64,000 nucleotides of DNA from Brucella pseudintermedia. GTDB lineage: Bacteria; Pseudomonadota; Alphaproteobacteria; Rhizobiales; Rhizobiaceae. A program made the translations under genes and the position numbers. The stretch covers positions 157,189 to 221,188 of the forward strand of contig NZ_WBWE01000008.1 of assembly GCF_008932435.1 (NCBI RefSeq), in the 5' to 3' direction. This document shows, one piece after another, positions 1 to 64,000 of the stretch. Under the pieces are notes generated by a model. It made no database searches, had not been told where the DNA came from, and saw only the letters and a program-made list of their open reading frames with translations. Numbering within the stretch: the stretch's first letter is position 1; the number at the start of each line of letters is the position of its first letter.

Positions 1-600
1 CATTTGCTGGCGCGTGATTTTCATCCGGGCCAGTTCGTTTCGCAGCGCCAGCTCGTCACCATGACGGGCTTGCCGCTCGGCGCGATCCGCGAACTCATCC
101 CCCGCCTTGAAGCGGAAGGCCTTATCAAGACCGTGCCGCAGCGGGGGCTCCAGATCGCCCATATCGACCTCAATCTGATCCGCGAAGCGTTTCAGTTCCG
201 CCTTTTCATCGAGAAAGAATCGGTTGCGATCTTTTGCCAATCGGCCTCCGACGAATTGCTGCGCGCATTGCGCGCGGAACATGAGGAAACTCTGGAACGC
301 GCGATGGCGGAAGGTGAGACGCCGGAACTCGAAGCGCGGGCGCAGACTATCGACTGGAGCCTGCACGATACGATTGTCGGCTCGCTCGATAATGAGATCA
401 TCTGGCGCGCCTATCAGACGAACACGATCAAGATGCGCCTGATCAATCAGGAGCGTTTCCGCATCACTGGCCGCGTTATACCGGTCATGCAGGAACATCT
501 GGCCGTCCTCGCTGCAATCGAGACACGCGATCCGCAAACCGCCATGGATGCGATCGCCGTTCACATCAACAATGCGCGGAAACTGGCTTTGCAGATTTGA
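1..600 (+). CDS. GntR-family regulator, FCD (FadR-C) type, 5' end cut by window
   Basis: Transcriptional repressor or activator of the FadR/VanR branch of the GntR family. The frame is open from base 1, so the start and first DNA-binding helix lie outside the window. The rest of the winged helix is visible (RELIPRLEAEGLIKTVPQRG), followed by an all-helical FCD ligand domain. The FCD metal-binding set is intact: counting from base 1, D118 and H122 (DxxxH), H166 and H188. It lies 60 bp upstream of a sugar-type ABC importer on the same strand, so it probably controls that operon. The effector, often a sugar acid or carboxylate in this family, cannot be read from sequence. Confidence 0.88.
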   Translation, partial: HLLARDFHPGQFVSQRQLVTMTGLPLGAIRELIPRLEAEGLIKTVPQRGLQIAHIDLNLIREAFQFRLFIEKESVAIFCQSASDELLRALRAEHEETLERAMAEGETPELEARAQTIDWSLHDTIVGSLDNEIIWRAYQTNTIKMRLINQERFRITGRVIPVMQEHLAVLAAIETRDPQTAMDAIAVHINNARKLALQI

Positions 601-660
601 CAACCAAGGCCCGGCAAGAGGAGTTGCCGGACCGACGGAATATTTGGGGAGGAGTAAGCA

Positions 661-1995
661 ATGAACCTATTACGTCCAACACGCCGGCAATTCCTGGCTG
701 GATCGGCGGCAATCGCCGCATCGGGCATGACCGGCATCAGCCCGTCTTTCGCCCAGTCGAAAGTCGACTGGAAGAAATTTGCCGGAACCACGCTTGAAGT
801 AAACCTCATCAAGAGCCCGCGTGGTGAAATCCTTCAGAAATACCAGAAGGAATTCGAGGAACTCACCGGCATCAAGGTGCATTCCGAGCAGATGCCGGAA
901 CAGCAGCAGCGCCAGAAGGCGGTGATCGAGCTGACGTCCGGCCGCCCGAGCTTCGACGTCATCCATATCAGCTATCACGTTCAGAAGCGCCAGTTTGAGA
1001 AGGGCGGCTGGCTTGCCGACCTGAACCCGTTCCTGAAAGACCCGACGCTGACGGATGCATCGCTCACGGAAGATGATTTCGCAAGCGCTGGCCTGACCTT
1101 CGCCAAGGACGCCAATGGCCGTTTCGGCGCGCTGCCATTCTCGGTCGATTACTGGATCATCTACTGGAACAAGGAACTCTTTGCCGCCAAGGGCATCGAA
1201 TTCCCGAAGACCTTTGAGGAACTGGTCGCTGCCGCCGAAGCGCTCACCGACCCGTCGACCAACACCTATGGTTTCGTCGCGCGCGGCATGAAGAATGCCA
1301 ATGCGCCGGTCTATACCAGCCTCTTGCTCGGCTATGGCAAGCAGTCGGTTGATGCCGATGGCAACCTCCAGACGGATTCGCCGGAAGGCATTGAAGCCGC
1401 AAAGCTCTACCAGCGCCTTATGACCAAATCGGCGCCTCCCGGCGTTGCGGGCTTCAACTGGGCCGAATGCCAGTCGAACTTCCTGCAAGGCCGCGTCGGC
1501 ATGTGGCTCGACGGCATCGGTTTTGCGCCGCCGCTCGAAGACCCGAACAAGTCGCGCGTCGTCGGCAAGGTCGGTTATGGCGTCATGCCGGCAGGCCCGA
1601 ATGCACAGGCAGCACCGACGACAGGCGACGGCATCGGCGTGACCGAAGCATCCAAGAACAAGGAAGCTGCTTACCTCTATTGCCAGTGGGCCATTTCCAA
1701 GGAGATGGGCGCCCGCCTGTTGCAGTCGGGATCGGGCGTTCCGTTCCGCAAGTCCGTCATTGATGACGAGGCTGTGCGCAAGGGCGTCACCATGCCGGAA
1801 GGCTGGGTGGAAGCCTTGTCGAAGTCGGCTCCGATCAGCCAGCTCTGCCTGCCGGTCATCGTGCCTGTCACGGAATTCCGCGACATCATCGGTGTTGGCC
1901 TCACCAATCTGCTGAACGGCGCCGACGCGGAAGCTGAAATGAAACGCGCGACGGAAGAATTCCGTCCGGTCCTCGCACGGAGCGAAGGAAAATGA
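661..1995 (+). CDS. ABC importer extracellular solute-binding protein (family 1)
   Basis: Periplasmic binding protein that captures the substrate and delivers it to the permeases encoded next. It has 444 residues, usual for family-1 sugar-binding proteins. The N-terminus carries a twin-arginine-type signal (PTRRQFLAGSAA, then a hydrophobic stretch ending FAQS), so Tat export of a folded protein is likely. The start is fixed by the strong ribosome-binding site GGGGAGGAG about 7 bases upstream. The stop overlaps the next start by 4 bases (ATGA), which implies translational coupling. Ligand unknown; the family and the MalK-type ATPase suggest a sugar, polyol or oligosaccharide. Confidence 0.9.
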   Translation: MNLLRPTRRQFLAGSAAIAASGMTGISPSFAQSKVDWKKFAGTTLEVNLIKSPRGEILQKYQKEFEELTGIKVHSEQMPEQQQRQKAVIELTSGRPSFDVIHISYHVQKRQFEKGGWLADLNPFLKDPTLTDASLTEDDFASAGLTFAKDANGRFGALPFSVDYWIIYWNKELFAAKGIEFPKTFEELVAAAEALTDPSTNTYGFVARGMKNANAPVYTSLLLGYGKQSVDADGNLQTDSPEGIEAAKLYQRLMTKSAPPGVAGFNWAECQSNFLQGRVGMWLDGIGFAPPLEDPNKSRVVGKVGYGVMPAGPNAQAAPTTGDGIGVTEASKNKEAAYLYCQWAISKEMGARLLQSGSGVPFRKSVIDDEAVRKGVTMPEGWVEALSKSAPISQLCLPVIVPVTEFRDIIGVGLTNLLNGADAEAEMKRATEEFRPVLARSEGK

Positions 1996-2927
1996 CATCT
2001 GCCGCCCCGACTGGAGCAAAAACGGAAGCTGCCGCCGCAGCTTCCTTCACAAAGACAGGCAAGAGCCGCTTGCGGCCAAGCTACTGGCCGTTTGTTCTTC
2101 CAGCCTTGATCACCGTCGGGGCGGTGATCGTCTTCCCATGGGTGTTTACGCTCTGGATGAGTGCCAACCAGTGGCAGCTTGGCGGCGAGCAAAGCTTTGT
2201 CGGCTTCGACAATTATCTGCGTCTTGCCGCCGACATGCGCTTCTGGGAATCCATGTGGCATACGGTTGTCTATACGGTTCTGTCGGTCGTGGCCCCGATG
2301 ATTCTGGGGACGGTCGCAGCACTGGTCTTTGACAGCAAGCTGCCGATGCGCGGACTGCTGCGCGGCATCTTCGTCATGCCGATGATGGCGACGCCGGTGG
2401 CTGTCGCGCTGGTCTGGACGATGATGTATCATCCGCAGCTCGGCGTTCTGAACTATCTTCTGTCACTGGTCGGCATTCCGCCGCAGGAATGGATATTCAA
2501 CCAGAACACGGTAATCCCGTCGCTGGTGCTTGTGGAAACCTGGCAGTGGACGCCGCTTGTCATGCTGATCGTGCTTGGCGGGCTTGCCTCCATGCCGCGC
2601 GATCCGTTTGAAAGCGCGGAAATTGATGGCGCCAATGGCTGGCAGAAGTTCCGCTACATCACGTTGCCGATGATCCTGCCGTTCATCATGGTGGCCGTCA
2701 TTATTCGTTCGATCGATGCGCTGAAAAGCTTCGACATCATCTATGCGATGACGCAGGGCGGGCCGGGAACCGCATCGGAAACCATCAATATCTATCTCTA
2801 TAATGTGGCGTTTTCCTATTACGACATTGGCTATGCATCGGCGATTGCCGTGGTGTTCTTCGTTGTCATTATCGCCATGTCGCTGGTTCTCCTGGCTCTT
2901 CGTCAGCGGACCAAGTGGAACGCCTGA
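1992..2927 (+). CDS. ABC importer permease, MalF/UgpA type
   Basis: Inner-membrane permease with 311 residues and six predicted membrane segments after a long cytoplasmic N-terminus rich in Ala and Lys. The loop that contacts the ATPase, the EAA motif, is clear near the C-terminal third (EIDGANGWQKFRYITLPMIL). It pairs with the permease starting 9 bases downstream to form the heterodimeric channel. Member of the carbohydrate uptake transporter-1 type permeases. The start overlaps the binding-protein stop. Confidence 0.9.
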   Translation: MTSAAPTGAKTEAAAAASFTKTGKSRLRPSYWPFVLPALITVGAVIVFPWVFTLWMSANQWQLGGEQSFVGFDNYLRLAADMRFWESMWHTVVYTVLSVVAPMILGTVAALVFDSKLPMRGLLRGIFVMPMMATPVAVALVWTMMYHPQLGVLNYLLSLVGIPPQEWIFNQNTVIPSLVLVETWQWTPLVMLIVLGGLASMPRDPFESAEIDGANGWQKFRYITLPMILPFIMVAVIIRSIDALKSFDIIYAMTQGGPGTASETINIYLYNVAFSYYDIGYASAIAVVFFVVIIAMSLVLLALRQRTKWNA

Positions 2928-2936
2928 GGACCGACC

Positions 2937-3755
2937 ATGGCACGCAAATCAATTCTTTCGAAGCTTGGCACGGCACTCCTGGTCTTCATCATCGTGTCGC
3001 CTGCGATCTTCTTCTTCGTCTGGATGCTGTCGCTTTCGCTGAAATATGAAATCGACAATGGCGCTTACCCGCCAATCCTGATCCCGGAGCGTTTCGCCTG
3101 GTCGAACTATACCGAGATTTTCGCGGCCAACGACTTTCTGCTCTACTTCTGGAACAGCCTGCTTGTGACCGGCATGGCGACCTTGCTTGCGCTGCTGGTC
3201 GGTGTTCCGGCGGGCTATGGCATTGCGCGGCTCAAGGCGCACAAGTCGGCAATCGTAATCATGATCGCCCGCATGACGCCGGGCCTGTCCTACCTGATCC
3301 CGCTGTTCCTTCTGTTCCAGACGTTGGGCCTGCTCGGCACGCTCTGGCCGCAGATCATCATCCATCTGGTCGTCACCGTTCCTATCGTGATCTGGATCAT
3401 GATCGGCTATTTCGAGACAACGCCGCTGGAACTGGAAGAAGCCGCCATTATCGACGGTGCCTCCTCGTGGCAGGTGTTCATGAAAGTCGCTCTGCCGATT
3501 GCCAAGCCCGGCATCGTCGTTTCGCTCATCCTTGCGGTGATCTTCTCGTGGAACAATTTCGTATTCGGCATCGTGCTTGCAAGCCGCGAGACGCGAACCT
3601 TGCCGGTCGCGGTCTACAACATGCTGTCCTTCGAGCAGGTCAGCTGGGGTCCGCTTGCAGCCGCAGCCCTCGTGGTCACATTGCCGGTCCTGCTGCTAAC
3701 CGTATTCGCACAGCGCCAGATCGTTGCCGGTCTGACCGCAGGCGCCGTCAAATAG
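2937..3755 (+). CDS. ABC importer permease, MalG/UgpE type
   Basis: Second inner-membrane permease of the importer, 272 residues with six predicted membrane segments. The EAA loop reads EEAAIIDGASSWQVFMKVAL, followed by the usual P-x-A-x-PG turn. The size and the single N-terminal segment before a large periplasmic loop fit the MalG/UgpE branch. It begins 9 bases after the first permease and is followed 14 bases later by the ATPase gene, so the four genes form one operon. Confidence 0.9.
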   Translation: MARKSILSKLGTALLVFIIVSPAIFFFVWMLSLSLKYEIDNGAYPPILIPERFAWSNYTEIFAANDFLLYFWNSLLVTGMATLLALLVGVPAGYGIARLKAHKSAIVIMIARMTPGLSYLIPLFLLFQTLGLLGTLWPQIIIHLVVTVPIVIWIMIGYFETTPLELEEAAIIDGASSWQVFMKVALPIAKPGIVVSLILAVIFSWNNFVFGIVLASRETRTLPVAVYNMLSFEQVSWGPLAAAALVVTLPVLLLTVFAQRQIVAGLTAGAVK

Positions 3756-3769
3756 GAATTGAGGTCAAG

Positions 3770-4828
<1,059 letters not shown>

Positions 4829-4831
4829 AAA

Positions 4832-4852
4832 ACGCCGGGCATTGCCCGGCGT
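4832..4852. terminator. Bidirectional intrinsic terminator
   Basis: Perfect 9-bp stem ACGCCGGGC/GCCCGGCGT with a 3-base loop. On the minus strand it runs straight into TTTTTT, making a strong terminator for preT-preA. On the plus strand it is followed by a weaker TCTATGTTTT tract and should also end the ABC operon. Confidence 0.85.
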
Positions 4853-4859
4853 CTATGTT

Positions 4860-6170
4860 TTATTCGGCGGCTTCCTTGACGGCCATCGGGTTATTGGGAT
4901 GGGTCGTCCAGTTGGCATATTGCGCCGGGATCGGTTCCCTGGTGCGCGGATCGAAACCGCCGATCTGCTCCATGGTGATGCAGTCCTCGACCGGGCAGAC
5001 ATTGACGCAGAGATTGCAGCCAACGCATTCCTCGTCGATCACCTCGAAGTGGCGCGCGCCATTGACCAGATTGGTGATCGCCTGATGCGACGTGTCCTCG
5101 CAGGCAATATGGCAACGTCCGCACTTGATGCAGAGGTCCTGATTGATCCGCGCCTTGGTGACATAATTGAGGTTGAGATATTGCCAGTCGCTGACGTGGC
5201 CCACGGCCATGCCACGGAAGTCATCCAGCGTCTGATAGCCTTTGCTGTCCATCCAGTCGGAAAGACCGTCGATCATTTCCTGAACGACCTTGAAGCCATA
5301 GGTCATCGCAGCCGTGCAGACCTGCACCGTGCCGCAGCCAAGCGCGATAAACTCTGCCGCATCCCGCCACGTAGTGATGCCGCCTATGCCTGAAATCGGC
5401 AGGCCGTGCGTTTCAGGATCGCGGGCGATTTCCGCGACCATGTTGAGCGCAATCGGCTTCACTGCCGGACCGCAATAGCCTCCGTGACTGCCGCGCCCGT
5501 CAATGGAGGGAACCGGCGACATGCTGTCGAGATCGACTGAGATGATGGAATTGATCGTGTTGATAAGCGATACGGCATCCGTGCCCGCCGCGTGCGCGCC
5601 ACGAGCGGGCTTGCGGATATCGGTGATATTGGGCGTCAGCTTGGTGATCACCGGCATACGGCTATATTGCTTGCACCATTTGACGACCATGGCGACATAT
5701 TCCGGCACCTGGCCGACAGCCGCGCCCATGCCGCGTTCGCTCATGCCATGCGGACAGCCGAAGTTCAGCTCAATGCCGTCAGCGCCGGTTTCTTCCACCA
5801 GAGGCAGGATGGCTTTCCAGGCCTCTTCTTCGCATGGCACCATGATCGAGGCGATCAATGCGCGGTCAGGCCAGCGCATCTTCACTTCCTTCATTTCACG
5901 CAGATTCACTTCGAGCGGCCTGTCGGTGATCAGCTCGATATTGTTGAGGCCAAGCAGGCGGCGGTCGGCGCCATGGATCGCGCCATAGCGCGGCCCGTTG
6001 ACGTTGACCACCGGCGGGCCTTCCGCGCCAAGCGTCTTCCAGACCACGCCGCCCCAGCCAGCCTTGAAGGCCCGCTCGACATTGTAAGCTTTGTCGGTCG
6101 GCGGAGCCGAAGCCAGCCAGAACGGATTTGGAGACTTGATACCGAGGAAATTCGTTGAAAGATCAGCCAT
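4860..6170 (-). CDS. preA: NAD-dependent dihydropyrimidine dehydrogenase, FMN/Fe-S subunit PreA
   Basis: Reduces uracil and thymine to the 5,6-dihydro forms, the first step of reductive pyrimidine breakdown, together with PreT. It has 436 residues: an N-terminal FMN-binding TIM barrel like class-1 dihydroorotate dehydrogenases (NPFWLASAPPTDK; ELNFGCPHGMSERGMG) and two C-terminal 4Fe-4S clusters (CIKCGRCHIAC and CVGCNLCVNVCPV). Start behind GAGGAGATAGAGAA, 12 bases after preT. The downstream enzymes (dihydropyrimidinase, beta-ureidopropionase) are not in this window. Confidence 0.92.
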   Translation of the reverse strand: MADLSTNFLGIKSPNPFWLASAPPTDKAYNVERAFKAGWGGVVWKTLGAEGPPVVNVNGPRYGAIHGADRRLLGLNNIELITDRPLEVNLREMKEVKMRWPDRALIASIMVPCEEEAWKAILPLVEETGADGIELNFGCPHGMSERGMGAAVGQVPEYVAMVVKWCKQYSRMPVITKLTPNITDIRKPARGAHAAGTDAVSLINTINSIISVDLDSMSPVPSIDGRGSHGGYCGPAVKPIALNMVAEIARDPETHGLPISGIGGITTWRDAAEFIALGCGTVQVCTAAMTYGFKVVQEMIDGLSDWMDSKGYQTLDDFRGMAVGHVSDWQYLNLNYVTKARINQDLCIKCGRCHIACEDTSHQAITNLVNGARHFEVIDEECVGCNLCVNVCPVEDCITMEQIGGFDPRTREPIPAQYANWTTHPNNPMAVKEAAE

Positions 6171-6182
6171 TTCTCTATCTCC

Positions 6183-7697
6183 TCAGCCCTGTTCCTGGCC
6201 CAGATGAACGCCGCGGTCCCGCAAAGCCGGAGCCGGGGCATGGAGCGCGCTCCCTGAAAGCACCGCATCCGCAAAGCCCTCGATCGCTTCTGGACGTTTC
6301 ATCAAAGTTGCATGGATCGATTCAGCGGCAATCTTGCCGTCTTCCACCGATGCGACGGTCAGGTCCTTGCCGCCCGCGACGCAATCGCCGCCTGCCCATA
6401 TGCCCTCGACCGATGTGCGGCGTTCGTCATCGACGCTGATGCGGCCCTTGGAGAGCCCAATGCCTGAACCGGCCAGCGGTTCCGGCTCGAACGTCTGGCC
6501 GATAGCCTTGAAGACCTGATCGGATTTCAGAACGAGATATTCCCCGGTGCCGGAAAGCTTGCCGCCTTCGACAGCGGTATATTCAAAGACCACGGCATTG
6601 ACGGTGCCGTCTTGGTTCCGTTCAAGGGCGTGCGGCTGCAGCCAGTGGCGGATGACCACGCCGTGGATCTGTGCCAGTTCCTGCTCATAGGCGCTGGCAT
6701 TCATGTTTTCCTGCCCGCGGCGATAAACGATGGTCACGTTTTCAGCGCCGAGCTTCTTGGTCTGGATGGCAACGTCCACTGCGGTCATGCCGCCGCCGAT
6801 AACCACGATATTGCGGCCTACGGGCAGGGATGAAAGATCCTTTGTCTGGCGCAGATTGGCGATGTAGTCGACCGCATCGATAACGTTAGGCGCATCCTCG
6901 CCAGCAAGACCCAGGCCGTTGACGCCCGGCATGCCCATGCCGAGAAAAACAGCATCATAGCCGGCTTTCAGCGCTTCGATGGTGATATCCTGACCGAGCG
7001 TCTGGTTATATTCGATATTGATCGCACCGATCTTGAGCACGAATTCCAGTTCGCGCTGCGCGAAATTATTGACCGTCTTGTAGGCGGCGATACCATATTC
7101 ATTAAGTCCGCCGCCCTTGGGCCGGGCTTCGAAGACAGTCACCTTATGGCCATGCATCGCAAGGCGGTGAGCAGCCGAGATACCGGCTGGACCCGCGCCC
7201 ACCACGGCAATGTGTTTGCCGGTTTCAGGCGCGCGCTTGAATGGATGATTGCCGGTTTCCATCAGAACGTCGGTGGCGTAGCGCTGCAATTCACCGATCT
7301 TGACCGGCTTGCCTTCCGAAATCTCGCGAACGCACACTTCTTCGCAGAGCGTTTCTGTCGGGCAAACACGAGCGCACATGCCGCCGAGAATGTTTTCCGA
7401 AAGGATGGTCTTCGCAGCCCCAACAGGATTGCCAGCATTGATCTGCCGAATGAACATCGGAATGTCGATGCCTGTCGGGCAGGCATTCATGCACGGAGCG
7501 TCGTAGCAGAAATAGCAGCGATCGGACTCAACCAAGGCTTCATGCCTGGTAAGCGGTGGATGCAGATCATCGAAAACATGCGCATAATCGGCCTTCGGAA
7601 GCCGCGCACCGCGGATGTCCGGCCCGTTTGCGTGCCCCGGATTGTCGACTGCATCAACAGGTGGATTCTCTGCTGCTCCCTGATTCAAAAGATTCAT
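6183..7697 (-). CDS. preT: NAD-dependent dihydropyrimidine dehydrogenase, FAD/NAD subunit PreT
   Basis: Electron-input subunit that takes electrons from NADH and passes them through FAD and Fe-S clusters to PreA. The N-terminal Cys-rich part (CYFCYDAPCMNACPTG; CARVCPTETLCEEVC) resembles the glutamate synthase small subunit. Two Rossmann folds follow: FAD site VVGAGPAGISAAHR and NAD site VVIGGGMTAVDVA. The frame is open to 7754, but the ATG at 7697 (MNLLNQGA) has GGGAG at 9 bases and gives 504 residues; the ATG at 7706 abuts that GGGAG and is less likely. First gene of the preT-preA operon. Confidence 0.9.
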   Translation of the reverse strand: MNLLNQGAAENPPVDAVDNPGHANGPDIRGARLPKADYAHVFDDLHPPLTRHEALVESDRCYFCYDAPCMNACPTGIDIPMFIRQINAGNPVGAAKTILSENILGGMCARVCPTETLCEEVCVREISEGKPVKIGELQRYATDVLMETGNHPFKRAPETGKHIAVVGAGPAGISAAHRLAMHGHKVTVFEARPKGGGLNEYGIAAYKTVNNFAQRELEFVLKIGAINIEYNQTLGQDITIEALKAGYDAVFLGMGMPGVNGLGLAGEDAPNVIDAVDYIANLRQTKDLSSLPVGRNIVVIGGGMTAVDVAIQTKKLGAENVTIVYRRGQENMNASAYEQELAQIHGVVIRHWLQPHALERNQDGTVNAVVFEYTAVEGGKLSGTGEYLVLKSDQVFKAIGQTFEPEPLAGSGIGLSKGRISVDDERRTSVEGIWAGGDCVAGGKDLTVASVEDGKIAAESIHATLMKRPEAIEGFADAVLSGSALHAPAPALRDRGVHLGQEQG

Positions 7698-7825
7698 GGA
7701 TCGCATCTCCCATTTTTGCTTGCGTTCGGCGCGGGTTCCCTTTGCGCGCCGCAACTATGTCCCGGGCTGCGATCTTTACCGCCGCATGATGCCCGTTAAG
7801 GACAGGATGACAGATTTTCTCGGAA

Positions 7826-7855
7826 GGTCAAATTTTTTATCATCTGGTCAATTTA
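7826..7855. promoter_or_regulatory. Possible regulator site upstream of preT
   Basis: Two copies of GGTCAA (7826 and 7846) are spaced 20 bp apart, two helical turns, and the second lies within the dyad GTCA-N5-TGAC. It sits about 130-150 bp upstream of the preT start in a 248-bp gap. A direct-repeat operator is plausible but unproven. Confidence 0.3.
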
Positions 7856-7945
7856 TGACAATCGGCCACCACAAATGCCGAAAGGACCCGGCTTGGGCAG
7901 CGCAGGTCCTGATATCCGGTATTGATATGCATCTATCAGAAAGAG

Positions 7946-8890
7946 TTAGAGCGGATCGGACTTGAGCTTATGCGGGGCGGATTGTGCTGTCGCTTCTGTA
8001 TTCGAGAAAGTTTCAGCTTCCTCCGGCAGCGCGGGGCGGGAGCTCAGCACCAGAGCGCACCCGCCGATAATGACGGCGGCGCCGACGAACTGGATGAGGG
8101 AAAGCTGTTCTTTCAGGAAGACAGCACCCACGAGAACCGCGATGACAGTCACGACAAATTCGACGCTGATGGCTTTTGTCGGTCCGACATTTCCGACCAG
8201 CCTGAAATAAAGCACATAGGTGAGGGCGCTCATCACGCAGGCCGAGATAAGCAGATAAAGAAAATCGACCAGTCCCGGCATGGCTGGCACGGGTACCGCG
8301 AAGATGAGCGGCAAGGTGAGGATGCCGCCAAAAACGAATGCGCCGATGGTGGTTTCCCACGAGCCGGTGCCGGAAAGGCGACGGCTGGCATAGTTGCTGC
8401 CAAAAGCTGCTGAAAAGCAGGAGAAAAGCACGGCAACACAGCCCATGACGAAGGCGGGCGTAACGGCAACAGCCGGAAAGCCGACCAGCAGCACGATGCC
8501 GGTGACGCCGAGCAGCAGGCCGACAAGACCGCGCGAGGTGATGCGCTCAAGCCCCCATAACTGGCTGATGATCATCGAGAACAGCGGAATGGATGCAACG
8601 CAGATTGCGGCCATCGCTGTCCCGATCAGCGGCGTGCCGTAGGAAAGGCCGATCAACTGGCCCGCAACGGTGGTTGCGCCAACAACGGCAAAAGGTTTCC
8701 AGCCAGCATGAAAATCAAGCTTGCGTCCGGAGAGTTTCGCAATTGCAAAGAGCGTCCCCGCCGCAATGAAGGAGCGGAACGCCACCGCGCCAACCCAGCC
8801 AAAGGCTTCGACGACGCGCAAAACTACGAGGAACGATAATCCCCATGCTACGGCAAGAAAAACATAGGTCGCGATATCTCTGGGTTTCAT
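7946..8890 (-). CDS. DMT-superfamily (EamA) transporter
   Basis: Inner-membrane exporter with 314 residues, ten predicted membrane segments and two tandem EamA repeats (about residues 5-140 and 150-290). Hallmarks are AWGLSFLVVLRVVEAFGWVG in the first helices and the late P-x-x-A-x-x-x-G-x-x-F/L-E-Q helix (VGAVFLKEQLSLIQFVGAAV). Substrate unknown; EamA proteins export amino acids, purines or other metabolites. It is separated from preT by about 250 bp and from the CoxG-like gene by 86 bp, so operon membership with either is uncertain. Confidence 0.85.
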   Translation of the reverse strand: MKPRDIATYVFLAVAWGLSFLVVLRVVEAFGWVGAVAFRSFIAAGTLFAIAKLSGRKLDFHAGWKPFAVVGATTVAGQLIGLSYGTPLIGTAMAAICVASIPLFSMIISQLWGLERITSRGLVGLLLGVTGIVLLVGFPAVAVTPAFVMGCVAVLFSCFSAAFGSNYASRRLSGTGSWETTIGAFVFGGILTLPLIFAVPVPAMPGLVDFLYLLISACVMSALTYVLYFRLVGNVGPTKAISVEFVVTVIAVLVGAVFLKEQLSLIQFVGAAVIIGGCALVLSSRPALPEEAETFSNTEATAQSAPHKLKSDPL

Positions 8891-8976
8891 GCCAGCGGGC
8901 TTTCAGGAAGTATTTCGAAACGTCGAATACTGAATTGTTAGGGAACACGTTGCAGCTTTACAAGATTGAAGCCTGA

Positions 8977-9435
8977 TCAGGTCGTTTTTGCGGCGGCGTT
9001 CGACGCCGCTTCTGCGATATTGGCGAAGAACCGGTCGGCGATCTTCCGCGCGACCGAGCCCAGCAGTTTCGTACCGATCTGCGCTACCTTGCCGCCCGCA
9101 TCGCCGCGGATGGCGTAGGACAATATCGTGTCGTCGCCATCTTCATCCAGACGCACATCAGTCGCCCCATGGGCAAATCCCGCTATGGAGCCTTCGCCGT
9201 GGCCCGAAATTGTGTAGGAGACCGGCGGTCTCATGTTCGACAATTCCAGAATGCCATGAAAGCGAACCTTCAGGATTCCGAAACTCACCTTGAGCGCGGC
9301 GCGTATTTCCGTTTCTGAAATTCGCTCAATATCTTCACAGCCGGGAATGCAGGATTTCAGCGTTTCAATGTCGTTCAGCGCGTCCCAGACGGCTTGTCTT
9401 GGTGCGGCAATCCGCTCTTCTCCGGTCAGGTCCAT
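8977..9435 (-). CDS. CoxG-like SRPBCC protein (carbon monoxide dehydrogenase subunit G family)
   Basis: Small soluble protein of 152 residues with the START/Bet v1-like fold of the CoxG family. Typical features are the opening MDLTGEERIAAPRQAVWDAL, the C-I-P-G-C motif (LKSCIPGCEDI) and the glycine-rich turn SYTISGHGEGSIAGFAHG. In carboxydotrophs CoxG helps anchor or mature CO dehydrogenase, but many bacteria keep it without Cox subunits, as seen here, so its role is open. The start has AGGAG 6 bases upstream. Confidence 0.8.
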   Translation of the reverse strand: MDLTGEERIAAPRQAVWDALNDIETLKSCIPGCEDIERISETEIRAALKVSFGILKVRFHGILELSNMRPPVSYTISGHGEGSIAGFAHGATDVRLDEDGDDTILSYAIRGDAGGKVAQIGTKLLGSVARKIADRFFANIAEAASNAAAKTT

Positions 9436-9449
9436 GCTTCACTCCTGGA

Positions 9450-9490
9450 GCGCATTCCGAAAAGTGAAACCGTTTTCGGATCAAATGCGC
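9450..9490. repeat. Dispersed imperfect palindrome, rhizobial type
   Basis: Nested inverted repeat: outer arms GCGCATT/AATGCGC and inner arms CCGAAAA/TTTTCGG around GTGAAACCG. The same building blocks (AGTG-AAACCG-TTTTCGG, CATTCC) recur at 13404-13447 on the other strand. It lies in the gap between coxG-like and pgi. Confidence 0.65.
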
Positions 9491-9684
9491 CAAAACAACT
9501 AGCAGAAATGCGCCGATCTGAATGGGCCGGATCGAAACGCGCTCTGGATGGATCACCCTAAATTGATCAATATGGTGTATATGACACTCTGTCCAAATTG
9601 GAAGTTCGGTAATTTATTTGCCGCAAATCCTCTCTAAAGCGCTTAATGTCCGCAATTAAATCGATTTGATTCGGGAGTAGCATC

Positions 9685-11334
9685 ATGGCAAGAGACGCGA
9701 CGAAGCTTGAAGCAACGGTCGCAAAGCTGAAAAGGCATTGGGCAGATTCGGCTCCGCAGGACATGCGGGCAGCGTTCAAATCGGATCCGGGCCGGTTCGA
9801 GCGGTATTCGTTATCTCTGGATGACCTTTTGTTTGACTGGTCGAAATGCCGGGTCAACGACGAAACGATCGCGCTTCTCAAGGAACTGGCGGTTGCTGCC
9901 GATGTTGAAGGCCGTCGCGCCGCGATGTTTGCGGGCGAGCATATCAACAATACCGAGGACCGCGCCGTTCTCCATGTCGCGCTGCGTGACACCTCCTCGA
10001 AGGAAGTACTCGTCGACGGACACAATGTTCTGCCGGATGTGAAGGAAGTGCTCGACCGTATGGCGGCATTTTCGGACGGCATCCGGTCTGGTGCCATAAA
10101 AGGCGCGACGGGCAAGAAAATCACCGATATCGTCAATATCGGCATTGGCGGCTCCGACCTCGGACCCGTCATGGCAACGCTGGCTCTTTCTCCTTATCAT
10201 GACGGCCCGCGCGCGCATTTCGTGTCCAATATCGACGGCGCTCATATTGCCGATACGCTTGGCGTTCTCGATCCCGCGACGACGCTTGTCATCATCGCAT
10301 CCAAGACGTTCACGACCATCGAAACCATGACCAATGCGCAGACCGCGCGCAAATGGGTTGCAGAGGCGCTGGGCGAAGCAGCCGTTGGCGCCCATTTCGC
10401 CGCCGTCTCCACCGCGCTCGACAAGGTCGCCGCTTTCGGGATCGGCGAAGAACGCGTCTTCGGCTTCTGGGATTGGGTCGGCGGACGCTATTCAGTCTGG
10501 TCAGCCATCGGCCTGCCGGTGATGATCGCGATTGGACCCGATAACTTCCGCAAGTTCCTCGCAGGCGCACATTCGATGGATGTGCATTTCCGCGACGCGC
10601 CGCTGGAAAAGAACCTGCCCATCTGGCTCGGCCTCATCGGTTACTGGCACCGCGCGATCTGCGGCTATGGCAGCCGTGCGATCATTCCCTATGATCAGCG
10701 CCTTGCCCGTCTCCCGGCCTATCTGCAGCAGCTGGACATGGAATCGAACGGAAAGAGCGTCACGATCGACGGCAAGCCGGTTTCCGGCCCCACCGGCCCG
10801 GTCGTCTGGGGCGAGCCCGGCACGAACGGCCAGCACGCCTTCTTCCAGCTTCTGCATCAGGGCACCGACACCATCCCGCTGGAATTCATCGTTGCGGCAA
10901 AGGGCCATGAAAAGCACCTCGATCACCAGCATGAAATGCTGCTCGCAAATTGCCTCGCGCAGTCGGAAGCCTTGATGAAGGGGCGCACGCTGGACGAAGC
11001 GCGCGCGCAGTTGCAGGCGAAGAATCTCCCGGAAAGCGAAGTCGAACGCATTGCGCCGCATCGGGTCTTCTCCGGCAATCGCCCGTCACTGACCCTCATA
11101 CACGACAAGCTCGATCCGTTCGCGTTCGGGCGTCTGGTCGCGCTCTACGAGCATCGTGTTTTCGTCGAGGCGCAGATTTTCGGCATCAATGCATTTGATC
11201 AGTGGGGCGTCGAGCTTGGCAAGGAGTTGGCCACCGAACTTCTGCCGGTGGTGTCGGGGCAGGAAGCGAGCGACGGCCGCGACGCATCCACGCAAGGGCT
11301 TGTCGCCCATCTGCATGCGCGAAGGAAAGCTTGA
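9685..11334 (+). CDS. pgi: Glucose-6-phosphate isomerase
   Basis: Interconverts glucose 6-phosphate and fructose 6-phosphate in the cytoplasm. It has 549 residues, the normal length of the long bacterial/eukaryotic PGI type. Signature stretches are present: [35 protein letters not shown], the [14 protein letters not shown] phosphosugar signature and the C-terminal [17 protein letters not shown] with its catalytic Lys. The start ATG has GGGAG at about 9 bases. It is the only gene between the coxG promoter region and a strong terminator hairpin, so probably monocistronic. Confidence 0.97.
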
Positions 11335-11363
11335 CGGCATTCTCTGCACAGCTAGAAATAAAG

Positions 11364-11390
11364 GAGAGCCGGGTTCGTAACCCGGCTCTC
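11364..11390 (+). terminator. Terminator hairpin after pgi
   Basis: Perfect 12-bp stem GAGAGCCGGGTT/AACCCGGCTCTC with a 3-base loop. The T tract on the plus side is weak (TTCAT), so termination may be partial and the following gene may receive read-through from pgi. Confidence 0.7.
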
Positions 11391-11406
11391 TTCATGAGGA
11401 ATGAAA

Positions 11407-12480
11407 ATGGGGCATGAAATGAAAACCGAGATTGTAAAATTTGCCGGCGATGTACCGGGAAATGCCATCGAGCTGCGTGTGCTGCGCTTTGCCGGCAAGG
11501 ACAGCGATGCGCCTTCCGCCTATTTGCAATCGTCGCTTCACGGTGCCGAACTTCCGGGGCAAGCGGCTCTTCATTTTCTGGTTCCGATGTTGAAGAAGGC
11601 GGCGGAGGAAGGCCGCGTTCTTGGCAATATTACCGTTGTTCCGCAAGCCAACCCGATCGGCTCCAATCAGTGGCAGGCCCATCAGCATCTCGGTCGTTTC
11701 GAGACCTTCTCGCTGACCAATTTCAACCGCGCTTTCCCGCTGCTGCCGGATTTCGACACGTCGGAGCTTCCGGAGCCGGATGCGCCAGTCGCTTTGGCAC
11801 AGCGCCTCAAGGCGACGCTTTTAAAGCTGGCCCTGCCGAATGACATCGTTCTCGATCTGCATTGCGACGACGAGAGCGAAAACTACGTCTATATCGCTGA
11901 AGAATTTGCCGAGGACATGAAAGATTTGGCCATCGCGCTCAATTCGACGGCGATCCTCGCATGGGATACGACCGCCGATGCGGCTTTTGAGGAAGCCTGC
12001 GCGCATCCTGTTTTGCAACTGCCAGCGGACAAGCGCAACATGAAGCGCCGGGCGGTTACGACAGTCGAATTTCGCGGCTTGAGCGATGTTTATGCCGATA
12101 TGGGCAAGGGCGACGCCGAAGGCTTGTATAAATTCCTCGTGCATCGCGGTGTCGTTCGCGACGACGATGTGCGGCTCGCAACCGAATATAAGGGGCTTGT
12201 CACGCCGCTTTCGCATGTCGAGATGCTGCGAGCGCCGGAAGGCGGCATGGTGCTCTATCATGTAGCACCCGGCGATGAAGTAAAAGCGGGCGCGAAGCTC
12301 GTCACAGTCGTAACCAGACCGGGTGAACCGGAAGGCGACATTACGCTGACCGCGCCGCAGGACGGGCGCATCCTGACCCGTCGTTCGCTGCGCTATGTGC
12401 GTCGCGGCGATGATCTCCTCAAATTGCTTGGGCTGAAGCCTTCAGCAGTCAAGAAGCGTGCCGGCGCGTTGGAAGCATGA
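11407..12480 (+). CDS. Succinylglutamate desuccinylase/aspartoacylase-family (M14-like) protein
   Basis: Putative zinc-dependent deacylase or amidohydrolase of the AstE/AspA family. Metal-site motifs are visible: SSLHGAELPGQAAL (HxxE), PQANPIGSNQW and DIVLDLHCDDES with a metal His, then VTTVEFRG with the catalytic Glu. The C-terminal part (about residues 255-350) looks like a lipoyl-like beta barrel. ATGs occur at 11401, 11407 and 11419; 11407 is favoured because GAGGA at 11396-11400 is then 6 bases away, whereas it abuts 11401. The stop overlaps the next start by 4 bases. Substrate unknown. Confidence 0.8.
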   Translation: MGHEMKTEIVKFAGDVPGNAIELRVLRFAGKDSDAPSAYLQSSLHGAELPGQAALHFLVPMLKKAAEEGRVLGNITVVPQANPIGSNQWQAHQHLGRFETFSLTNFNRAFPLLPDFDTSELPEPDAPVALAQRLKATLLKLALPNDIVLDLHCDDESENYVYIAEEFAEDMKDLAIALNSTAILAWDTTADAAFEEACAHPVLQLPADKRNMKRRAVTTVEFRGLSDVYADMGKGDAEGLYKFLVHRGVVRDDDVRLATEYKGLVTPLSHVEMLRAPEGGMVLYHVAPGDEVKAGAKLVTVVTRPGEPEGDITLTAPQDGRILTRRSLRYVRRGDDLLKLLGLKPSAVKKRAGALEA

Positions 12481-13217
12481 GCGAAAAGCTTTCCACAGAA
12501 CGCATCAAATCAATCCGTGCCGTCCTCTTCGACAAGGACGGCACCTTGATCGATTTCGACCGCACCTGGTTTTCGATCTCATGGCATCTTGCGCAGCGCG
12601 CCGCGAAAGGCGACGAGCTGCGGGCGCGCGCCTTGCTCGATGCCGGCGGTTATGACTGGCTGACCGAGCGCTTCCGCGCCAATTCGGTTATCGCTGCCGG
12701 TACGGTCGAAGACATCGTTTCGCTTTGGCACCCGGATGTGATGCCCAGGCAATTGCGCGAGCTTGTCGAAGAATATGACGCTTACTGCGTCACTGAAGGC
12801 GCACGCTCGGCAGTTGCCATAGAAGCCTTGCATGAAACCCTTGATGCGCTTCGTGCAATGGGCTTCCGGCTGGGCATTGCCACCAACGATTCCGAGGCGG
12901 GTGCCCATGCCACGGCCAAGGCGCTGGGCATCGACGGGTTTTTCGACGTAGTGATCGGCTACAACACGGCGGCACGCCCGAAACCCTATCCCGATCCGCT
13001 GCTTTATTTTGCTGAAAAGCTGGGGCTGGCTCCGCACGAGATCGCCATGGTTGGCGATAATCTTCATGATCTTGAAACAGCCCACGCGGCGGGGGCAGGG
13101 CTGGCAGTGGGCGTCCTGTCGGGCAACAGTCCGCGCGAGGCGCTCGAGCCACATGCCGATGTGGTGCTGGACAGCGTTGCCGGATTGCCTGAACTGCTGG
13201 CGCCGCCCTCTGTATGA
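12477..13217 (+). CDS. HAD-superfamily phosphatase, phosphoglycolate phosphatase-like
   Basis: Cytoplasmic phosphohydrolase of 246 residues. Motif I is AVLFDKDGTLIDF with the nucleophile and acid/base Asp pair, motif II is GIATNDSE, and motifs III/IV are KPYPDPLLYF and MVGDNLHDLETA. The helical cap between motifs I and II places it with Gph/PGP-type subclass I enzymes. It overlaps the preceding deacylase gene by ATGA, so the two are probably co-translated. The exact substrate cannot be assigned. Confidence 0.85.
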   Translation: MSEKLSTERIKSIRAVLFDKDGTLIDFDRTWFSISWHLAQRAAKGDELRARALLDAGGYDWLTERFRANSVIAAGTVEDIVSLWHPDVMPRQLRELVEEYDAYCVTEGARSAVAIEALHETLDALRAMGFRLGIATNDSEAGAHATAKALGIDGFFDVVIGYNTAARPKPYPDPLLYFAEKLGLAPHEIAMVGDNLHDLETAHAAGAGLAVGVLSGNSPREALEPHADVVLDSVAGLPELLAPPSV

Positions 13218-13232
13218 AAACGCTCTGAAACA

Positions 13233-13263
13233 ATTGCGGCCGGATAAGATATCCGACCGCAAT
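13233..13263 (+). terminator. Stable hairpin after HAD gene, no T tract
   Basis: Stem ATTGCGG-C-CGGATA / TATCCG-A-CCGCAAT, 13 pairs with one C-A mismatch and a 3-base loop, 15 bases after the stop. It lacks a U run, so it may act as a 3' stabiliser or weak terminator. Confidence 0.45.
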
Positions 13264-13345
13264 CACATCCTGTTCAATACTCTAACCTATTGAATCCAAG
13301 CGTCGTGCTTTTAGAAAATCGATTCCGATTTTCGGGCCGATGCCC

Positions 13346-13387
13346 TAGAGCGGTTCCTGTTTTGACGGAATCGTTGGAACCGCTCTA
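13346..13387. repeat. Dispersed palindrome with 12-bp perfect arms
   Basis: TAGAGCGGTTCC (13346-13357) is inverted as GGAACCGCTCTA (13376-13387) around an 18-base loop. A shorter relative with CGGTTCCG/CGGAACCG arms lies at 44297-44327. Confidence 0.7.
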
Positions 13388-13403
13388 TCTATTTGTTTTT
13401 GCC

Positions 13404-13447
13404 GCATTTCCGAACGCAAAACCGTTTCACACTTTTGCTGGAAATGC
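13404..13447. repeat. Dispersed palindrome abutting the fadD stop
   Basis: Nested arms GCATTTCC/GGAAATGC and GCAAAA/TTTTGC around CCGTTTCACAC. It ends two bases from the fadD stop codon (13449-13451), so it probably forms the 3' hairpin of the fadD transcript. It shares its core with the repeat at 9450-9490. Confidence 0.65.
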
Positions 13448-13448
13448 T

Positions 13449-15194
13449 CTAGTCGCGCAGTTCTCGCCGCAAAATCTTGCCGACATTGCTTTTCGGTAGA
13501 CTCTCGCGAAACTCGACTTCGCGCGGGCGCTTGTAATTGGTGAGCCGTTCAGCGCAATAGGCTTTGACGTCATCTGCGGTCAGGTTGAGGTCGCTGCGCA
13601 CGACGAACAGTTTCACGACCTCGCCGGAATGTTCGTTCGGTATGCCGATGGCAGCCGATTCCACGATCCCCGGATGACCCGCGGCTACTTCCTCGATCTC
13701 GTTCGGATAAACATTGAAGCCGGAAACAAGAATCATGTCCTTCTTGCGGTCAACGATCTTGGTGTAGCCTCGTTCATCCATGAAGCCCATGTCGCCGGTG
13801 CGGAAAAAACCGTCGGGCATGATCGCACGCTTGGTTTCGTCGGGACGGTTCCAGTATCCGGCCATCACCTGCGGCCCGCGCACGCAGATTTCGCCGACTT
13901 CACCGAGCGCGAGGTCTGTTCCGTCATCATCACGGATTGCGACGTCGGTTGACGGCATCGGCAAGCCGATGGTGCCGGAAAACTCCGTTGCGTCAAGTGC
14001 ATTGGCGCAGGCGACCGGCGAGGTTTCCGAAAGGCCGTAGCCTTCCGTGATATGGCAGCCGGTCATTTTCTGCCAGCGCTCGGCAACCGGGCGCTGCACG
14101 GCCATGCCGCCGCCGAGAGTGAGGATCAGGGGTTTGAAATCCAGCGCCTGGAAATCGGGATTGTTCATGAGGCCATTGAACAGCGTATTGAGGCCCGGGA
14201 AGATATGGAACGGATATTTCTTCAATTCTTTCACGAAACCGGGAATATCGCGTGGATTGGGGATGAGGACATTGCGCGCCCCGAGTTTAACGCCGATCAT
14301 CGCATTCACGGTAAGCGCGAAAATGTGGTAAAGCGGCAGGGCGCACACAAAATTCAGGGCCTTGGGCTTGCCCTTGTTGCGGAACGCAACCTCCATCCAG
14401 ATACGCATCTGCTCCACATTCGCAAGAATATTGCTGTGGGTCAGCATGGCACCTTTCGATATGCCGGTCGTGCCTCCGGTATATTGCAGGAAAGCAAGGT
14501 CGGAACCCTGTACGGGAATTGGGTTGAAGGATTGGGCGCGGCCTTGAGCCAGTGCATCCTTGAAGGAGGTATGCCCCGGAATGTTCCAAGCCGGCACCAT
14601 TTTTTTCACGCGGCGCACAACGAGATTGATGATATGGCCCTTTAGGCCGTGCATGTCGCCCATCGAGGCGACGATGATATTGGGAACGTCGACAGAGCTA
14701 AGGGTCTTTTCTACCGTCGCGGCAAAGTTCTCCAGAACAATCAACGCTTTGGCGCCGGAATCCTTCAACTGGTGCTCCAGCTCTCGCGGCGTATATAGCG
14801 GATTGACATTCACGACAACGAAACCTGCGCGGAGGATCGCCGTGAAGGCAATCGGATAATGCAGGATATTCGGCATCATCACCGCGACACGGTCGCCTTT
14901 TACGAGGCCCCGCGACTGTAGAAAAGCAGCAAGCGCGCGCGAATGTTCATCGAGTTCCTTGTAGGACAGATCCTTGCCCATACAGGTGAAGGCAGGGCTG
15001 GAGGCGAATTGTCGGCACGATGCCAGAATCATATCGCCGATGGAAGTTGCCTTGCTCAGGTCGATCTCGTGCGGAACGCCAGCGGGATAAGACTTGAACC
15101 AGATCTTTTCCGGCACTGGCGCGCCATTGGCTGGCGATCCTGCGGTGATGGATTCGACTACGGATGCACTTTGCCCAGTCGCTTTTTTTGCCAT
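13449..15194 (-). CDS. fadD: Long-chain fatty acid-CoA ligase
   Basis: Activates fatty acids with ATP and CoA to acyl-CoA at the inner face of the membrane. Adenylate-forming enzyme signatures: P-loop YTGGTTGISKGAMLTHSN, GYGLSETSP, the A8 hinge FRTGDMGFMDERGYTKIVDRKKDMI split by the usual Asp/Arg, and the C-terminal catalytic Lys in YKRPREVEFRESLPKSNVGKI. The frame is open to 15317, but the ATG at 15194 (MAKKATGQ) sits behind GGGGAGAAGAA and gives 581 residues, typical for FadD. No fad operon partners are adjacent; BepR is the next gene on this strand. Confidence 0.92.
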   Translation of the reverse strand: MAKKATGQSASVVESITAGSPANGAPVPEKIWFKSYPAGVPHEIDLSKATSIGDMILASCRQFASSPAFTCMGKDLSYKELDEHSRALAAFLQSRGLVKGDRVAVMMPNILHYPIAFTAILRAGFVVVNVNPLYTPRELEHQLKDSGAKALIVLENFAATVEKTLSSVDVPNIIVASMGDMHGLKGHIINLVVRRVKKMVPAWNIPGHTSFKDALAQGRAQSFNPIPVQGSDLAFLQYTGGTTGISKGAMLTHSNILANVEQMRIWMEVAFRNKGKPKALNFVCALPLYHIFALTVNAMIGVKLGARNVLIPNPRDIPGFVKELKKYPFHIFPGLNTLFNGLMNNPDFQALDFKPLILTLGGGMAVQRPVAERWQKMTGCHITEGYGLSETSPVACANALDATEFSGTIGLPMPSTDVAIRDDDGTDLALGEVGEICVRGPQVMAGYWNRPDETKRAIMPDGFFRTGDMGFMDERGYTKIVDRKKDMILVSGFNVYPNEIEEVAAGHPGIVESAAIGIPNEHSGEVVKLFVVRSDLNLTADDVKAYCAERLTNYKRPREVEFRESLPKSNVGKILRRELRD

Positions 15195-15400
15195 TTCTTC
15201 TCCCCGGATTGCTCCGTCCTGTATTGGGCAGCCTGTGCGCCCGCCGTCTCCCAAGCCATCCGCCCCACGGACGGCTCCCTCATTGATAAATGTGGTCGAG
15301 TTTTGCTCTCTTCGCAAGAGTTACATTGACGTAAGCGTAAATTAAAAAAGAGTCGAGTGTCTCTCCCAATTTTGAAGTCTGGCATTCACGATCGGTTGAA

Positions 15401-15434
15401 ACCCGCCACGGGCAAAATAGCCTGTCCGGCGGGT
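15401..15434 (-). terminator. Probable terminator hairpin of bepR
   Basis: Stem ACCCGCC/GGCGGGT with an inner ACGGGC/GCCTGT pairing around AAAATA, 32 bases downstream of the bepR stop on the minus strand. Followed by only TTT, so weak. Confidence 0.5.
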
Positions 15435-15466
15435 CGAGAATATCGGAACTGTGCCCGGCGACCGTT

Positions 15467-16096
15467 TTATTGGGCTTCTAATGCCTGATTTCTAAGAGAT
15501 TGAACGAGTATCGAGATTGCCCTGCCGCCGTAAATGACAAGATCATAGTTCCTGTCGCCTCGCAACCATTCGTTGAGAAGCCCGCTTAGCATGGAAAGCA
15601 GGATCGGTGCTGCGGTGTCAGCGGTCCATTCCTTTGAAAGCTCCCCGCGTCTTGCGGCCACGTCCAGCAATCCGGCGAAAAGGGAGAGAACATTGGCGCG
15701 CGCTTCCCTAAGGCGCTCTTCAAGCGGGGCCATCTCGCCGACGAACTCGCATCGCTGGTTGATAATGATGAAGATATTCTGCTGACGCTCATCCTTGGAG
15801 AAAAGCTGCAGTGCCTGGATAATCGATTGTTCCAGCACATGCATCGGATTGGGATGGTTGACAGCCGCTGCCTGCAGCATGATTTCTTCTTGCGGAAACC
15901 GGACATTGCCGATGATGGTGCGAAGAATCTCCACCTTGTCGCGGAAGTGGAAATAAATCGCCCCCCGCGTCACTCCGGCATGACAGGCGATTTCCATCAG
16001 TGTAGACTGATTTACACCACGCTCGAGGAAAACCTGCTCGGCAGCTATCAGAATCGCTTCCCGGGTTTCGGCTGCCTCGGCTTTCGTTCTTCGCAT
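15467..16096 (-). CDS. bepR: TetR/AcrR-family repressor of the adjacent RND efflux pump (BepR-like)
   Basis: Ligand-released repressor of 209 residues. The N-terminal TetR helix-turn-helix is clear: EAILIAAEQVFLERGVNQST then GVTRGAIYFHFRDKVEIL, the GAIYxHFxxK recognition segment. The C-terminal domain is the AcrR/TtgR drug-sensing type. Divergently transcribed from the RND genes across a 173-bp gap that contains an 18-bp palindrome of AcrR/TtgR style (16212-16229). The arrangement matches Brucella bepR-bepD-bepE; the symbol rests on that synteny and family. Confidence 0.85.
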   Translation of the reverse strand: MRRTKAEAAETREAILIAAEQVFLERGVNQSTLMEIACHAGVTRGAIYFHFRDKVEILRTIIGNVRFPQEEIMLQAAAVNHPNPMHVLEQSIIQALQLFSKDERQQNIFIIINQRCEFVGEMAPLEERLREARANVLSLFAGLLDVAARRGELSKEWTADTAAPILLSMLSGLLNEWLRGDRNYDLVIYGGRAISILVQSLRNQALEAQ

Positions 16097-16211
16097 GACT
16101 TCTCTCGGGTGAATGCAGGCAGGCTTGTGGGCTCAATTCGCCATTGAATTGGGTAACTCATTCGTGATCTGTAATATTGAGTGATTGACTATAACACGGT
16201 AGTTCGTATTT

Positions 16212-16229
16212 ACAAACACTCGTGTATGT
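16212..16229. promoter_or_regulatory. Probable BepR operator
   Basis: ACAAACACTCGTGTATGT is an inverted repeat with 7 of 9 base pairs symmetric. It resembles the TACAAACA-containing operators bound by AcrR and TtgR. It lies 41 bases before the bepD ATG and about 115 bases before bepR, where a repressor could block both promoters. It covers an alternative upstream GTG at 16222, which argues for the ATG at 16270 as the real bepD start. Confidence 0.65.
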
Positions 16230-16269
16230 TAAATTGGCAGCACCGCGCGACAGCAAGGGCACTCCCACC

Positions 16270-17487
16270 ATGACTTTGAACCGTTCCATTCGGCTTTTTG
16301 CGGCAGGGGCCGCTTTTCTTGTCTTTGCGGGGCAACCCGTTCTGGCACAGGCACCCGGCGGGGCAACGCCGCCGCCGCCACAGGTATCCGTTACCGTGGT
16401 AGAGCCGCATGATGTGCCTGTTACCTACGAATATGCGGCGCGTATCAGCGCCTATCGCGACGTGCAGGTGCGTGCGCGTGTGGGCGGAATATTGCTTCAC
16501 CGCAATTTCATCGAAGGCACGGAAGTCAAGGCCGGCGACGTGTTGTTCGAGATTGATCCGGCGCCTTATCAGGCCGAGCTTGAAAAGGCTCAGGCACAAG
16601 TGGCCCAGGCCGAAGCGCAGTATCAGCAGTCCATCCGCGATGCTGAACGCGCCGAACAACTCGTCCAGCAGAAGGTGCAGAGCACAGCCGTTCGTGATTC
16701 GGCTTTCGCGACGCGAGACCTGAACAAGGCTTCGGTTGCGGCGGCCAAGGCGCAGCTTCGCACGGCTGAGCTTAATCTGAGCTACACCAAGGTGACTGCA
16801 CCGATCAGCGGCATCACCAGCCTCGAACAGGTCAATGAGGGCAGCCTTATCGGCACCGATGCATCTTCCAGTCTCCTGACTTCGATCACGCAGCTCGATC
16901 CGGTCTATGTGAACTTCTCGTTTACGGACACGGAAGCGGCTGAAATCGACCGTTTGCGCGCTGAGCGCGGCGCGACGGGTGAGGATGCGGACCGCCTGAA
17001 GATCAAGGTTCTGTTCGGTGACGGACAGGTTTACGATCACGAGGGAACGATCGATTTCACCTCTTCGTCGCTCGATACGGAAACAGGTACGCTTGGCGCC
17101 CGCGCGGTGGTTGAGAATCCCAATCGACGCCTGATCCCCGGCCAGTTCGTCCGCGCTGTCATTCTTGGCATTCAGGTGAAGAACGCCATCACGATCCCGA
17201 AGGCTGCATTGCTTCAGGGGCCGCAAACGCAGTTCGTCTATGTGGTCAACAAGGACAATATTGTCGAAGTCCGGCCGATCACCGTCGCGCGCGAGTTGAG
17301 CGACGCATGGCTGGTTTCCGAGGGCCTCAATGCAGGCGACCGGGTGATTTCCGAAGGACTTGTCAAGGCAGCGCCCGGCAAGCCCGTTAATCCGGTCGAC
17401 GCAGCGACTGAAGCAGGCAATCGCACCTCGCCGGACAAGGCGGCGGGTGCTGAAGCTGGCAAAGAACAGGCGGCAGGCAAGCAATGA
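16270..17487 (+). CDS. bepD: RND efflux periplasmic adaptor (membrane fusion protein), BepD/AcrA-like
   Basis: Links the inner-membrane RND pump to an outer-membrane channel. It has 405 residues from the ATG at 16270, giving a Sec signal ([21 protein letters not shown]). Barrel-sandwich halves ([40 protein letters not shown]) flank a helical hairpin rich in Ala, Gln and Glu. The beta-barrel and membrane-proximal domains follow, and a hydrophilic tail ends the protein. Overlaps bepE by 4 bases. No outer-membrane channel gene follows, as in Brucella, where a TolC-like partner (BepC) is encoded elsewhere. Confidence 0.9.
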
Positions 17488-20400
17488 ACAGATTTTTCGT
17501 CGACCGCCCCGTTTTCGCGGCGGTCATCTCCATTGTGCTCGTGCTGGCCGGCCTGATCTGTATCCGGATTTTGCCGATTGCCCAGTATCCCGAACTGACG
17601 CCGCCGCAGGTCGTCGTCAGTGCAACCTATCCCGGTGCAAGTGCCGAAACAGTGGCGCAGACCGTTGCCGCGCCGTTGGAACAGCAGATCAACGGCGTCG
17701 AGAACATGCTCTATATGCAGTCCTCGAGCCTCGGCAGCGGCACGATGCAGCTGACCGTGACCTTTGCCCTGGGCACTGACCCGGATCAGGCCACCATCAA
17801 CGTCAATAACCGCGTGCAGCGTGCGACTTCCTCGCTTCCGCAGGAAGTGCAGCGCCTTGGCGTGACTGTGGACAAGCGTTCCACCACAATTCTGGGCATG
17901 GTCGCCATGTTCTCCGACAGCGATCGCTACGACCGCACCTATGTCGGTAACTATGCGCTCCTCAATGTGGTCGACGATCTCAAGCGTCTGCAGGGCGTCG
18001 GTGACGTGCAGCTGCTCGGCAACATCGATTATTCGATGCGCATCTGGCTGCGGCCTGACAAGCTGGCGCAGTATAATCTGACGCCAAGCGACGTCTCGGC
18101 GGCTATCCAGGAGCAGAACGCGCAGTTTGCGGCAGGCCGCTTCGGCGACCAGCCAGATCCGCAAGCCGGGCCGTTCACCTATACGGCGACCACGCAGGGA
18201 CGCCTGCCTGACGCCGCGGCATTCGAGAACATTATCCTCCGTTCGAGCTCCAATGCGGCAACGCTCCGTCTCAAGGACGTCGCGCGTGTCGAACTCGGTA
18301 CGGAAAGCTATCTCGTCGACAGTAATCTGAACGGCACGTCAGCCGTCCCGATTGCGATCTATCTGCAGCCGGGCGCCAACGCGCTCAACACGATGGAACT
18401 CATTCAGAACCGAATGAATGAGCTGAAGGCAAGCTTCCCGGCGGGTATCGATTATTCGATCCCGTTCGATACGACGAAGTTCATCAAGGTTTCCATCGAG
18501 GAAGTGGTTCACACCTTCATCGAGGCGATCATTCTCGTCGTGCTGGTGGTGTTCATCTTTCTGCAGAACTGGCGGGCGACGCTTATCCCCATCATCGCGG
18601 TGCCGATCTCGATTATCGGTACTTTCGCTGGCATGTATGTGCTGGGCTTCTCCATCAACCTCCTGACGCTCTTCGGTCTGGTGCTGGCAATCGGTATCGT
18701 GGTCGACGACGCTATCGTGGTGCTGGAAAACGTCGAACGTATCATGACCACGGAAAAACTGTCGCCGCGCAAGGCCGCCATCAAGGCCATGGGCGAGGTG
18801 ACAGGGCCGGTGGTCGCGATTGTTCTCGTGCTGTGCGCGGTGTTCATTCCGGTCGCCTTCATGGGCGGTCTCGTTGGCGAAATGTACAAGCAGTTCGCCG
18901 TGACCATCGCGATCTCGGTGACGCTGTCAGGTCTCGTGGCTCTGACACTGACGCCCGCGCTCTGCGCGCTGATCCTGAAGCCGGGCCATCATGAGCCGAT
19001 GCTGCCGTTCCGCATCTTCAACCGCTTCTTCGAGCGGGTGACGGACGGCTATTCCCGCGGCGTTCGCTTCTTCCTGAAGCGCGCTGCAATCGGACTGGTC
19101 ATTTTTGCGGGTCTTCTGGGCGCCACCTATTATCTTTTCGAAAGGGTGCCGGGATCGCTGTTGCCGGATGAGGATCAGGGCTTCCTGTTCAGCGTTGCGG
19201 TGCTTCCTCCCGCCGCCTCTCTGGAGCGCACAACGGCGGTTCTGGATCAGGCGAGCGCGAATATCCGGAAAAACCCTGCTGTCGAGAGCGTCTTTGCGGT
19301 ATCCGGCTTTGACCTTCTGTCGGGCGGTCTGAAAACCAGTGCGGGCACGATGTTCATCATGCTCAAGGACTGGAAGGAACGCACGACGCCTGAAACCGAC
19401 GCGCGCAATCTCCCCGGCGCCATCATGGGGATGAATGCGGGGATCAAGGACGGCCTTGTTCTTGCGTTCAACCCGCCTCCGATCATGGGTCTCAGCACGA
19501 CCGGCGGCTTTGAACTCTACGTTCAGGATCGTACGGGCGGCGGTGTGGATTCGCTGACGCGGGCGACCCAGCTCATTACCGAGGCTGCAGTCAAGCGGCC
19601 CGAGTTGCAGGGCGTGCGCACGACGTTCGATCCGAACGTTCCGCAGTACGACATCCAGCTTGATCGCGAAAAGGCGAAGGCCATGGGTGTGCCGATCGAT
19701 TCTGTATTCACCGCAATGCAGGCAACCTTCGGCAGCCTCTACGTCAACGACTTCACGCTGTTTGGCCGCAACTACCAGGTCAACCTCCAGTCGGAAGCCG
19801 AGTTCCGCCGCGATCCAAGCGATCTCAAGCATGTCTTCGTACGGGCCAATTCCGGCAGCATGATCCCGCTCGATGCTCTCGTGACCGTCAAGCGTATCGT
19901 TGGTCCGGATCAGCTCGAACGCTTCAATGCCTTCAACGCGGCCAAGATCACCGGTAATCCGGCGCCGGGTTTCACTTCCGGTGATGCGATCAAGGCGATG
20001 CAGGAAGTCGCTGCGGAAGTCCTCCCGCAAGGCTACCAGATCGCATGGACAGGCTCGGCCTATCAGGAAGTGACCACCAGCGGCACGGGCACGCAGGCCA
20101 TGATCTTCGGTCTTGTCATGGTGTTCCTGATCCTTGCCGCGCAGTATGAACGCTGGAGCCTGCCGCTCGCCGTCATCACGGCAGTACCGTTCGCAATCTT
20201 CGGTGCGTTGCTGGCGACCGATCTGCGCGGGCTGACCAATGACGTCTATTTCCAGATTGGTCTGGTGACGCTCATAGGTCTGGCGGCGAAGAACGCGATC
20301 CTGATCGTGGAATTCGCGGTGCTTGAACGGGAGACCGGCAAATCCGCCATCGAGGCGGCAGCGTCGGCAGCCCGCCTGCGCTTCCGTCCGATCGTGATGA

Positions 20401-20639
20401 CCTCGCTGGCCTTCATTCTCGGCGTGGTGCCGCTGGCCATCAGCACGGGTGCCGGTTCGGCAAGCCGTCACTCGATCGGTACGGGCGTTATCGGCGGCAT
20501 GTTGGCTGCAACGTTCATCGCCACATTCTTCATTCCGATGTTCTACAGCCTGATCGCACGCAAGCCTCCGAAGAGGCCGGAGGATGAAGACCTGAATGAG
20601 ACTTCCAGCCCGAACACGCAGGCTGATAATCAGATCTAG
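17484..20639 (+). CDS. bepE: RND multidrug efflux transporter, BepE/AcrB-like (HAE-1)
   Basis: Proton-driven trimeric drug pump in the inner membrane, 1051 residues with 12 membrane segments and two large periplasmic loops, the normal AcrB/MexB size. The opening [17 protein letters not shown] is typical. The proton-relay Asp pair is present at D408-D409 ([10 protein letters not shown]), and the partner Lys lies in [13 protein letters not shown]. Translationally coupled to bepD and ended by a strong terminator 20 bases downstream. Likely substrates are dyes, detergents, bile salts and drugs, by homology. Confidence 0.94.
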
Positions 20640-20660
20640 TCAGGTTCAAACTGCAAACAA

Positions 20661-20684
20661 AAGCCCCGTCGAAAGGCGGGGCTT
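20661..20684. terminator. Bidirectional terminator between bepE and the small membrane protein
   Basis: Stem AAGCCCCG/CGGGGCTT with an 8-base loop; TTT follows on the plus strand and TTTTGTTT on the minus strand. It can end both convergent transcripts. Confidence 0.85.
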
Positions 20685-20759
20685 TTTGCATCCTGTGCCA
20701 CACTTCCTGCCAAGGCCGGAAAATAGCCTGTGACGGGCCTTCCGAAAAACCGCCCGGTT

Positions 20760-20924
20760 CTAGAAAAGCGATGCGATACTTTGAACGATTGCCCAGCCCA
20801 GAAATGTCGCCGGTACGCTGAGTGCTGCGAGCATGATGCCCAGAAACACGTAGGCGGCTTCATTCGGCGAGCGTTTTGTTTGTTCCGGAACCTTGTGCCA
20901 TTGAGCAGGTACGCCATCGAACAT
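20760..20924 (-). CDS. 54-residue single-pass membrane protein, function unknown
   Basis: A short gene easily missed by length cut-offs. The start ATG at 20924 follows an exceptional ribosome-binding site, AAGGAGGAGATATACA, with ideal spacing. The product begins MFDGVPAQWHKVPEQ, a polar part of about 23 residues, then a single hydrophobic helix (residues about 25-48, with AAYVFLGIMLAALSVPATF). It ends ASLF. I do not recognise the family. It is convergent with bepE, shares its terminator, and has a 321-bp AT-rich upstream region of its own. Small membrane proteins next to RND pumps can modulate them (AcrZ with AcrB), but nothing here shows homology. Confidence 0.7.
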   Translation of the reverse strand: MFDGVPAQWHKVPEQTKRSPNEAAYVFLGIMLAALSVPATFLGWAIVQSIASLF

Positions 20925-21245
20925 TGTATATCTCCTCCTTCTCCCTTCCTTTGATTATTGTTCGAAGGCGGAATTGTTCAAGTCAAAATAAATGGATGTA
21001 TTTGTCGGTCCTTTTATGCTAAAAGCTGCGCAACTTACCCTGATTTGCCAGCTTTTATGTCGATATTAAAACGTATTTTTCGCGTTATTTATTTGATAGA
21101 AAACAACTTTACTTTTGTACTGTAAGTATCGATATATCGGAAATTTCAAAAATATCTGAAAACGCGGTTGGCGGCGACCTCGTCCTGCGTCAAAATGGCA
21201 CGCAATGGACGACCGGATTGAACGGTCCCCCGCCTGATGTCCGGA
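20925..21245. other. AT-rich intergenic region, no gene seen
   Basis: About 320 bp holding the promoter region of the small membrane protein on the minus strand and the 3' flank of the binding-protein gene at its right end. A small dyad CGATATATCG and a GACCG/CGGTC hairpin (21211-21227) are visible. No open frame with a credible ribosome-binding site was found. Confidence 0.5.
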
Positions 21246-22094
21246 TCAATAGAAGCTGTTGGGGAAGTAGCGCAGGTAAAGCTCCGTCAGTGTCCCCTTC
21301 TGCTGCAAGGCTTGCAGTGCGTTGTCGAAGGCGCTGACAAGGGGCGTGTTTTTCTGTGCAACGGCAATGCTAAGGCCGGAGCCCAGATATTGCGGCGCAA
21401 GATAAGGGCCTCCTGCAAAAGTGCAGCACGCGTGGCCTTCGGGACTGTTAAGCCACACGGAAAGCGACATGCCGTCGTGAAAGACGGTGCCAATCTTGCC
21501 GCTTTTGAGATCGGCAAGCATGAGTGCTTCATCGGGGTAAGTCTTTGCAACGGCCTGGGGAAAATAGCTTTTCAACAATTGTTCATGGGCCGTGCCTGCA
21601 ATCACGCCCACGTTCTTGCCCTTCGTGGCTGTGACCGGATCGTCATTAAAGGCGCCGGCAATGGTTGTCGCAAAACGCGCAGGCAGCCGCATATAGGACC
21701 GCGAATAGGCAAATTGTTCGCGATTTGCTTCGGTCGGCTTCCATCCCGCCAGAATGGCTTCAGCCTGGCCGCCGAGCAGACGTTCTTCCAGTTCATTCCA
21801 TGGCACAGCTTCGATCTGGCATATATCGTCGACACCCAATTGGCGGCAAAGAGCCTTGGCAAGATCGACATTATAGCCGGAAAGCTGTCCCTGATCGCCG
21901 AGCATATTAAACGGGGGAAAGTCGACGGTTGTAATGAATCTCAACCGTGTCAGTGCTTGCAAGGACGGCAACGGCAGACGCTCCTTCTGGTTGATGAAGG
22001 ACGGAGCCTGGGGCTCTGTGTCTGAAGCCTGCGCGCTATGAATACCACATGCGGATGCCAGCGCGATCAGCAGTCTTGGAAGGTGGCGTTTCAT
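21246..22094 (-). CDS. Periplasmic amino-acid-type solute-binding protein (SBP family 3)
   Basis: Secreted protein of 282 residues with a Sec signal (RLLIALASACGIHSAQASD). The mature part has the two-lobed family-3 fold of polar amino acid receptors: LRFITTVDFPPFNM, GYNVDLAKALCRQLGV, and a C-terminal lobe ending LYLRYFPNSFY. No permease or ATPase lies beside it, so it is an orphan receptor that may serve a distant transporter or act as a sensor. The start ATG follows AAAGGGGTC. The gene is divergent from the glycosyltransferase at 22321 across a 226-bp AT-rich gap. Confidence 0.82.
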   Translation of the reverse strand: MKRHLPRLLIALASACGIHSAQASDTEPQAPSFINQKERLPLPSLQALTRLRFITTVDFPPFNMLGDQGQLSGYNVDLAKALCRQLGVDDICQIEAVPWNELEERLLGGQAEAILAGWKPTEANREQFAYSRSYMRLPARFATTIAGAFNDDPVTATKGKNVGVIAGTAHEQLLKSYFPQAVAKTYPDEALMLADLKSGKIGTVFHDGMSLSVWLNSPEGHACCTFAGGPYLAPQYLGSGLSIAVAQKNTPLVSAFDNALQALQQKGTLTELYLRYFPNSFY

Positions 22095-22219
22095 GACCCC
22101 TTTCTGCTCTCCTTATTATAATTTCGCGTTAACTGCGCATCGATTGCCCTTCCATATTCACTGAAGGTTTGAAGAAAATAAAGGTTGCAATTCTTTTTGA
22201 GTATATTACGTTTTGATTG

Positions 22220-22264
22220 TAATTTTACCGAAATAAGTAACTAATAAAGCCTTCGGTAAAATTA
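22220..22264. promoter_or_regulatory. 13-bp perfect inverted repeat upstream of glycosyltransferase
   Basis: TAATTTTACCGAA (22220-22232) is repeated inverted as TTCGGTAAAATTA (22252-22264) around 19 bases. The arm centres are about 32 bp apart, three helical turns. It lies 56 bases before the ATG in very AT-rich DNA. It could be a two-site operator or a leader hairpin; it lacks a terminator-type T run. Confidence 0.55.
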
Positions 22265-22320
22265 GTATATAAGCATATATATAAAATAAAAACACAAATA
22301 TTCAGTAGTGCGGGGGTACT

Positions 22321-24201
22321 ATGAGTAGTGTATCGACTGCGTTCGATCTGGAGATATGCAGCGCCATATCAGCCAGATTGGAACAATGCGGCGTGTCAAG
22401 AGAAGCGTTGCTGGGGGCATATAGCGCGGCTACTCGCCACGGAACATCATTTTGCGTGGAACTGGTTCAGCGAGGCGACGTTGCGGAATCGGTCCTTTAT
22501 GCAGCTATCGCTGATCTTTTGACCTTGGAGTTCACAAACGAAGCCTTGCCGTCGCGTATTTTCGTATCGGGTGAAGAAAAGCCGTCGGCATTCATCGATG
22601 TCGGGCAGGTCATGGTGCTCGGCGCGGACGGAAGCAGCTATCTCTATATAGCGCCCGCGGAAAATCGCATCAGAACGCTTCGGGATTATATCCTTGCGAC
22701 ACCGCAATTGAAAAATCGAATACGGATATGCACGCCGACGCTCTTGAAGCAGGTCATGCGGCAACGGCATCAAAAGGACCTGATCGCCAGAGCCTATGAA
22801 ATGACGCCGGAATCGCTGTCCGCCTCGCGCGTTCTCGATACGCCCCAGGCATTTGTCATTGCCATGGCGGTTTATGCGTTGTTCGCCTGCATGTTCAATT
22901 GGCCCGCGGCCACTCTCCTTGTTCTCCACGTCGCGCTGTCATTATTCTTCTTCGGCTGCGTGATCATCCGCTTGTTCGCAGCGGTCGCTGGCAGGCGGCT
23001 GAAATTCACGGAAATCAGGAAAGGCAGGCCGCGCGATCTCCCGGTCTATTCCGTGCTGGTGCCGCTATATCGGGAACAGGAAGTTATAGGCCAGCTTGTT
23101 ACGAGCTTGAAACGTCTGAACTGGCCTGCCAGCAAGCTCGATATCAAGCTTGTCTGCGAGAAGGACGACTTCGATACGATAACGGCGATACGCCGTGTGC
23201 GGCTGCCGTCGAATTTTGAACTGGTTCTCGTGCCCTCTGGCGGACCCAAGACGAAACCCAAGGCGTTGAATTACGCATTGCAGTTTGCCCGGGGTGAGAT
23301 TGTCGCGGTCTTCGATGCCGAAGACCGTCCGCATCCTGACCAGTTGCTTGAAGCATGGCAGACCTTTCAGGTCGAGGGCGACAGGCTGGCCTGCGTGCAG
23401 GCACCGCTGATAATCGGGAACTTTCGCCATAATTTGCTGACGCGCATGTTCGCGTTCGAATATGCCGCGCTTTTCCGCGGACTGCTGCCCTGGCTTGCTT
23501 CCCAAGGGCTTGTCATTCCGCTTGGAGGAACTTCCAACCATTTTCGGCGATCCTGCCTGGAAGAGGTTGGCGGCTGGGACGCCTACAACGTCACGGAAGA
23601 TGCCGATCTTGGCGTCAGGCTTGCTCGTTTCGGTTACCGCATCGGCGTGATCACGCGAGGCACGATTGAAGATGCGCCCATCAATTACGATATCTGGCGC
23701 AAGCAGCGGACACGCTGGCTCAAGGGCTGGATGCAGACATGGCTCGTGCATGGGCGCCAGCCGCACAATACCTGGCGCGAGCTGGGCTGGTTCAGGTTTT
23801 TGGTCAATCAGATTTATACCTTGGGAATAATCGGTTCGGCGCTTCTGCATCCCCTGATGCTCGTCATGTTCGCCCTCCTTTTGATCAGCATGCTTTTCGG
23901 GCCACTGACAACGCACGGTGTCTGGCTGTTGGGGATCGATGTGACGAACATCCTGCTGGCCTATCTCAGTTTCTATCTTCTCGGTGCGAGAACGATGGAA
24001 CCAACGGAACTGGGAGGATATGCGTACCTCTTCTCGATCCCGGTATATTGGGTATTGATTTCAATTGCCGCCTGGCGCGCATTATGGCAGCTGGTGCATG
24101 TCCCGCATCTGTGGGAAAAGACACCGCACCAGCCAAGCCTGTTTTACATCTCCGCCGGTGACGAGGTGAGGAATGTGGAGCCGCGTCCGATGATCGATTG
24201 A
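22321..24201 (+). CDS. Membrane family-2 glycosyltransferase with MshEN/GspE-N-like N-terminal domain
   Basis: Processive-type glycosyltransferase of 626 residues. Residues about 1-150 resemble the N-terminal domain of type II secretion ATPases (MshEN-like: [20 protein letters not shown]), the module that binds c-di-GMP in MshE and in the E. coli glycosyltransferase NfrB. Two membrane helices (about 180-225) precede the GT2 domain with D332-A-E-D335, E426-D427 and Q462-x-x-R465-W466, and more helices follow. This architecture suggests synthesis of a secreted glycan under second-messenger control; ligand binding is inference. Its 3' end overlaps ppk2 by 58 bases. Confidence 0.8.
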
Positions 24202-25088
24202 TCCTCGGCGCCAATTGCCTGAAGGTCTCTTCCTTCATAAGGCAGGGTCAAAAGGATGCGCCGGATTGCAGCCAGTCTGGCGCGCCTCTTGTCGTTTGAA
24301 CGAATGATTGTCCAGGGAGCGTAGCCCGTATCTGTCCTTTCGAGCATGGTGTGCAATGCATCGGAATAATCATTCCAGCGCGAAATGCCGGCCACGTCCA
24401 CCGGGGAGAATTTCCAGTTCTTGAGCGGGCTGTGGCGGCGCTCATGAAAGCGCTTGAGCTGCATTTCCTGCCCGATATCCAGCCAGAATTTGAAAAGGTG
24501 GATGCCATCCGTCACGATCATGCGCTCGAAATCGGGCGTTTCGGTCAGGAATGTTTCAAGCTGCGCGGGCGTGCAGAAACCCATGACGCGCTCGACGCCC
24601 GCCCGGTTGTACCATGAACGGTCAAATGTGACGAACTCTCCCGCCGTTGGAAAATGCGCGACGTAGCGCTGGAAATACCATTGACCCTGTTCGGTTTCGG
24701 TTGGTTTCGGCAAGGCGACATTGCGAGCCGTTCGGGGGTTCATGAACTCGCGGATCGTAAAGATGGTGCCGCCCTTCCCGGCAGCGTCCCGGCCTTCAAA
24801 GACGCTGATGACGCGGCCCCCGGTGTCCTGAAGCCAGTATTGAAGTTTGACGAGTTCGATCTGAAGCCGCTCGAGCGTTTCTTCATATTCCTCCGACTTC
24901 ATCTTGGATGGATAGGGATATCCGCCTGAGCGCAACGCATTGTCGTCAATCCATTTCGGCAGCTTCGGATCGCTTATGTCGAACGTCCGCGTCTCACCTC
25001 CAATTTTCAGCTTGATTGGCTTGTCGCCCGACTTTGCCTCGTCTTTTTTGTCTTTCTTTTTGTTAGCTGTCTTCGAACTGTCACCCAC
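24144..25088 (-). CDS. ppk2: Polyphosphate kinase 2
   Basis: Transfers phosphate between polyphosphate and nucleotides, in most family members making GTP or ATP from the diphosphate. It has 314 residues, single-domain class I size. Walker A is [13 protein letters not shown], Walker B is [17 protein letters not shown], and the lid region [20 protein letters not shown] carries the conserved basic residues. The N-terminus is a Lys-rich tail. It is divergent from phoR across 112 bp and overlaps the 3' end of the upstream glycosyltransferase in antisense. Confidence 0.93.
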
Positions 25089-25200
25089 GGCAATTCCCTT
25101 TCGTTTATATCAAGGCATGATATGGGCTGTTTGGAAGCCGCGTAAAGGTGTTCCGGCATTTTCGGATAGAGCCGAGGCCACAACCGCAGAAGGAAGCAGT

Positions 25201-26493
25201 ATGAGCGAGGCAGGCAACCGCACCGATCCAGATCCAGCAGCCGCGAAGTCGATTTTCGAGCCTCTTCTGCGGGTCAAGGGCGTTGTGCTCGCCAGCATTG
25301 TTCTGGCGGTTTGTGTTCTGGCTCTGGATCTCCCATTTTGGTTTCGCGCTGGCCTGCTGGCCTTGGTTGTTCTTGGCGCCGTCTGGCTTGCGAGCGAGGT
25401 TGCGGGCAGCGAACCGGATGAAATTCCAGTGAAAAGCATAGCGCCCAACGATATGGCCGGCGTGTCCGGCGAGCGCCTCGCTGACCTTCTGACCGATCCG
25501 ATGATTGTCTTCGATCACGGTGGCACGGTGCTGTTCACCAATTCGGCGGCTGTCGAAGCGTTCCAGTCGCTGGAAACGGGCACGGCGCTTTATCTGCGTT
25601 TCCGCGCGCCGGAAATGCACGCCTTGATTCAGGGAGTGATCGCGGATGGCGAAGCACGAAGCATAGAATATTTCGAACGTGTGCCGATTGATCGCTGGTT
25701 CAAGGCCATGGTCAAGGCATTGCCGGGCAATGACGGCAGGCCGGAACTTTTTGTCCTGCTTTTTCGTGATCAGAGCGAAACGCGCCGCATTGATCGGATG
25801 CGTTCGGATTTCATCGCCAACGCAAGCCATGAGTTGCGCACGCCGCTCGCTTCGCTGCGCGGATTCATCGAAACGCTGCAAGGACCGGCGCGAAACGATG
25901 CGGCCGCCCGCGATCGGTTTCTGGATATCATGCAGAAACAGGCTGAACGCATGTCGCGCCTGATTGATGATCTTTTGTCCCTGTCGCGACTTGAAATGCG
26001 GGCACATCTGACCGTCAATGAATGCGTCGACATGACTTCCGTTCTCAATCACGTTGCCGATACGCTGGCGCCGCTGGCAGCCGGTCTCGACATCAATATC
26101 GAGCGGCTACTGCCCGATCATTCCGTGATGGTTACCGGCGCGCGCGACGAGCTTATCCAGGTTTTCCAGAATCTCGTGGAGAATGCCTGCAAATACGGAC
26201 AGGCTGGAAAGCGGGTGATTGTCAAACTGGATGAAGACGATAGCGGCAGTTCGCCGGAGGTCGTCGCGTCCGTTCAGGATTTTGGTCCGGGCATTGCCGC
26301 CGAGCATTTGCCGCGTCTCACCGAACGCTTCTATCGGATCAACGTGGAAACCAGCCGCGCCCAAAAGGGCACAGGGCTTGGCCTTGCCATTGTCAAACAC
26401 ATTCTCGCCCGTCATCGCGGACGTCTGGTCGTTCGCTCGCAGTTGGGCGAAGGGTCGACATTCACGGTGCGGTTGCCGAAGCGGGCAGCATGA
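25201..26493 (+). CDS. phoR: Phosphate-regulon sensor histidine kinase PhoR-like
   Basis: Membrane-bound two-component kinase of 430 residues. Two close N-terminal membrane helices (about 28-75) are followed by a PAS-like domain (DPMIVFDHGGTVLFTN), then the HisKA box ANASHELRTPLASLRG with H210. The N box NLVENACKYG, G1 DFGPGIAAEHLPRLTERFYR and G2 GTGLGLAIVKH follow. The short sensor without a periplasmic domain is PhoR-like. The ATG at 25201 behind GAAGGAAGCAGT is chosen over an upstream open extension. The usual pst-phoU-phoB genes do not follow; a convergent gene ends 3 bases after its stop. Confidence 0.82.
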   Translation: MSEAGNRTDPDPAAAKSIFEPLLRVKGVVLASIVLAVCVLALDLPFWFRAGLLALVVLGAVWLASEVAGSEPDEIPVKSIAPNDMAGVSGERLADLLTDPMIVFDHGGTVLFTNSAAVEAFQSLETGTALYLRFRAPEMHALIQGVIADGEARSIEYFERVPIDRWFKAMVKALPGNDGRPELFVLLFRDQSETRRIDRMRSDFIANASHELRTPLASLRGFIETLQGPARNDAAARDRFLDIMQKQAERMSRLIDDLLSLSRLEMRAHLTVNECVDMTSVLNHVADTLAPLAAGLDINIERLLPDHSVMVTGARDELIQVFQNLVENACKYGQAGKRVIVKLDEDDSGSSPEVVASVQDFGPGIAAEHLPRLTERFYRINVETSRAQKGTGLGLAIVKHILARHRGRLVVRSQLGEGSTFTVRLPKRAA

Positions 26494-26496
26494 TTT

Positions 26497-27624
26497 CTAT
26501 CGAAGCTTGCGCAGCAATCGCCATTTCAACGGACGTAACTTCTGATAAAGCGCTGTGGCGCGTATCCGTTCCAGCGACCGGTCGAGAGCCAATGATATAC
26601 TTCCCCGAAGAGTGACCGCCCTGACAAGGTCACGCATGGGGACAGTCCGGTCACGCAAGCCCTGCTTCCACGGCTCGTCGCCATAGCCCAGATCGAAACA
26701 TTGGTATCCCTCCGCTTTGAGCGTGTGCAGAAGATGCAGAATTATCACCTTGCCGGGGGAGAATTTACTCCATTCGCCGTCTTCAAAAGTCGTAATCATC
26801 GCGCAGTAATGGCCATTGCGGACGACACTCCACATCGTGGCCAATATCGTCTCACCCACCGCAAGCGCGGAAAAATGGAGAGCATCGCGTCGGGCGAGCC
26901 GTTCGGTCGCCTCTTCAAAAAAGCGTCGCTTTTCGGGATGGACATCGAAACCGGGAACCATTGTTTCCTCGAAACGGCGCTGTTTCTGGCGCAACATGGT
27001 TTCGAGCAGAGCCCGCCGCTGGGGTTCCGTCTGTGGCACGTAAAAACGGAAACCGTCCAGTTTTTGAAGTGCCCGGTCCCGCTTTTTGACAGTCTTTATG
27101 CCCTGTATGGACTGCTCGATCTCTTCCAGCCGACGTGTCAGGGAAATTGCGTGCGTTGACGCTTCGGAGAACAGATTTGTCAACGGCCACAAAGGATTTG
27201 CGATGCCTTCGACGTGCTGCGGCATCTTGCAAAGCGCAATCACGTCGTGAGGGGGAACCGCCGCCAAGACAGCTTCAAAAAGGCGCGCGGCAGCCTCCTG
27301 CGAAAGCTGCGCTGCGGCCGGAAATATAATGGGACCGTTATAATCGCTAACACCGTCGTCGATAAATGAAAGCACGCACGTTCCATAGGTCAGCTTGATG
27401 AAAAGCGGCAGAAAAAGAAGAGGGGTTCCATTGCTCTGGCGAACTTCGGTCAGGCACAGTTCCGTGCCGGATTTCTGTCCATAGCTCGCTTCCCATGCTC
27501 GGATGAAGGATTTGGACTGGAAAACAAAAAATGCGCTGCCGGTCTTGTCGTCGGCATCCGGCCAGTCACTGGATAACCGTTCCGTATTCTTGTAGACTTG
27601 GATGTCAAAATCATTGGTGAGCAT
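26497..27624 (-). CDS. GNAT/FemAB-like acyltransferase of the CelD/BcsL type
   Basis: Predicted cytoplasmic acyltransferase of 375 residues. The middle and C-terminal part (about residues 160-335) shows the acetyltransferase fold found in polysaccharide loci: TVKKRDRALQKLDGFRF, MLRQKQRRFEE and the late beta-alpha segment FSPGKVIILHLLHTLKAEGY followed by FDLGYGDEPWK. A positively charged tail ends the protein. It probably acylates a sugar or sugar-lipid intermediate. Divergent from the glycosyltransferase at 27772, so the 147-bp gap likely holds two promoters of the exopolysaccharide locus. Confidence 0.75.
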   Translation of the reverse strand: MLTNDFDIQVYKNTERLSSDWPDADDKTGSAFFVFQSKSFIRAWEASYGQKSGTELCLTEVRQSNGTPLLFLPLFIKLTYGTCVLSFIDDGVSDYNGPIIFPAAAQLSQEAAARLFEAVLAAVPPHDVIALCKMPQHVEGIANPLWPLTNLFSEASTHAISLTRRLEEIEQSIQGIKTVKKRDRALQKLDGFRFYVPQTEPQRRALLETMLRQKQRRFEETMVPGFDVHPEKRRFFEEATERLARRDALHFSALAVGETILATMWSVVRNGHYCAMITTFEDGEWSKFSPGKVIILHLLHTLKAEGYQCFDLGYGDEPWKQGLRDRTVPMRDLVRAVTLRGSISLALDRSLERIRATALYQKLRPLKWRLLRKLR

Positions 27625-27771
27625 AAATCTCTTTCACGGTTTGCGCGTCGAATCTCATTTTCTAGTTGCAAGATTCTAATAGATTTGAAACCAAAGAAAA
27701 TCATGAATAGCGGCTCGGCTGGTGCGAACCGGCAAACTGCTTCGCATGTGCTTTTCACAAATAGGGCAAAG

Positions 27772-28767
27772 ATGTCTGTTTCGATTATCATCAAGACTTT
27801 GAACGAGGAAAAGCGTATCGCCGGAGCCATTGAAAGCGCCTTGAAAGCCTTGCCCGGCGGTAAAGTCGAAGTCATCGTGGCGGATAGTGGATCGACCGAC
27901 CGTACAATCGAGATCGCTCGGGCATATCCGATCAGGATCGTGCAGATCGAGCCGCCCGCTCAGGCCAGTTGCGGGCTGGGTCCACAGCTCGGTTTTCAAT
28001 ATTCGACACAGCCTTTTATCTGCCTGATCGATGGCGATATGATACTCGAGCCGGATTTTCTTCCCGCCGCCCTTGCTTATCTCGACAGCCACCCGGATGT
28101 TGGCGGCGTGACCGGCCATGTCGTGGATCAGATCTTGGAAAGCCTGGAATTTCAGCGCCGTTCAAAGCGGCATTCGCCCGAAGCACGCATAGGCGATATC
28201 GATCGCATGAACGGCGGCGGGCTTTACAGGCGCAGCGCCATCGAGCAGGCCGGTTATTTCTCCGATCGCAATCTGCACGGTCACGAAGAGTTTGATGCCG
28301 GTGTTCGCCTGCGCAGCCATGGATGGAAACTCCATCGTCTGGACCGGCCGTTCGTGCAGCATTTTGGCTATACGATGAATGCCTACAAACTTCTGGTCCG
28401 CCGCTGGAAAAGCAAATACCTGCGCGGCACAGGAGAAGTGTTGCGTGCGGCGATGGGACAACCGCATCAAAAAAACCTGTTCCGCGAACTGCCGGAATTG
28501 CGGCTGTGGGGCGCGGTTTATATCTGGTGGCTGGCCATTATAGCTGCTCTGGTTTTCGTGCCGAGATGGCTTCCCGCAATTGTCGTGGCTGTCATCATTG
28601 CCGCAATTCCGTTCGTCGCAATGTGTATTCGCACGCGCAATATCGAACTTGGCGTCTACGCGGTGGTTGCGTGGATATTTCACGCAGCAGCACTGCCCCT
28701 TGGCTTTTTTCAGCCGCGCCGCAAACCGACCGACTGGATTGAGAGCAAGGTTATAAGGGAGCCCTGA
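27772..28767 (+). CDS. Family-2 glycosyltransferase, exopolysaccharide locus
   Basis: Membrane-associated glycosyltransferase of 331 residues. GT-A motifs: SIIIKTLNEEKRIAGAI, VIVADSGSTDRTIEIA, and the metal-binding DGDM (LIDGDMILEPDF). The acceptor region reads DRMNGGGLYRRSAIEQAGYF and HGHEEFDAGVRLRSHGWKLH with the catalytic acid. Two to three C-terminal membrane segments follow. The frame is open to 27598, but the ATG at 27772 begins exactly at the conserved MSVSIIIKT. The stop overlaps the next start by one base, so it is coupled to the glycosidase gene. Confidence 0.85.
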   Translation: MSVSIIIKTLNEEKRIAGAIESALKALPGGKVEVIVADSGSTDRTIEIARAYPIRIVQIEPPAQASCGLGPQLGFQYSTQPFICLIDGDMILEPDFLPAALAYLDSHPDVGGVTGHVVDQILESLEFQRRSKRHSPEARIGDIDRMNGGGLYRRSAIEQAGYFSDRNLHGHEEFDAGVRLRSHGWKLHRLDRPFVQHFGYTMNAYKLLVRRWKSKYLRGTGEVLRAAMGQPHQKNLFRELPELRLWGAVYIWWLAIIAALVFVPRWLPAIVVAVIIAAIPFVAMCIRTRNIELGVYAVVAWIFHAAALPLGFFQPRRKPTDWIESKVIREP

Positions 28768-30959
28768 TGGACATCCGGCGACTGGTCCTCTCGGCTTGGT
28801 TTATTGGCCTCGCAATGTCTGGTGCCGGTGCCGAAGAATGGCTTCCGGTCAAGGAAAACAATCTCGAAATCTCCGCGGGCAGCCCTCTCGACTTTTCGGG
28901 ATTTCTGGCCAATACGCCAATCGAAGAGAAAAATCGCCTGATCGCAAATGCCGACGGGCATTTCGCCCGCGCTGACAAGCCAAGCGAGGCACTGCGGCTG
29001 CAATGTGCGTCGATTGCCTGGGGACCGCCATCGTCGCGGGCGGTGGATCACGCCTTTATTGATCGATATGTGCGGCAGCTCCGTCTGCACGGTTACAATA
29101 TAGCCCGGTTTCACTTCGTTGATGCCGACCTGATGCTCGGGCAGGCGCGTGATTTCGATTTCCGCCCGGAAGCCCTCGACCGGATGCGCTATCTGATGGC
29201 TGCGCTCAAGCGCGAGGGTATCTACTGGATTATCGACGGACTTACTTCCGAAAGCGGCGCTTTGGGCGGCAAGGACACTGATCGATGGGGACCGGACGGC
29301 AATCTGAAACGCCGGATCTATGTGGACGATGCGGCATTCGATCACTGGCTGCGTTTTCAGAAAGAAGTCTACGCCACGGTCAATCCCTATACGGGACTTG
29401 CACCTTTGCGCGACCCTGCGCTGGCGCTGGTCATTCCGTTCAACGAAAACGGCATCCAGTTCACGAGCTTTGTGCACGAGCCCGGTGACGGGACAATATT
29501 TTGGACCGGCTATCGTCCGGCATTCAATGCTTTTCTGAAAAAGCGCTATGCCGATACCCGTGCCTTGTCACGAGCCTGGGGCGGTTTGGCACCCGGCGAA
29601 AATCTGGAGCAGCAAACTATCCACTTGCCGGAAAGCCGCAGCGGAGGCGGTGGACGGCTCCGGGATTTCCAGGTTTTTCTCGTTGAGAGAGAACGCCTGT
29701 TGACCCAGCGTCTTGAGCAGGCGCTGCGCGTTCTCGGTTATCGTGGCCTCGTCGCACCCTATAACAACTGGTTTACGGTCCAAACGGCTCTTTCGCGACA
29801 GAACCAGCAAGCGGTTGTTGCCAATACCTATCATGACTGGATCGGAACGCTCAGTCCGGGCACCGAAATCAAGGATACGAGTTCGATTGCCGATACCGCG
29901 TCCTACGTCAGTGAAATCGCTGCCGGGCGTTGGCTCGGACGGCCTTTCCTCGCGACAGAATACGAGCACCTGTTCTGGAACCGTTATCGGTACGAAGCTG
30001 GAATAGTGATGCCGGCCTATGCGGCCTTGCAGGGCTGGGATGGTATCTGCCGCCACGGGCAAGGGCCTTTGACGCTTGCATTCGACGAGGCGGCTCCGTT
30101 CCGCCAGCGCATCGTCCCGTATACCTTCGCTGCAGATCCCGTTGCTCGTGCCGGAGAAACACTGGCGTCGCTGCTGTTTCGCAGGGGCGACGTTGAAACG
30201 GCGGCTTTCAATGTACCGTTCATGATGCAGGGAGAGGCGAGCCTTGGTGAATCGCTTGAGTTCCGGGAACCGGCGCGACTGAAGCCATTGGCGCTTGTCG
30301 GTGGGATCGGTCTTGCGACGAAAGGGCAGGCGTGGCCGCATGGCCTGCAGAAATCGGTTGCGGTCGGCTATCGGAGTGCATCACTCGACAATGTATTGCA
30401 GCGCTTGAAGGCCGCAGAACTTCTATCGCACGATAACGTCACTGACCCGTCGCAAGGCTTGTTTGAAAGCGCCACGGGCCAGGTCATGCTCGACCGCAAT
30501 AAACAGCGGATGCAGGTTGTTACGCCCCGGACCGAGGCCATTGCCTTTGCCGAACTGAGAGATCACGTGACCTTGAAGGAATTGTCCCTCGGCAATGCGG
30601 AGGCGAGGGGGCTGTTTGCAGTTTCGGCAATTGACGGAAAAGGGCTGAAGGACAGCGAAAGGCTGCTTGTAATTTTCGCCAGCGATGCGCGGAATTCCGA
30701 CATGCGTTTCCGTGACAAGGCGCAGAAGATTATCGAGGATTGGGGGCGTCTGCCGGTTACTTTGCTGCGCAACCGCGTGGATGTGAATCTGGCAGGAAAC
30801 GCCGTTTCATGGACGCTGTCGCCGATCGGTCTTGACGGCAAGGTCCACGAAAAAATAGCTGCCGGATCTGGACCGATCGCTTTCCGGCTGGATAATGGTG
30901 CAGGCAAAGCGGGGCCGACTACTTTCTTTCTTTTGGAAAGGAAGCTCGCCGTTCAATAG
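28767..30959 (+). CDS. Secreted clan GH-A-like glycoside hydrolase of exopolysaccharide locus
   Basis: Protein of 730 residues with a Sec signal (LVLSAWFIGLAMSGAGA). Residues about 40-440 look like a retaining TIM-barrel glycosidase: the strand-4 acid/base motif is PFNENG with E227 and a candidate strand-7 nucleophile is E398 in LATEYEHLFWNRYRYEAG. Early strands show LHGYNIARFHFVD and GIYWIIDGLTSES. The last ~230 residues look beta-rich. Function is likely trimming or release of the locus's own polysaccharide in the periplasm. A paralogue without signal peptide lies at 44410-46506. Specific GH family not assigned. Confidence 0.72.
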   Translation: MDIRRLVLSAWFIGLAMSGAGAEEWLPVKENNLEISAGSPLDFSGFLANTPIEEKNRLIANADGHFARADKPSEALRLQCASIAWGPPSSRAVDHAFIDRYVRQLRLHGYNIARFHFVDADLMLGQARDFDFRPEALDRMRYLMAALKREGIYWIIDGLTSESGALGGKDTDRWGPDGNLKRRIYVDDAAFDHWLRFQKEVYATVNPYTGLAPLRDPALALVIPFNENGIQFTSFVHEPGDGTIFWTGYRPAFNAFLKKRYADTRALSRAWGGLAPGENLEQQTIHLPESRSGGGGRLRDFQVFLVERERLLTQRLEQALRVLGYRGLVAPYNNWFTVQTALSRQNQQAVVANTYHDWIGTLSPGTEIKDTSSIADTASYVSEIAAGRWLGRPFLATEYEHLFWNRYRYEAGIVMPAYAALQGWDGICRHGQGPLTLAFDEAAPFRQRIVPYTFAADPVARAGETLASLLFRRGDVETAAFNVPFMMQGEASLGESLEFREPARLKPLALVGGIGLATKGQAWPHGLQKSVAVGYRSASLDNVLQRLKAAELLSHDNVTDPSQGLFESATGQVMLDRNKQRMQVVTPRTEAIAFAELRDHVTLKELSLGNAEARGLFAVSAIDGKGLKDSERLLVIFASDARNSDMRFRDKAQKIIEDWGRLPVTLLRNRVDVNLAGNAVSWTLSPIGLDGKVHEKIAAGSGPIAFRLDNGAGKAGPTTFFLLERKLAVQ

Positions 30960-32074
30960 AAATCGGTCGACAACCTGCTCCAGCTTTCGCCAGCAAGTCC
31001 GCCGATAAAGATATCGCCGCGCTGAATTGCATTCAGCATGTCGGCGTTTGCCGTAGCAACGCAGACATTGGCCTTCAGGCGGAAGAACATGATCGACTGC
31101 TGTGAAAGCGCATTAAGATAACGCGGGTCAACCCTTCCTTGTGCCGCGATGTGCCCTTCATCCTGCAGGTGGAGCAGCATCGCATCGACGGCATGTTTTT
31201 CCATTCCGGCTTTCGTGATGATGTTCAGAACTTCTGCGATGCCATTGGGGCGCCTATAGTAACAGAAGAAGCCGCCGGGGCTGCCGCCGCGGTCATTGAT
31301 CGCGCAGAACCGCAAGGCACCGGCAGCATGATTGTCCGACGCCATCTGGAAGAGCCAGCCAATGTCGCTTTCTGTCCAGGCTGGATGCGCCAAATAGCTT
31401 TGCAGATAGCCGGGAACAAGAGATATGGCTTCTTCTTGCGTAATTTCCCTCACATCCGCCGTGGATTTGGCTGCTCTCCTGATCGCGGGAACTGGAAAGA
31501 GCGGGTTGAGCACTTTGCCCACCGAACTGGCTGCCCATCCGCCGAGAACGGGACGCCGTTCGGCAACGTAATTGGCCACATAGCTGGCGGCTTGGAATAC
31601 CCGTGTCCATCCGAGCCCGTGTGTGCCGAGTGTTATCCCGCCGATCGCTTCGGAGTGCTTGAGACTTACGGGGGCCGCACTGTCGGTGAAGTTGAGGATC
31701 TTTTCGCTCGGACGCAAGGTGAGTGTCAGTTCGGCGGCACCACGTGGCGACATTTCCGGCTTCATCATGAAAGCGCAAAGCAAGCGTCCCATGACCGATT
31801 GGCCGTTAACCCTGTAAGGAATGGGCAGGACCGAGATCGCACTGTCAATCTCACCGCGCTCGTTCTCATGGACCACGCTGCCAATCGCCGGGTCGTAATA
31901 AGGGTTCTCAAAAAAGAACTTTTGAAAATACTGATCAAAAGTCTCGCGGCACGACTTTGAATGCGGACGAAAAACGCGCTGGAAGAGGGTGCGAATGGCA
32001 GGGATATCATCAATCTTCATTGCGCGAACGCGCCGCGACTTGACGTCGTTTGCCGAGATCGGGATCCCCGCCAT
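30953..32074 (-). CDS. GNAT-like N-acetyltransferase, exopolysaccharide locus
   Basis: Predicted cytoplasmic protein of 373 residues. The N-terminal ~180 residues have a GNAT-like layout: AMKIDDIPAIRTLFQRVF, GSVVHENERGEIDSAISVLP, then VMGRLLCAFMMKPEMSPRG in the place of the acetyl-CoA-binding strand and helix. The rest is unassigned. It starts directly after the flippase stop (TAG-ATG, no gap), so the two are co-expressed and it may modify a lipid-linked repeat unit before flipping. Its 3' end overlaps the convergent glycosidase by 7 bases. Confidence 0.65.
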   Translation of the reverse strand: MAGIPISANDVKSRRVRAMKIDDIPAIRTLFQRVFRPHSKSCRETFDQYFQKFFFENPYYDPAIGSVVHENERGEIDSAISVLPIPYRVNGQSVMGRLLCAFMMKPEMSPRGAAELTLTLRPSEKILNFTDSAAPVSLKHSEAIGGITLGTHGLGWTRVFQAASYVANYVAERRPVLGGWAASSVGKVLNPLFPVPAIRRAAKSTADVREITQEEAISLVPGYLQSYLAHPAWTESDIGWLFQMASDNHAAGALRFCAINDRGGSPGGFFCYYRRPNGIAEVLNIITKAGMEKHAVDAMLLHLQDEGHIAAQGRVDPRYLNALSQQSIMFFRLKANVCVATANADMLNAIQRGDIFIGGLAGESWSRLSTDFY

Positions 32075-33469
32075 CTAAGCCCCCACTGTTGAAACCGCTT
32101 TCTTTACTTCTGCGTCACGACTCCGGCGAACGAGGTAGATAACGCATCCCCATGATGCCAGCACAATACTGATTTCAATTGCGTAAATGGCGGCGAAAGT
32201 TCCTGTGATCGGCGCGTACCAGGTTGCCAGCGCCAGGAAGGGGGCGCCGAGAATATTGCCTGTGTTGAGGACGGCGGTGCGATAGCTGTGCTGGCTGGCT
32301 GCACCCAGCAGATCCACGGCTATCGACCAAAGGGCGACAAACACGGTGGTCCAGCAAAGCGTGCGGCAGAAGGAAACCAGCATGTCATACTCGTGGCCAA
32401 ACAGATAAGGCAGATAGGGCGCGATGATGAACACGGCCAGCGAGGTTGATATGCCGATTGCAAATGCGGCACCAAGCAGGCGCATCGTGATCGGCAGGGC
32501 ATGATGGATTCCTTTTGCGCTGGCGCGGGCCAGATGAGGATAAACCAGACGGTTCATCGCTTCGACAGTCAGGGTGCTGCTATCGATGATACGTCGTGTG
32601 ACGCCGTAACTGCCGACGACGCTTGGCGACATCAATGTGCCGAGGAGCAGGAGGTCCGCATTCTGGCGCACTGCCTTGAAGATGAATTGCGAAGCAAACA
32701 TCACGCCGAGCCGTATTTCGTCACGCACGATCGTGTATTGCGGTCGGCCCAGCCTGCGCAGAAACAGGGCGTAAACCACGGCAACCAGGACATGGACACC
32801 AAACTGCCAATAGGCCCATCCGACGACGGTGGAGACGCCGAATAGAAGGCAGGCGGTCGCTGCCGCAATGGTCCGGGCAACGGCAAACCCCACGACAGAG
32901 AGATTGGCGGACAGGAAGTCGGTATGTGCGATATAAATCTGCTCAACCAGCAGGATGAGGCGCACAAGCACAATGTTGGTAACGAGCAGCAGGAAAAGCC
33001 CGAACAGGTTTCCTGCAAATTCAGGAGAATTGTACAGCCAAAACGGTAATATGATCATTCCGGCGGCGACAAGGACAACACCGGTAATCGCAATGAGAAT
33101 GAGATTGTGGCCGAGCATCGCGGGGTAGATCGTGCGGTCCTGCGCTACGCGACGCACGAGGCATTCTGCTCCGCCCAGGCCGCAGATGAAGGTAGCGATG
33201 TTGGTGACAGCCATTATGGTCACGAACAGGCCAAACTCGTGAGAACCGAGATATCGCGCTAGCAGCGCAAATGTTAAAAGCTGGGCGATGTTTGCTGCAA
33301 AGAGGCTGCCGCTTGAAGCTGCGTAGGACAGGAATGTCGACCAATGGCGTTTCAAATTTTTATACCGAATTTTCGGGCCGGTCCGGACCGTAGTGAAGCG
33401 GATTGCTTTTTGTAGAGTTTCTGGCGATGCAGCATATGCTCCGTTTTCTCTTAATCCCGAAAAATACAA
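32075..33469 (-). CDS. Wzx-like polysaccharide flippase
   Basis: Integral membrane protein of 464 residues with 12-14 predicted helices, of the MOP superfamily (PST/Wzx type). Typical stretches are SSGSLFAANIAQLLTFALLA and ARYLGSHEFGLFVTIMAVTN near the N-terminus. It would flip undecaprenyl-linked repeat units to the periplasm for the Wzy-type polymerase encoded at 35179. The start is uncertain: the first possible codon is TTG at 33469 and there are few good alternatives, so the true N-terminus may be up to ~45 residues shorter. Divergent from the GumC-like gene across 178 bp. Confidence 0.82.
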   Translation of the reverse strand: MYFSGLRENGAYAASPETLQKAIRFTTVRTGPKIRYKNLKRHWSTFLSYAASSGSLFAANIAQLLTFALLARYLGSHEFGLFVTIMAVTNIATFICGLGGAECLVRRVAQDRTIYPAMLGHNLILIAITGVVLVAAGMIILPFWLYNSPEFAGNLFGLFLLLVTNIVLVRLILLVEQIYIAHTDFLSANLSVVGFAVARTIAAATACLLFGVSTVVGWAYWQFGVHVLVAVVYALFLRRLGRPQYTIVRDEIRLGVMFASQFIFKAVRQNADLLLLGTLMSPSVVGSYGVTRRIIDSSTLTVEAMNRLVYPHLARASAKGIHHALPITMRLLGAAFAIGISTSLAVFIIAPYLPYLFGHEYDMLVSFCRTLCWTTVFVALWSIAVDLLGAASQHSYRTAVLNTGNILGAPFLALATWYAPITGTFAAIYAIEISIVLASWGCVIYLVRRSRDAEVKKAVSTVGA

Positions 33470-33647
33470 GGTGCCAAGCAGGTCAACGAAAATTTGACAG
33501 AAACTGCAAGACTAAATGGGCCTGATATGCATTTTGGTGACACCATCGCGGATGATTGCCTTTCATTAACCGAATTTTTTAATCTTTAAGTCTAAGGAAG
33601 ACGACGACGGCATTTTTGCGCTGTCGAATGGATTTTAGAGGCAACTA

Positions 33648-35177
33648 ATGTATACGTTGCGTGACCTCGCTTCGAAAGCACGAGTAACGGAGACCGCTGG
33701 TGAAAACCCGGTGCTCGTGGATGAGCGGTTGCGCGCAGTCGGGCGCGAAGCGCATATTGTCCGCGAAGAAGAAAAGATCACGGAAACGGTCGCATCTGCT
33801 CCCAAGGGACTGATGTTGCCTGAAATCGACCTGTTGGATGCGCTCGCCTGGATGCGGGCTCGGTGGATTTTGATAGCAGCGCTCGCGATCATCGGCGGCC
33901 TGGCGGGGCTTGCCTATGGCATGACGGCAAAGCCTCGATATACAGCCTATACGGATTTGCTGGTGCCGCCGTCCGGTCTTCAATTACTGCCGAACGACGT
34001 CTACGCCCAGAGCCTGCAGGCAGATAGCCAGATTCTCGACATTGAAAGCAAGATGCGCGTCCTGACTTCCGGAAACGTACTCCGGCGGGTCGTAACGGAT
34101 TTGAAACTGAATGAAGATGAGGAGTTTGTTCCTCCTCCACCTGCCTTCGATCTCCGGGCCATGCTTGGCCTCGCCAAACCGGCGGGTCCGACGGATGACA
34201 CGCTGACAGCGGTTCGCGCCCTCTCGCAGCGCATTACTGTTACACGGCCTGAACGGTCCTATCTCGTTACCATTGCCGTCTGGACGGATAATCCGGAAAA
34301 ATCGGTAAAGGTGGCGGATTCCCTCGCAAATGCCTTCCAGGAAGAAGTTGCCCAAGCGGATGCCGATGGAGCGGGTCGGGCTGCTGCGGCTCTGTCCGAA
34401 CGTCTCGCCTCCTTGCAGAAGGCGGCGACGGACGCGGAAGAAAAAGTCGCCGCGTTTCGCAGGGCACACGGCTTGCAGACCGCAGGCGGCGAACTTGTCA
34501 GCACCCAATCGATGACGCAGATCAACTCCAAGCTGGTCGACGCCAAGGCGCGAGCTGCCGATGCAAGCACGCGCTACGAGGAACTGACCAGGGACACTGG
34601 AAGCGCCATTAGCCCTGCAAGCACATTGCAGTCGCCTACGATGACAAATTTGCGCGGACAATATGCATCGCTTAAACAGCGCTACGACGCCCTCGCGATG
34701 ACCTATGGCCCACGTTACCCCGAATTGATGAATACGGAGCGGCAGCTTGCCGGTCTGGAGCAGCAAATGGTGCAGGAACGGGCCCGTATCCTGCAATCCG
34801 CGAAGGTCGATCTGGATCAGGCAAACGCCGTTGTCGCGTTGCTTAACGCCCAGGCTGCTTCTGCCCGTTCAGCTGTCGCGCTCGATAATGACGCTCAAGT
34901 CCAGCTTTCGGACCTCGAGCGCGACATGGCCGCGAAAGTGTCGATCTACAACACTTTTCTGACCCGCTCGTCGGAGACGAGCCAGCGCCAGCAACTGGAC
35001 GCCACCAATATCCGGATCATTTCGACGGCCATCCCGCCGATCAGCCGGAGCTGGCCGCCCAAGACGCTGGTGCTCGGCGCCGGGGGCGGCATCGCCGGAA
35101 TGGGCCTTGGTATCGTGCTGGCGCTCGGCCTCGGCTATCTTGGTGCGTGGCGCCGCAACAGGGAAAGCGTCATCTGA
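33648..35177 (+). CDS. Wzc/GumC-type polysaccharide co-polymerase without kinase domain
   Basis: Inner-membrane chain-length and export protein of 509 residues. A cytoplasmic N-terminus is followed by a first membrane helix (about 75-95), a Wzz domain, and long periplasmic coiled coils (about 225-275 and 340-430). The second membrane helix is about 475-500, preceded by the Pro-rich PPISRSWPPK motif. No Walker motifs or tyrosine tail follow, so it is the GumC/ExoP-N form lacking a BY-kinase. Start behind AGAGGCAACTA. The next gene begins one base after its stop. Confidence 0.85.
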   Translation: MYTLRDLASKARVTETAGENPVLVDERLRAVGREAHIVREEEKITETVASAPKGLMLPEIDLLDALAWMRARWILIAALAIIGGLAGLAYGMTAKPRYTAYTDLLVPPSGLQLLPNDVYAQSLQADSQILDIESKMRVLTSGNVLRRVVTDLKLNEDEEFVPPPPAFDLRAMLGLAKPAGPTDDTLTAVRALSQRITVTRPERSYLVTIAVWTDNPEKSVKVADSLANAFQEEVAQADADGAGRAAAALSERLASLQKAATDAEEKVAAFRRAHGLQTAGGELVSTQSMTQINSKLVDAKARAADASTRYEELTRDTGSAISPASTLQSPTMTNLRGQYASLKQRYDALAMTYGPRYPELMNTERQLAGLEQQMVQERARILQSAKVDLDQANAVVALLNAQAASARSAVALDNDAQVQLSDLERDMAAKVSIYNTFLTRSSETSQRQQLDATNIRIISTAIPPISRSWPPKTLVLGAGGGIAGMGLGIVLALGLGYLGAWRRNRESVI

Positions 35178-35178
35178 C

Positions 35179-36507
35179 TTGGCTGAGCTATCGGTCCATT
35201 CCCGTGAGGAAATTCAGCCCCGAGTGTCGTCATCTGTCGGAGCTGGCCTTTTTCTGTGCATGTTCCTGTTTATGTGGATAGGTACCAGTCCCTATCCCGA
35301 TACTGGTGCCGTTACCGGCATTACAGCCAAAGCAGCCGATTCCAGTTCGTTCAATCAGCTCGTCACCCTCTTCCTGACGGGCAGCTTTCTGCTGTACGGG
35401 CTGAACAGCTCGATGCGCAGTGCCATCATGCAACCGCGCATTCTGATGGGGCTGGTATTCTTCTGGTTGTTCCTGACGGCCTTGCTGTCAGCTCATCCTA
35501 TGATCGCCAGCAAGAAAGTCGTGTTGTCTGTCCTGACCGCGCTGAACGCGAGCATCTTTCTTCTGTTGCCGCAATCAGAACGCCAGATGACGCGGTTGCT
35601 GGCGATTGGCTCACTAATAACACTGGCATTTGCCTATTTCGGCGTAATTTTTATGCCGCAACGCGCGATTCATCAGGCTACTGACATCATTGAGCCTATG
35701 CTCGCCGGTGCTTGGCGCGGTCACTATCCGCACAAGAATGCCGCCGCCGCCTCTCTTGTGCTGATGAGTTTTTTTGGGCTTTACATTCGCAAACGCGGTT
35801 TGCCGAAAACCGGTCTTCTAATTGTCGCCCTTTGCGTTTATTTCGTGCTGCATACAGGCGGCAAGACATCGACGGCCATGTTGCCCTTTATCGTGCTGAT
35901 GTCGCTCGTATTCGTGCGGTGGAAATGGACGCGTGTTTTCATTGCGATTGGCGGAATCGCGGCCTTTAATATTATCGCCGTCGGTGCCGCTGTATTCGAT
36001 CCATTGCGCGAGCTTGTACAAAGTTTGGGAGTTGACGCCAGCTTCACCAATCGCTCAGATATCTGGAAACTTGCATTCGCGGCGATCTCGGCCAAGCCGA
36101 TTTTCGGCTACGGACTGGACTCGTTCTGGAAGACGCCTGAAATGGTCTATGCAGGCGGCGGCGGTGCAAGCTGGGCTGTCGCCGCCTTCAATGCGCATAA
36201 TTCATTTCTGGATATGATGATCAATGCCGGCGTGATCGGTCTGGCCTTGACACTTTTCTGGATAATGATTTTGCCGCTTCGATATATTAGGGAAGCGGAA
36301 AGAACAGATAATGACCCTATATTAACGCTGCTTTACATTCGCCTTTGGCTTTACGGATTATATATGTCTTGTATGGAAAGTACGTTCTTTCAGAACGGTG
36401 GGGCACTATGGTTCTGTATCATGGTTGCTGTTTTCGGATTGCGCTTGCAGGCCAAGGCAAGGCTTGAAACAGCTTTGGGGAACTTGGGCAATGGCGGAAA
36501 TGGATAG
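35179..36507 (+). CDS. Wzy/O-antigen ligase-family polymerase
   Basis: Polytopic membrane protein with about ten helices, 442 residues from a TTG at 35179. The family motif with conserved His-Lys-Asn is present (GAWRGHYPHKNAAAA), as is the later A-H-N-S-F motif in AFNAHNSFLDMMINAGVIGL. Most likely the Wzy-type polymerase of this exopolysaccharide. The start is weakly fixed: the TTG lies one base after the previous stop; a GTG at 35223 and ATGs at 35260 and later are alternatives. The 3' end overlaps the deacetylase gene by 17 bases. Confidence 0.78.
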   Translation: MAELSVHSREEIQPRVSSSVGAGLFLCMFLFMWIGTSPYPDTGAVTGITAKAADSSSFNQLVTLFLTGSFLLYGLNSSMRSAIMQPRILMGLVFFWLFLTALLSAHPMIASKKVVLSVLTALNASIFLLLPQSERQMTRLLAIGSLITLAFAYFGVIFMPQRAIHQATDIIEPMLAGAWRGHYPHKNAAAASLVLMSFFGLYIRKRGLPKTGLLIVALCVYFVLHTGGKTSTAMLPFIVLMSLVFVRWKWTRVFIAIGGIAAFNIIAVGAAVFDPLRELVQSLGVDASFTNRSDIWKLAFAAISAKPIFGYGLDSFWKTPEMVYAGGGGASWAVAAFNAHNSFLDMMINAGVIGLALTLFWIMILPLRYIREAERTDNDPILTLLYIRLWLYGLYMSCMESTFFQNGGALWFCIMVAVFGLRLQAKARLETALGNLGNGGNG

Positions 36508-37288
36508 TCTCGAGAGGGCGCGCAGACGTCTGGAATGGTACGCCATTCGGTTGAACGACAGCATCAGTCGCCGGCTTCCCTTGCGCCCGTTTTGTTTGCC
36601 AGCGAACGAACGGATCATTACTTTTACGTTTGATGATGTACCTGATACGGCGGAAAGCGCCGGAGCTGCGATCCTTGACAAGTACGGCGTCCACGGCACC
36701 TTTTATATTGCTGGCAACATGGTCGGCACGAAAGAACGTGAGAGGAATCTGATTACGCAGGAAGGTTGCCGGAAGCTGGTTGCACGCGGACATGAGCTGG
36801 GTTGCCATACCTATAACCACCTCAAGATTCCTTACTGCGGCGCCGGGGAAATAACGGCTGACCTTGATCGCAACACGGCCTATCTCGATGAGTTCGAGCC
36901 CGATCGCGTCCTTCCACGCAATTTCGCTTATCCTTATTGCGCGTCTTCCATGATGACACGGCAGCTTTTTGCCGATCGTTTTGCAACCTGTCGCGGCGGC
37001 GGCAATCGCATCAATCGCGGTATGATTGATCTTGCCTTTTTGCAGGCAGTGGAAATAAGACAGCCAGACGACGGGGCTGCGCGCCAGACCCGCTGGATCG
37101 ATGATCTTAGTGCCAATCCTGGCTGGCTCGTCTTTTATACGCATGATATCAGCGATACGCCGACTGAATTCGGGTGCAGGCCGGAGACCTTTGAACGCCT
37201 CGTATCCCATGCGGCGAAGAGCGGAGCGGCTGTTCTTTCCGTCCGCGAGGCGCTGGCGCGCCTTGGCGTACAACGAGGTGCTGCTTGA
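36491..37288 (+). CDS. NodB-type polysaccharide deacetylase
   Basis: Carbohydrate esterase family 4-like protein, 265 residues. Motif 1 is FTFDDVPDT with D48-D49, and motif 2 is GCHTYNHL with H106 and H110. Together D49, H106 and H110 form the metal site. Motif 3 appears as RNFAYPYC and the late His motif as LVFYTHDISDTP. Removes N- or O-acetyl groups from the glycan or a precursor. No signal peptide is seen, which suggests a cytoplasmic substrate or an unusual route. The ATG at 36491 lies inside the polymerase gene; 36500 is an alternative. Confidence 0.82.
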   Translation: MAEMDSLERARRRLEWYAIRLNDSISRRLPLRPFCLPANERIITFTFDDVPDTAESAGAAILDKYGVHGTFYIAGNMVGTKERERNLITQEGCRKLVARGHELGCHTYNHLKIPYCGAGEITADLDRNTAYLDEFEPDRVLPRNFAYPYCASSMMTRQLFADRFATCRGGGNRINRGMIDLAFLQAVEIRQPDDGAARQTRWIDDLSANPGWLVFYTHDISDTPTEFGCRPETFERLVSHAAKSGAAVLSVREALARLGVQRGAA

Positions 37289-38529
37289 CGCATGTAAATG
37301 ACAGGGAATATCGCCTGCTGGCGATCAACAATTACTTTTATCGGCGCGGTGGCGCCGAAACAGTTTTTCTCGATCACATCAAACTCTTTTCCGAAATCGG
37401 CTGGCAAACGGCACCCTTTGCCATGCAGCATCCGGACAATTTTCCTTCGGATTGGTCTTCCTATTTCGTGTCCGAAATAGAGTATGGACGGGAAAGCAGC
37501 CCGCTTACCAAAGTCGTGCAGGCGGGCAAGATCATCTATTCATGGGAGGCGCGAGACCGGATCAAGGCGCTGATCGAACAATTTCGCCCCAATGTCGCGC
37601 ATGCACATAATATCTATCATCATCTGTCGCCATCGATTTTTCCCGTTCTGAAAGCCGCTGGTATTCCGACAGTCATGACGGCCCACGACCTGAAACTGGC
37701 GTGTCCGGCCTATAAGATGCTCTCACACAACCAGATCTGCGAGCGCTGCAAGGGCGGGCGCATCTATAATGTGGCCCTCCACAAATGCATCAAGGATTCC
37801 ACGGCGTTGAGCGGTCTGGTGCTCGTTGAGACGGCAATTCATCGCATGCTGGGCCTCTACCGCAACACGCTCGACCGTATCGTCGTGCCGAGCCGCTTTT
37901 ATATCGCAAAGCTCGCCGTATGGGGCTGGCCGGAAGAAAAGCTGGTCTATATTCCCAACTTCGCCCACACGGACAATCTGAAACCCTATGCGGATGAGGG
38001 CGATTATTTCGCTTATGTCGGACGGCTGGCGCCGGAAAAGGGGATCGGTACGCTCATTCGCGCCGCGGCTCTTGCCGGACAGAAACTGGTCATTGCTGGC
38101 ACGGGACCGGAGGAACAATCACTGAAGGCGCTTGCGACCGAGACGGGTGGCGATGTCACCTTTGCAGGTTATGTCTCGGGCGAAAGACTGCATCGGCTGA
38201 TCGGTGAGGCGAAAGCGCTTGTTCTGCCGTCTGAATGGTATGAGAACGCCCCCATCAGTATTCTGGAGGCTTATGCACTTGGGGTACCGGTGATCGGCGC
38301 GGACATTGGCGGAATTCCCGAAATGATTATCGAAGGCGAGACCGGGATGGTTTCGCGTACGGGCGATATTGACGATCTCGCCCGCGTTTTGGGCGCTTTT
38401 GCGCGATTGACCGCACAGGCACGGCGCAAGATGGGAGAGGCAGGCCGCCTCTGGGCGGGTAATGAATTCTCGCCACAGGCATACAGAAACCGCACGCTGG
38501 AACTCTATTCCCAGTTGGGAGCACTTTGA
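37285..38529 (+). CDS. Family-4 glycosyltransferase with Cys cluster
   Basis: GT-B glycosyltransferase of 414 residues using a nucleotide sugar. N-terminal NYFYRRGGAETVFLDHIKLF and HAHNIYHHLSP, and C-terminal VGRLAPEKGIGTLIRAA, LPSEWYENAPISILEAYALG with the E-x7-E motif. Between residues about 140 and 175 lies a four-Cys pattern (CPAYKMLSHNQICERCKGG...HKC) seen in one branch of GT4 proteins and able to bind metal. The start is TTG overlapping the previous stop (TTGA) behind GAGGTG. The next gene overlaps by one base. Confidence 0.87.
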   Translation: MTHVNDREYRLLAINNYFYRRGGAETVFLDHIKLFSEIGWQTAPFAMQHPDNFPSDWSSYFVSEIEYGRESSPLTKVVQAGKIIYSWEARDRIKALIEQFRPNVAHAHNIYHHLSPSIFPVLKAAGIPTVMTAHDLKLACPAYKMLSHNQICERCKGGRIYNVALHKCIKDSTALSGLVLVETAIHRMLGLYRNTLDRIVVPSRFYIAKLAVWGWPEEKLVYIPNFAHTDNLKPYADEGDYFAYVGRLAPEKGIGTLIRAAALAGQKLVIAGTGPEEQSLKALATETGGDVTFAGYVSGERLHRLIGEAKALVLPSEWYENAPISILEAYALGVPVIGADIGGIPEMIIEGETGMVSRTGDIDDLARVLGAFARLTAQARRKMGEAGRLWAGNEFSPQAYRNRTLELYSQLGAL

Positions 38530-39668
38530 TGGTTCGAAACGACAAGCGGCCTCGCGTCATGATGCTGGGACTTCGCGGCGTTCCGAATGTGCAGGGAGGC
38601 GTGGAAAAGCATGTCGAAGAGCTCGCCCGGCTGTATGTGACGAAAGGCTGGGATGTCGAGGTCGTCGGACGCCGTCCTTATCTTGAAAAGAAGCAGCCTT
38701 ATGTCTGGGAGGGTGTCCAGGTGACGCCAAGCTGGGCGCCGACCTCCATGAAGTTCGAGGCAATTGTGCACACGGTGTTGGGCGTGCTGAGAGCCGGTTT
38801 CAGCCGTCCTGATATCTTGCACATTCACGCAATCGGTCCGGCTCTTGCCGTTCCGCTGGCACGCCTTTTCGGACTGCGTACGGTCGTGACGCATCACGGT
38901 TTTGATTATAATCGCCAGAAGTGGGGACGGCTTGCGCGCGCAATGCTGAAGCTTGGCGAATGGTGCGGCATGCGCTTTGCAAATGCGCGCATCGCGGTGT
39001 CCAACGATATCGCTAAAACCATGCAGCAGCATTATCACGTGCCGATCACCTTTATCCCCAATGGCGTCACGCTTCGCCCGGCCTGCACAGATACGACGTG
39101 GTTGGAAAAGCACGGCCTTGCTCCGAAACGCTACATCGCGCTTGTGGCGCGGATCGTGCCGGAAAAACGTCAGCTTGACCTCATCGAGGCCTTCGCGAAG
39201 CTTTCCGATCCTTCTCTCAAGCTGGCCCTGATCGGTTCGGCGGAATATACCGCTGAATATGCCGCAGCCGTCCGTAAGAGGGCTTTGGCTGTACCCGGTG
39301 TCGTGCTGACGGGCGCGCTTCAGGGGGACGAACTCTCGGCCTTGTTCAGTCAGGCGGCATTATTCGTGTTGCCTTCCAGCCATGAGGGCATGCCGATCGC
39401 GCTTCTCGAAGCGATGGGATACGGCTTGAATGTGCTTGCAAGCGATATCACTGCAAATGTGGAAGTCGGGCTTTCGAAGGACAGCTACTTTTCACTTGGC
39501 GATGTGGATGCATTGAAGGATGCCTTGCGGCAAAAAGTCGATAAGCCTCTAACCAGCGAGCAGTCGCAGCAATTGATCGACTGGATCGCACGGGATTATA
39601 GCTGGAGCGGGATCGCAGACCGCACGCTGATGGTCTATGAGGAAGGGAGTAGGGGAGTAGGGGAGTAA
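38529..39668 (+). CDS. Family-4 glycosyltransferase, last gene of exopolysaccharide locus
   Basis: GT-B glycosyltransferase of 379 residues. N-terminal LGLRGVPNVQGGVEKHVEEL, acceptor-side THHGFDYNRQKWGRLAR, and donor site LVARIVPEKRQLDLIEAF and LPSSHEGMPIALLEAMGYGL. The ATG at 38529 overlaps the previous TGA and has GGGAG 8 bases upstream. The last codons run into an array of 8-bp repeats (39645-39676), and the stop codon lies within the third unit, so changes in repeat number would change the C-terminal residues. Confidence 0.87.
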   Translation: MVRNDKRPRVMMLGLRGVPNVQGGVEKHVEELARLYVTKGWDVEVVGRRPYLEKKQPYVWEGVQVTPSWAPTSMKFEAIVHTVLGVLRAGFSRPDILHIHAIGPALAVPLARLFGLRTVVTHHGFDYNRQKWGRLARAMLKLGEWCGMRFANARIAVSNDIAKTMQQHYHVPITFIPNGVTLRPACTDTTWLEKHGLAPKRYIALVARIVPEKRQLDLIEAFAKLSDPSLKLALIGSAEYTAEYAAAVRKRALAVPGVVLTGALQGDELSALFSQAALFVLPSSHEGMPIALLEAMGYGLNVLASDITANVEVGLSKDSYFSLGDVDALKDALRQKVDKPLTSEQSQQLIDWIARDYSWSGIADRTLMVYEEGSRGVGE

Positions 39669-39676
39669 GGGAATAT
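39645..39676 (+). repeat. Octamer tandem array, four units
   Basis: Four contiguous 8-bp units: GGGAGTAG, GGGAGTAG, GGGAGTAA and GGGAATAT. It spans the 3' end and stop codon of the preceding glycosyltransferase gene. In shifted phase the unit is AGGGGAGT, one base from the AGGGCAGT octamer known as a variable repeat in Brucella. Confidence 0.8.
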
Positions 39677-39782
39677 GGGCAGAAGCGCTTGTTCCAAAAG
39701 TCCCGCTGTGTCGTGTGCCGCTTCTGGGTTCAGGCCCTGAGGAAATGCGAAAATAAAAAGGGAGCTGCCGAACATGTTCGAC

Positions 39783-39806
39783 ATACTCCCTTATTCACCT
39801 ATTCCC
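39783..39806 (-). repeat. Octamer array, three degenerate units, inverted copy
   Basis: Read on the minus strand: GGGAATAG, GTGAATAA, GGGAGTAT. TAAGGGAATA at 39666-39675 is matched by a perfect inverted copy at 39800-39809, so the two arrays face each other across about 110 bp. Confidence 0.7.
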
Positions 39807-39811
39807 TTAGA

Positions 39812-40351
39812 TCAGCGTGCCCGGCGACGCTCTGCCGTCGGCTGGAAGGCCAGCCGCGAATGGTAGCTGCAATATGGGCTCGATTCACCGGATTCATGAC
39901 CGCAGAAATGGAAGTCTTCGTTCAACGGATCGCCGATCGGCCATTTGCAGGTGCGTTCGCTCAACTGCAATAGCGAAAGACGGCGTGAAATAGGCACAAC
40001 CACGTCCGAAGCGGGCTTGACCACGGTCTCCGCCACGACATCTACGGCATAGTCTACCTGGAGGGCGGTGGCACCGACCGTCTTGGTGACTGTGGCGGTG
40101 CGCATCGTCGTCGTATGCACGCCGGTTGAATGTTGTGCTGCAGGACGTGGCGCTGCGGCAACCGTATTGACTTTCTTGCTGCGCGGGGCAGCGGTCGTGG
40201 TCTTGCCACGACCCGAAAGCTTCAAACGGTGCACTTTGCCGATCACTGCATTACGGCTGACGCCGCCAAGCTGCGCGGCGATCTGGCTTGCGCTCAAGCC
40301 CTCGCTCCACAGTTTCTTCAGTAGTTCGACGCGTTCGTCTGTCCAGTTCAT
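39812..40351 (-). CDS. gcrA: GcrA cell-cycle regulator
   Basis: Alphaproteobacterial sigma-70 cofactor that acts at promoters carrying CcrM-methylated GANTC sites. It has 179 residues from the ATG at 40351. The N-terminal DNA-binding domain is canonical (MNWTDERVELLKKLWSEGLS; GVSRNAVIGKVHRLKLSGRG). A low-complexity Thr/Ala linker follows, then the conserved Cys/His C-terminal part CKWPIGDPLNEDFHFCGHES and SPYCSYHSRLAFQP, the sigma-binding region. A TTG 15 bases upstream would add MEPRA, but the family starts at MNWT. GANTC sites lie in its promoter region. Confidence 0.95.
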   Translation of the reverse strand: MNWTDERVELLKKLWSEGLSASQIAAQLGGVSRNAVIGKVHRLKLSGRGKTTTAAPRSKKVNTVAAAPRPAAQHSTGVHTTTMRTATVTKTVGATALQVDYAVDVVAETVVKPASDVVVPISRRLSLLQLSERTCKWPIGDPLNEDFHFCGHESGESSPYCSYHSRLAFQPTAERRRAR

Positions 40352-40766
40352 CGCCCTGGGCTCCAATCATTTTCGTTATCCGGAATCCGGCAGTGTTCTC
40401 GGATCGCTCCGAGCAAAAACACCATATCTATCCGGGTGACTAGGTCCGCCGCACGAAATGTAGCTTTAATCTCTAAAATGAAACTACAATATCCAACGAC
40501 TCCATGACAAGAGATAGCCTTGTCAGGCGGATTCCATTTTTACGGTTTTCCCCAACTTGGGTGCCAAAGACGGTTTTTATTTGATCCGCCCGAAATTTTG
40601 CACGCAATTGCTTCTGAACTGAAAACCCGGATTGTTTCAGGTTGGAACATCGCGGACTAACGAGCACGTCGTCTGGCTGTCTCAGTCGAGGAAAGGTCAT
40701 TCTCTATATAGTGTCGCTGTCCGCGTAAAGCCACCTTCGATGTCTGGATGTTACAGGAGTGCGAAA
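40352..40766. other. gcrA upstream region with GANTC sites and a dyad
   Basis: About 415 bp without a credible long gene. It contains three GANTC sites (40383, 40498, 40530) and a 7-bp dyad TGACAAG-N7-CTTGTCA (40505-40525) within 180 bp of the gcrA start. A minus-strand frame at 40473-40700 has no ribosome-binding site or recognisable product. Confidence 0.45.
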
Positions 40767-40856
40767 ATGCATGAACTCATGCTGAAAGATGGCCTTCAAA
40801 CCTCGCTGGCTTTGATTGACATTTTTTCTGTGAACGCCAATATACGCGCGAGATAA
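40767..40856 (+). CDS. Possible 29-residue small ORF with its own terminator
   Basis: ATG at 40767 follows TTACAGGAGTGCGAAA, a good ribosome-binding site. The frame encodes 29 residues (begins MHELMLKDG, ends NANIRAR) and a strong intrinsic terminator starts 5 bases after the stop. This compact layout suggests either a real small protein or a small RNA with a leader peptide. I do not recognise the peptide. Confidence 0.35.
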   Translation: MHELMLKDGLQTSLALIDIFSVNANIRAR

Positions 40857-40861
40857 ATATG

Positions 40862-40882
40862 CCGCCCGGAGGGCGGTTTTTT
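40862..40882 (+). terminator. Intrinsic terminator
   Basis: Perfect 6-bp stem CCGCCC/GGGCGG with GGA loop followed by TTTTTTA. No long gene precedes it, so it ends a short transcript from the intergenic region. Confidence 0.85.
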
Positions 40883-41092
40883 ATTTCTGTCGAAGGCTCG
40901 TGCGAGAAGCATGAGTCATCAGGCCCGTTCCTCTCGTGTCTCATCGCAGTTTCGTGACGGTTTGGAATGGGTGTCGGGCGCTCGTCGAAAAGCGGGAACC
41001 GTGTCGGGTGCCTGAGGACTGTTTATGGGAAAACACAGCTTTGCCGGTGCAGCCGGGCAAGCTGCCAATATAGGCTTTGGAGGCCTGACGCT

Positions 41093-42304
41093 ATGACCGA
41101 CGCTACGACCGTGCAACCGCTTTACGACACCTATAATCGTGCGGCTTTGCGCTTCGAGCGAGGTGAGGGCATCTGGCTTATTACCGAAAGCGGTGAACGC
41201 TATCTCGATTTCGCGGCTGGCATTGCTGTGAACTCGCTTGGTCATTCGCATCCGCATCTGGTGGAAACGCTGAAGACGCAGGCGGACAAGCTCTGGCATC
41301 TGTCCAACGTTTACGAAATTCCGGCGCAGGAAAAGCTGGGGCGGCGTCTTGTCGAGAACACGTTCGCCGATAAGGTCTTTTTCACCAATTCCGGCGCTGA
41401 GGCGCTTGAGTGCGCGATCAAGACCGCGCGCCGCTATCATTATGTAAATGGCCATCCGGAACGCTTCCGCATTGTGACATTTGAAGGCGCCTTTCATGGC
41501 CGCACGCTGGCCACAATTGCCGCTGGCGGTCAGGCGAAATATCTCGAAGGTTTTGGACCAAAGGTCGATGGTTTCGATCAGGTGCCGTTCGGTGACGAGG
41601 CGGCATTGCGCGCCGCCATTACCGATGAGACCGCTGGCATCCTGCTTGAACCCGTTCAGGGTGAAGGCGGCCTGCGCGGGTTCCCGGAAGAATTCCTGCG
41701 CATGCTGCGCCAGCTTTGCGATGAAAAGGGCCTTCTGCTGATCCTTGATGAAGTGCAGACCGGCGTTGGCCGCACCGGCAAGCTGTTCGCGCATGAATGG
41801 GCCGGTATCAAACCGGACATCATGGCGGTCGCCAAGGGTATCGGCGGCGGCTTCCCGATGGGTGCCTGCCTTGCAACCGCCGAAGCTGCCAAAGGCATGA
41901 CGGCGGGTGTTCACGGCACGACCTATGGCGGCAATCCGCTGGCCATGGCCGTGGGGAATGCGGTTCTTGATGTTGTTCTGGCCGATGGCTTCCTTGAAAA
42001 TGTCCAGGCTACCGCTCTGGTCATGAAACAGGGCCTCGCCTCCATCATTGACCGTTACCCCGACGTTGTTTCGGAAGTCCGTGGCCGCGGCCTGCTGATC
42101 GGTATCAAGTGCGTTGTGCCGAATACCAGTCTCATCCAGGCTCTTCGCGATGAGCATTTCTTGAGCGTCGGGGCCGGTGACAGTGTCGTCCGCCTGCTTC
42201 CGCCGCTGATCACGACGCCTGAAGAAGCGCGCGAAGCATTGAAGCGCATCGAAACGGCGGTCGAACGGCTCGCAACTGCAAATCCGACCAGCAAGACAGC
42301 GTGA
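41093..42304 (+). CDS. argD: Acetylornithine aminotransferase
   Basis: PLP enzyme of arginine synthesis (N-acetylglutamate semialdehyde to N-acetylornithine), 403 residues. Class-III aminotransferase features: [50 protein letters not shown], and [15 protein letters not shown] followed by [14 protein letters not shown] with the PLP Lys. The ATG at 41093 has GGAGG upstream; an open extension to 40967 is not conserved-looking. Followed 4 bases later by argF, so an arg operon. Confidence 0.95.
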
Positions 42305-42308
42305 TATC

Positions 42309-43235
42309 ATGGCCAACGATAACGGAATCAAACACTTTATCGACCTCTCCGCTGTGCCGGCTTCGGAGCTTCGTGCGATTATGGAAGATGCCAAGGCGCG
42401 CAAGGCGCGCCTGAAGGCCGGAGAAATGGAGAAGCCATTCGCAGGCAAGGTGCTTGCGATGATCTTCGAAAAGCCTTCAACCCGTACGCGCGTATCCTTC
42501 GATGTCGGCATGCGCCAGCTCGGCGGCGAGACGATCATGCTCACCGGCTCGGAAATGCAGCTCGGACGCAGCGAAACCATTGCCGACACGGCAAAGGTTT
42601 TGTCGCGCTACGTCGATGCAATCATGATCCGTACCACATCCCATGACCGTATGCTGGAACTTGCCGAATATGCGACCGTTCCGGTCATCAACGCACTGAC
42701 GGACGACACGCACCCTTGTCAAATCATGGCCGACGTTCTTACATATGAGGAACATCGCGGCCCGATCAAAGGCAAGACCTTTGCCTGGATGGGGGATGGC
42801 AACAATGTCCTCCACTCGCTGGTCGAAGCCGCGGCGCGTTTTGATTTCAACGTCAATATCGCAACGCCGGAAGGCAGCGAACCCAAGTCGCAATATATCG
42901 ATTGGGCGAAAGCGAACGGCGCGAGCATCATGTCCACCACAGATCCGGATAGGGCGGCGACCGGTGCGGATTGCATCGTGACCGATACCTGGGTTTCGAT
43001 GGGGCAGGAAGATCATGCCCGCGGCCACAACGTTTTCATGCCCTATCAGGTCAATGCGCGACTGATGGCAAAAGCTGATCCTGAGGCGCTTTTCATGCAC
43101 TGCCTGCCCGCCCACCGCGGCGAGGAAGTGACGGATGAAGTGATCGATGGACCGCAATCGGTCGTATTCGACGAAGCGGAAAACAGGCTCCATGCTCAGA
43201 AAGCCATTCTGGCGTGGTGCCTGCAAGGAGCATAA
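42309..43235 (+). CDS. argF: Ornithine carbamoyltransferase
   Basis: Joins carbamoyl phosphate and ornithine to citrulline. It has 308 residues, normal length. Carbamoyl-phosphate loop [14 protein letters not shown], the H-P-x-Q motif [13 protein letters not shown], ornithine-side DTWVSMGQE and the catalytic [12 protein letters not shown] are all present. Overlaps nothing; hslO begins one base after its stop, giving argD-argF-hslO, an order frequent in Rhizobiales. Confidence 0.97.
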
Positions 43236-43236
43236 T

Positions 43237-44247
43237 TTGGCTGACAAGACCAGCAACGAGCATATCGAAGTCGAGAACATCCGCGTCAATCTGGGCGATT
43301 TCGACTTCGCAGGCGATGACGCCGTTGTGCCCTTCCAGGTGGAAGGGCTCGACGTGCGCGGTCGCGCGGTTCAGCTTGGCCCGAGCATCGACGGCATTCT
43401 GAAGCGCCACAACTATCCCGAAGAAGTGGCCCGCTTGCTGGGGGAAGCAACGGTGCTGACCGTATTGCTTGGCACTTCGCTCAAATTCGAAGGCAAGTTT
43501 ATCTTCCAGACGCAGTCCGACGGTCCTGTGGATATGCTGGTGGTCGATTTCCGCACGCCGCGTTCGGTTCGCGCCTATGCGCGTTACGACGCGGAACGCC
43601 TGAAGGACGCGATTGCCGCAAACAGAACCAAGCCTGAGGAACTGCTGGGACGGGGCACGCTTGCCTTCACGGTCGATCAGGGCGCCTACACCCAGCGTTA
43701 TCAAGGCATCGTTGCGCTTGATGGTTCGACGCTGGAGGAAATCGCCACGACCTATTTCCGTCAGTCGGAACAGATTCCAACCGACCTCAAGTTGAGCGTC
43801 GCAAAGCTTGTCGAACGTGGTGCCGACGGGAAACCTGTCGAACAGTGGCGTGCTGGCGGTCTGATTATTCAGTTCCTGCCTGAATCTGAATTGCGCGCGC
43901 GCATCCCCGACCTGCCGGGCGGCGACGAGCCCGCGTTCCATCCGGAAGATGACGCATGGGACGAGGCTCGCTCGCTGGTGGGCACGATTGAGAGTTCGGA
44001 GCTGACAGACCCACAAGTTGGTTCGGAGCGGCTTCTTTACCGGCTGTTCCATGAACGCGGTGTGCGTGTGTTCGAATCTGTGCCCGTGCTGGACGAATGC
44101 TCATGCTCGCGAGAGAAAATTTCCGGCGTGCTGTCGGGCTTCACCGCTGAGGAAATCGCAGAAAGCGCAGAAAACGGCAAGATTTCCGTAACATGCGAAT
44201 TTTGCTCGAAGATCTATGCGTTTGATCCGGCGGAGTTCGGGAACTGA
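43237..44247 (+). CDS. hslO: Redox-regulated chaperone Hsp33
   Basis: Cytoplasmic holdase switched on by oxidation and unfolding, 336 residues. The four zinc-binding cysteines are C288-x-C290 (DECSCSREK) and C320-x-x-C323 (VTCEFCSK). The ATG at 43147 lies inside argF; the TTG at 43237 directly behind AAGGAG at 7 bases gives the expected N-terminus (LADKTSNEHIEVENIRVN, Met-initiated). Last gene of the argD-argF-hslO unit. Confidence 0.93.
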   Translation: MADKTSNEHIEVENIRVNLGDFDFAGDDAVVPFQVEGLDVRGRAVQLGPSIDGILKRHNYPEEVARLLGEATVLTVLLGTSLKFEGKFIFQTQSDGPVDMLVVDFRTPRSVRAYARYDAERLKDAIAANRTKPEELLGRGTLAFTVDQGAYTQRYQGIVALDGSTLEEIATTYFRQSEQIPTDLKLSVAKLVERGADGKPVEQWRAGGLIIQFLPESELRARIPDLPGGDEPAFHPEDDAWDEARSLVGTIESSELTDPQVGSERLLYRLFHERGVRVFESVPVLDECSCSREKISGVLSGFTAEEIAESAENGKISVTCEFCSKIYAFDPAEFGN

Positions 44248-44296
44248 CGCGAAGCGGTGTTCGGAGCAGGATGCGCCTTAAGACAAATGGATAGAA

Positions 44297-44327
44297 CGGT
44301 TCCGGTGACTTCGTTTTATCGGAACCG
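44297..44327. repeat. Dispersed palindrome, relative of 13346-13387
   Basis: CGGTTCCG (44297-44304) inverted as CGGAACCG (44320-44327), preceded by TAGAA. Lies 50 bases after hslO and could serve as its 3' hairpin. Confidence 0.55.
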
Positions 44328-44409
44328 CAAGATATAAAGTTGGTAGGAATTTATCCCCACATGCGGACTATCGGTTAGTTCTCCGCTGGTCAACAGTGGA
44401 GAATACGAT

Positions 44410-46506
44410 ATGCCTGACCTTTGGTTACCGGTTACTCAGCAAAATCTCGAGATTGCGGCTGGCAGTCCGCTCGATTTTTCGACATTTCTATTAAATCCGG
44501 CCATTACCGAGGAGCGACGACTCATCGTCAATCCGGACGGTCACATTGCCTTGCAGAGCAATCCGGCCGTTCCATATCGGCTGCTGTGCGGAGCCATCAG
44601 CAGCATTCCCGACAATGCGACAGCGGACAAGATGGCTGTCCAGTTGCGTCGCCATGGCTATAATTGCGTACGATTTCATTTTCTCGACATTGCCTTGATG
44701 GAGGGGCAGCTTCAGGATTTCGACTACCGGCAGGATATTCTTGATCGGTTTCGCTACTACATGGCTGCATTGAAGCAGAACGGCATCTACTGGATCGTGG
44801 ATGGTCTCACATCCAATGCCGGTGCGTTGGGCGGTGTAGCGGACCGCTGGGGAACGGAAGGCAGGCTGAAACTCAAGACGCATGTTGAAAATGCGGCTTT
44901 CGGGCACTGGCTGCGCTTTCAAGTCGATATATTCGGGACGGTCAATCCCTACACCGGGCTTGTGCCTTTCGAAGATCCGGCGATGGCGGTTGTCGTGCCG
45001 TTCAACGAAAATGGACTGTCGTTCAATTCGTGGGTTTATGCCAACGGCGACCTCCAGGCGTTGCCGGAATTGAAGCGGCTGTTCAATGCTTGGCTGAAGG
45101 AGCAATATGGTACCACAGCTGCCTTGCAGGCTGCTTGGGGCGGTGAGTTGCTGGTGAGCGAGCAAATTGAAAACGCCGCTGTCATGCCACCTGCCGACCG
45201 CTATGTCGCGTCCAGACGGCTACGCGACTTTACACGTCTTTGCGTGTCGGTTGAAACCGAGACGGCAAAGAAAATGAGCGACTGCATTCGTGCGATGGGC
45301 TTCAAGGGCATCATCGCACCATATAACAACGGATATGGTATCCAGACCATCCTGACCCGCCGCACTCAACAGGCCGTGGCGATGAATACCTATCATGATC
45401 CCAACGATAATATTACAGGGCCGATATTCCAGACCAGTTCGTTTGACGGTGCGGTGGCCTATGTGCGGGATGCGGCTGCGACACGTCTGGTGGGCAAGCC
45501 ATTCGTCTTGACAGAATACGATCATGTTTTCTGGAACAGGCATCGCTATGAGGCGGGGCTTGCAATGCCGGCTTATGCCTCCCTGCAAGACTGGGATATT
45601 CTGTGCCGCCACAGCAACGGAGCGCTTATCCTTGGTTATGGCGGCAGCGATTTTAACGAACAGTATATCCGTCCGTACAGAACGGCGTTAGATCCTGTTG
45701 CCCGTGCCGGTGAAACCTTGTCGGCGCTGCTGTTCCGGCGTGGAGACGTAGCGAAGGCGCTCCATCAGGTGGTGGCGCAGATACAGGATGTCGGAAATCT
45801 TGTCGGACTGGATATGCAGGAACCGGATGCGGTGACGATCATGTCACTGATGTCGCGTTTCGCACAAGGCGATGCCCCGCTCCCGTCAGACGCTGTGCCG
45901 GTCGGCTCTCCTCGCCAGATTGGAACCCGTGCGGATGCTGTCACATTCCTGCGCAGCAATGGAGTTCTGGCTGCAACAAATCCAAGCGATGCGGCGTCGG
46001 GGATATATGTCAGCGATACCGGAGAGATCAGGCTTGATAGCGCGGCAAAACAGATGCGGGTCGTCACGCAGCATACGGAAGCACTGGCATTCTCATCGAT
46101 CACCCAGCCGGTGCAACTCGGGCAGCTTTGGGTCGGTTCGGCATCCGGTGCGGGTATGCTGGCGGTTTCCTCGCTTGATGGCCAGTCGGTAGCGGACAGC
46201 AGTAAGCTATTGCTGATCTTCACCACGGATGCACGCAATACCGACATGGTCTTCAGCGATAGCGAAGAAAAGACCGTCAGCAGCTTTGGAACCTTGCCGG
46301 TGCAGATCAAAGTTGGGCATGTCTGGTTCAAGATGCCGATCAACACGGCTTGGCGCATATCCCCGGTCGGACTGGATGGCGTGGTGCAGCCTCCGGCCAT
46401 TACGGGTAACGGATCGGATGGACTGAATGTCGAGCTTTGGAACAATGTTTCTGTTCTGCCGAACCCGCCCGGACCAACGACTTATTTTCTGATCGAACGC
46501 CTTTAA
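44410..46506 (+). CDS. Clan GH-A-like glycoside hydrolase paralogue without signal peptide
   Basis: Protein of 698 residues closely related along its whole length to the secreted glycosidase at 28767-30959: shared LEI(S/A)AGSPLDFS, GIYWI(I/V)DGLTS, TVNPYTGL, PFNENG and AYASLQ/AYAALQ-WD segments. Candidate catalytic residues are E200 (PFNENG) and E369 (LTEYDHVFWNRHRYEAG). Unlike its paralogue it starts directly at the mature-type sequence (MPDLWLPVTQQN); the upstream frame closes at 44344 with no other start, so no signal peptide is encoded. Start has GTGGAG upstream. Cytoplasmic or non-classically exported; substrate unknown. Confidence 0.72.
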   Translation: MPDLWLPVTQQNLEIAAGSPLDFSTFLLNPAITEERRLIVNPDGHIALQSNPAVPYRLLCGAISSIPDNATADKMAVQLRRHGYNCVRFHFLDIALMEGQLQDFDYRQDILDRFRYYMAALKQNGIYWIVDGLTSNAGALGGVADRWGTEGRLKLKTHVENAAFGHWLRFQVDIFGTVNPYTGLVPFEDPAMAVVVPFNENGLSFNSWVYANGDLQALPELKRLFNAWLKEQYGTTAALQAAWGGELLVSEQIENAAVMPPADRYVASRRLRDFTRLCVSVETETAKKMSDCIRAMGFKGIIAPYNNGYGIQTILTRRTQQAVAMNTYHDPNDNITGPIFQTSSFDGAVAYVRDAAATRLVGKPFVLTEYDHVFWNRHRYEAGLAMPAYASLQDWDILCRHSNGALILGYGGSDFNEQYIRPYRTALDPVARAGETLSALLFRRGDVAKALHQVVAQIQDVGNLVGLDMQEPDAVTIMSLMSRFAQGDAPLPSDAVPVGSPRQIGTRADAVTFLRSNGVLAATNPSDAASGIYVSDTGEIRLDSAAKQMRVVTQHTEALAFSSITQPVQLGQLWVGSASGAGMLAVSSLDGQSVADSSKLLLIFTTDARNTDMVFSDSEEKTVSSFGTLPVQIKVGHVWFKMPINTAWRISPVGLDGVVQPPAITGNGSDGLNVELWNNVSVLPNPPGPTTYFLIERL

Positions 46507-46519
46507 AAATCTTCTCACC

Positions 46520-46539
46520 GGGCGCCGGATTGCGCGCCC
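46520..46539. terminator. Weak hairpin between convergent genes
   Basis: GGGCGC/GCGCCC stem with an 8-base loop in the 42-bp gap between the glycosidase and apaG stops. No T run. Confidence 0.4.
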
Positions 46540-46548
46540 TGTTGAATA

Positions 46549-46941
46549 TCAATTCAATGTACGTCGCAGGTCCGGCATATCAAGCGAGAAGGCGGGGATA
46601 TCGACTTCGAACATGCTGCCGCCGTTGCCCTGCATCTGGTACCTGCCTACCATGACCCCGGAGGTAGTGGTTAGAGGGCAGCCCGAGGAATACTGAAATG
46701 AATCGCCGGGCTCCAATGTCGGCTGTTCGCCGACCACGCCCGCGCCGCGCACTTCCTCCACGTGTCCGTTTGCGTCGGTAATCTGCCAGTAACGGGAGCG
46801 AAGTTGCACGGTTTCCGTCGAATTGTTGGCGATCGTTATACGGTAGCCCCAGACGTAACGGTTTTCGTCGGGGTCCGACTGTTCTTCCAGATAGAAAGGC
46901 TCGACAGAAACCTCGATCCCCCGCGTTACCGCTCTATACAT
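46549..46941 (-). CDS. apaG: ApaG (CorD-like) protein
   Basis: Single-domain protein of 130 residues with an FN3-like beta sandwich. Family stretches: [49 protein letters not shown] and the glycine motif [19 protein letters not shown], then [18 protein letters not shown]. ApaG is linked to magnesium and cobalt resistance and to diadenosine tetraphosphate metabolism, but its molecular role is unsettled. The ATG at 46941 gives the family's usual length; a GTG two codons upstream is an alternative. Confidence 0.92.
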
Positions 46942-46977
46942 GCGCACCGCCCCACATTCACATCGGCCCTGACATCC

Positions 46978-46993
46978 TGCAATCCGGATTGCA
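46978..46993. promoter_or_regulatory. 16-bp perfect palindrome upstream of apaG
   Basis: TGCAATCC/GGATTGCA with no spacer, 37 bases upstream of the apaG start. Possible operator. Confidence 0.35.
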
Positions 46994-47100
46994 ATAATGC
47001 TTGTCTACTCACGGTTCGCCGGTTCGGTTTACGGACACCGCTGCTCGCCCCTCCTATCGCCAAAGTTGCGGGAGAGGTCAACAATGTCGGGGCAGCAAAT

Positions 47101-47137
47101 ACGATGCAATCGCCGGAATCTCCGGCAATTGCATCGT
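47101..47137. terminator. Long hairpin after metZ
   Basis: Arms of 17 bases (ACGATGCAAT-C-GCCGGA against TCCGGC-A-ATTGCATCGT) pair at 16 of 17 positions around ATC. It lies 49 bases downstream of the metZ stop. There is no clear T run, so it may stabilise or process the metZ mRNA instead of terminating it. Confidence 0.5.
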
Positions 47138-47185
47138 TTAGGCCTCGGTTTGCAGCCTAAAAGCCACAATATGCGGGACAGTTGT

Positions 47186-48379
47186 TCAGCGAGTGACCTT
47201 CAATGCTGCTTCCACGTCTTCCACGAGGTCATCCGTATCTTCAAGGCCGACCGATATCCGTAGCAGTCCGTCAGAGATACCAAGTTCGGCCTTCGCCTCG
47301 TCGGTAAGGTTCTTGTGCGTCGTGGTCGCAGGGTGGGTGATAAGGCTTTTTGCGTCACCCAGATTGTTGGAGATGCTGAAGACCTGCAAGGCATTCTGGA
47401 ACCTGAACGCTGCCTCCTTGCCGCCTTCCAGCTCAAGGGCGATGAGGGTCGAGCCGCCGGTCATCTGCTTCGCGATAATGTCGGCCTGCGGATGGTCAGC
47501 CCGCCCCGGATAGATCACGCGCTTCACGCCGGGCTTGCCCGCGAGGAAATCGGCCACCGCAGCCGCCGAATGCGTTTGCTGGCGCACGCGCACGGACAAT
47601 GTTTCAAGACCTTTCAGCATGATCCACGCATTGAAGGGGCTGAGGCCCGGACCGGTGTGGCGGAAGTAATCCTGCAGGGTGTTTTCAATCCATTCGCGGT
47701 CGGAGAGGACCACGCCACCAAGGCAGCGCCCCTGACCGTCAATATGCTTTGTCGCAGAATAAACGACGATATGCGCACCGAGCTCCAGCGGCTTCTGGAA
47801 AAGCGGGGTTGCGAAAACATTGTCGACGATAAGCTTAGCGCCCGCTTCATTGGCGACCTGCGCGACGGCAGCGATATCGATAATTTCGAGCGTCGGGTTG
47901 GACGGGCTTTCAAGGAACATAACCTTGGTGTTCGGGCGAACGGCCGCTTTCCAGTTTTCGATGTCGGAACCATCGATGATCGAGATTTCGACGCCATATT
48001 TCGGCAGAAGCGTCTCGACGATGTAGCGACAGGAGCCGAAGACGGCGCGAGCCGAGATCACGTGATCGCCAGCCTGTACCTGACAAAGAATGGCGGCTGC
48101 CACCGCAGCCATGCCGGATGCGGTGGCGCGCGCTTCTTCAGCGCCTTCCAGCGCGCACATGCGTTTTTCAAACATGTCCGTGGTTGGGTTGGCATAACGT
48201 GAATAGATGAAACCCGGGTCCTCACCCTTGAAACGCGCTTCGGCGGCTTCGGCATTAGGATAAAGGAAGCCCTGCGTCAGAAACATCGCTTCCGACATTT
48301 CGGCGAATCCGGAGCGCAGCGATCCGGCATGCACGAGTTCGGTTGCAGGGCGAAACTTGCGGGTATTCTCAGTCGTCAT
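47186..48379 (-). CDS. metZ: O-succinylhomoserine sulfhydrylase
   Basis: PLP enzyme converting O-succinylhomoserine and sulfide to homocysteine in methionine synthesis, 397 residues. Cys/Met-metabolism family features: FIYSRYANPTTDMFEKR, GAEEARATASGMAAV, and VVYSATKHIDGQGRCLGG with the PLP Lys. The length and the ELVHAGSLRSGFAEMSEAMF start fit the alphaproteobacterial MetZ group. An open extension to 48676 runs through a SAM-II riboswitch and is not coding. Expression is controlled by that riboswitch. Confidence 0.95.
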   Translation of the reverse strand: MTTENTRKFRPATELVHAGSLRSGFAEMSEAMFLTQGFLYPNAEAAEARFKGEDPGFIYSRYANPTTDMFEKRMCALEGAEEARATASGMAAVAAAILCQVQAGDHVISARAVFGSCRYIVETLLPKYGVEISIIDGSDIENWKAAVRPNTKVMFLESPSNPTLEIIDIAAVAQVANEAGAKLIVDNVFATPLFQKPLELGAHIVVYSATKHIDGQGRCLGGVVLSDREWIENTLQDYFRHTGPGLSPFNAWIMLKGLETLSVRVRQQTHSAAAVADFLAGKPGVKRVIYPGRADHPQADIIAKQMTGGSTLIALELEGGKEAAFRFQNALQVFSISNNLGDAKSLITHPATTTHKNLTDEAKAELGISDGLLRISVGLEDTDDLVEDVEAALKVTR

Positions 48380-48434
48380 TTTTCCAACCTGTCGAAAAGC
48401 TGGTCGGCCGGGGCACGAGCCTCGGCGGCCAATA

Positions 48435-48468
48435 AAAAACCGGCCTTGCGAAAACGCAAAAGGCCGGT
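48435..48468 (-). terminator. Attenuator terminator of the metZ leader
   Basis: On the minus strand ACCGGCC-TT-TTGCG, TTTT loop, CGCAA-GGCCGGT, then TTTTTTATT. The ACCGGCC arm (48462-48468) can instead pair with GGC-CG-CGGT at 48474-48482 just upstream, giving an anti-terminator. Located between the SAM-II element and metZ. Confidence 0.85.
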
Positions 48469-48482
48469 AACGAACCGCGGCC

Positions 48483-48536
48483 TTTTTTAGCGAATTCTTT
48501 AACGTGGCTGCAAGCCGGCCGGCCAAATCACCACGG
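48483..48536 (-). promoter_or_regulatory. SAM-II riboswitch (SAM/alpha) of metZ
   Basis: Minus-strand leader carries the SAM-II core: CCGTGGTGATTTGG, CCGGCCGGCTTGCAGCCACG (P1 pairs CGTGG with CCACG), TTAAA, and the 3' pseudoknot strand GCTAAAA. Known SAM-II RNAs bind S-adenosylmethionine and repress methionine genes in Alphaproteobacteria. It is 157-104 bases upstream of the metZ ATG, with an attenuator hairpin in between, so control here looks transcriptional. Confidence 0.92.
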
Positions 48537-48716
48537 AACAGTTTTCCATTATGCCTGTTGCGTGAAGCCGTCAATGCCGAAACCAACTCATTTCTCGAAA
48601 AGCGCATCCCGGGCGCCATGAAAATACTCTGATTCCTGCGGAAAACCCGGTTTCTAGCGGTTGGAAGGGTTGGCATCGAGGCCCCGAGCGGTCAATGGTC
48701 TTTGTCAAGCAATGCC

Positions 48717-48813
48717 TAGAGCACGTCTCTCGAAACCGGGGCGCGGGTTTCGGGATAGATGTGCGTGAAACAAGAGAATAAAACATGTCGCTTGATAAAG
48801 TACGACATGTTTT
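48717..48813. repeat. Composite palindromic repeat upstream of dcd
   Basis: Begins TAGAGCACGTCT, contains CGAAACC/GGTTTCG (48731-48752), and ends with a perfect 11-bp inverted repeat AAAACATGTCG/CGACATGTTTT (48780-48790 and 48803-48813) around CTTGATAAAGTA. Members of this CGAAACCGG/GACATG class are widespread between rhizobial genes. It ends 21 bases before the dcd start and may affect its expression. Confidence 0.65.
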
Positions 48814-48834
48814 AGGCTACGGAGTATCGGGTTG

Positions 48835-49926
48835 ATGATGCAGAAAGATGCTGGAATTCTGGCGGATGCGGATATCTCCGCGCTGTTTGAAAGCGGTTTG
48901 CTGGCGTCGCCGCGCCCTCTTGATCCCGACCAGATACAGCCTGCGAGCCTTGATTTGAGGCTTGGCGCGAAAGCCTATCGCGTTCGCGCCTCTTTCATGC
49001 CGGGGCCGGGGACGCCGGTCATCGAGAAGCTCGAACGGTTGAAATTGCACGAGATCGACCTGACCGCAGGAGCCGTTCTGGAAACGGGCTGCGTTTACAT
49101 CGTTCCGCTTCTCGAAAGCCTGGCGCTGTCGCCTGACCTTTCCGCGTCGGCAAATCCGAAGAGTTCGACGGGTCGTCTGGACATCTTCACCCGCGTCATT
49201 GCCGACGGAGCACAGGAATTCGATAAAGTGCCTGCCGGATATAAAGGTCCGCTCTATCTGGAAGTCAGCCCGCGTACGTTCCCAATCGTCGTGCGTACAG
49301 GTTCCCGCCTGTCGCAGATACGTTTCCGCAAGGGCCGTGCACAGCTTGACGAGGCTGAGCTTGCTGCATTGCATAAGGCTGAAACGCTGGTCGCATCGGA
49401 AATGCCGAATATCTCCGGCGGTGGCATTGCGCTGTCGGTCGATCTTTCAGGCGGGCCTGACCGGCTGATCGGCTATCGCGGAAAGCACCATACGGCTGTG
49501 GTGGATGTGGACAAGCGTGCGGCGCACGACATCCTTGATTTCTGGGAGCCGATCTATGATCGGGGCGCGCGCGAACTCGTGCTCGATCCGGATGAATTCT
49601 ATATCCTCGTTTCGCGCGAGGCTGTGCATGTGCCACCGCTTTATGCAGCCGAAATGACGCCATTCGATCCGCTGGTCGGTGAGTTCCGGGTTCATTACGC
49701 AGGCTTCTTCGATCCGGGCTTCGGGCACAGTGCCGCGGGCGGAACCGGCAGTCGCGCGGTTCTGGAAGTCCGTAGCCACGAGGTTCCGTTCATTCTGGAA
49801 CACGGGCAAATTGTCGGGCGTCTGGTTTACGAACATATGCTGCATCGCCCGTCTGCGCTTTATGGGATTGATCTCGGCTCCAACTATCAGGCGCAGCAGT
49901 TGAAGCTTTCCAAGCATTTTCGTTGA
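48835..49926 (+). CDS. dcd: 2'-deoxycytidine 5'-triphosphate deaminase, double-length alphaproteobacterial form
   Basis: Deaminates dCTP to dUTP for thymidylate supply. It has 363 residues, about twice the ~190 of classic trimeric Dcd, and shows two dUTPase/Dcd-like halves. The N-terminal half has QIQPASLDLRLGAKAYRVRA and SANPKSSTGRLDIFTRVI; the C-terminal half has DLSGGPDRLIGYRGKHH and EVRSHEVPFILEHGQIVGRL with YGIDLGSNYQAQ at the end. ATG at 48835 is chosen (GGAG 10 bases upstream); TTG 48832 and ATG 48838 are in frame. Confidence 0.88.
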   Translation: MMQKDAGILADADISALFESGLLASPRPLDPDQIQPASLDLRLGAKAYRVRASFMPGPGTPVIEKLERLKLHEIDLTAGAVLETGCVYIVPLLESLALSPDLSASANPKSSTGRLDIFTRVIADGAQEFDKVPAGYKGPLYLEVSPRTFPIVVRTGSRLSQIRFRKGRAQLDEAELAALHKAETLVASEMPNISGGGIALSVDLSGGPDRLIGYRGKHHTAVVDVDKRAAHDILDFWEPIYDRGARELVLDPDEFYILVSREAVHVPPLYAAEMTPFDPLVGEFRVHYAGFFDPGFGHSAAGGTGSRAVLEVRSHEVPFILEHGQIVGRLVYEHMLHRPSALYGIDLGSNYQAQQLKLSKHFR

Positions 49927-49936
49927 CTATAATAGC

Positions 49937-49969
49937 CTCCTCCAAGCAAATATAATTCTGGTGGAGGAG
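49937..49969. promoter_or_regulatory. Inverted repeat covering the ribosome-binding site of the GlxA-type regulator
   Basis: CTCCTCCA (49937-49944) is complementary to TGGAGGAG (49962-49969), the ribosome-binding site of the next gene. A perfect TATAAT (49951-49956) lies in the 17-base loop. If transcription starts upstream, the site would be masked in the mRNA. Confidence 0.5.
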
Positions 49970-49979
49970 CAAGATCGAC

Positions 49980-50990
49980 GTGACGAACGGAACTGAACGC
50001 GATCGAGACAACAAGCTGCAAGCCGCAACCGATGCCCCGCAACGCAGGCTGTCGGTCGGCATTGTTGCCTTGCCCGGTTTTACGCTGAGTGCGCTCAGTC
50101 TTTTCCTTGATCCCTTCCGCCTTGCTGCCGATGATCGCGACAAGAGCCGCCAGATACGTTGTGCGTGGAAAATCTGCACGCTTTCAGGAGACCCTGTTAC
50201 CTCCAGTTCCGGCATGGTGATCGAGCCGACCGCTCCGATTGGCGAGCTCGACGATTGCGATTATGTGGCGGTGGTCGGAGGATTGCTGGCGCAATATCGG
50301 CCGAGACAGCAGGCGCTGGTGGATCTCATCAAGCGTGCCGACCGGCGCGGCAAGACGGTCGTGGGCCTTTGCACGGCCGCCTTTCTACTGGCGGAAGCTG
50401 GCCTTCTGCCGGACCGCAATTGCTGTGTCAGCTGGTTCCATCGCGACGATTTTCTGGAGCTTTTCGACGGTTATACAGCCGATACGACGAGCCTGTTTCA
50501 TCGTAGCGGAAGGCATTTTACCTGTGCCGGCGGACTTGGCACGGCATCGCTGGCGCTTTCAATCATTCAGAATGAGATTTCGGAGGAACTGGCGCGCAAG
50601 AGTGCGTCCATCCTCATGATCCCCTATGAGCTTGTCCGTTCCGAACAACCGGCGCTAAGCTTCAACGGAGTGCGCTCGCCGATGATCCGCAAGGCAATCC
50701 GCATTTTTGAGGAAACACTGGAAGATCCGGTGCCGATGATCGACGTCGCGCGGCGACTGGGAATTTCCGTCCGCCAGATGGAGCGTGGCTTCAAGCTTGC
50801 ACTTGAGAGAACGGCGTTCGAGGTTCGTGAAGAGCTTCGGGTTAAGAAGGCCAAGGAACTCCTGTCGGAGACAAGCTTGTCGCTGCTGGAAGTGGCTGTT
50901 GCCAGCGGCTTTACCGATACGCGCAGCATGAACCGCTCGTTCTCGCGGCAAAAGCAGAAAGCCCCGCGCGAGTACCGCAAGCAGCGGTGA
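49980..50990 (+). CDS. GlxA-family transcriptional regulator (DJ-1/PfpI domain plus AraC helix-turn-helix)
   Basis: Regulator of 336 residues. Residues about 20-190 form a class-I glutamine-amidotransferase-like domain (VGIVALPGFTLSALSLFLDP; nucleophile-elbow-like VVGLCTAAFLLAEAGL with the Cys). Residues about 225-330 form an AraC/XylS DNA-binding domain (ARRLGISVRQMERGFKLAL; SLLEVAVASGFTDTRSMNRS). Family members such as GbdR, ArgR and CdhR sense amino acids and quaternary amines. Start is GTG behind GGTGGAGGAG. No obvious target operon is adjacent; it may act at a distance. Confidence 0.85.
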   Translation: MTNGTERDRDNKLQAATDAPQRRLSVGIVALPGFTLSALSLFLDPFRLAADDRDKSRQIRCAWKICTLSGDPVTSSSGMVIEPTAPIGELDDCDYVAVVGGLLAQYRPRQQALVDLIKRADRRGKTVVGLCTAAFLLAEAGLLPDRNCCVSWFHRDDFLELFDGYTADTTSLFHRSGRHFTCAGGLGTASLALSIIQNEISEELARKSASILMIPYELVRSEQPALSFNGVRSPMIRKAIRIFEETLEDPVPMIDVARRLGISVRQMERGFKLALERTAFEVREELRVKKAKELLSETSLSLLEVAVASGFTDTRSMNRSFSRQKQKAPREYRKQR

Positions 50991-51081
50991 GCGAGGGCAG
51001 AACTTGCGCGGGCTGCATGGAGAGCCTATTTCTTGCGCGAAGAATCTGTCGTTTTGGCCGATAACCTTACAGGAGATTTGC

Positions 51082-51348
51082 ATGTCGGATGGTGTAAACC
51101 GTTTTCTTGGCGATACCCCGGCCCGCGTTCTGATCAAGCTGGTGCTGATTTCGCTGGTGGTTGGCGTGGTCATGAGCGCGTTTCACTGGACGCCCTATGA
51201 CATCTTGTACGGCATCCGGGATTTCTTCCTCCGCCTCTGGAATATGGGCTTTTCGGCAATCTCAGGTTTTGTCGACTATCTGGTCCTTGGCGCGGCTGTC
51301 GTCATCCCTGCCTTTATTTTGCTCCGCATCCTCAGCTACCGGAAATGA
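51082..51348 (+). CDS. Small membrane protein of DUF6460-like type
   Basis: 88-residue protein with two hydrophobic segments (about residues 16-38 and 62-84), starting MSDGVNRFLGDTPARVLIKL and carrying the amphipathic SAFHWTPYDILYGIRDFFLR between them. The ATG at 51082 has AGGAG 6 bases upstream; an upstream in-frame extension is not supported. Such integrase-like-named DUF6460 proteins are common in Rhizobiales and have no known function; family assignment is from memory of the motif. Followed 34 bases later by the CAP-domain gene. Confidence 0.75.
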   Translation: MSDGVNRFLGDTPARVLIKLVLISLVVGVVMSAFHWTPYDILYGIRDFFLRLWNMGFSAISGFVDYLVLGAAVVIPAFILLRILSYRK

Positions 51349-51382
51349 ACTCAATTCAATAATTGGATAGTTCAGGCAGGCA

Positions 51383-51865
51383 ATGCAGCAAAAACAAGGA
51401 CTTATACTTAACCGGCGTGGCTTTCTTGTCCTTGCCGGAGGAGCGCTGGCGGTGACGGCAATGCCGTGGAAGGCGGCGTTGGCAGCAGGTGACGACGATC
51501 CCACCGCGATTTTCAATGCTATTCGCAAGGCAAACGGACTGCCTTTGATGGCGACGGATTCCAAGCTCGAGCAAGCCGCGCTCTATCAGGCAAAGCGCAT
51601 GGCGAGTTATGGCAAGATCGGTCACAGCGTCGGCTGGGGTAACGGTTTCGTCGCGCGGTTGCGGCAAGCTGGTATCCGTGGGCCAGCAGCAGAGAATGTG
51701 GCGTCGGGGCAGCGCAGTACACAAGCCGTGTTCGATGCCTGGATGAAATCGCCCGGCCATCGCAAGAACATGCTCGACCCGACTTTCGAGCATTATGGCC
51801 TCGCCTGGGCAACGCCGGAAAACAAGCCAACCTATATATATTGGGCCATGATGCTCGGGCTCTGA
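51383..51865 (+). CDS. Tat-exported CAP/SCP-domain protein
   Basis: Secreted protein of 160 residues. The N-terminus has a twin-arginine signal (LNRRGFLVLAGGALAVTAMP, then ALAAG). The mature part is a single CAP (cysteine-rich secretory protein) domain: IRKANGLPLMATDSKLEQAA, MASYGKIGHSVGWG with the first His, GPAAENVASGQ with the Glu, and MKSPGHRKNMLDPTFEHYGL with the second His. These His/Glu residues line the CAP cavity. Bacterial CAP proteins are linked to envelope functions but rarely characterised. Confidence 0.87.
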   Translation: MQQKQGLILNRRGFLVLAGGALAVTAMPWKAALAAGDDDPTAIFNAIRKANGLPLMATDSKLEQAALYQAKRMASYGKIGHSVGWGNGFVARLRQAGIRGPAAENVASGQRSTQAVFDAWMKSPGHRKNMLDPTFEHYGLAWATPENKPTYIYWAMMLGL

Positions 51866-51990
51866 TGCCTGATTTCTCCTGACAGTCGGCTGTCAGGAAC
51901 TGCGACAATAGGGTGGCCGAATTATCTGTCGTTCCGATCGATTCCAGAGTAGATCGTTCTGATCTGAGGGGAATATTCGGGACAAGCATT

Positions 51991-53343
51991 ATGGATCAGT
52001 CGCTGCAACGTGGTGGCGTAACAAGGCCGTTTGAGGTCACACACAGGATGGTGATGCTGATCGCCATTCCCATGACGCTTGCCGCCATCACCACGCCGCT
52101 TCTGGGTCTTGTCGATATGGGCGTTGTCGGCCAGATGGGGCAGGCCGAGTTGATCGGCGGATTGGCGATTGGCGCGCTCGTCTTCGATTTCCTGCTGTCG
52201 ATGTTCAATTTCCTGCGTTCAGGCACGACCGGACTGGTCGCGCAGGCCGTGGGTGCGGAAGACGCGGTGGAAGAGCAGGCTATTTTCTGGCGCGCAATCA
52301 TCATCGCGGTGGTTGCCGGCGGCCTGATGATCCTGTGCCTGCCGGTTATCATCGCTGTCTCTTCCACCTTCATGCACCCGACTTCTGCCACACAGGAAGC
52401 GATGGCGACCTATGTGTCGATCCGCATGCTGTCGGCGCCGGTTGCGCTCATCAACTATTCTATCCTTGGGCTGGTGCTCGGGCGCGGACAGGGCATTGTC
52501 GGCCTCGGCCTTCAGGTGCTGCTCAACGGCATCAATATCGTGCTGTGTATTATCCTTGGGCTCGAATTGGGCTGGGGCGTCACCGGCGTTGCTTGGGCGA
52601 CCGTGACCGGCGAGACCGTCGCGGCTCTCGTCGGCATGTTCATTGTGCTGCGGCATTTCCGCAAGGATGCGTCACTGCGACCAGACCGGGCGCGGATATT
52701 CCAGAAGCAAGGAATCTTGCGCATGGTCGCGATCAATCGCGACATCATGATCCGCTCTTTCCTGCTTCTCACGGCCTTCGCATTCTTCACGCGAGCTGGG
52801 TCCGATCTCGGACCGGTCACACTTGCGGCCAATGCCGTCTTGATGAACTTCTTCCTCATCGCCGGGTTTTTCCTGGACGGTATGGCGGCGGCGGCTGAAC
52901 AGATCGTGGGTCGGTCTATCGGGGCGCGCTACAGTCCTGCGTTCGTGCGCGGCGCCAAGCTCACTTTCGTCTGGGGGCTGGTCATGGCGAGTATCATCGC
53001 CTTTTTCCTGCTGGTGTTCGGCGATGCGATCATCGGGCTTCTATCCAAGGCGGAAGATGTCCACGCCGAAGCCTTGAAATATCTGCCCTGGGCGGCGCTG
53101 ACAGGCATGACCGGGCTGCTGGCCTTCCATATGGACGGGGTATATATCGGCGCCACATGGTCGCGCGACATGCGCAACATGATGTTCCTGTCGCTCGGCT
53201 TCTTTCTGGCAGTTCTCTATGCGGCAAAGCCCGTAATTGGTAATCACGGGCTTTGGCTGGCTCTCAACCTGTTTCTGTCAATTCGCGGAGTTTTGCTTCT
53301 GGCGATCCTGCCGCGGCGTTATCGTACAGAATTCACTGTTTGA
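51991..53343 (+). CDS. MATE-family efflux transporter
   Basis: Cation-coupled exporter of the DinF branch of the MATE family, 450 residues with 12 predicted helices in two bundles. Typical N-terminal stretch is AIPMTLAAITTPLLGLVDMGVVGQM, and the second half opens with RDIMIRSFLLLTAFAFFTRAG, then FFLDGMAAAAEQIVGRSIGA. Substrates unknown. The frame is open to a GTG at 51913, but the ATG at 51991 with GGGA 8 bases upstream gives the usual family start (MDQSLQ). Convergent with pyrD across 8 bases and no hairpin. Confidence 0.88.
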   Translation: MDQSLQRGGVTRPFEVTHRMVMLIAIPMTLAAITTPLLGLVDMGVVGQMGQAELIGGLAIGALVFDFLLSMFNFLRSGTTGLVAQAVGAEDAVEEQAIFWRAIIIAVVAGGLMILCLPVIIAVSSTFMHPTSATQEAMATYVSIRMLSAPVALINYSILGLVLGRGQGIVGLGLQVLLNGINIVLCIILGLELGWGVTGVAWATVTGETVAALVGMFIVLRHFRKDASLRPDRARIFQKQGILRMVAINRDIMIRSFLLLTAFAFFTRAGSDLGPVTLAANAVLMNFFLIAGFFLDGMAAAAEQIVGRSIGARYSPAFVRGAKLTFVWGLVMASIIAFFLLVFGDAIIGLLSKAEDVHAEALKYLPWAALTGMTGLLAFHMDGVYIGATWSRDMRNMMFLSLGFFLAVLYAAKPVIGNHGLWLALNLFLSIRGVLLLAILPRRYRTEFTV

Positions 53344-53351
53344 TCAGGCTC

Positions 53352-54446
53352 TCAGGCAGGCAGTGCGCGCTTCGCCCAGTCGCTGGTGTCCCGGTCGCGC
53401 AGTGCGGCGATGTTGGCGACGCCCTCGCGCTTCACAGCAGCAGACAGCCCGCGCAAGATCTCTGCAGGCAGGTTCGGCCCGCGATAAATCAGGCCCGTAT
53501 AAAGCTGGACCAGATCGGCGCCAGCCTTGATCTTTGCCAGCGCTGTTTCAGCGCTATCCACGCCGCCGACCCCGATCAGCGGCATGTCGGGACCCACGCG
53601 CTCGCGCATCCGGGCGAGGACAATGGTGGAACGGTCGAAAAGCGGTGCGCCGGAAAGTCCGCCCGCTTCATTGCGGTTGTCGGCACTTTTCAGTCCTGCG
53701 CGTGAAAGGGTCGTATTGGATACGATAATGCCGTCCAGCTTCTGTTCCGTTGCCTCTGCAGCGATATCGTCCAGCTCTTCATCCGCGAGATCGGGCGCGA
53801 TCTTGAGAAATACCGGACGCTTCAGCGTGCACATCTTGCCTTCTTCGTTGCGGGCTTCCAGCACGCGGCTCAACAACTCATGCAAGGCTTCGCGAGCCTG
53901 AAGGTTGCGCAGCCCCGGCGTGTTGGGCGAAGAGATGTTAACCGTGAAATAGCGCGCCAGCTGGTAGAAACGCCGAATACCGGCGACATAATCGGTGACG
54001 CGATCTTCGGCATCCTTGTTGGCGCCTATATTGACGCCCACAATGCCGCTTTTGCCTGCGCGTTGCGACAGGCGCTTGAATGCGGCATCATGACCTTCAT
54101 TGTTGAAGCCGAGGCGATTGATGACGGCTCTGTCATCCAAGAGGCGGAAAATGCGCGGACGCGGATTGCCGCTCTGCGGGCGTGGTGTGATGGTGCCGAT
54201 TTCGGTAAAGCCGAAGCCCAGCTTCAACAGCGCATCGGGCACTTCAGCATTCTTGTCGTAACCCGCGGCCATACCGAGCGGATTTGGAAACTGCAGCCCC
54301 GCAACCTTGACGGAAAGAGCCGGATCGTTTGGCGCGCCGCAGGTCACAAGGCCCGTCTTCAGCCCCGCGATGGAAAGGCCATGCGCCTGTTCCGCGTCGA
54401 AGGCAAAAAGGGCGCGTCGCCCGAGAGTTTCAAAAATCCCGCTCAT
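53352..54446 (-). CDS. pyrD: Dihydroorotate dehydrogenase (quinone), class 2
   Basis: Oxidises dihydroorotate to orotate in pyrimidine synthesis, passing electrons to membrane quinone. It has 364 residues, normal for class 2. The N-terminal amphipathic membrane helix is present (IFETLGRRALFAFDAEQAH). FMN and active-site motifs: NPLGMAAGYDKNAEV, NISSPNTPGLRNLQ with the catalytic Ser, and LIGVGGVDSAETALAKIKAG. The ATG overlaps the DUF952 stop by one base (TAATG), so the two genes form an operon. Confidence 0.96.
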   Translation of the reverse strand: MSGIFETLGRRALFAFDAEQAHGLSIAGLKTGLVTCGAPNDPALSVKVAGLQFPNPLGMAAGYDKNAEVPDALLKLGFGFTEIGTITPRPQSGNPRPRIFRLLDDRAVINRLGFNNEGHDAAFKRLSQRAGKSGIVGVNIGANKDAEDRVTDYVAGIRRFYQLARYFTVNISSPNTPGLRNLQAREALHELLSRVLEARNEEGKMCTLKRPVFLKIAPDLADEELDDIAAEATEQKLDGIIVSNTTLSRAGLKSADNRNEAGGLSGAPLFDRSTIVLARMRERVGPDMPLIGVGGVDSAETALAKIKAGADLVQLYTGLIYRGPNLPAEILRGLSAAVKREGVANIAALRDRDTSDWAKRALPA

Positions 54447-54796
54447 TAATCTTCCAGCTCCGGAAAAATGTGAAGACCATCATCGCCCAGTGGCAGGGTT
54501 TCAACCTTCAAAACAGCCGCAAGCGGCAGCTGTCCATACAGATGGGGAAACAGGGCTCCGCCGCGTGAAACTTCAAACTTCAATGCTGCGCCAAGCGCGG
54601 CGGCGTTGACGCTGATCAGAAGCAAATCCTCTTGGCCCGCAAAATGCTTGGCCGCCGTTTCCCGCACCTGTGTTGCAGTAGAGAAATGGATATAGCCATC
54701 GGCAATATCAACTGGAGCGCCGGTAAAACTGCCAGCCTCTTCTGCCTGAGCCCAAAGCTCGCGCGGAGCGATCTTATAGATGATCTCGTTGGTCAT
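54446..54796 (-). CDS. DUF952 family protein
   Basis: Small cytoplasmic protein of 116 residues. The family's conserved stretch is clear: GSFTGAPVDIADGYIHFSTA, then ETAAKHFAGQEDLLLISVNA, and RGGALFPHLYGQLPLAAVL. Function unknown; it is often found next to pyrD in Rhizobiales and in fusions with acyl- or ribosyl-transferase-like folds. First gene of the two-gene operon with pyrD. Confidence 0.9.
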   Translation of the reverse strand: MTNEIIYKIAPRELWAQAEEAGSFTGAPVDIADGYIHFSTATQVRETAAKHFAGQEDLLLISVNAAALGAALKFEVSRGGALFPHLYGQLPLAAVLKVETLPLGDDGLHIFPELED

Positions 54797-54910
54797 GGCT
54801 GCTCTCTAGACCGAATTTCTTCGGAAATCAAAGTCCCGCATGTTCGATTTTCGTCGTAAACCTCCCATATGATGGGGACACCTCAAAGAGAAGCTGAAGG
54901 GAATGGCGTT

Positions 54911-55369
54911 ATGTTCAACAGAAAGACACTGATGGTTCGTAATCTGGCTGCTGTTGCCCTTCTTGGTTCAGCGCTCGCCCCGGTTAATGCGCTTGCGCAG
55001 GAAAACGGGCGCTATCGGCTGGAAGGCACGGAAAACGGCTATGTCCGGCTGGACACGCGAACGGGCGCGCTCTCTACCTGTGCGGAGCAGCAGGGACAAC
55101 TTGTCTGCAAGATGGCGACCGAAGATCGCGAGGCGTATGAGAACGATATTGCCAGCTTGCAGGACCGTGTGAAGAAGCTTGAGGACAAGGTTGCCGCTCT
55201 TGAAGGAAAGGGCGGAAGCGCTGCTTCGGGCCTGCCCACCGAGCAGGAGTTTGAGCAATCCATGAGTTATATGGAGCGGTTCATGCGGCGCTTTATGGAC
55301 ATAGCGAAAAGTTTCGACAGTGAGCCGGAGAAGCCGAACAACGAACCGCCTCCCGGCGGTCGGACGTGA
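54911..55369 (+). CDS. Exported coiled-coil protein, function unknown
   Basis: Protein of 152 residues. It has a Sec signal (LAAVALLGSALAPVNALAQ), a short beta-like segment with two Cys (ENGYVRLDTRTGALSTC, QGQLVCKMA) and a heptad coiled coil (about residues 82-108, IASLQDRVKKLEDKVAALEG). The tail is acidic and Pro-rich. The ATG at 54911 has GAAGGGA at 9 bases. I do not recognise a named family beyond rhizobial exported hypotheticals. Monocistronic with a clear terminator. Confidence 0.8.
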   Translation: MFNRKTLMVRNLAAVALLGSALAPVNALAQENGRYRLEGTENGYVRLDTRTGALSTCAEQQGQLVCKMATEDREAYENDIASLQDRVKKLEDKVAALEGKGGSAASGLPTEQEFEQSMSYMERFMRRFMDIAKSFDSEPEKPNNEPPPGGRT

Positions 55370-55380
55370 CGACAAGCAAA

Positions 55381-55402
55381 AAGGCGCCACGCGGCGCCTT
55401 TT
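55381..55402 (+). terminator. Intrinsic terminator
   Basis: Perfect 8-bp stem AAGGCGCC/GGCGCCTT with ACGC loop, followed by TTCATT; preceded by AAAA, so it can also work on the minus strand for pip. Confidence 0.8.
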
Positions 55403-55427
55403 CATTGGGGCATTTTCGAGCCAGATG

Positions 55428-55464
55428 GAGCGGAAGCACGAACGAAGGTGAGTGCTTTCCGCTC
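55428..55464. repeat. Palindrome at the pip 3' end
   Basis: GAGCGGAAGCAC (55428-55439) against GTGCTTTCCGCTC (55452-55464), 12 pairs with one bulged base and a 12-base loop. Its right arm touches the pip stop codon. Confidence 0.55.
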
Positions 55465-56414
55465 TATTGAGCGAAACGTTTTGTCGCTTCGATCAGTTCG
55501 TGGGTGATGCCGGGTTCCGTGACGGCGTGCCCCGCATCCTCAACGATCTTGAGGTCGGCTTCGGGCCACATCTTTTTCAGCTGCCAGGCATTGATAAACG
55601 GCGTGCAGACGTCGTAGCGGCCATGCACGATCACGCCCGGAATATGCCGGATGCGGTCCACATTGCGCAGAAGCTGATCGTCGGAATCGAGGAAGCCGCG
55701 ATTCTGGAAATAATGGCATTCGATACGCGCAAAAGCGATGGCGTACTGGTCTTCACCGAAAGCATCGACGCGAGCCGGATCGGGCAGAAGCGAAATGACC
55801 GAGCCTTCCCATCGCGCCCAGCGCCGTGCCGCTTCAAGCTGCACCTGCGGGTCACGATCGGTGAGGCGCTTGTAATAGGCGGCGATCATGTCGCCGCGCT
55901 CGGCTTCCGGAATATGCTCCTGATAGGCCTCGAATTGATCGGGAAAGAGAATGCTTGCGCCGTTGGAATACATCCAGTCGACTTCAAAACGGCGCACCAT
56001 GAAGATGCCGCGCAGGACAAGCTCTGCGACGCGATCGGGATGCGATTGCGCATAGGCAAGGCCAAGGGTCGATCCCCACGAGCCGCCGAACACCTGCCAC
56101 TTGTCGATGCCGAGATGCGCGCGAATGTGCTCCATATCCGCCACCAGATCCCAGGTCGTGTTTTCGCGCAGTTCCGCGTGGGGGGTCGAACGGCCGCATC
56201 CGCGCTGGTCGAACAGGATGATGCGATAGCGCTCCGGGTCATGCAGCCGACGCATCGTCGGCGTGATTCCGCCGCCGGGGCCGCCGTGGATCATGATGAC
56301 CGGCTTTCCGTCCGGGTTGCCGCATTGCTCCACGTGGATTCGATGCAGCGGAGAGACCTGCAGCATCTCTTCCTTGAACGGTTGGATTTCGGGATAAAGC
56401 GTATTGCGCGTCAT
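55464..56414 (-). CDS. pip: Proline iminopeptidase
   Basis: Alpha/beta-hydrolase that removes N-terminal proline from peptides, 316 residues. Oxyanion motif MIHGGPGGGITP, DQRGCGRSTPHAE, nucleophile elbow GGSWGSTLGLAYAQ, and the late acid and His in GRYDVCTPF and VEDAGHAV. Length and motifs match the S33 family type from Xanthomonas and Neisseria. No signal peptide. Divergent from prlR across 229 bp. Confidence 0.93.
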   Translation of the reverse strand: MTRNTLYPEIQPFKEEMLQVSPLHRIHVEQCGNPDGKPVIMIHGGPGGGITPTMRRLHDPERYRIILFDQRGCGRSTPHAELRENTTWDLVADMEHIRAHLGIDKWQVFGGSWGSTLGLAYAQSHPDRVAELVLRGIFMVRRFEVDWMYSNGASILFPDQFEAYQEHIPEAERGDMIAAYYKRLTDRDPQVQLEAARRWARWEGSVISLLPDPARVDAFGEDQYAIAFARIECHYFQNRGFLDSDDQLLRNVDRIRHIPGVIVHGRYDVCTPFINAWQLKKMWPEADLKIVEDAGHAVTEPGITHELIEATKRFAQ

Positions 56415-56643
56415 GAAATGCCTTTTGGTTCCCTCCCATTTGGCTGGTCGGGCCGCTCTTATGTTACTTTCCGCTCACAACCTAACATACAATGAGGCCA
56501 GATGGCGGCAATGAGTCATGCGAAAAGGGATTAGCAACGTGAATTTTGGTTGCCCGAGCCAAAAAACGGCATAAAACGGAATGATTGGCTGATTGGCCTG
56601 CACCGCGAGGGGAGGAAACCTGAAACAATGGCGCGCGAGGCAC

Positions 56644-57288
56644 ATGCATTTTATCATCGCTGACGATCATCCGCTTTTCCGGGGAGCACTGAGACAGGTT
56701 CTCTCAGGACAGTCACAAAGCGTGGAAATTATCGAAGTCGGCGATTTCGACGCCGTCAAGAAGCTGGTCGGTGAGCGAGAGGATATCGATCTTCTGTTGT
56801 TGGACCTGACGATGCCGGGCGGTACCGGGCTGTCAGGCTTGGTGACGTTGAAGGCCTTGCAGCCTGCACTCCCGATCATTATCGTTTCGGCAACTGACGA
56901 TGCGGCAACGATCCGTCACGCGGTTGAGCTTGGCGCTTCCGGCTTCATCTCTAAATCTGCCAGCATGGAAACCATTGGCGAAGCCGTGCGCAGCGTTCTT
57001 GCTGGTGATATCTGGACGCCAGCCGATATTGAGCTGGATCATCCGCACGACCCCGAAATTGAGGCGCTCATTGCGCGGCTGCGCACGTTGACGCCGCAGC
57101 AAACGCGCGTGCTGACCATGTTGGCGGAAGGTCTGTTGAACAAGCAGATCGCCTATGAGCTTGGCGTGTCGGAAGCGACCGTCAAGGCACATGTTTCGGC
57201 GGTGCTGCAGAAGCTCGGCGTCGACAGCCGCACACAGGCGGTCATTCTTCTATCGCGTATCGGCAATGATGCGCTGAGCACGGATTAG
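56644..57288 (+). CDS. prlR: LuxR/NarL-type response regulator, PrlR-like
   Basis: Cytoplasmic DNA-binding response regulator of 214 residues. Receiver: FIIADDHPLFRGAL, phosphorylation site D54 in LLLLDLTMPGG, and the Lys in GASGFISKSAS. The LuxR-type helix-turn-helix is about residues 148-205 (LTPQQTRVLTMLAEGLLNKQ; SEATVKAHVSAVLQKLG). The ATG at 56644 begins the family sequence. It is convergent with the symporter-type hybrid kinase (11-base gap), the gene pair described as PrlS/PrlR in Brucella melitensis; the symbol rests on this resemblance. Confidence 0.82.
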   Translation: MHFIIADDHPLFRGALRQVLSGQSQSVEIIEVGDFDAVKKLVGEREDIDLLLLDLTMPGGTGLSGLVTLKALQPALPIIIVSATDDAATIRHAVELGASGFISKSASMETIGEAVRSVLAGDIWTPADIELDHPHDPEIEALIARLRTLTPQQTRVLTMLAEGLLNKQIAYELGVSEATVKAHVSAVLQKLGVDSRTQAVILLSRIGNDALSTD

Positions 57289-57299
57289 ACATTGCCCTG

Positions 57300-60200
57300 C
57301 TACTGGGCAGCGTTCTGCGCCGATGCGTTGTCCTGCCGCGCATGATGAAAATGCGATAACAGGGAACGGAGCGCGGCGGGACGAAGCGGCTTGTGCAGGA
57401 CCGTGACGTTTTCATCCTCGGCGCGCTGGCGCACTTCCTTGGAGCGATCGGCTGTCAGGAGGATGGCCGGTATCTCCGTCTGAAACGTTTCGCGGGCAAA
57501 ACCGATCATATCGAGACCGTTTTCGTTCAAGAGGTGATAATCGGCGACAATCACGTCGGGCGGGACGGAGTGGCCCGCACAATAGCTTTTCAATGCAGCG
57601 CCGCTGCGCAGCGTCGTGACCCGGCATCCCCAGCCACGAAGCAGCGTTTCCATTCCCGACAATATGCTCGCGTCGTTGTCGATGCACAGAACATCGAGCC
57701 CCGTCAGCTCCAGAGTCCGTTGCAAGCCGCGGCGACTCTTCACTTCGTCAACGGGCACCTTTTCCTGCGAGACAGGAATGCGCAGGGTGAACATTGTGCC
57801 CTTGCCGGGCGTTGAAGCCAGGGCGAGCGGCAGCGACAGGAGCCTTGCGATGCGGTCGACGATGGAAAGGCCGAGACCAAGACCTTCGGCTTCCCGCATT
57901 CCCTCATCCAGCCGAGTGAACTCGCGGAAGACGAGTTTGAGCTTTTGCGGAGGGATGCCTATGCCGGTATCGAGCACTTGCAATTCCACAAAGGCCCCCC
58001 GGCGGCGCACGCCGAGCAAAATGCCGCCCTTGCGGCTATACTTGATCGAATTGGAAACGAGGTTCTGGATAAGGCGCCGCAGCATGTTGCGGTCGGTCCT
58101 GACGACAATGCTCGATGGCACAACGCGCAGTTTCAGCCCCTTGGCGGCGGCAAGCGGCGTGAAGTCGGTTGCAATCTGGCTCATCAGCTTGTCGAGGCGA
58201 AACACCGAGAGTTCGGGTTTGAGCGATCCGGTGTCCAGCCGTGAAATATCCAGCACCATGCCGAGAATGGCTTCCACGGCTTCCAGCGAGGAATCGATAT
58301 TGCGGGCGAATTCGCTGGTTTCGGAACGCCCCAGTCTTTCGGCAAGTGCGGTACTGTACAGTCTGGCCGCGTTGAGCGGTTGCAGAATGTCGTGACCGGC
58401 AGCCGCAAGAAACCGTGTCTTCCCCTGATTGGCTTCTTCCGCTGCGGCTTGCGCCTTGGCGAGCTGCTGGTTGACACGGGTCAGTTCCGCCGTGCGATCC
58501 GCCACGCGCTGCTCCAGCATCTCAGCCGCCTTCTGGCGCGTGACATCCGCTTCGACCGCAGCCGTGATGTCGGTATAGGTTGCGACGATGCCGCCATCCG
58601 GCATGGGATTGGACTGGATTTCCAGCACCTTGCCGGTCGATTTCATGTTGATGCGCCATGGCTGGCGCACGGTCGCGAGCGAGCGTATGGCGCTGTTCTG
58701 GCCGTTGAACGATATATCGCCGCGGCGGTGCAGCTGTTCCACGATTTCCGAAACGGGTATCCCAACTTGCATCACCTCATCGGGGAGGTCGAAAAGCTTG
58801 CGGAATTGCCGGTTCCAGCAGGTGAGCCGCAAGTCCTTGTCGAACACGGTGATGCCCTGTTCCATCTGGTCGAGCGCGGTTTGCAGCAGGTCACGGTTTT
58901 GCTGCAAGGCCGTCGAAGCATCGTCCAGGAGCTGTCGCGCATCGCGTCCGGACGCATCGCCCTTTTGCAACAGCAGTGACAGAACAAGCCGCGCGGATGC
59001 AGAGCCGACTGCCGTGCCGAGCAATTGCTCGGCATGGCGGATCAAAGGCGTATCGACGGTCATGCCGGGATCGAGCCGCCGCTGTTCCCGTCCTTCAAAG
59101 CGAAGAAAAGCGCGCTCCACGCGTTCAGCGCCGAGATAGCGGGCCATGGTAGCTTTCAACTCGGCGACAGTAACGGTCGTGCGAAAGCGTTTCAGCGTCG
59201 GTGTACCGATCACATAGCGCGGCAGGAAGATGCTGGCCTGAATACGCTCCAGCGGCGTCGAGGCGCGCGAGAGCGAACCAAGGACGTAGAACAGCGTATT
59301 GGCCGCAAGGCTCCACACCACACCGTTGGTGAGGGGAAGAGCATTGGTTCCGAAAAGCGCTTCCGGGCGCAATGCGGTAAAGCCCAGAAAGCCCTCGCGC
59401 AAAATGGCGGCATTTTCCGGCGCCATGGTGGGTAGCAGCAATGTGTAGGCCCAGACCAGAAACCCTGCCGAAAGACCCAGCATGGCGCCGCGCCCATTGG
59501 CATTGCGCCAGAATAGACCTCCGATGAAGGCTGGCACGAATTGGGCGATCGCCGCAAAGGAAACGAAGCCGATCGAAGCCAGATGGATATTGTTGGAGGT
59601 GAAGCGATAATAGGCGAATGCCAGCGCCAGAATGCCAACAATGGTGAGACGGCGCGTGTTGAGAATGATTTTGGTGAGGTCGCGCTGTTCTGCTGCCTGC
59701 TGTTTCGCCAGCCGCCGTATGAAAAGCGGCAGCACCAGGTGATTGGAAATCATGATCGAAAGCGCGACGCAGGCGACGATGACCATTGCGGTTGCTGCCG
59801 ACAACCCGCCGAGAAAGGCCACAAGTGCGAGCCAGTGTGCTCCTGCCGCGAGTGGCAGGGCCAGAACATACAGGTCTCCGCTGACATTGCCCCCGAGTGT
59901 CATCACGCCGATCAGCGCGATGGGAAACACGAAGATATTGATGAGCACCAGATAAACCGGGAAGAGCCACGAGGCGGTTCGCAGTTCCTTTTCACTCCGG
60001 CTTTCCACCACGGTTACGTGGAATTGGCGCGGCAGCATGATGATGGCGGCAGCACTGAGGGCGCTTTGCACGATCCATGTGCCGATGGACGTTTGATAGT
60101 GGAACGCTTCCAGCGCCTCCGGCGACCGGGATATCTGGTTGATGAGTTGCGACGGAGCGCCGAACAGAAAGAAAGTGCAGGCAAAACCAACGGTCAGGAA

Positions 60201-60815
60201 GGCGCAGAGCTTGATGACGGATTCCAGAGCCACCGCCAGAATGAGGCCGTTCTGGTGCTCGGTGGCGTCGGTATGGCGCGTGCCGAAGAGGATGGCAAAG
60301 ACGGCAAGCACGGCTGCGACGGGCAAGGAAATATCGCCGAACAGGAATACTGACGGATCGACGGCCGATCCGTAATGTTCCATGACGAGCCCGACGCTTC
60401 CGGAAACGGCTTTGAGTTGCAGCGCGATATAGGGGATCGAACCGACGGCTGCGATGCAGGTCGCAAGCGATGCGACGCCAAAGCTCTTACCGTAACGGGC
60501 AGCCAGAAAATCGGCAATTGATGTGATGTGTTCGGATTTCGCCAGTCGAACGATATGCCGCAGCAAACGGTTGCCGAGCGTGAAGACGAGAATCGGCCCG
60601 ATATAGATTCCGAGGAACTCGAGGCCGCGCTGTGCCGATAAGCCGACAGAACCGAAAAACGTCCATGAGGTGCAGTAAACCGCCAGGCTGAGCGCGTAGA
60701 TATATGGACGCGGGGCACTGTTCCAGCGCGACGTGCGCCGGTCGCCGATGCTGGCTACTGCAAAGAGCAGCAGCAGATACAAAAAGGCGACGCCAATAAT
60801 ACCCCAGCCCTGCAT
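57300..60815 (-). CDS. prlS: Hybrid sensor histidine kinase with sodium/solute symporter domain, PrlS-like
   Basis: Large membrane sensor of 1171 residues. Residues about 1-520 are a 13-helix sodium/solute symporter module (PutP type) like CbrA. A PAS domain follows (about 660-750, DQMEQGITVFDKDLRLTCWN), then a coiled coil, HisKA with H808 (AAAGHDILQPLNAARLYSTA) and the ATPase domain (SNSIKYSRKG; DTGIGIP; GLGLGLSIVDR). A C-terminal receiver carries D1092 (VIVADYHLLNENG). It may sense a transported solute, proline or ionic conditions. Convergent with prlR. Confidence 0.88.
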   Translation of the reverse strand: MQGWGIIGVAFLYLLLLFAVASIGDRRTSRWNSAPRPYIYALSLAVYCTSWTFFGSVGLSAQRGLEFLGIYIGPILVFTLGNRLLRHIVRLAKSEHITSIADFLAARYGKSFGVASLATCIAAVGSIPYIALQLKAVSGSVGLVMEHYGSAVDPSVFLFGDISLPVAAVLAVFAILFGTRHTDATEHQNGLILAVALESVIKLCAFLTVGFACTFFLFGAPSQLINQISRSPEALEAFHYQTSIGTWIVQSALSAAAIIMLPRQFHVTVVESRSEKELRTASWLFPVYLVLINIFVFPIALIGVMTLGGNVSGDLYVLALPLAAGAHWLALVAFLGGLSAATAMVIVACVALSIMISNHLVLPLFIRRLAKQQAAEQRDLTKIILNTRRLTIVGILALAFAYYRFTSNNIHLASIGFVSFAAIAQFVPAFIGGLFWRNANGRGAMLGLSAGFLVWAYTLLLPTMAPENAAILREGFLGFTALRPEALFGTNALPLTNGVVWSLAANTLFYVLGSLSRASTPLERIQASIFLPRYVIGTPTLKRFRTTVTVAELKATMARYLGAERVERAFLRFEGREQRRLDPGMTVDTPLIRHAEQLLGTAVGSASARLVLSLLLQKGDASGRDARQLLDDASTALQQNRDLLQTALDQMEQGITVFDKDLRLTCWNRQFRKLFDLPDEVMQVGIPVSEIVEQLHRRGDISFNGQNSAIRSLATVRQPWRINMKSTGKVLEIQSNPMPDGGIVATYTDITAAVEADVTRQKAAEMLEQRVADRTAELTRVNQQLAKAQAAAEEANQGKTRFLAAAGHDILQPLNAARLYSTALAERLGRSETSEFARNIDSSLEAVEAILGMVLDISRLDTGSLKPELSVFRLDKLMSQIATDFTPLAAAKGLKLRVVPSSIVVRTDRNMLRRLIQNLVSNSIKYSRKGGILLGVRRRGAFVELQVLDTGIGIPPQKLKLVFREFTRLDEGMREAEGLGLGLSIVDRIARLLSLPLALASTPGKGTMFTLRIPVSQEKVPVDEVKSRRGLQRTLELTGLDVLCIDNDASILSGMETLLRGWGCRVTTLRSGAALKSYCAGHSVPPDVIVADYHLLNENGLDMIGFARETFQTEIPAILLTADRSKEVRQRAEDENVTVLHKPLRPAALRSLLSHFHHARQDNASAQNAAQ

Positions 60816-61130
60816 AGCCGGCTTGTTCCCTCACTCCTCAACAGAAATGACGCAAGCACTTTCAGTGCGCTCGTGCAAGGTTATTGATCAAAAACAGTGC
60901 GCTTTCACCGCTTTATCTTTTCATTGGTAATTTTCGTCTACACACTGACAATGTGATCCTGAAAGTGCAGGGCCCTTTTCAGGACCGCTTTTGAAATGAC
61001 AAGGCGCTTTTCGGTTTCGCTTCTGGAAAACGGCTTTGCATCCGCTGCCAGTTTATCTGGTGCCCAGGTTGATTTGGCGAGCGCCGCCGCAGGACGGCCC
61101 ATGCGGCCCGCGTTCGTGAGGGAGACAGCA
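60816..61130. other. prlS-mscL intergenic region, no gene seen
   Basis: 315 bp with divergent promoters. A small inverted repeat TCCTGAAA/TTTCAGGA (60957-60964 and 60977-60984) lies near the middle. A frame reading into mscL from 60996 lacks a ribosome-binding site. Confidence 0.5.
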
Positions 61131-61544
61131 ATGTTAAAGGAATTCAAGGAATTCGCCCTGAAGGGCAATATGGTCGATCTGGCCATCGGTGTCATCATCG
61201 GCGGGGCGTTCGGCGGCCTCGTCAACTCCATCGTGAACGACATCATCATGCCAATCATCGGTCTTTTGACAAATGGCGTGGACTTTTCGAACATGTTCAT
61301 ACAGCTGGCAGGTGAACCCAAGACCACGCTGGCAGCTGCCCGCGAAGCCGGTGCGACCGTCGCCTATGGCAACTTCATCACGCTTCTCATCAACTTCCTC
61401 ATCATCGCATGGGTATTGTTCCTTGTGGTGAAAGGAATGAATCGCCTGAAGAAGAAGGAAGAAGCAAAGCCGGAACCGGAAGCACCGCGCGAAGAGGTTC
61501 TGCTGACTGAAATCCGCGATCTTCTGGCAAAGCAAAAAGCCTGA
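61131..61544 (+). CDS. mscL: Large-conductance mechanosensitive channel
   Basis: Pressure-release channel of the inner membrane, 137 residues, normal length. N-terminal helix [20 protein letters not shown] leads into TM1 with the [16 protein letters not shown] gate region and [11 protein letters not shown]2 is [19 protein letters not shown], followed by the charged C-terminal bundle [13 protein letters not shown] and [11 protein letters not shown]. The ATG at 61131 behind GAGGGAGACAGCA is chosen over an extension to 60996. Monocistronic with its own terminator. Confidence 0.95.
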
Positions 61545-61566
61545 CCAATCAAGAACTGATGAAAAG

Positions 61567-61593
61567 CGGGGCCTTTCGGTCCCGTTTTCTTTT
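61567..61593 (+). terminator. Intrinsic terminator of mscL
   Basis: Stem CGGGGCC/GGTCCCG (one G-U pair) with TTTC loop, followed by TTTTCTTTT. Confidence 0.85.
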
Positions 61594-61697
61594 GATCCAT
61601 AAATGCGTTTGATCGGACCATCACAAAAAGCCGCGTGATTTCGCTACCGGGCCTTGATAAGCACGAAGTCAAAATCAAAGTCCAACGCGGGGAAATC

Positions 61698-62864
61698 ATG
61701 ACGCTCATCGCCAGTCTTCGTCGGGAAGCAGCTCTTTCACCGGAAAGCGGTATTGTGGCCGTTGCCAATCACGGGCGCGGACGGGAGGGACTTATTCCGC
61801 TCTGGGTGGGTGAGGGCGATCTTTCTACCCCCGATTTCATTCGCGCAGCGGCGCAAAAAGGGATTTCTGACGGGGAAACCTTCTATACCTGGCAGGCAGG
61901 CATACCGGAGTTGCGGGAAGCACTGGCGCGCTATCATGCGCGGCATTTTCCGCTGCCTTTAAAGCCAGAGAATTTCTATGTCACGGGTTCCGGCATGCAT
62001 GCCATCGAAATGGCGCTTACAGCAACCGTTGGACCGGGTGAGGAAGCGATTTATCTTTCTCCCGCCTGGCCCAATTTTGTTGGCGCGGCTGGTCTGGCTG
62101 GCGTTATGCCGGTTCCGGTTGAATTGGAATTCGGCGCCAATGGCTGGATGCTTGATCCGGAGAAGATCGCAGCGGCCATCACGCCGCGCACGAAAGCACT
62201 TTTCATCAATACCCCATCCAACCCCACCGGTTGGACCGCGGATCGGGAAACCTTGCAATTCGTTCTTGATCTGGCGCGCAAGCAGGGCCTCTGGATCATC
62301 GCTGACGAGATTTATACCCATTTTTATTATGGCGGCGGTCGCGCTCCATCCTTCATGGACATCATGGAGCCGGATGACCGCATCATCTTCGTCAATTCCT
62401 TCTCCAAGAATTGGGCTATGACCGGATGGCGTATCGGCTGGATGACTGTGCACCCATCTTTGGGGCCGGTTATTGAAAACCTGATCCAATATTCGAATTC
62501 GGGCGTCGCACAATTCATGCAGCGTGGCGCCGTTGCCGCACTTGATGAAGGGGACGACTTTATTTCGATGCAGGTCGAACGCGCGCGTTCGACACGTGAT
62601 CGCTTGTGTGCTTCGCTATTGTCTACGGGAAAAGTTCGCCTGACCCCGCCACAGGGAGCATTTTATCTTTTCTTCGGCGTGGATGGGGTCGGGGATTCCG
62701 TCAAGGCAGCTATTGATATGGTGGACAATGCCGAGGTGGGCCTGGCGCCGGGCGGCGCATTCGGCCTTGGCGGCGAGGGCTTCTTCCGCCTTTGTTTCTG
62801 CCGCGATCCACAGCAGGTGGATGAAGCCGCATCGCGGTTGGTACGCTGGATCGAGCAGCTTTGA
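61698..62864 (+). CDS. PLP-dependent class I/II aminotransferase
   Basis: Fold-type I aminotransferase of 388 residues in the aspartate-aminotransferase-like group. Seen: PLWVGEGDLSTPDFIRAAAQ, YTWQAGIPELREALARYH, NTPSNPTGWTADRE, IIADEIYTHFYYGG and the PLP Lys in VNSFSKNWAMTGWRIGWM. The ATG at 61698 with GGGGA 5 bases upstream starts at a natural N-terminus (MTLIASLRRE); the frame is open upstream to 61635. Exact substrate pair unknown. Convergent with the MerR gene, 2 bases apart. Confidence 0.87.
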   Translation: MTLIASLRREAALSPESGIVAVANHGRGREGLIPLWVGEGDLSTPDFIRAAAQKGISDGETFYTWQAGIPELREALARYHARHFPLPLKPENFYVTGSGMHAIEMALTATVGPGEEAIYLSPAWPNFVGAAGLAGVMPVPVELEFGANGWMLDPEKIAAAITPRTKALFINTPSNPTGWTADRETLQFVLDLARKQGLWIIADEIYTHFYYGGGRAPSFMDIMEPDDRIIFVNSFSKNWAMTGWRIGWMTVHPSLGPVIENLIQYSNSGVAQFMQRGAVAALDEGDDFISMQVERARSTRDRLCASLLSTGKVRLTPPQGAFYLFFGVDGVGDSVKAAIDMVDNAEVGLAPGGAFGLGGEGFFRLCFCRDPQQVDEAASRLVRWIEQL

Positions 62865-62866
62865 GC

Positions 62867-63289
62867 TTATCGCTTCCCTGCTGAATGGGGACGGGGACTC
62901 CGGCTTGCTGCAACCTTCATCAAACGCTGGAAGGTCGGGCACTCCATATGGCTTTTAGCGGGACAGGTCGCTGCGTGACGCAACCCGTCTCGCAGTGCTG
63001 CCAGATGCGTTATCGTACGGTCGAGATCATCCGCTTTCGCTGACAGGGTTTCACGGCTTATAGAAACCTGGCCGTCTGGCCCGAACATGCCCGCAATATC
63101 ATCGAGCGAAAAACCAGCCGCCTGTCCGAGAGCGATCAGGGACAGCTTGGTTACGACGCCGGGATCAAAAACGCGACGCAAACCCCGCCGGCTGTGCGAC
63201 GCAATCAGTCCCCTTTCTTCATAATAGCGCAGGGTTGAGGCGGGAATGCCCGTGACTTTCGCAACCTCTGCAATATCCATGTCTTTCAT
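62867..63289 (-). CDS. MerR-family transcriptional regulator
   Basis: Regulator of 140 residues. The N-terminal winged helix is textbook: IAEVAKVTGIPASTLRYYEE followed by RGLIASHSRRGLRRVFDPG. A dimerisation helix follows (SAKADDLDRTITHLAALRDG), and the C-terminus holds two Cys (TCPAKSHMECP) that could bind a ligand or metal. Divergent from the DUF2938 gene across 73 bp, in which a MerR-type promoter is recognisable, so it probably controls that gene. Confidence 0.9.
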   Translation of the reverse strand: MKDMDIAEVAKVTGIPASTLRYYEERGLIASHSRRGLRRVFDPGVVTKLSLIALGQAAGFSLDDIAGMFGPDGQVSISRETLSAKADDLDRTITHLAALRDGLRHAATCPAKSHMECPTFQRLMKVAASRSPRPHSAGKR

Positions 63290-63290
63290 A

Positions 63291-63321
63291 TTGACCTCAA
63301 GTCGACTTTAACTTGTATGGT
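63291..63321 (+). promoter_or_regulatory. MerR-type promoter with 19-bp spacer
   Basis: TTGACC (63291-63296), 19-bp spacer, TATGGT (63316-63321). The spacer contains the dyad CAAGT-N8-ACTTG (63298-63315) with inner AAGTCGACTT, centred on the spacer. Over-long spacers with central dyads are the hallmark of MerR-activated promoters. It points to the DUF2938 gene. Confidence 0.75.
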
Positions 63322-63362
63322 CCGCCTTTTCAATGATCCGCGCAAGTGGAAAGGAAAGGTAA

Positions 63363-63845
63363 ATGCTTGTTTTTCAGATCGTTTTCATCGGGGTGGGAGC
63401 GACACTCGTAACCGATATATGGGCAATGACGAGAGAACGGCTATTCGGTCTTGCGAGCCTGGATTATGGGCTGGTGGGGCGCTGGTTCGGCCATATGCTG
63501 CAGGGGCGCTTCGTGCATGAACGCATCATTGCCAGCGCACCACTTCACGCAGAGAAGCTTCTCGGCTGGGGCCTTCATTATGTGATCGGTGTGCTGTTTG
63601 CAGCTATTCTGGTTGCCGTTAGTGGGGTTGAGTGGATGCAGTCGCCGCAGTTCCTGCCAGCACTTGCCTTCGGATTGCTGACCGTCGCCGCCCCGTTTTT
63701 CATCATGCAGCCGGCGATGGGCGCGGGGATCGCCGCGCGAAAGACGCCGCAGCCATGGGTTGCCAGAGGCTGGAGTGTCGTGATGCATTTATGGTTCGGA
63801 GCTGGGCTTTATCTTGCGGCTCTGGCGGCAAAGCTCGTCTTCTGA
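63363..63845 (+). CDS. DUF2938 family membrane protein
   Basis: Integral membrane protein of 160 residues with four predicted helices. Recognisable stretches: MLVFQIVFIGVGATLVTDIW, LGWGLHYVIGVLFAAILVAV and FFIMQPAMGAGIAARKTPQP. Function unknown. The start ATG follows GGAAAGGAAAGG. Its promoter and divergent MerR partner suggest induction by a chemical signal. Two hairpins follow the stop. Confidence 0.87.
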   Translation: MLVFQIVFIGVGATLVTDIWAMTRERLFGLASLDYGLVGRWFGHMLQGRFVHERIIASAPLHAEKLLGWGLHYVIGVLFAAILVAVSGVEWMQSPQFLPALAFGLLTVAAPFFIMQPAMGAGIAARKTPQPWVARGWSVVMHLWFGAGLYLAALAAKLVF

Positions 63846-63855
63846 GGCAGCAAAA

Positions 63856-63913
63856 AGGCCGGTTGAACCGGCCTCAGACCGCTGACAAACCCATCGATAT
63901 TTTCGACGGGTTT
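63856..63913 (+). terminator. Two tandem hairpins after the DUF2938 gene
   Basis: First hairpin AGGCCGGTT-G-AACCGGCCT (63856-63874) has its T run only on the minus strand. The second, AAACCC-A-TCGA / TCGA-C-GGGTTT (63887-63913), is followed by TGTTCT on the plus strand and is the likelier plus-strand terminator. The remaining bases to 64000 show no gene. Confidence 0.65.
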
Positions 63914-64000
63914 TGTTCTGGGAAGTATGCTGTTTTGGGCGGCAGAGTTTTGACGCAGATTGAGAAGGGTGTATCCGGCTCATGCGCTGACCGGTTTTGG

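What the first reader, a model, noticed from the sequence alone, without database searches (positions are those of the whole stretch)
26497..39668. Candidate undescribed exopolysaccharide system with built-in glycosidase, two acyltransferases and a deacetylase
Seen: eleven tightly packed genes in three divergent units encode a complete Wzx/Wzy-type core (flippase 32075, polymerase 35179, kinase-less co-polymerase 33648), three glycosyltransferases, two GNAT/FemAB-like proteins, a NodB-type deacetylase without signal peptide and a secreted clan GH-A-like hydrolase translationally coupled to a GT2. Known: Wzy-dependent loci normally add a priming phosphoglycosyltransferase and an outer-membrane Wza/GumB; neither is here. 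Inference: the locus makes a modified exopolysaccharide trimmed by its own enzyme and borrows priming and outer-membrane export parts from elsewhere. I do not recognise this gene order from any named pathway.
Basis: partly seen in the sequence, partly recalled or inferred. Interest (0 to 1): 0.72.

Follow-up and report, generated by a model that had tools for sequence, protein, structure and literature searches.

The report
Split surface-sugar locus sharing unlinked parts
Ten adjacent genes in an Ochrobactrum-type bacterium encode the inner-membrane half of a machine that likely builds a chemically modified, probably adhesive surface sugar polymer, while the starter and exit parts it is predicted to need are encoded elsewhere in the genome; nearly the same gene set also sits in other genera, including the root-nodule laboratory model Sinorhizobium meliloti, where its role could be tested.

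Summary
All ten frames are open and dN/dS is low. It is not private to this organism: nine of the ten genes sit together on Sinorhizobium meliloti pSymB, and all 20 neighbourhoods I opened in other genera of the family hold the cluster. The locus habitually lacks a priming transferase and Wza. In this genome the only PF02397 transferase is an UppE-type enzyme on contig C3 beside an UppC-type Wza; one of the 20 relatives has an UppE-type gene inside the cluster. A sister module on C40 (Wzz, Wzx-like, WecG, Wzy) lacks the same two parts. Best reading (0.5): an accessory holdfast/UPP-type module that borrows UppE and UppC. In the genus the locus looks ancestral, lost at least twice; its wzy is broken in several relatives. 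A second GH paralogue lies 13 kb downstream, only in locus-bearing genomes. My searches of the held library found no paper that assigns a product. New variant of a known kind; primer, exit port, adhesion and GH substrate are untested.

The parts
26497..27624 (-). GNATa: Acetyltransf_6 (CelD/BcsL-type) putative acyltransferase, 375 aa
   Evidence: PF13480 E 2.4e-27; distant paralogue of the GNAT in the C3 upp-like cluster, 20% id, E 7e-12; present in 6 of 20 opened non-genus loci
27763..28767 (+). GT2 glycosyltransferase, ~334 aa (ORF opens at 27598; start inferred from relatives)
   Evidence: PF00535 E 4.5e-20; 58% id to S. meliloti pSymB gene
28767..30959 (+). GH-A-fold protein, 730 aa, N-terminal signal peptide by eye (about residues 1-22), candidate catalytic E227 and E398
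30953..32074 (-). GNATb: tandem-GNAT putative acyltransferase, 373 aa
32075..33469 (-). Wzx-type flippase (start uncertain)
   Evidence: PF01943 E 2.6e-13; 51% id to S. meliloti
33648..35177 (+). Wzz/GNVR polysaccharide co-polymerase without kinase domain, 509 aa
   Evidence: PF02706, PF13807; closest paralogue in six own-genome stretches compared is the C40 Wzz, 29%, E 2e-53
35179..36507 (+). Wzy-type polymerase, 442 aa
   Evidence: PF04932 E 3.8e-15; closest paralogue in the same comparison is the C40 Wzy, 32% over 343 aa
36500..37288 (+). HfsH-like polysaccharide deacetylase, no signal peptide by eye (ORF opens at 36398; in-frame ATG at 36500)
   Evidence: PF01522 E 4.2e-19; best NCBIfam model HfsH NF050820 E 5e-51, 173.8 bits, cut-off 400; TFDD and HTYNH motifs
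37285..38529 (+). GT4a glycosyltransferase, 414 aa, one of the best conserved members
   Evidence: PF00534 E 6e-34; orthologues in 48 of 394 family genomes, own genome included
38526..39668 (+). GT4b glycosyltransferase, 380 aa
   Evidence: PF13439 E 1.4e-24; 58% id to S. meliloti
44410..46506 (+). GH2: second GH-A-type paralogue, 698 aa, outside the locus
   Evidence: 46% id to the locus GH; in 10 of 35 genus genomes, all of which carry the phoR-gcrA locus

Best explanation
The ten genes at 26497-39668 encode, by protein family, the inner-membrane half of a Wzx/Wzy-dependent polysaccharide pathway, which likely builds a second holdfast/UPP-type surface polymer primed by the unlinked UppE-type glucose-1-phosphate transferase and exported through the unlinked UppC-type Wza. 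Shown: gene content, the single PF02397 gene in the genome, two Poly_export genes elsewhere, conservation, low dN/dS, and a sister module (C40) that lacks the same two parts. Inferred: UppE would make Und-PP-Glc; the GT4 and GT2 enzymes would extend it; the HfsH-like deacetylase and the two acyltransferase-fold proteins would exchange N-acetyl for other groups on the lipid-linked unit; Wzx would flip it, Wzy with the kinase-less co-polymerase would polymerise it, and the exported GH-A-fold enzyme would clip or edit chains in the periplasm or outside. I commit to an accessory adhesin-like module rather than a slime or capsule because its deacetylase is nearest to HfsH, and because module, primer and port show the split organisation reported for UPP.
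For: Family assignments. Only one PF02397 gene in the genome; it passes the Und-P glucose phosphotransferase model (482 bits, cut-off 410.75), with HfsE third in the list though below its cut-off (339 of 750). Poly_export genes only on C3 and C1; the C1 region has its own PF00953 primer, flippase and Wza. An UppE-type hit is missing in 19 of 20 opened non-genus neighbourhoods and an UppC hit in 20 of 20. The exception, L084, has an UppE-type gene (57% id, PF02397 + PF13727) beside the co-polymerase gene, and that genome has two such genes. Deacetylase nearest to HfsH. Sister module on C40 with the genome's only PF03808/WecG gene and the closest Wzz and Wzy paralogues. The only two of 35 genus genomes without a UppE match, G022 and G026, form a pair that also lacks the locus. 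Literature: WecG genes of B. ovis, R. leguminosarum and P. inhibens restore holdfast in a Caulobacter hfsJ mutant, and PHPT genes of the whole panel an hfsE pssY pssZ mutant (PMC11340318 section 11); UPP parts are encoded separately from the core upp cluster (PMC12727192 passages).
Against: UppE is near universal in the family (354 of 394; 47 of 48 locus-bearing genomes against 307 of 346 others, matched by eye), so co-occurrence hardly discriminates. In 15 of the 17 genus genomes without the locus UppE is present, in two of them with a stop inside, so UppE does not need this locus. The WecG of the conserved holdfast-like route is on C40, not here. The HfsH model's cut-off is not reached (173.8 against 400). 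Three PF00953 transferases also exist. L084, the one locus with an UppE-type gene, lacks Wzx and GNATb in the stretch opened, so it is an altered module. Nothing here shows polar location or adhesion. The names UppE and UppC rest on content, not on comparison with Agrobacterium sequences.
Confidence: 0.5

Rival explanations
1. An ordinary Wzx/Wzy exopolysaccharide (matrix, slime or loose capsule) that uses UppE for priming but is neither polar nor an adhesin.
For: Core genes alone do not specify an adhesin; HfsH cut-off not reached; the WecG of the holdfast-like route is elsewhere.
Against: The nearest deacetylase model by far is HfsH (173.8 bits; next NodB 33), and the module lacks its own exporter, as split UPP systems do.
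Confidence: 0.27
2. A polymer primed by one of the PF00953 (WecA/MraY-type) transferases and exported through the C1 Wza, hence unrelated to UPP.
For: Three PF00953 genes and a C1 Wza exist.
Against: The C1 region looks self-contained, and the one opened relative with a primer inside the locus has an UppE-type one.
Confidence: 0.13
3. Not a separate polymer: the module tunes another polysaccharide, its co-polymerase acting on a different Wzy system. In S. meliloti, SMb21506, which I recall as the co-polymerase of this cluster (no call confirmed it), is reported by title to affect succinoglycan.
For: Title of Jofre and Becker 2009, seen only in reference lists; wzy is broken or absent in several relatives that keep much of the rest.
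Against: Flippase, polymerase and three glycosyltransferases are kept together here and in 16 of 20 opened non-genus loci, with low dN/dS here.
Confidence: 0.07
4. A decaying relic: the lineage is losing the pathway and the copy in this genome is already unused.
For: Locus lost at least twice in the genus; wzy broken in 5 of 17 locus-bearing relatives, two of them poor assemblies.
Against: All ten frames open here; dN/dS 0.056-0.222 against two relatives with intact copies.
Confidence: 0.03

Closest known systems
Sinorhizobium meliloti pSymB cluster near minCDE (NC_003078.1 about 1422865-1438124; CP140948.1 294189-308803)
   Same: Nine of ten genes: Wzx, GNATb, GumC/Wzz, Wzy, deacetylase, GT4a, GT4b, GT2, GH, at 36-65% identity, these nine on one strand. 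Product not assigned in any paper my searches showed.
   Different: No GNATa; a second, more distant GNATb-type gene (26% id) and a methyltransferase on the other strand, a dihydrodipicolinate synthase-like and a VanZ-like gene added; order of blocks rearranged; on a megaplasmid.
Agrobacterium unipolar polysaccharide (UPP), core uppABCDEF plus unlinked parts
   Same: Split organisation; initiating transferase UppE and Wza UppC away from flippase and polymerase (PMC4018554 and PMC12727192 passages); a C3 cluster of similar content exists here.
   Different: This locus is not the core; no direct sequence comparison with Agrobacterium was made; the dual-UPP paper (Onyeziri 2022) was not held.
Caulobacter holdfast (hfsEFGHCBAD, HfsJ, HfsK, HfsL)
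   Same: Wzy pathway with the deacetylase HfsH, a GNAT-superfamily acyltransferase (HfsK) and a kinase-less co-polymerase (HfsA).
   Different: No HfsE-, HfsD- or HfsJ-type gene in the locus and no BY-kinase-type gene by Pfam; carries a GH-A-fold and a tandem-GNAT protein; HfsH cut-off not met; HfsK relation not tested.
Hydrolase-bearing EPS loci (recalled: PslG, BcsZ, PelA; read: promonan prmN, prmQ)
   Same: Glycoside hydrolase encoded within an exopolysaccharide cluster (promonan).
   Different: This GH has no Pfam family in the query; of 58 aligned rows 21 hit GH5 and 6 GH42 models, weakly.

Membership tests
Wzx/Wzy-dependent pathway | Flippase, polymerase, co-polymerase and glycosyltransferases encoded together | tested here: met
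Wzx/Wzy-dependent pathway | Priming phosphoglycosyltransferase and Wza/OPX available in the cell | tested here: met
   In the genome, not in the locus:
uppABCDEF core cluster | UppE primer and UppC Wza inside the cluster | tested here: not met
   Both lie on C3; the window locus is not the core
UPP/holdfast-type adhesin | Polar, lectin-binding, adhesive product | not testable with these tools
   Needs microscopy
UPP/holdfast-type adhesin | WecG/HfsJ-type second glycosyltransferase in the module | tested here: not met
   The genome's only PF03808 gene is on C40
HfsH equivalog (NF050820) | Score above the curated cut-off of 400 bits | tested here: not met
   173.8 bits, E 5e-51, profile 18-249 of 249: a relative, not an equivalog
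HfsK family | Sequence relation to Caulobacter HfsK and c-di-GMP binding | not tested
   No HfsK sequence at hand; only the shared GNAT class
Bipartite PCP-2 with BY pseudokinase (HfsAB, EpsV/EcpK) | Co-polymerase without kinase domain | tested here: met
   Wzz and GNVR only, 509 aa
Bipartite PCP-2 with BY pseudokinase (HfsAB, EpsV/EcpK) | Stand-alone pseudokinase partner | not tested
   None in the locus by Pfam; genome not searched for one
Glycoside hydrolase clan GH-A | TIM barrel with Asn-Glu after strand 4 and Glu on strand 7 | tested here: met
   barrel strand numbers assigned by inspection and recalled clan knowledge
GH5 or GH42 | Match to the family model | tested here: inconclusive
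   Query no Pfam hit; of 58 aligned rows 21 hit PF00150 and 6 PF02449 weakly

The most novel reading that the evidence does not exclude
One UppE/UppC chassis feeds interchangeable plug-in Wzx/Wzy cassettes (C40 and this locus), each carrying its own flippase, co-polymerase and polymerase but no primer and no exit port, so that a cell makes two chemically distinct polar glycans through one start and one gate; the cassette studied here adds on-board editing (deacetylase, two acyltransferases, GH-A enzyme), and where wzy is lost the rest persists to graft single repeat units rather than chains.
Probability: 0.2. Interest if true: 0.66.

Novelty: new variant of a known kind. Interest (0 to 1): 0.42.

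Why it matters
If right, the locus is an unassigned part of the alphaproteobacterial adhesin repertoire, present in Ochrobactrum-type bacteria and in the model symbiont S. meliloti, and it turns an open question (which flippase and polymerase go with which priming enzyme in split UPP systems) into a short list of gene deletions in a laboratory strain. The conserved GH-A-fold protein, itself without a Pfam hit, is a candidate enzyme for cutting the polymer and so a probe of its chemistry.

Tried and rejected
Missing half of UPP with this flippase as the only one: dropped. UppE is present in 15 of the 17 genus genomes without the locus, and the C40 module with WecG, a Wzx-like protein and Wzy is the better partner for the core.

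Recent insertion between phoR and gcrA: dropped. Two other genera (L078; L079 and L087) hold the locus at the same site, and the tree of PhoR, GcrA and PPK2 rows needs only two changes, read as losses (quick tree, rooted on L078, which is on a long branch; PPK2 missing in 2 of 38 rows).

Phosphate control because phoR is next door: no support; Pho-box-like matches 6 against a shuffle mean of 3.62, 15 of 100 shuffles as high, none between the genes of the locus (pattern recalled).

A maintained short form of Wzy: the remnants carry stops and frame breaks and lack the middle of the protein; I treat them as pseudogenes. dN/dS in the wzy-less pair G018/G019 is 0.059-0.177 for nine genes, but their remnants differ in extent, so loss may be recent and the value may say little.

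UppE co-occurrence as evidence: too common to discriminate. Rfam over 20000-45000 and a tRNA scan of the window: nothing. Literature searches for the product. GNATa against HfsK: no sequence to test with (one search listed no protein named HfsK). GH search over the order at E up to 1e-60: 3 of 249 genomes, own included, although the protein search found 690 relatives; few same-family genomes are among those listed, so I do not read it as rarity.
Full report
What is there. The stretch 26497-39668 holds ten genes, not eleven. In order: GNATa (-), GT2 (+), GH (+), GNATb (-), Wzx (-), Wzz (+), Wzy (+), deacetylase (+), GT4a (+), GT4b (+). They form four strand blocks. Several junctions overlap: GT2/GH share TGATG at 28765-28769, GT4a/GT4b likewise, and the deacetylase has an in-frame ATG at 36500 inside the end of wzy. 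The locus lies between genes that I read by eye as phoR and gcrA (names recalled, no family scan). Of the 14 relatives of the GH gene in the genome collection, 10 are named Ochrobactrum or Brucella, two only 'Rhizobiales bacterium', one Neorhizobium (a MAG) and one Pseudochrobactrum, so the window comes from that group; its species name is not known to me.

Intactness. All ten frames are open. Nei-Gojobori dN/dS of the window copy is 0.058-0.222 against G008 and 0.056-0.132 against G029 over the ten genes, which fits a locus kept by selection. No Rfam match in 20000-45000 and no tRNA in the window.

The deacetylase. Its best NCBIfam model is HfsH, the Caulobacter holdfast deacetylase (173.8 bits, E 5e-51, nearly the whole profile); the next is NodB at 33 bits. 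The curated HfsH cut-off is 400, so it is a relative and not an equivalog. An active-site Asp of HfsH is needed for its role in holdfast (PMC8449245 passages).

The same cluster elsewhere. On S. meliloti pSymB nine of the ten genes (all but GNATa) lie together at 36-65% identity: Wzx, GNAT, GumC, O-antigen-ligase-type Wzy, deacetylase, GT4, GT4, GT2, GH (two records compared). I recall that SMb21506, reported by title to affect succinoglycan (reference lists only), is the co-polymerase of this cluster; no call confirmed it. GT4a orthologues at E up to 1e-115 occur in 48 of 394 family genomes and 14 of 109 genera, own genome and genus included (only the best few candidates per genome were scored). 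Of the 42 such genomes outside the genus I opened 20; all 20 hold the cluster. Members with at least 75% coverage by one frame, of 20: GT2, GT4a, GT4b and deacetylase 20; Wzx 19; Wzz 19; Wzy 17; GNATb 16; GH 15; GNATa 6.

Missing primer and exit port. Neither the locus here nor 19 of the 20 opened loci has an UppE-type hit, and none of the 20 an UppC hit at E up to 1e-8 (a distant Wza could be missed); the annotated S. meliloti stretch of 40 kb lists none either. In the own genome PF02397 occurs once, on C3, in a protein that passes the Und-P glucose phosphotransferase model. Poly_export occurs on C3 and C1. The C3 cluster holds an UppE-type primer, a Wza, a Wzz/AAA-type co-polymerase, a Wzy-type protein, a GT4 and a GNAT, and the genome search for PF01943 flippases has no match on C3. 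This resembles the description of the upp core as an incomplete Wzy cluster without flippase (PMC4018554 passages). The C1 region has its own PF00953 primer and flippase. The exception L084 carries an UppE-type gene (57% id) next to the co-polymerase gene, and its genome has two UppE matches; it lacks Wzx and GNATb in the stretch opened.

A sister module. C40:208001-228000 holds Wzz, a Wzx-like protein (below the PF01943 cut-off), the genome's only PF03808/WecG gene, a GT4, a GT2, Wzy and an oxidoreductase; the genome searches for PF02397, PF00953 and Poly_export have no match on C40. Its Wzz and Wzy are the closest paralogues of the window's among the six own-genome stretches compared (29%, E 2e-53; 32%, E 2e-45). 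[quoted passage not shown] So C40 plus C3 would be the conserved holdfast-like route, and the window locus a second module beside it. That is why I read it as an accessory adhesin-type polymer; this step is inference.

History in the genus. Of 34 other genus genomes, 17 carry the locus between phoR and gcrA and 17 have the two genes 74-281 bp apart. Two other genera have it at the same site. The tree of the flanks needs two changes, most simply two losses: one in a clade of 15, one in a pair. That pair, G022 and G026, is also the only two of 35 genomes without a UppE match at E up to 1e-60 (G022 is 72% complete, G026 99%). This fits dependence, but it is one event.

Recurrent wzy damage. Wzy is truncated in 5 of the 17 locus-bearing genus genomes (L035, L038, L039; L040 and L042 are poor assemblies with other broken frames) and absent or truncated in 3 of the 20 outside loci (L078, which also lacks Wzz; L079; L081, where 9 bp separate the neighbours). 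In L035, L038 and L039 the other nine genes are open; L078 and L079 also lack GH and GNATb, and L081 lacks GH. Intact copies exist in the other 12 of 17. I have no tested explanation; redundancy with another Wzy is the simplest. Other losses in the genus: GH absent in L040 and L043, GNATb absent in L040, L041 and L043, GNATa broken in L036.

Literature. I saw passages of PMC10787603, PMC5362036, PMC4018554, PMC6372794, PMC12727192, PMC8449245 and PMC12004946, single passages of PMC3233446 and PMC4182512 and a few of PMC5748678 (in all three the SMb21506 mention is a reference entry), and of PMC11340318 passages and the whole of section 11. [quoted passage not shown] The dual-UPP paper was not held; I know it by title and by citation in others.

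Verdict. Real, conserved, intact and, as far as my searches of the held library go, unassigned, but of a known kind. The bold part, one start and one gate serving two cassettes, is open to a few deletions in S. meliloti.

Noticed in passing
44410-46506 (+): Second GH-A-type paralogue (46% id to the locus GH), between an hslO-like and a methionine-biosynthesis-like gene (neighbours named by eye); found in 10 of 35 genus genomes, all of which carry the phoR-gcrA locus.
   Followed up: partly
L035, L038, L039, L040, L042, L078, L079, L081: wzy broken or missing in loci that keep much or all of the rest; the middle of the protein is what is gone in the remnants.
   Followed up: partly
L067 (own genome C40:208001-228000): Sister Wzx/Wzy module with the genome's only PF03808/WecG gene, without primer or Wza.
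   Followed up: partly
L044, L045 (genomes G022, G026): The only two of 35 genus genomes without a UppE match also lack the locus and are neighbours in the flank tree.
   Followed up: partly
genomes G004, G021 (UppE match): UppE match contains one TAA stop in each of two same-genus genomes, both without the locus.
   Followed up: no
22321-24201 (+): Large GT2-type protein (626 aa, by eye) upstream of PPK2 and phoR, found in all 34 compared genus loci (33% coverage only in the poor assembly L042); family not scanned.
   Followed up: no
L071 (S. meliloti pSymB, CP140948.1): The homologous cluster lies near minCDE, an EAL-domain protein gene and a two-component pair, a possible c-di-GMP link.
   Followed up: no
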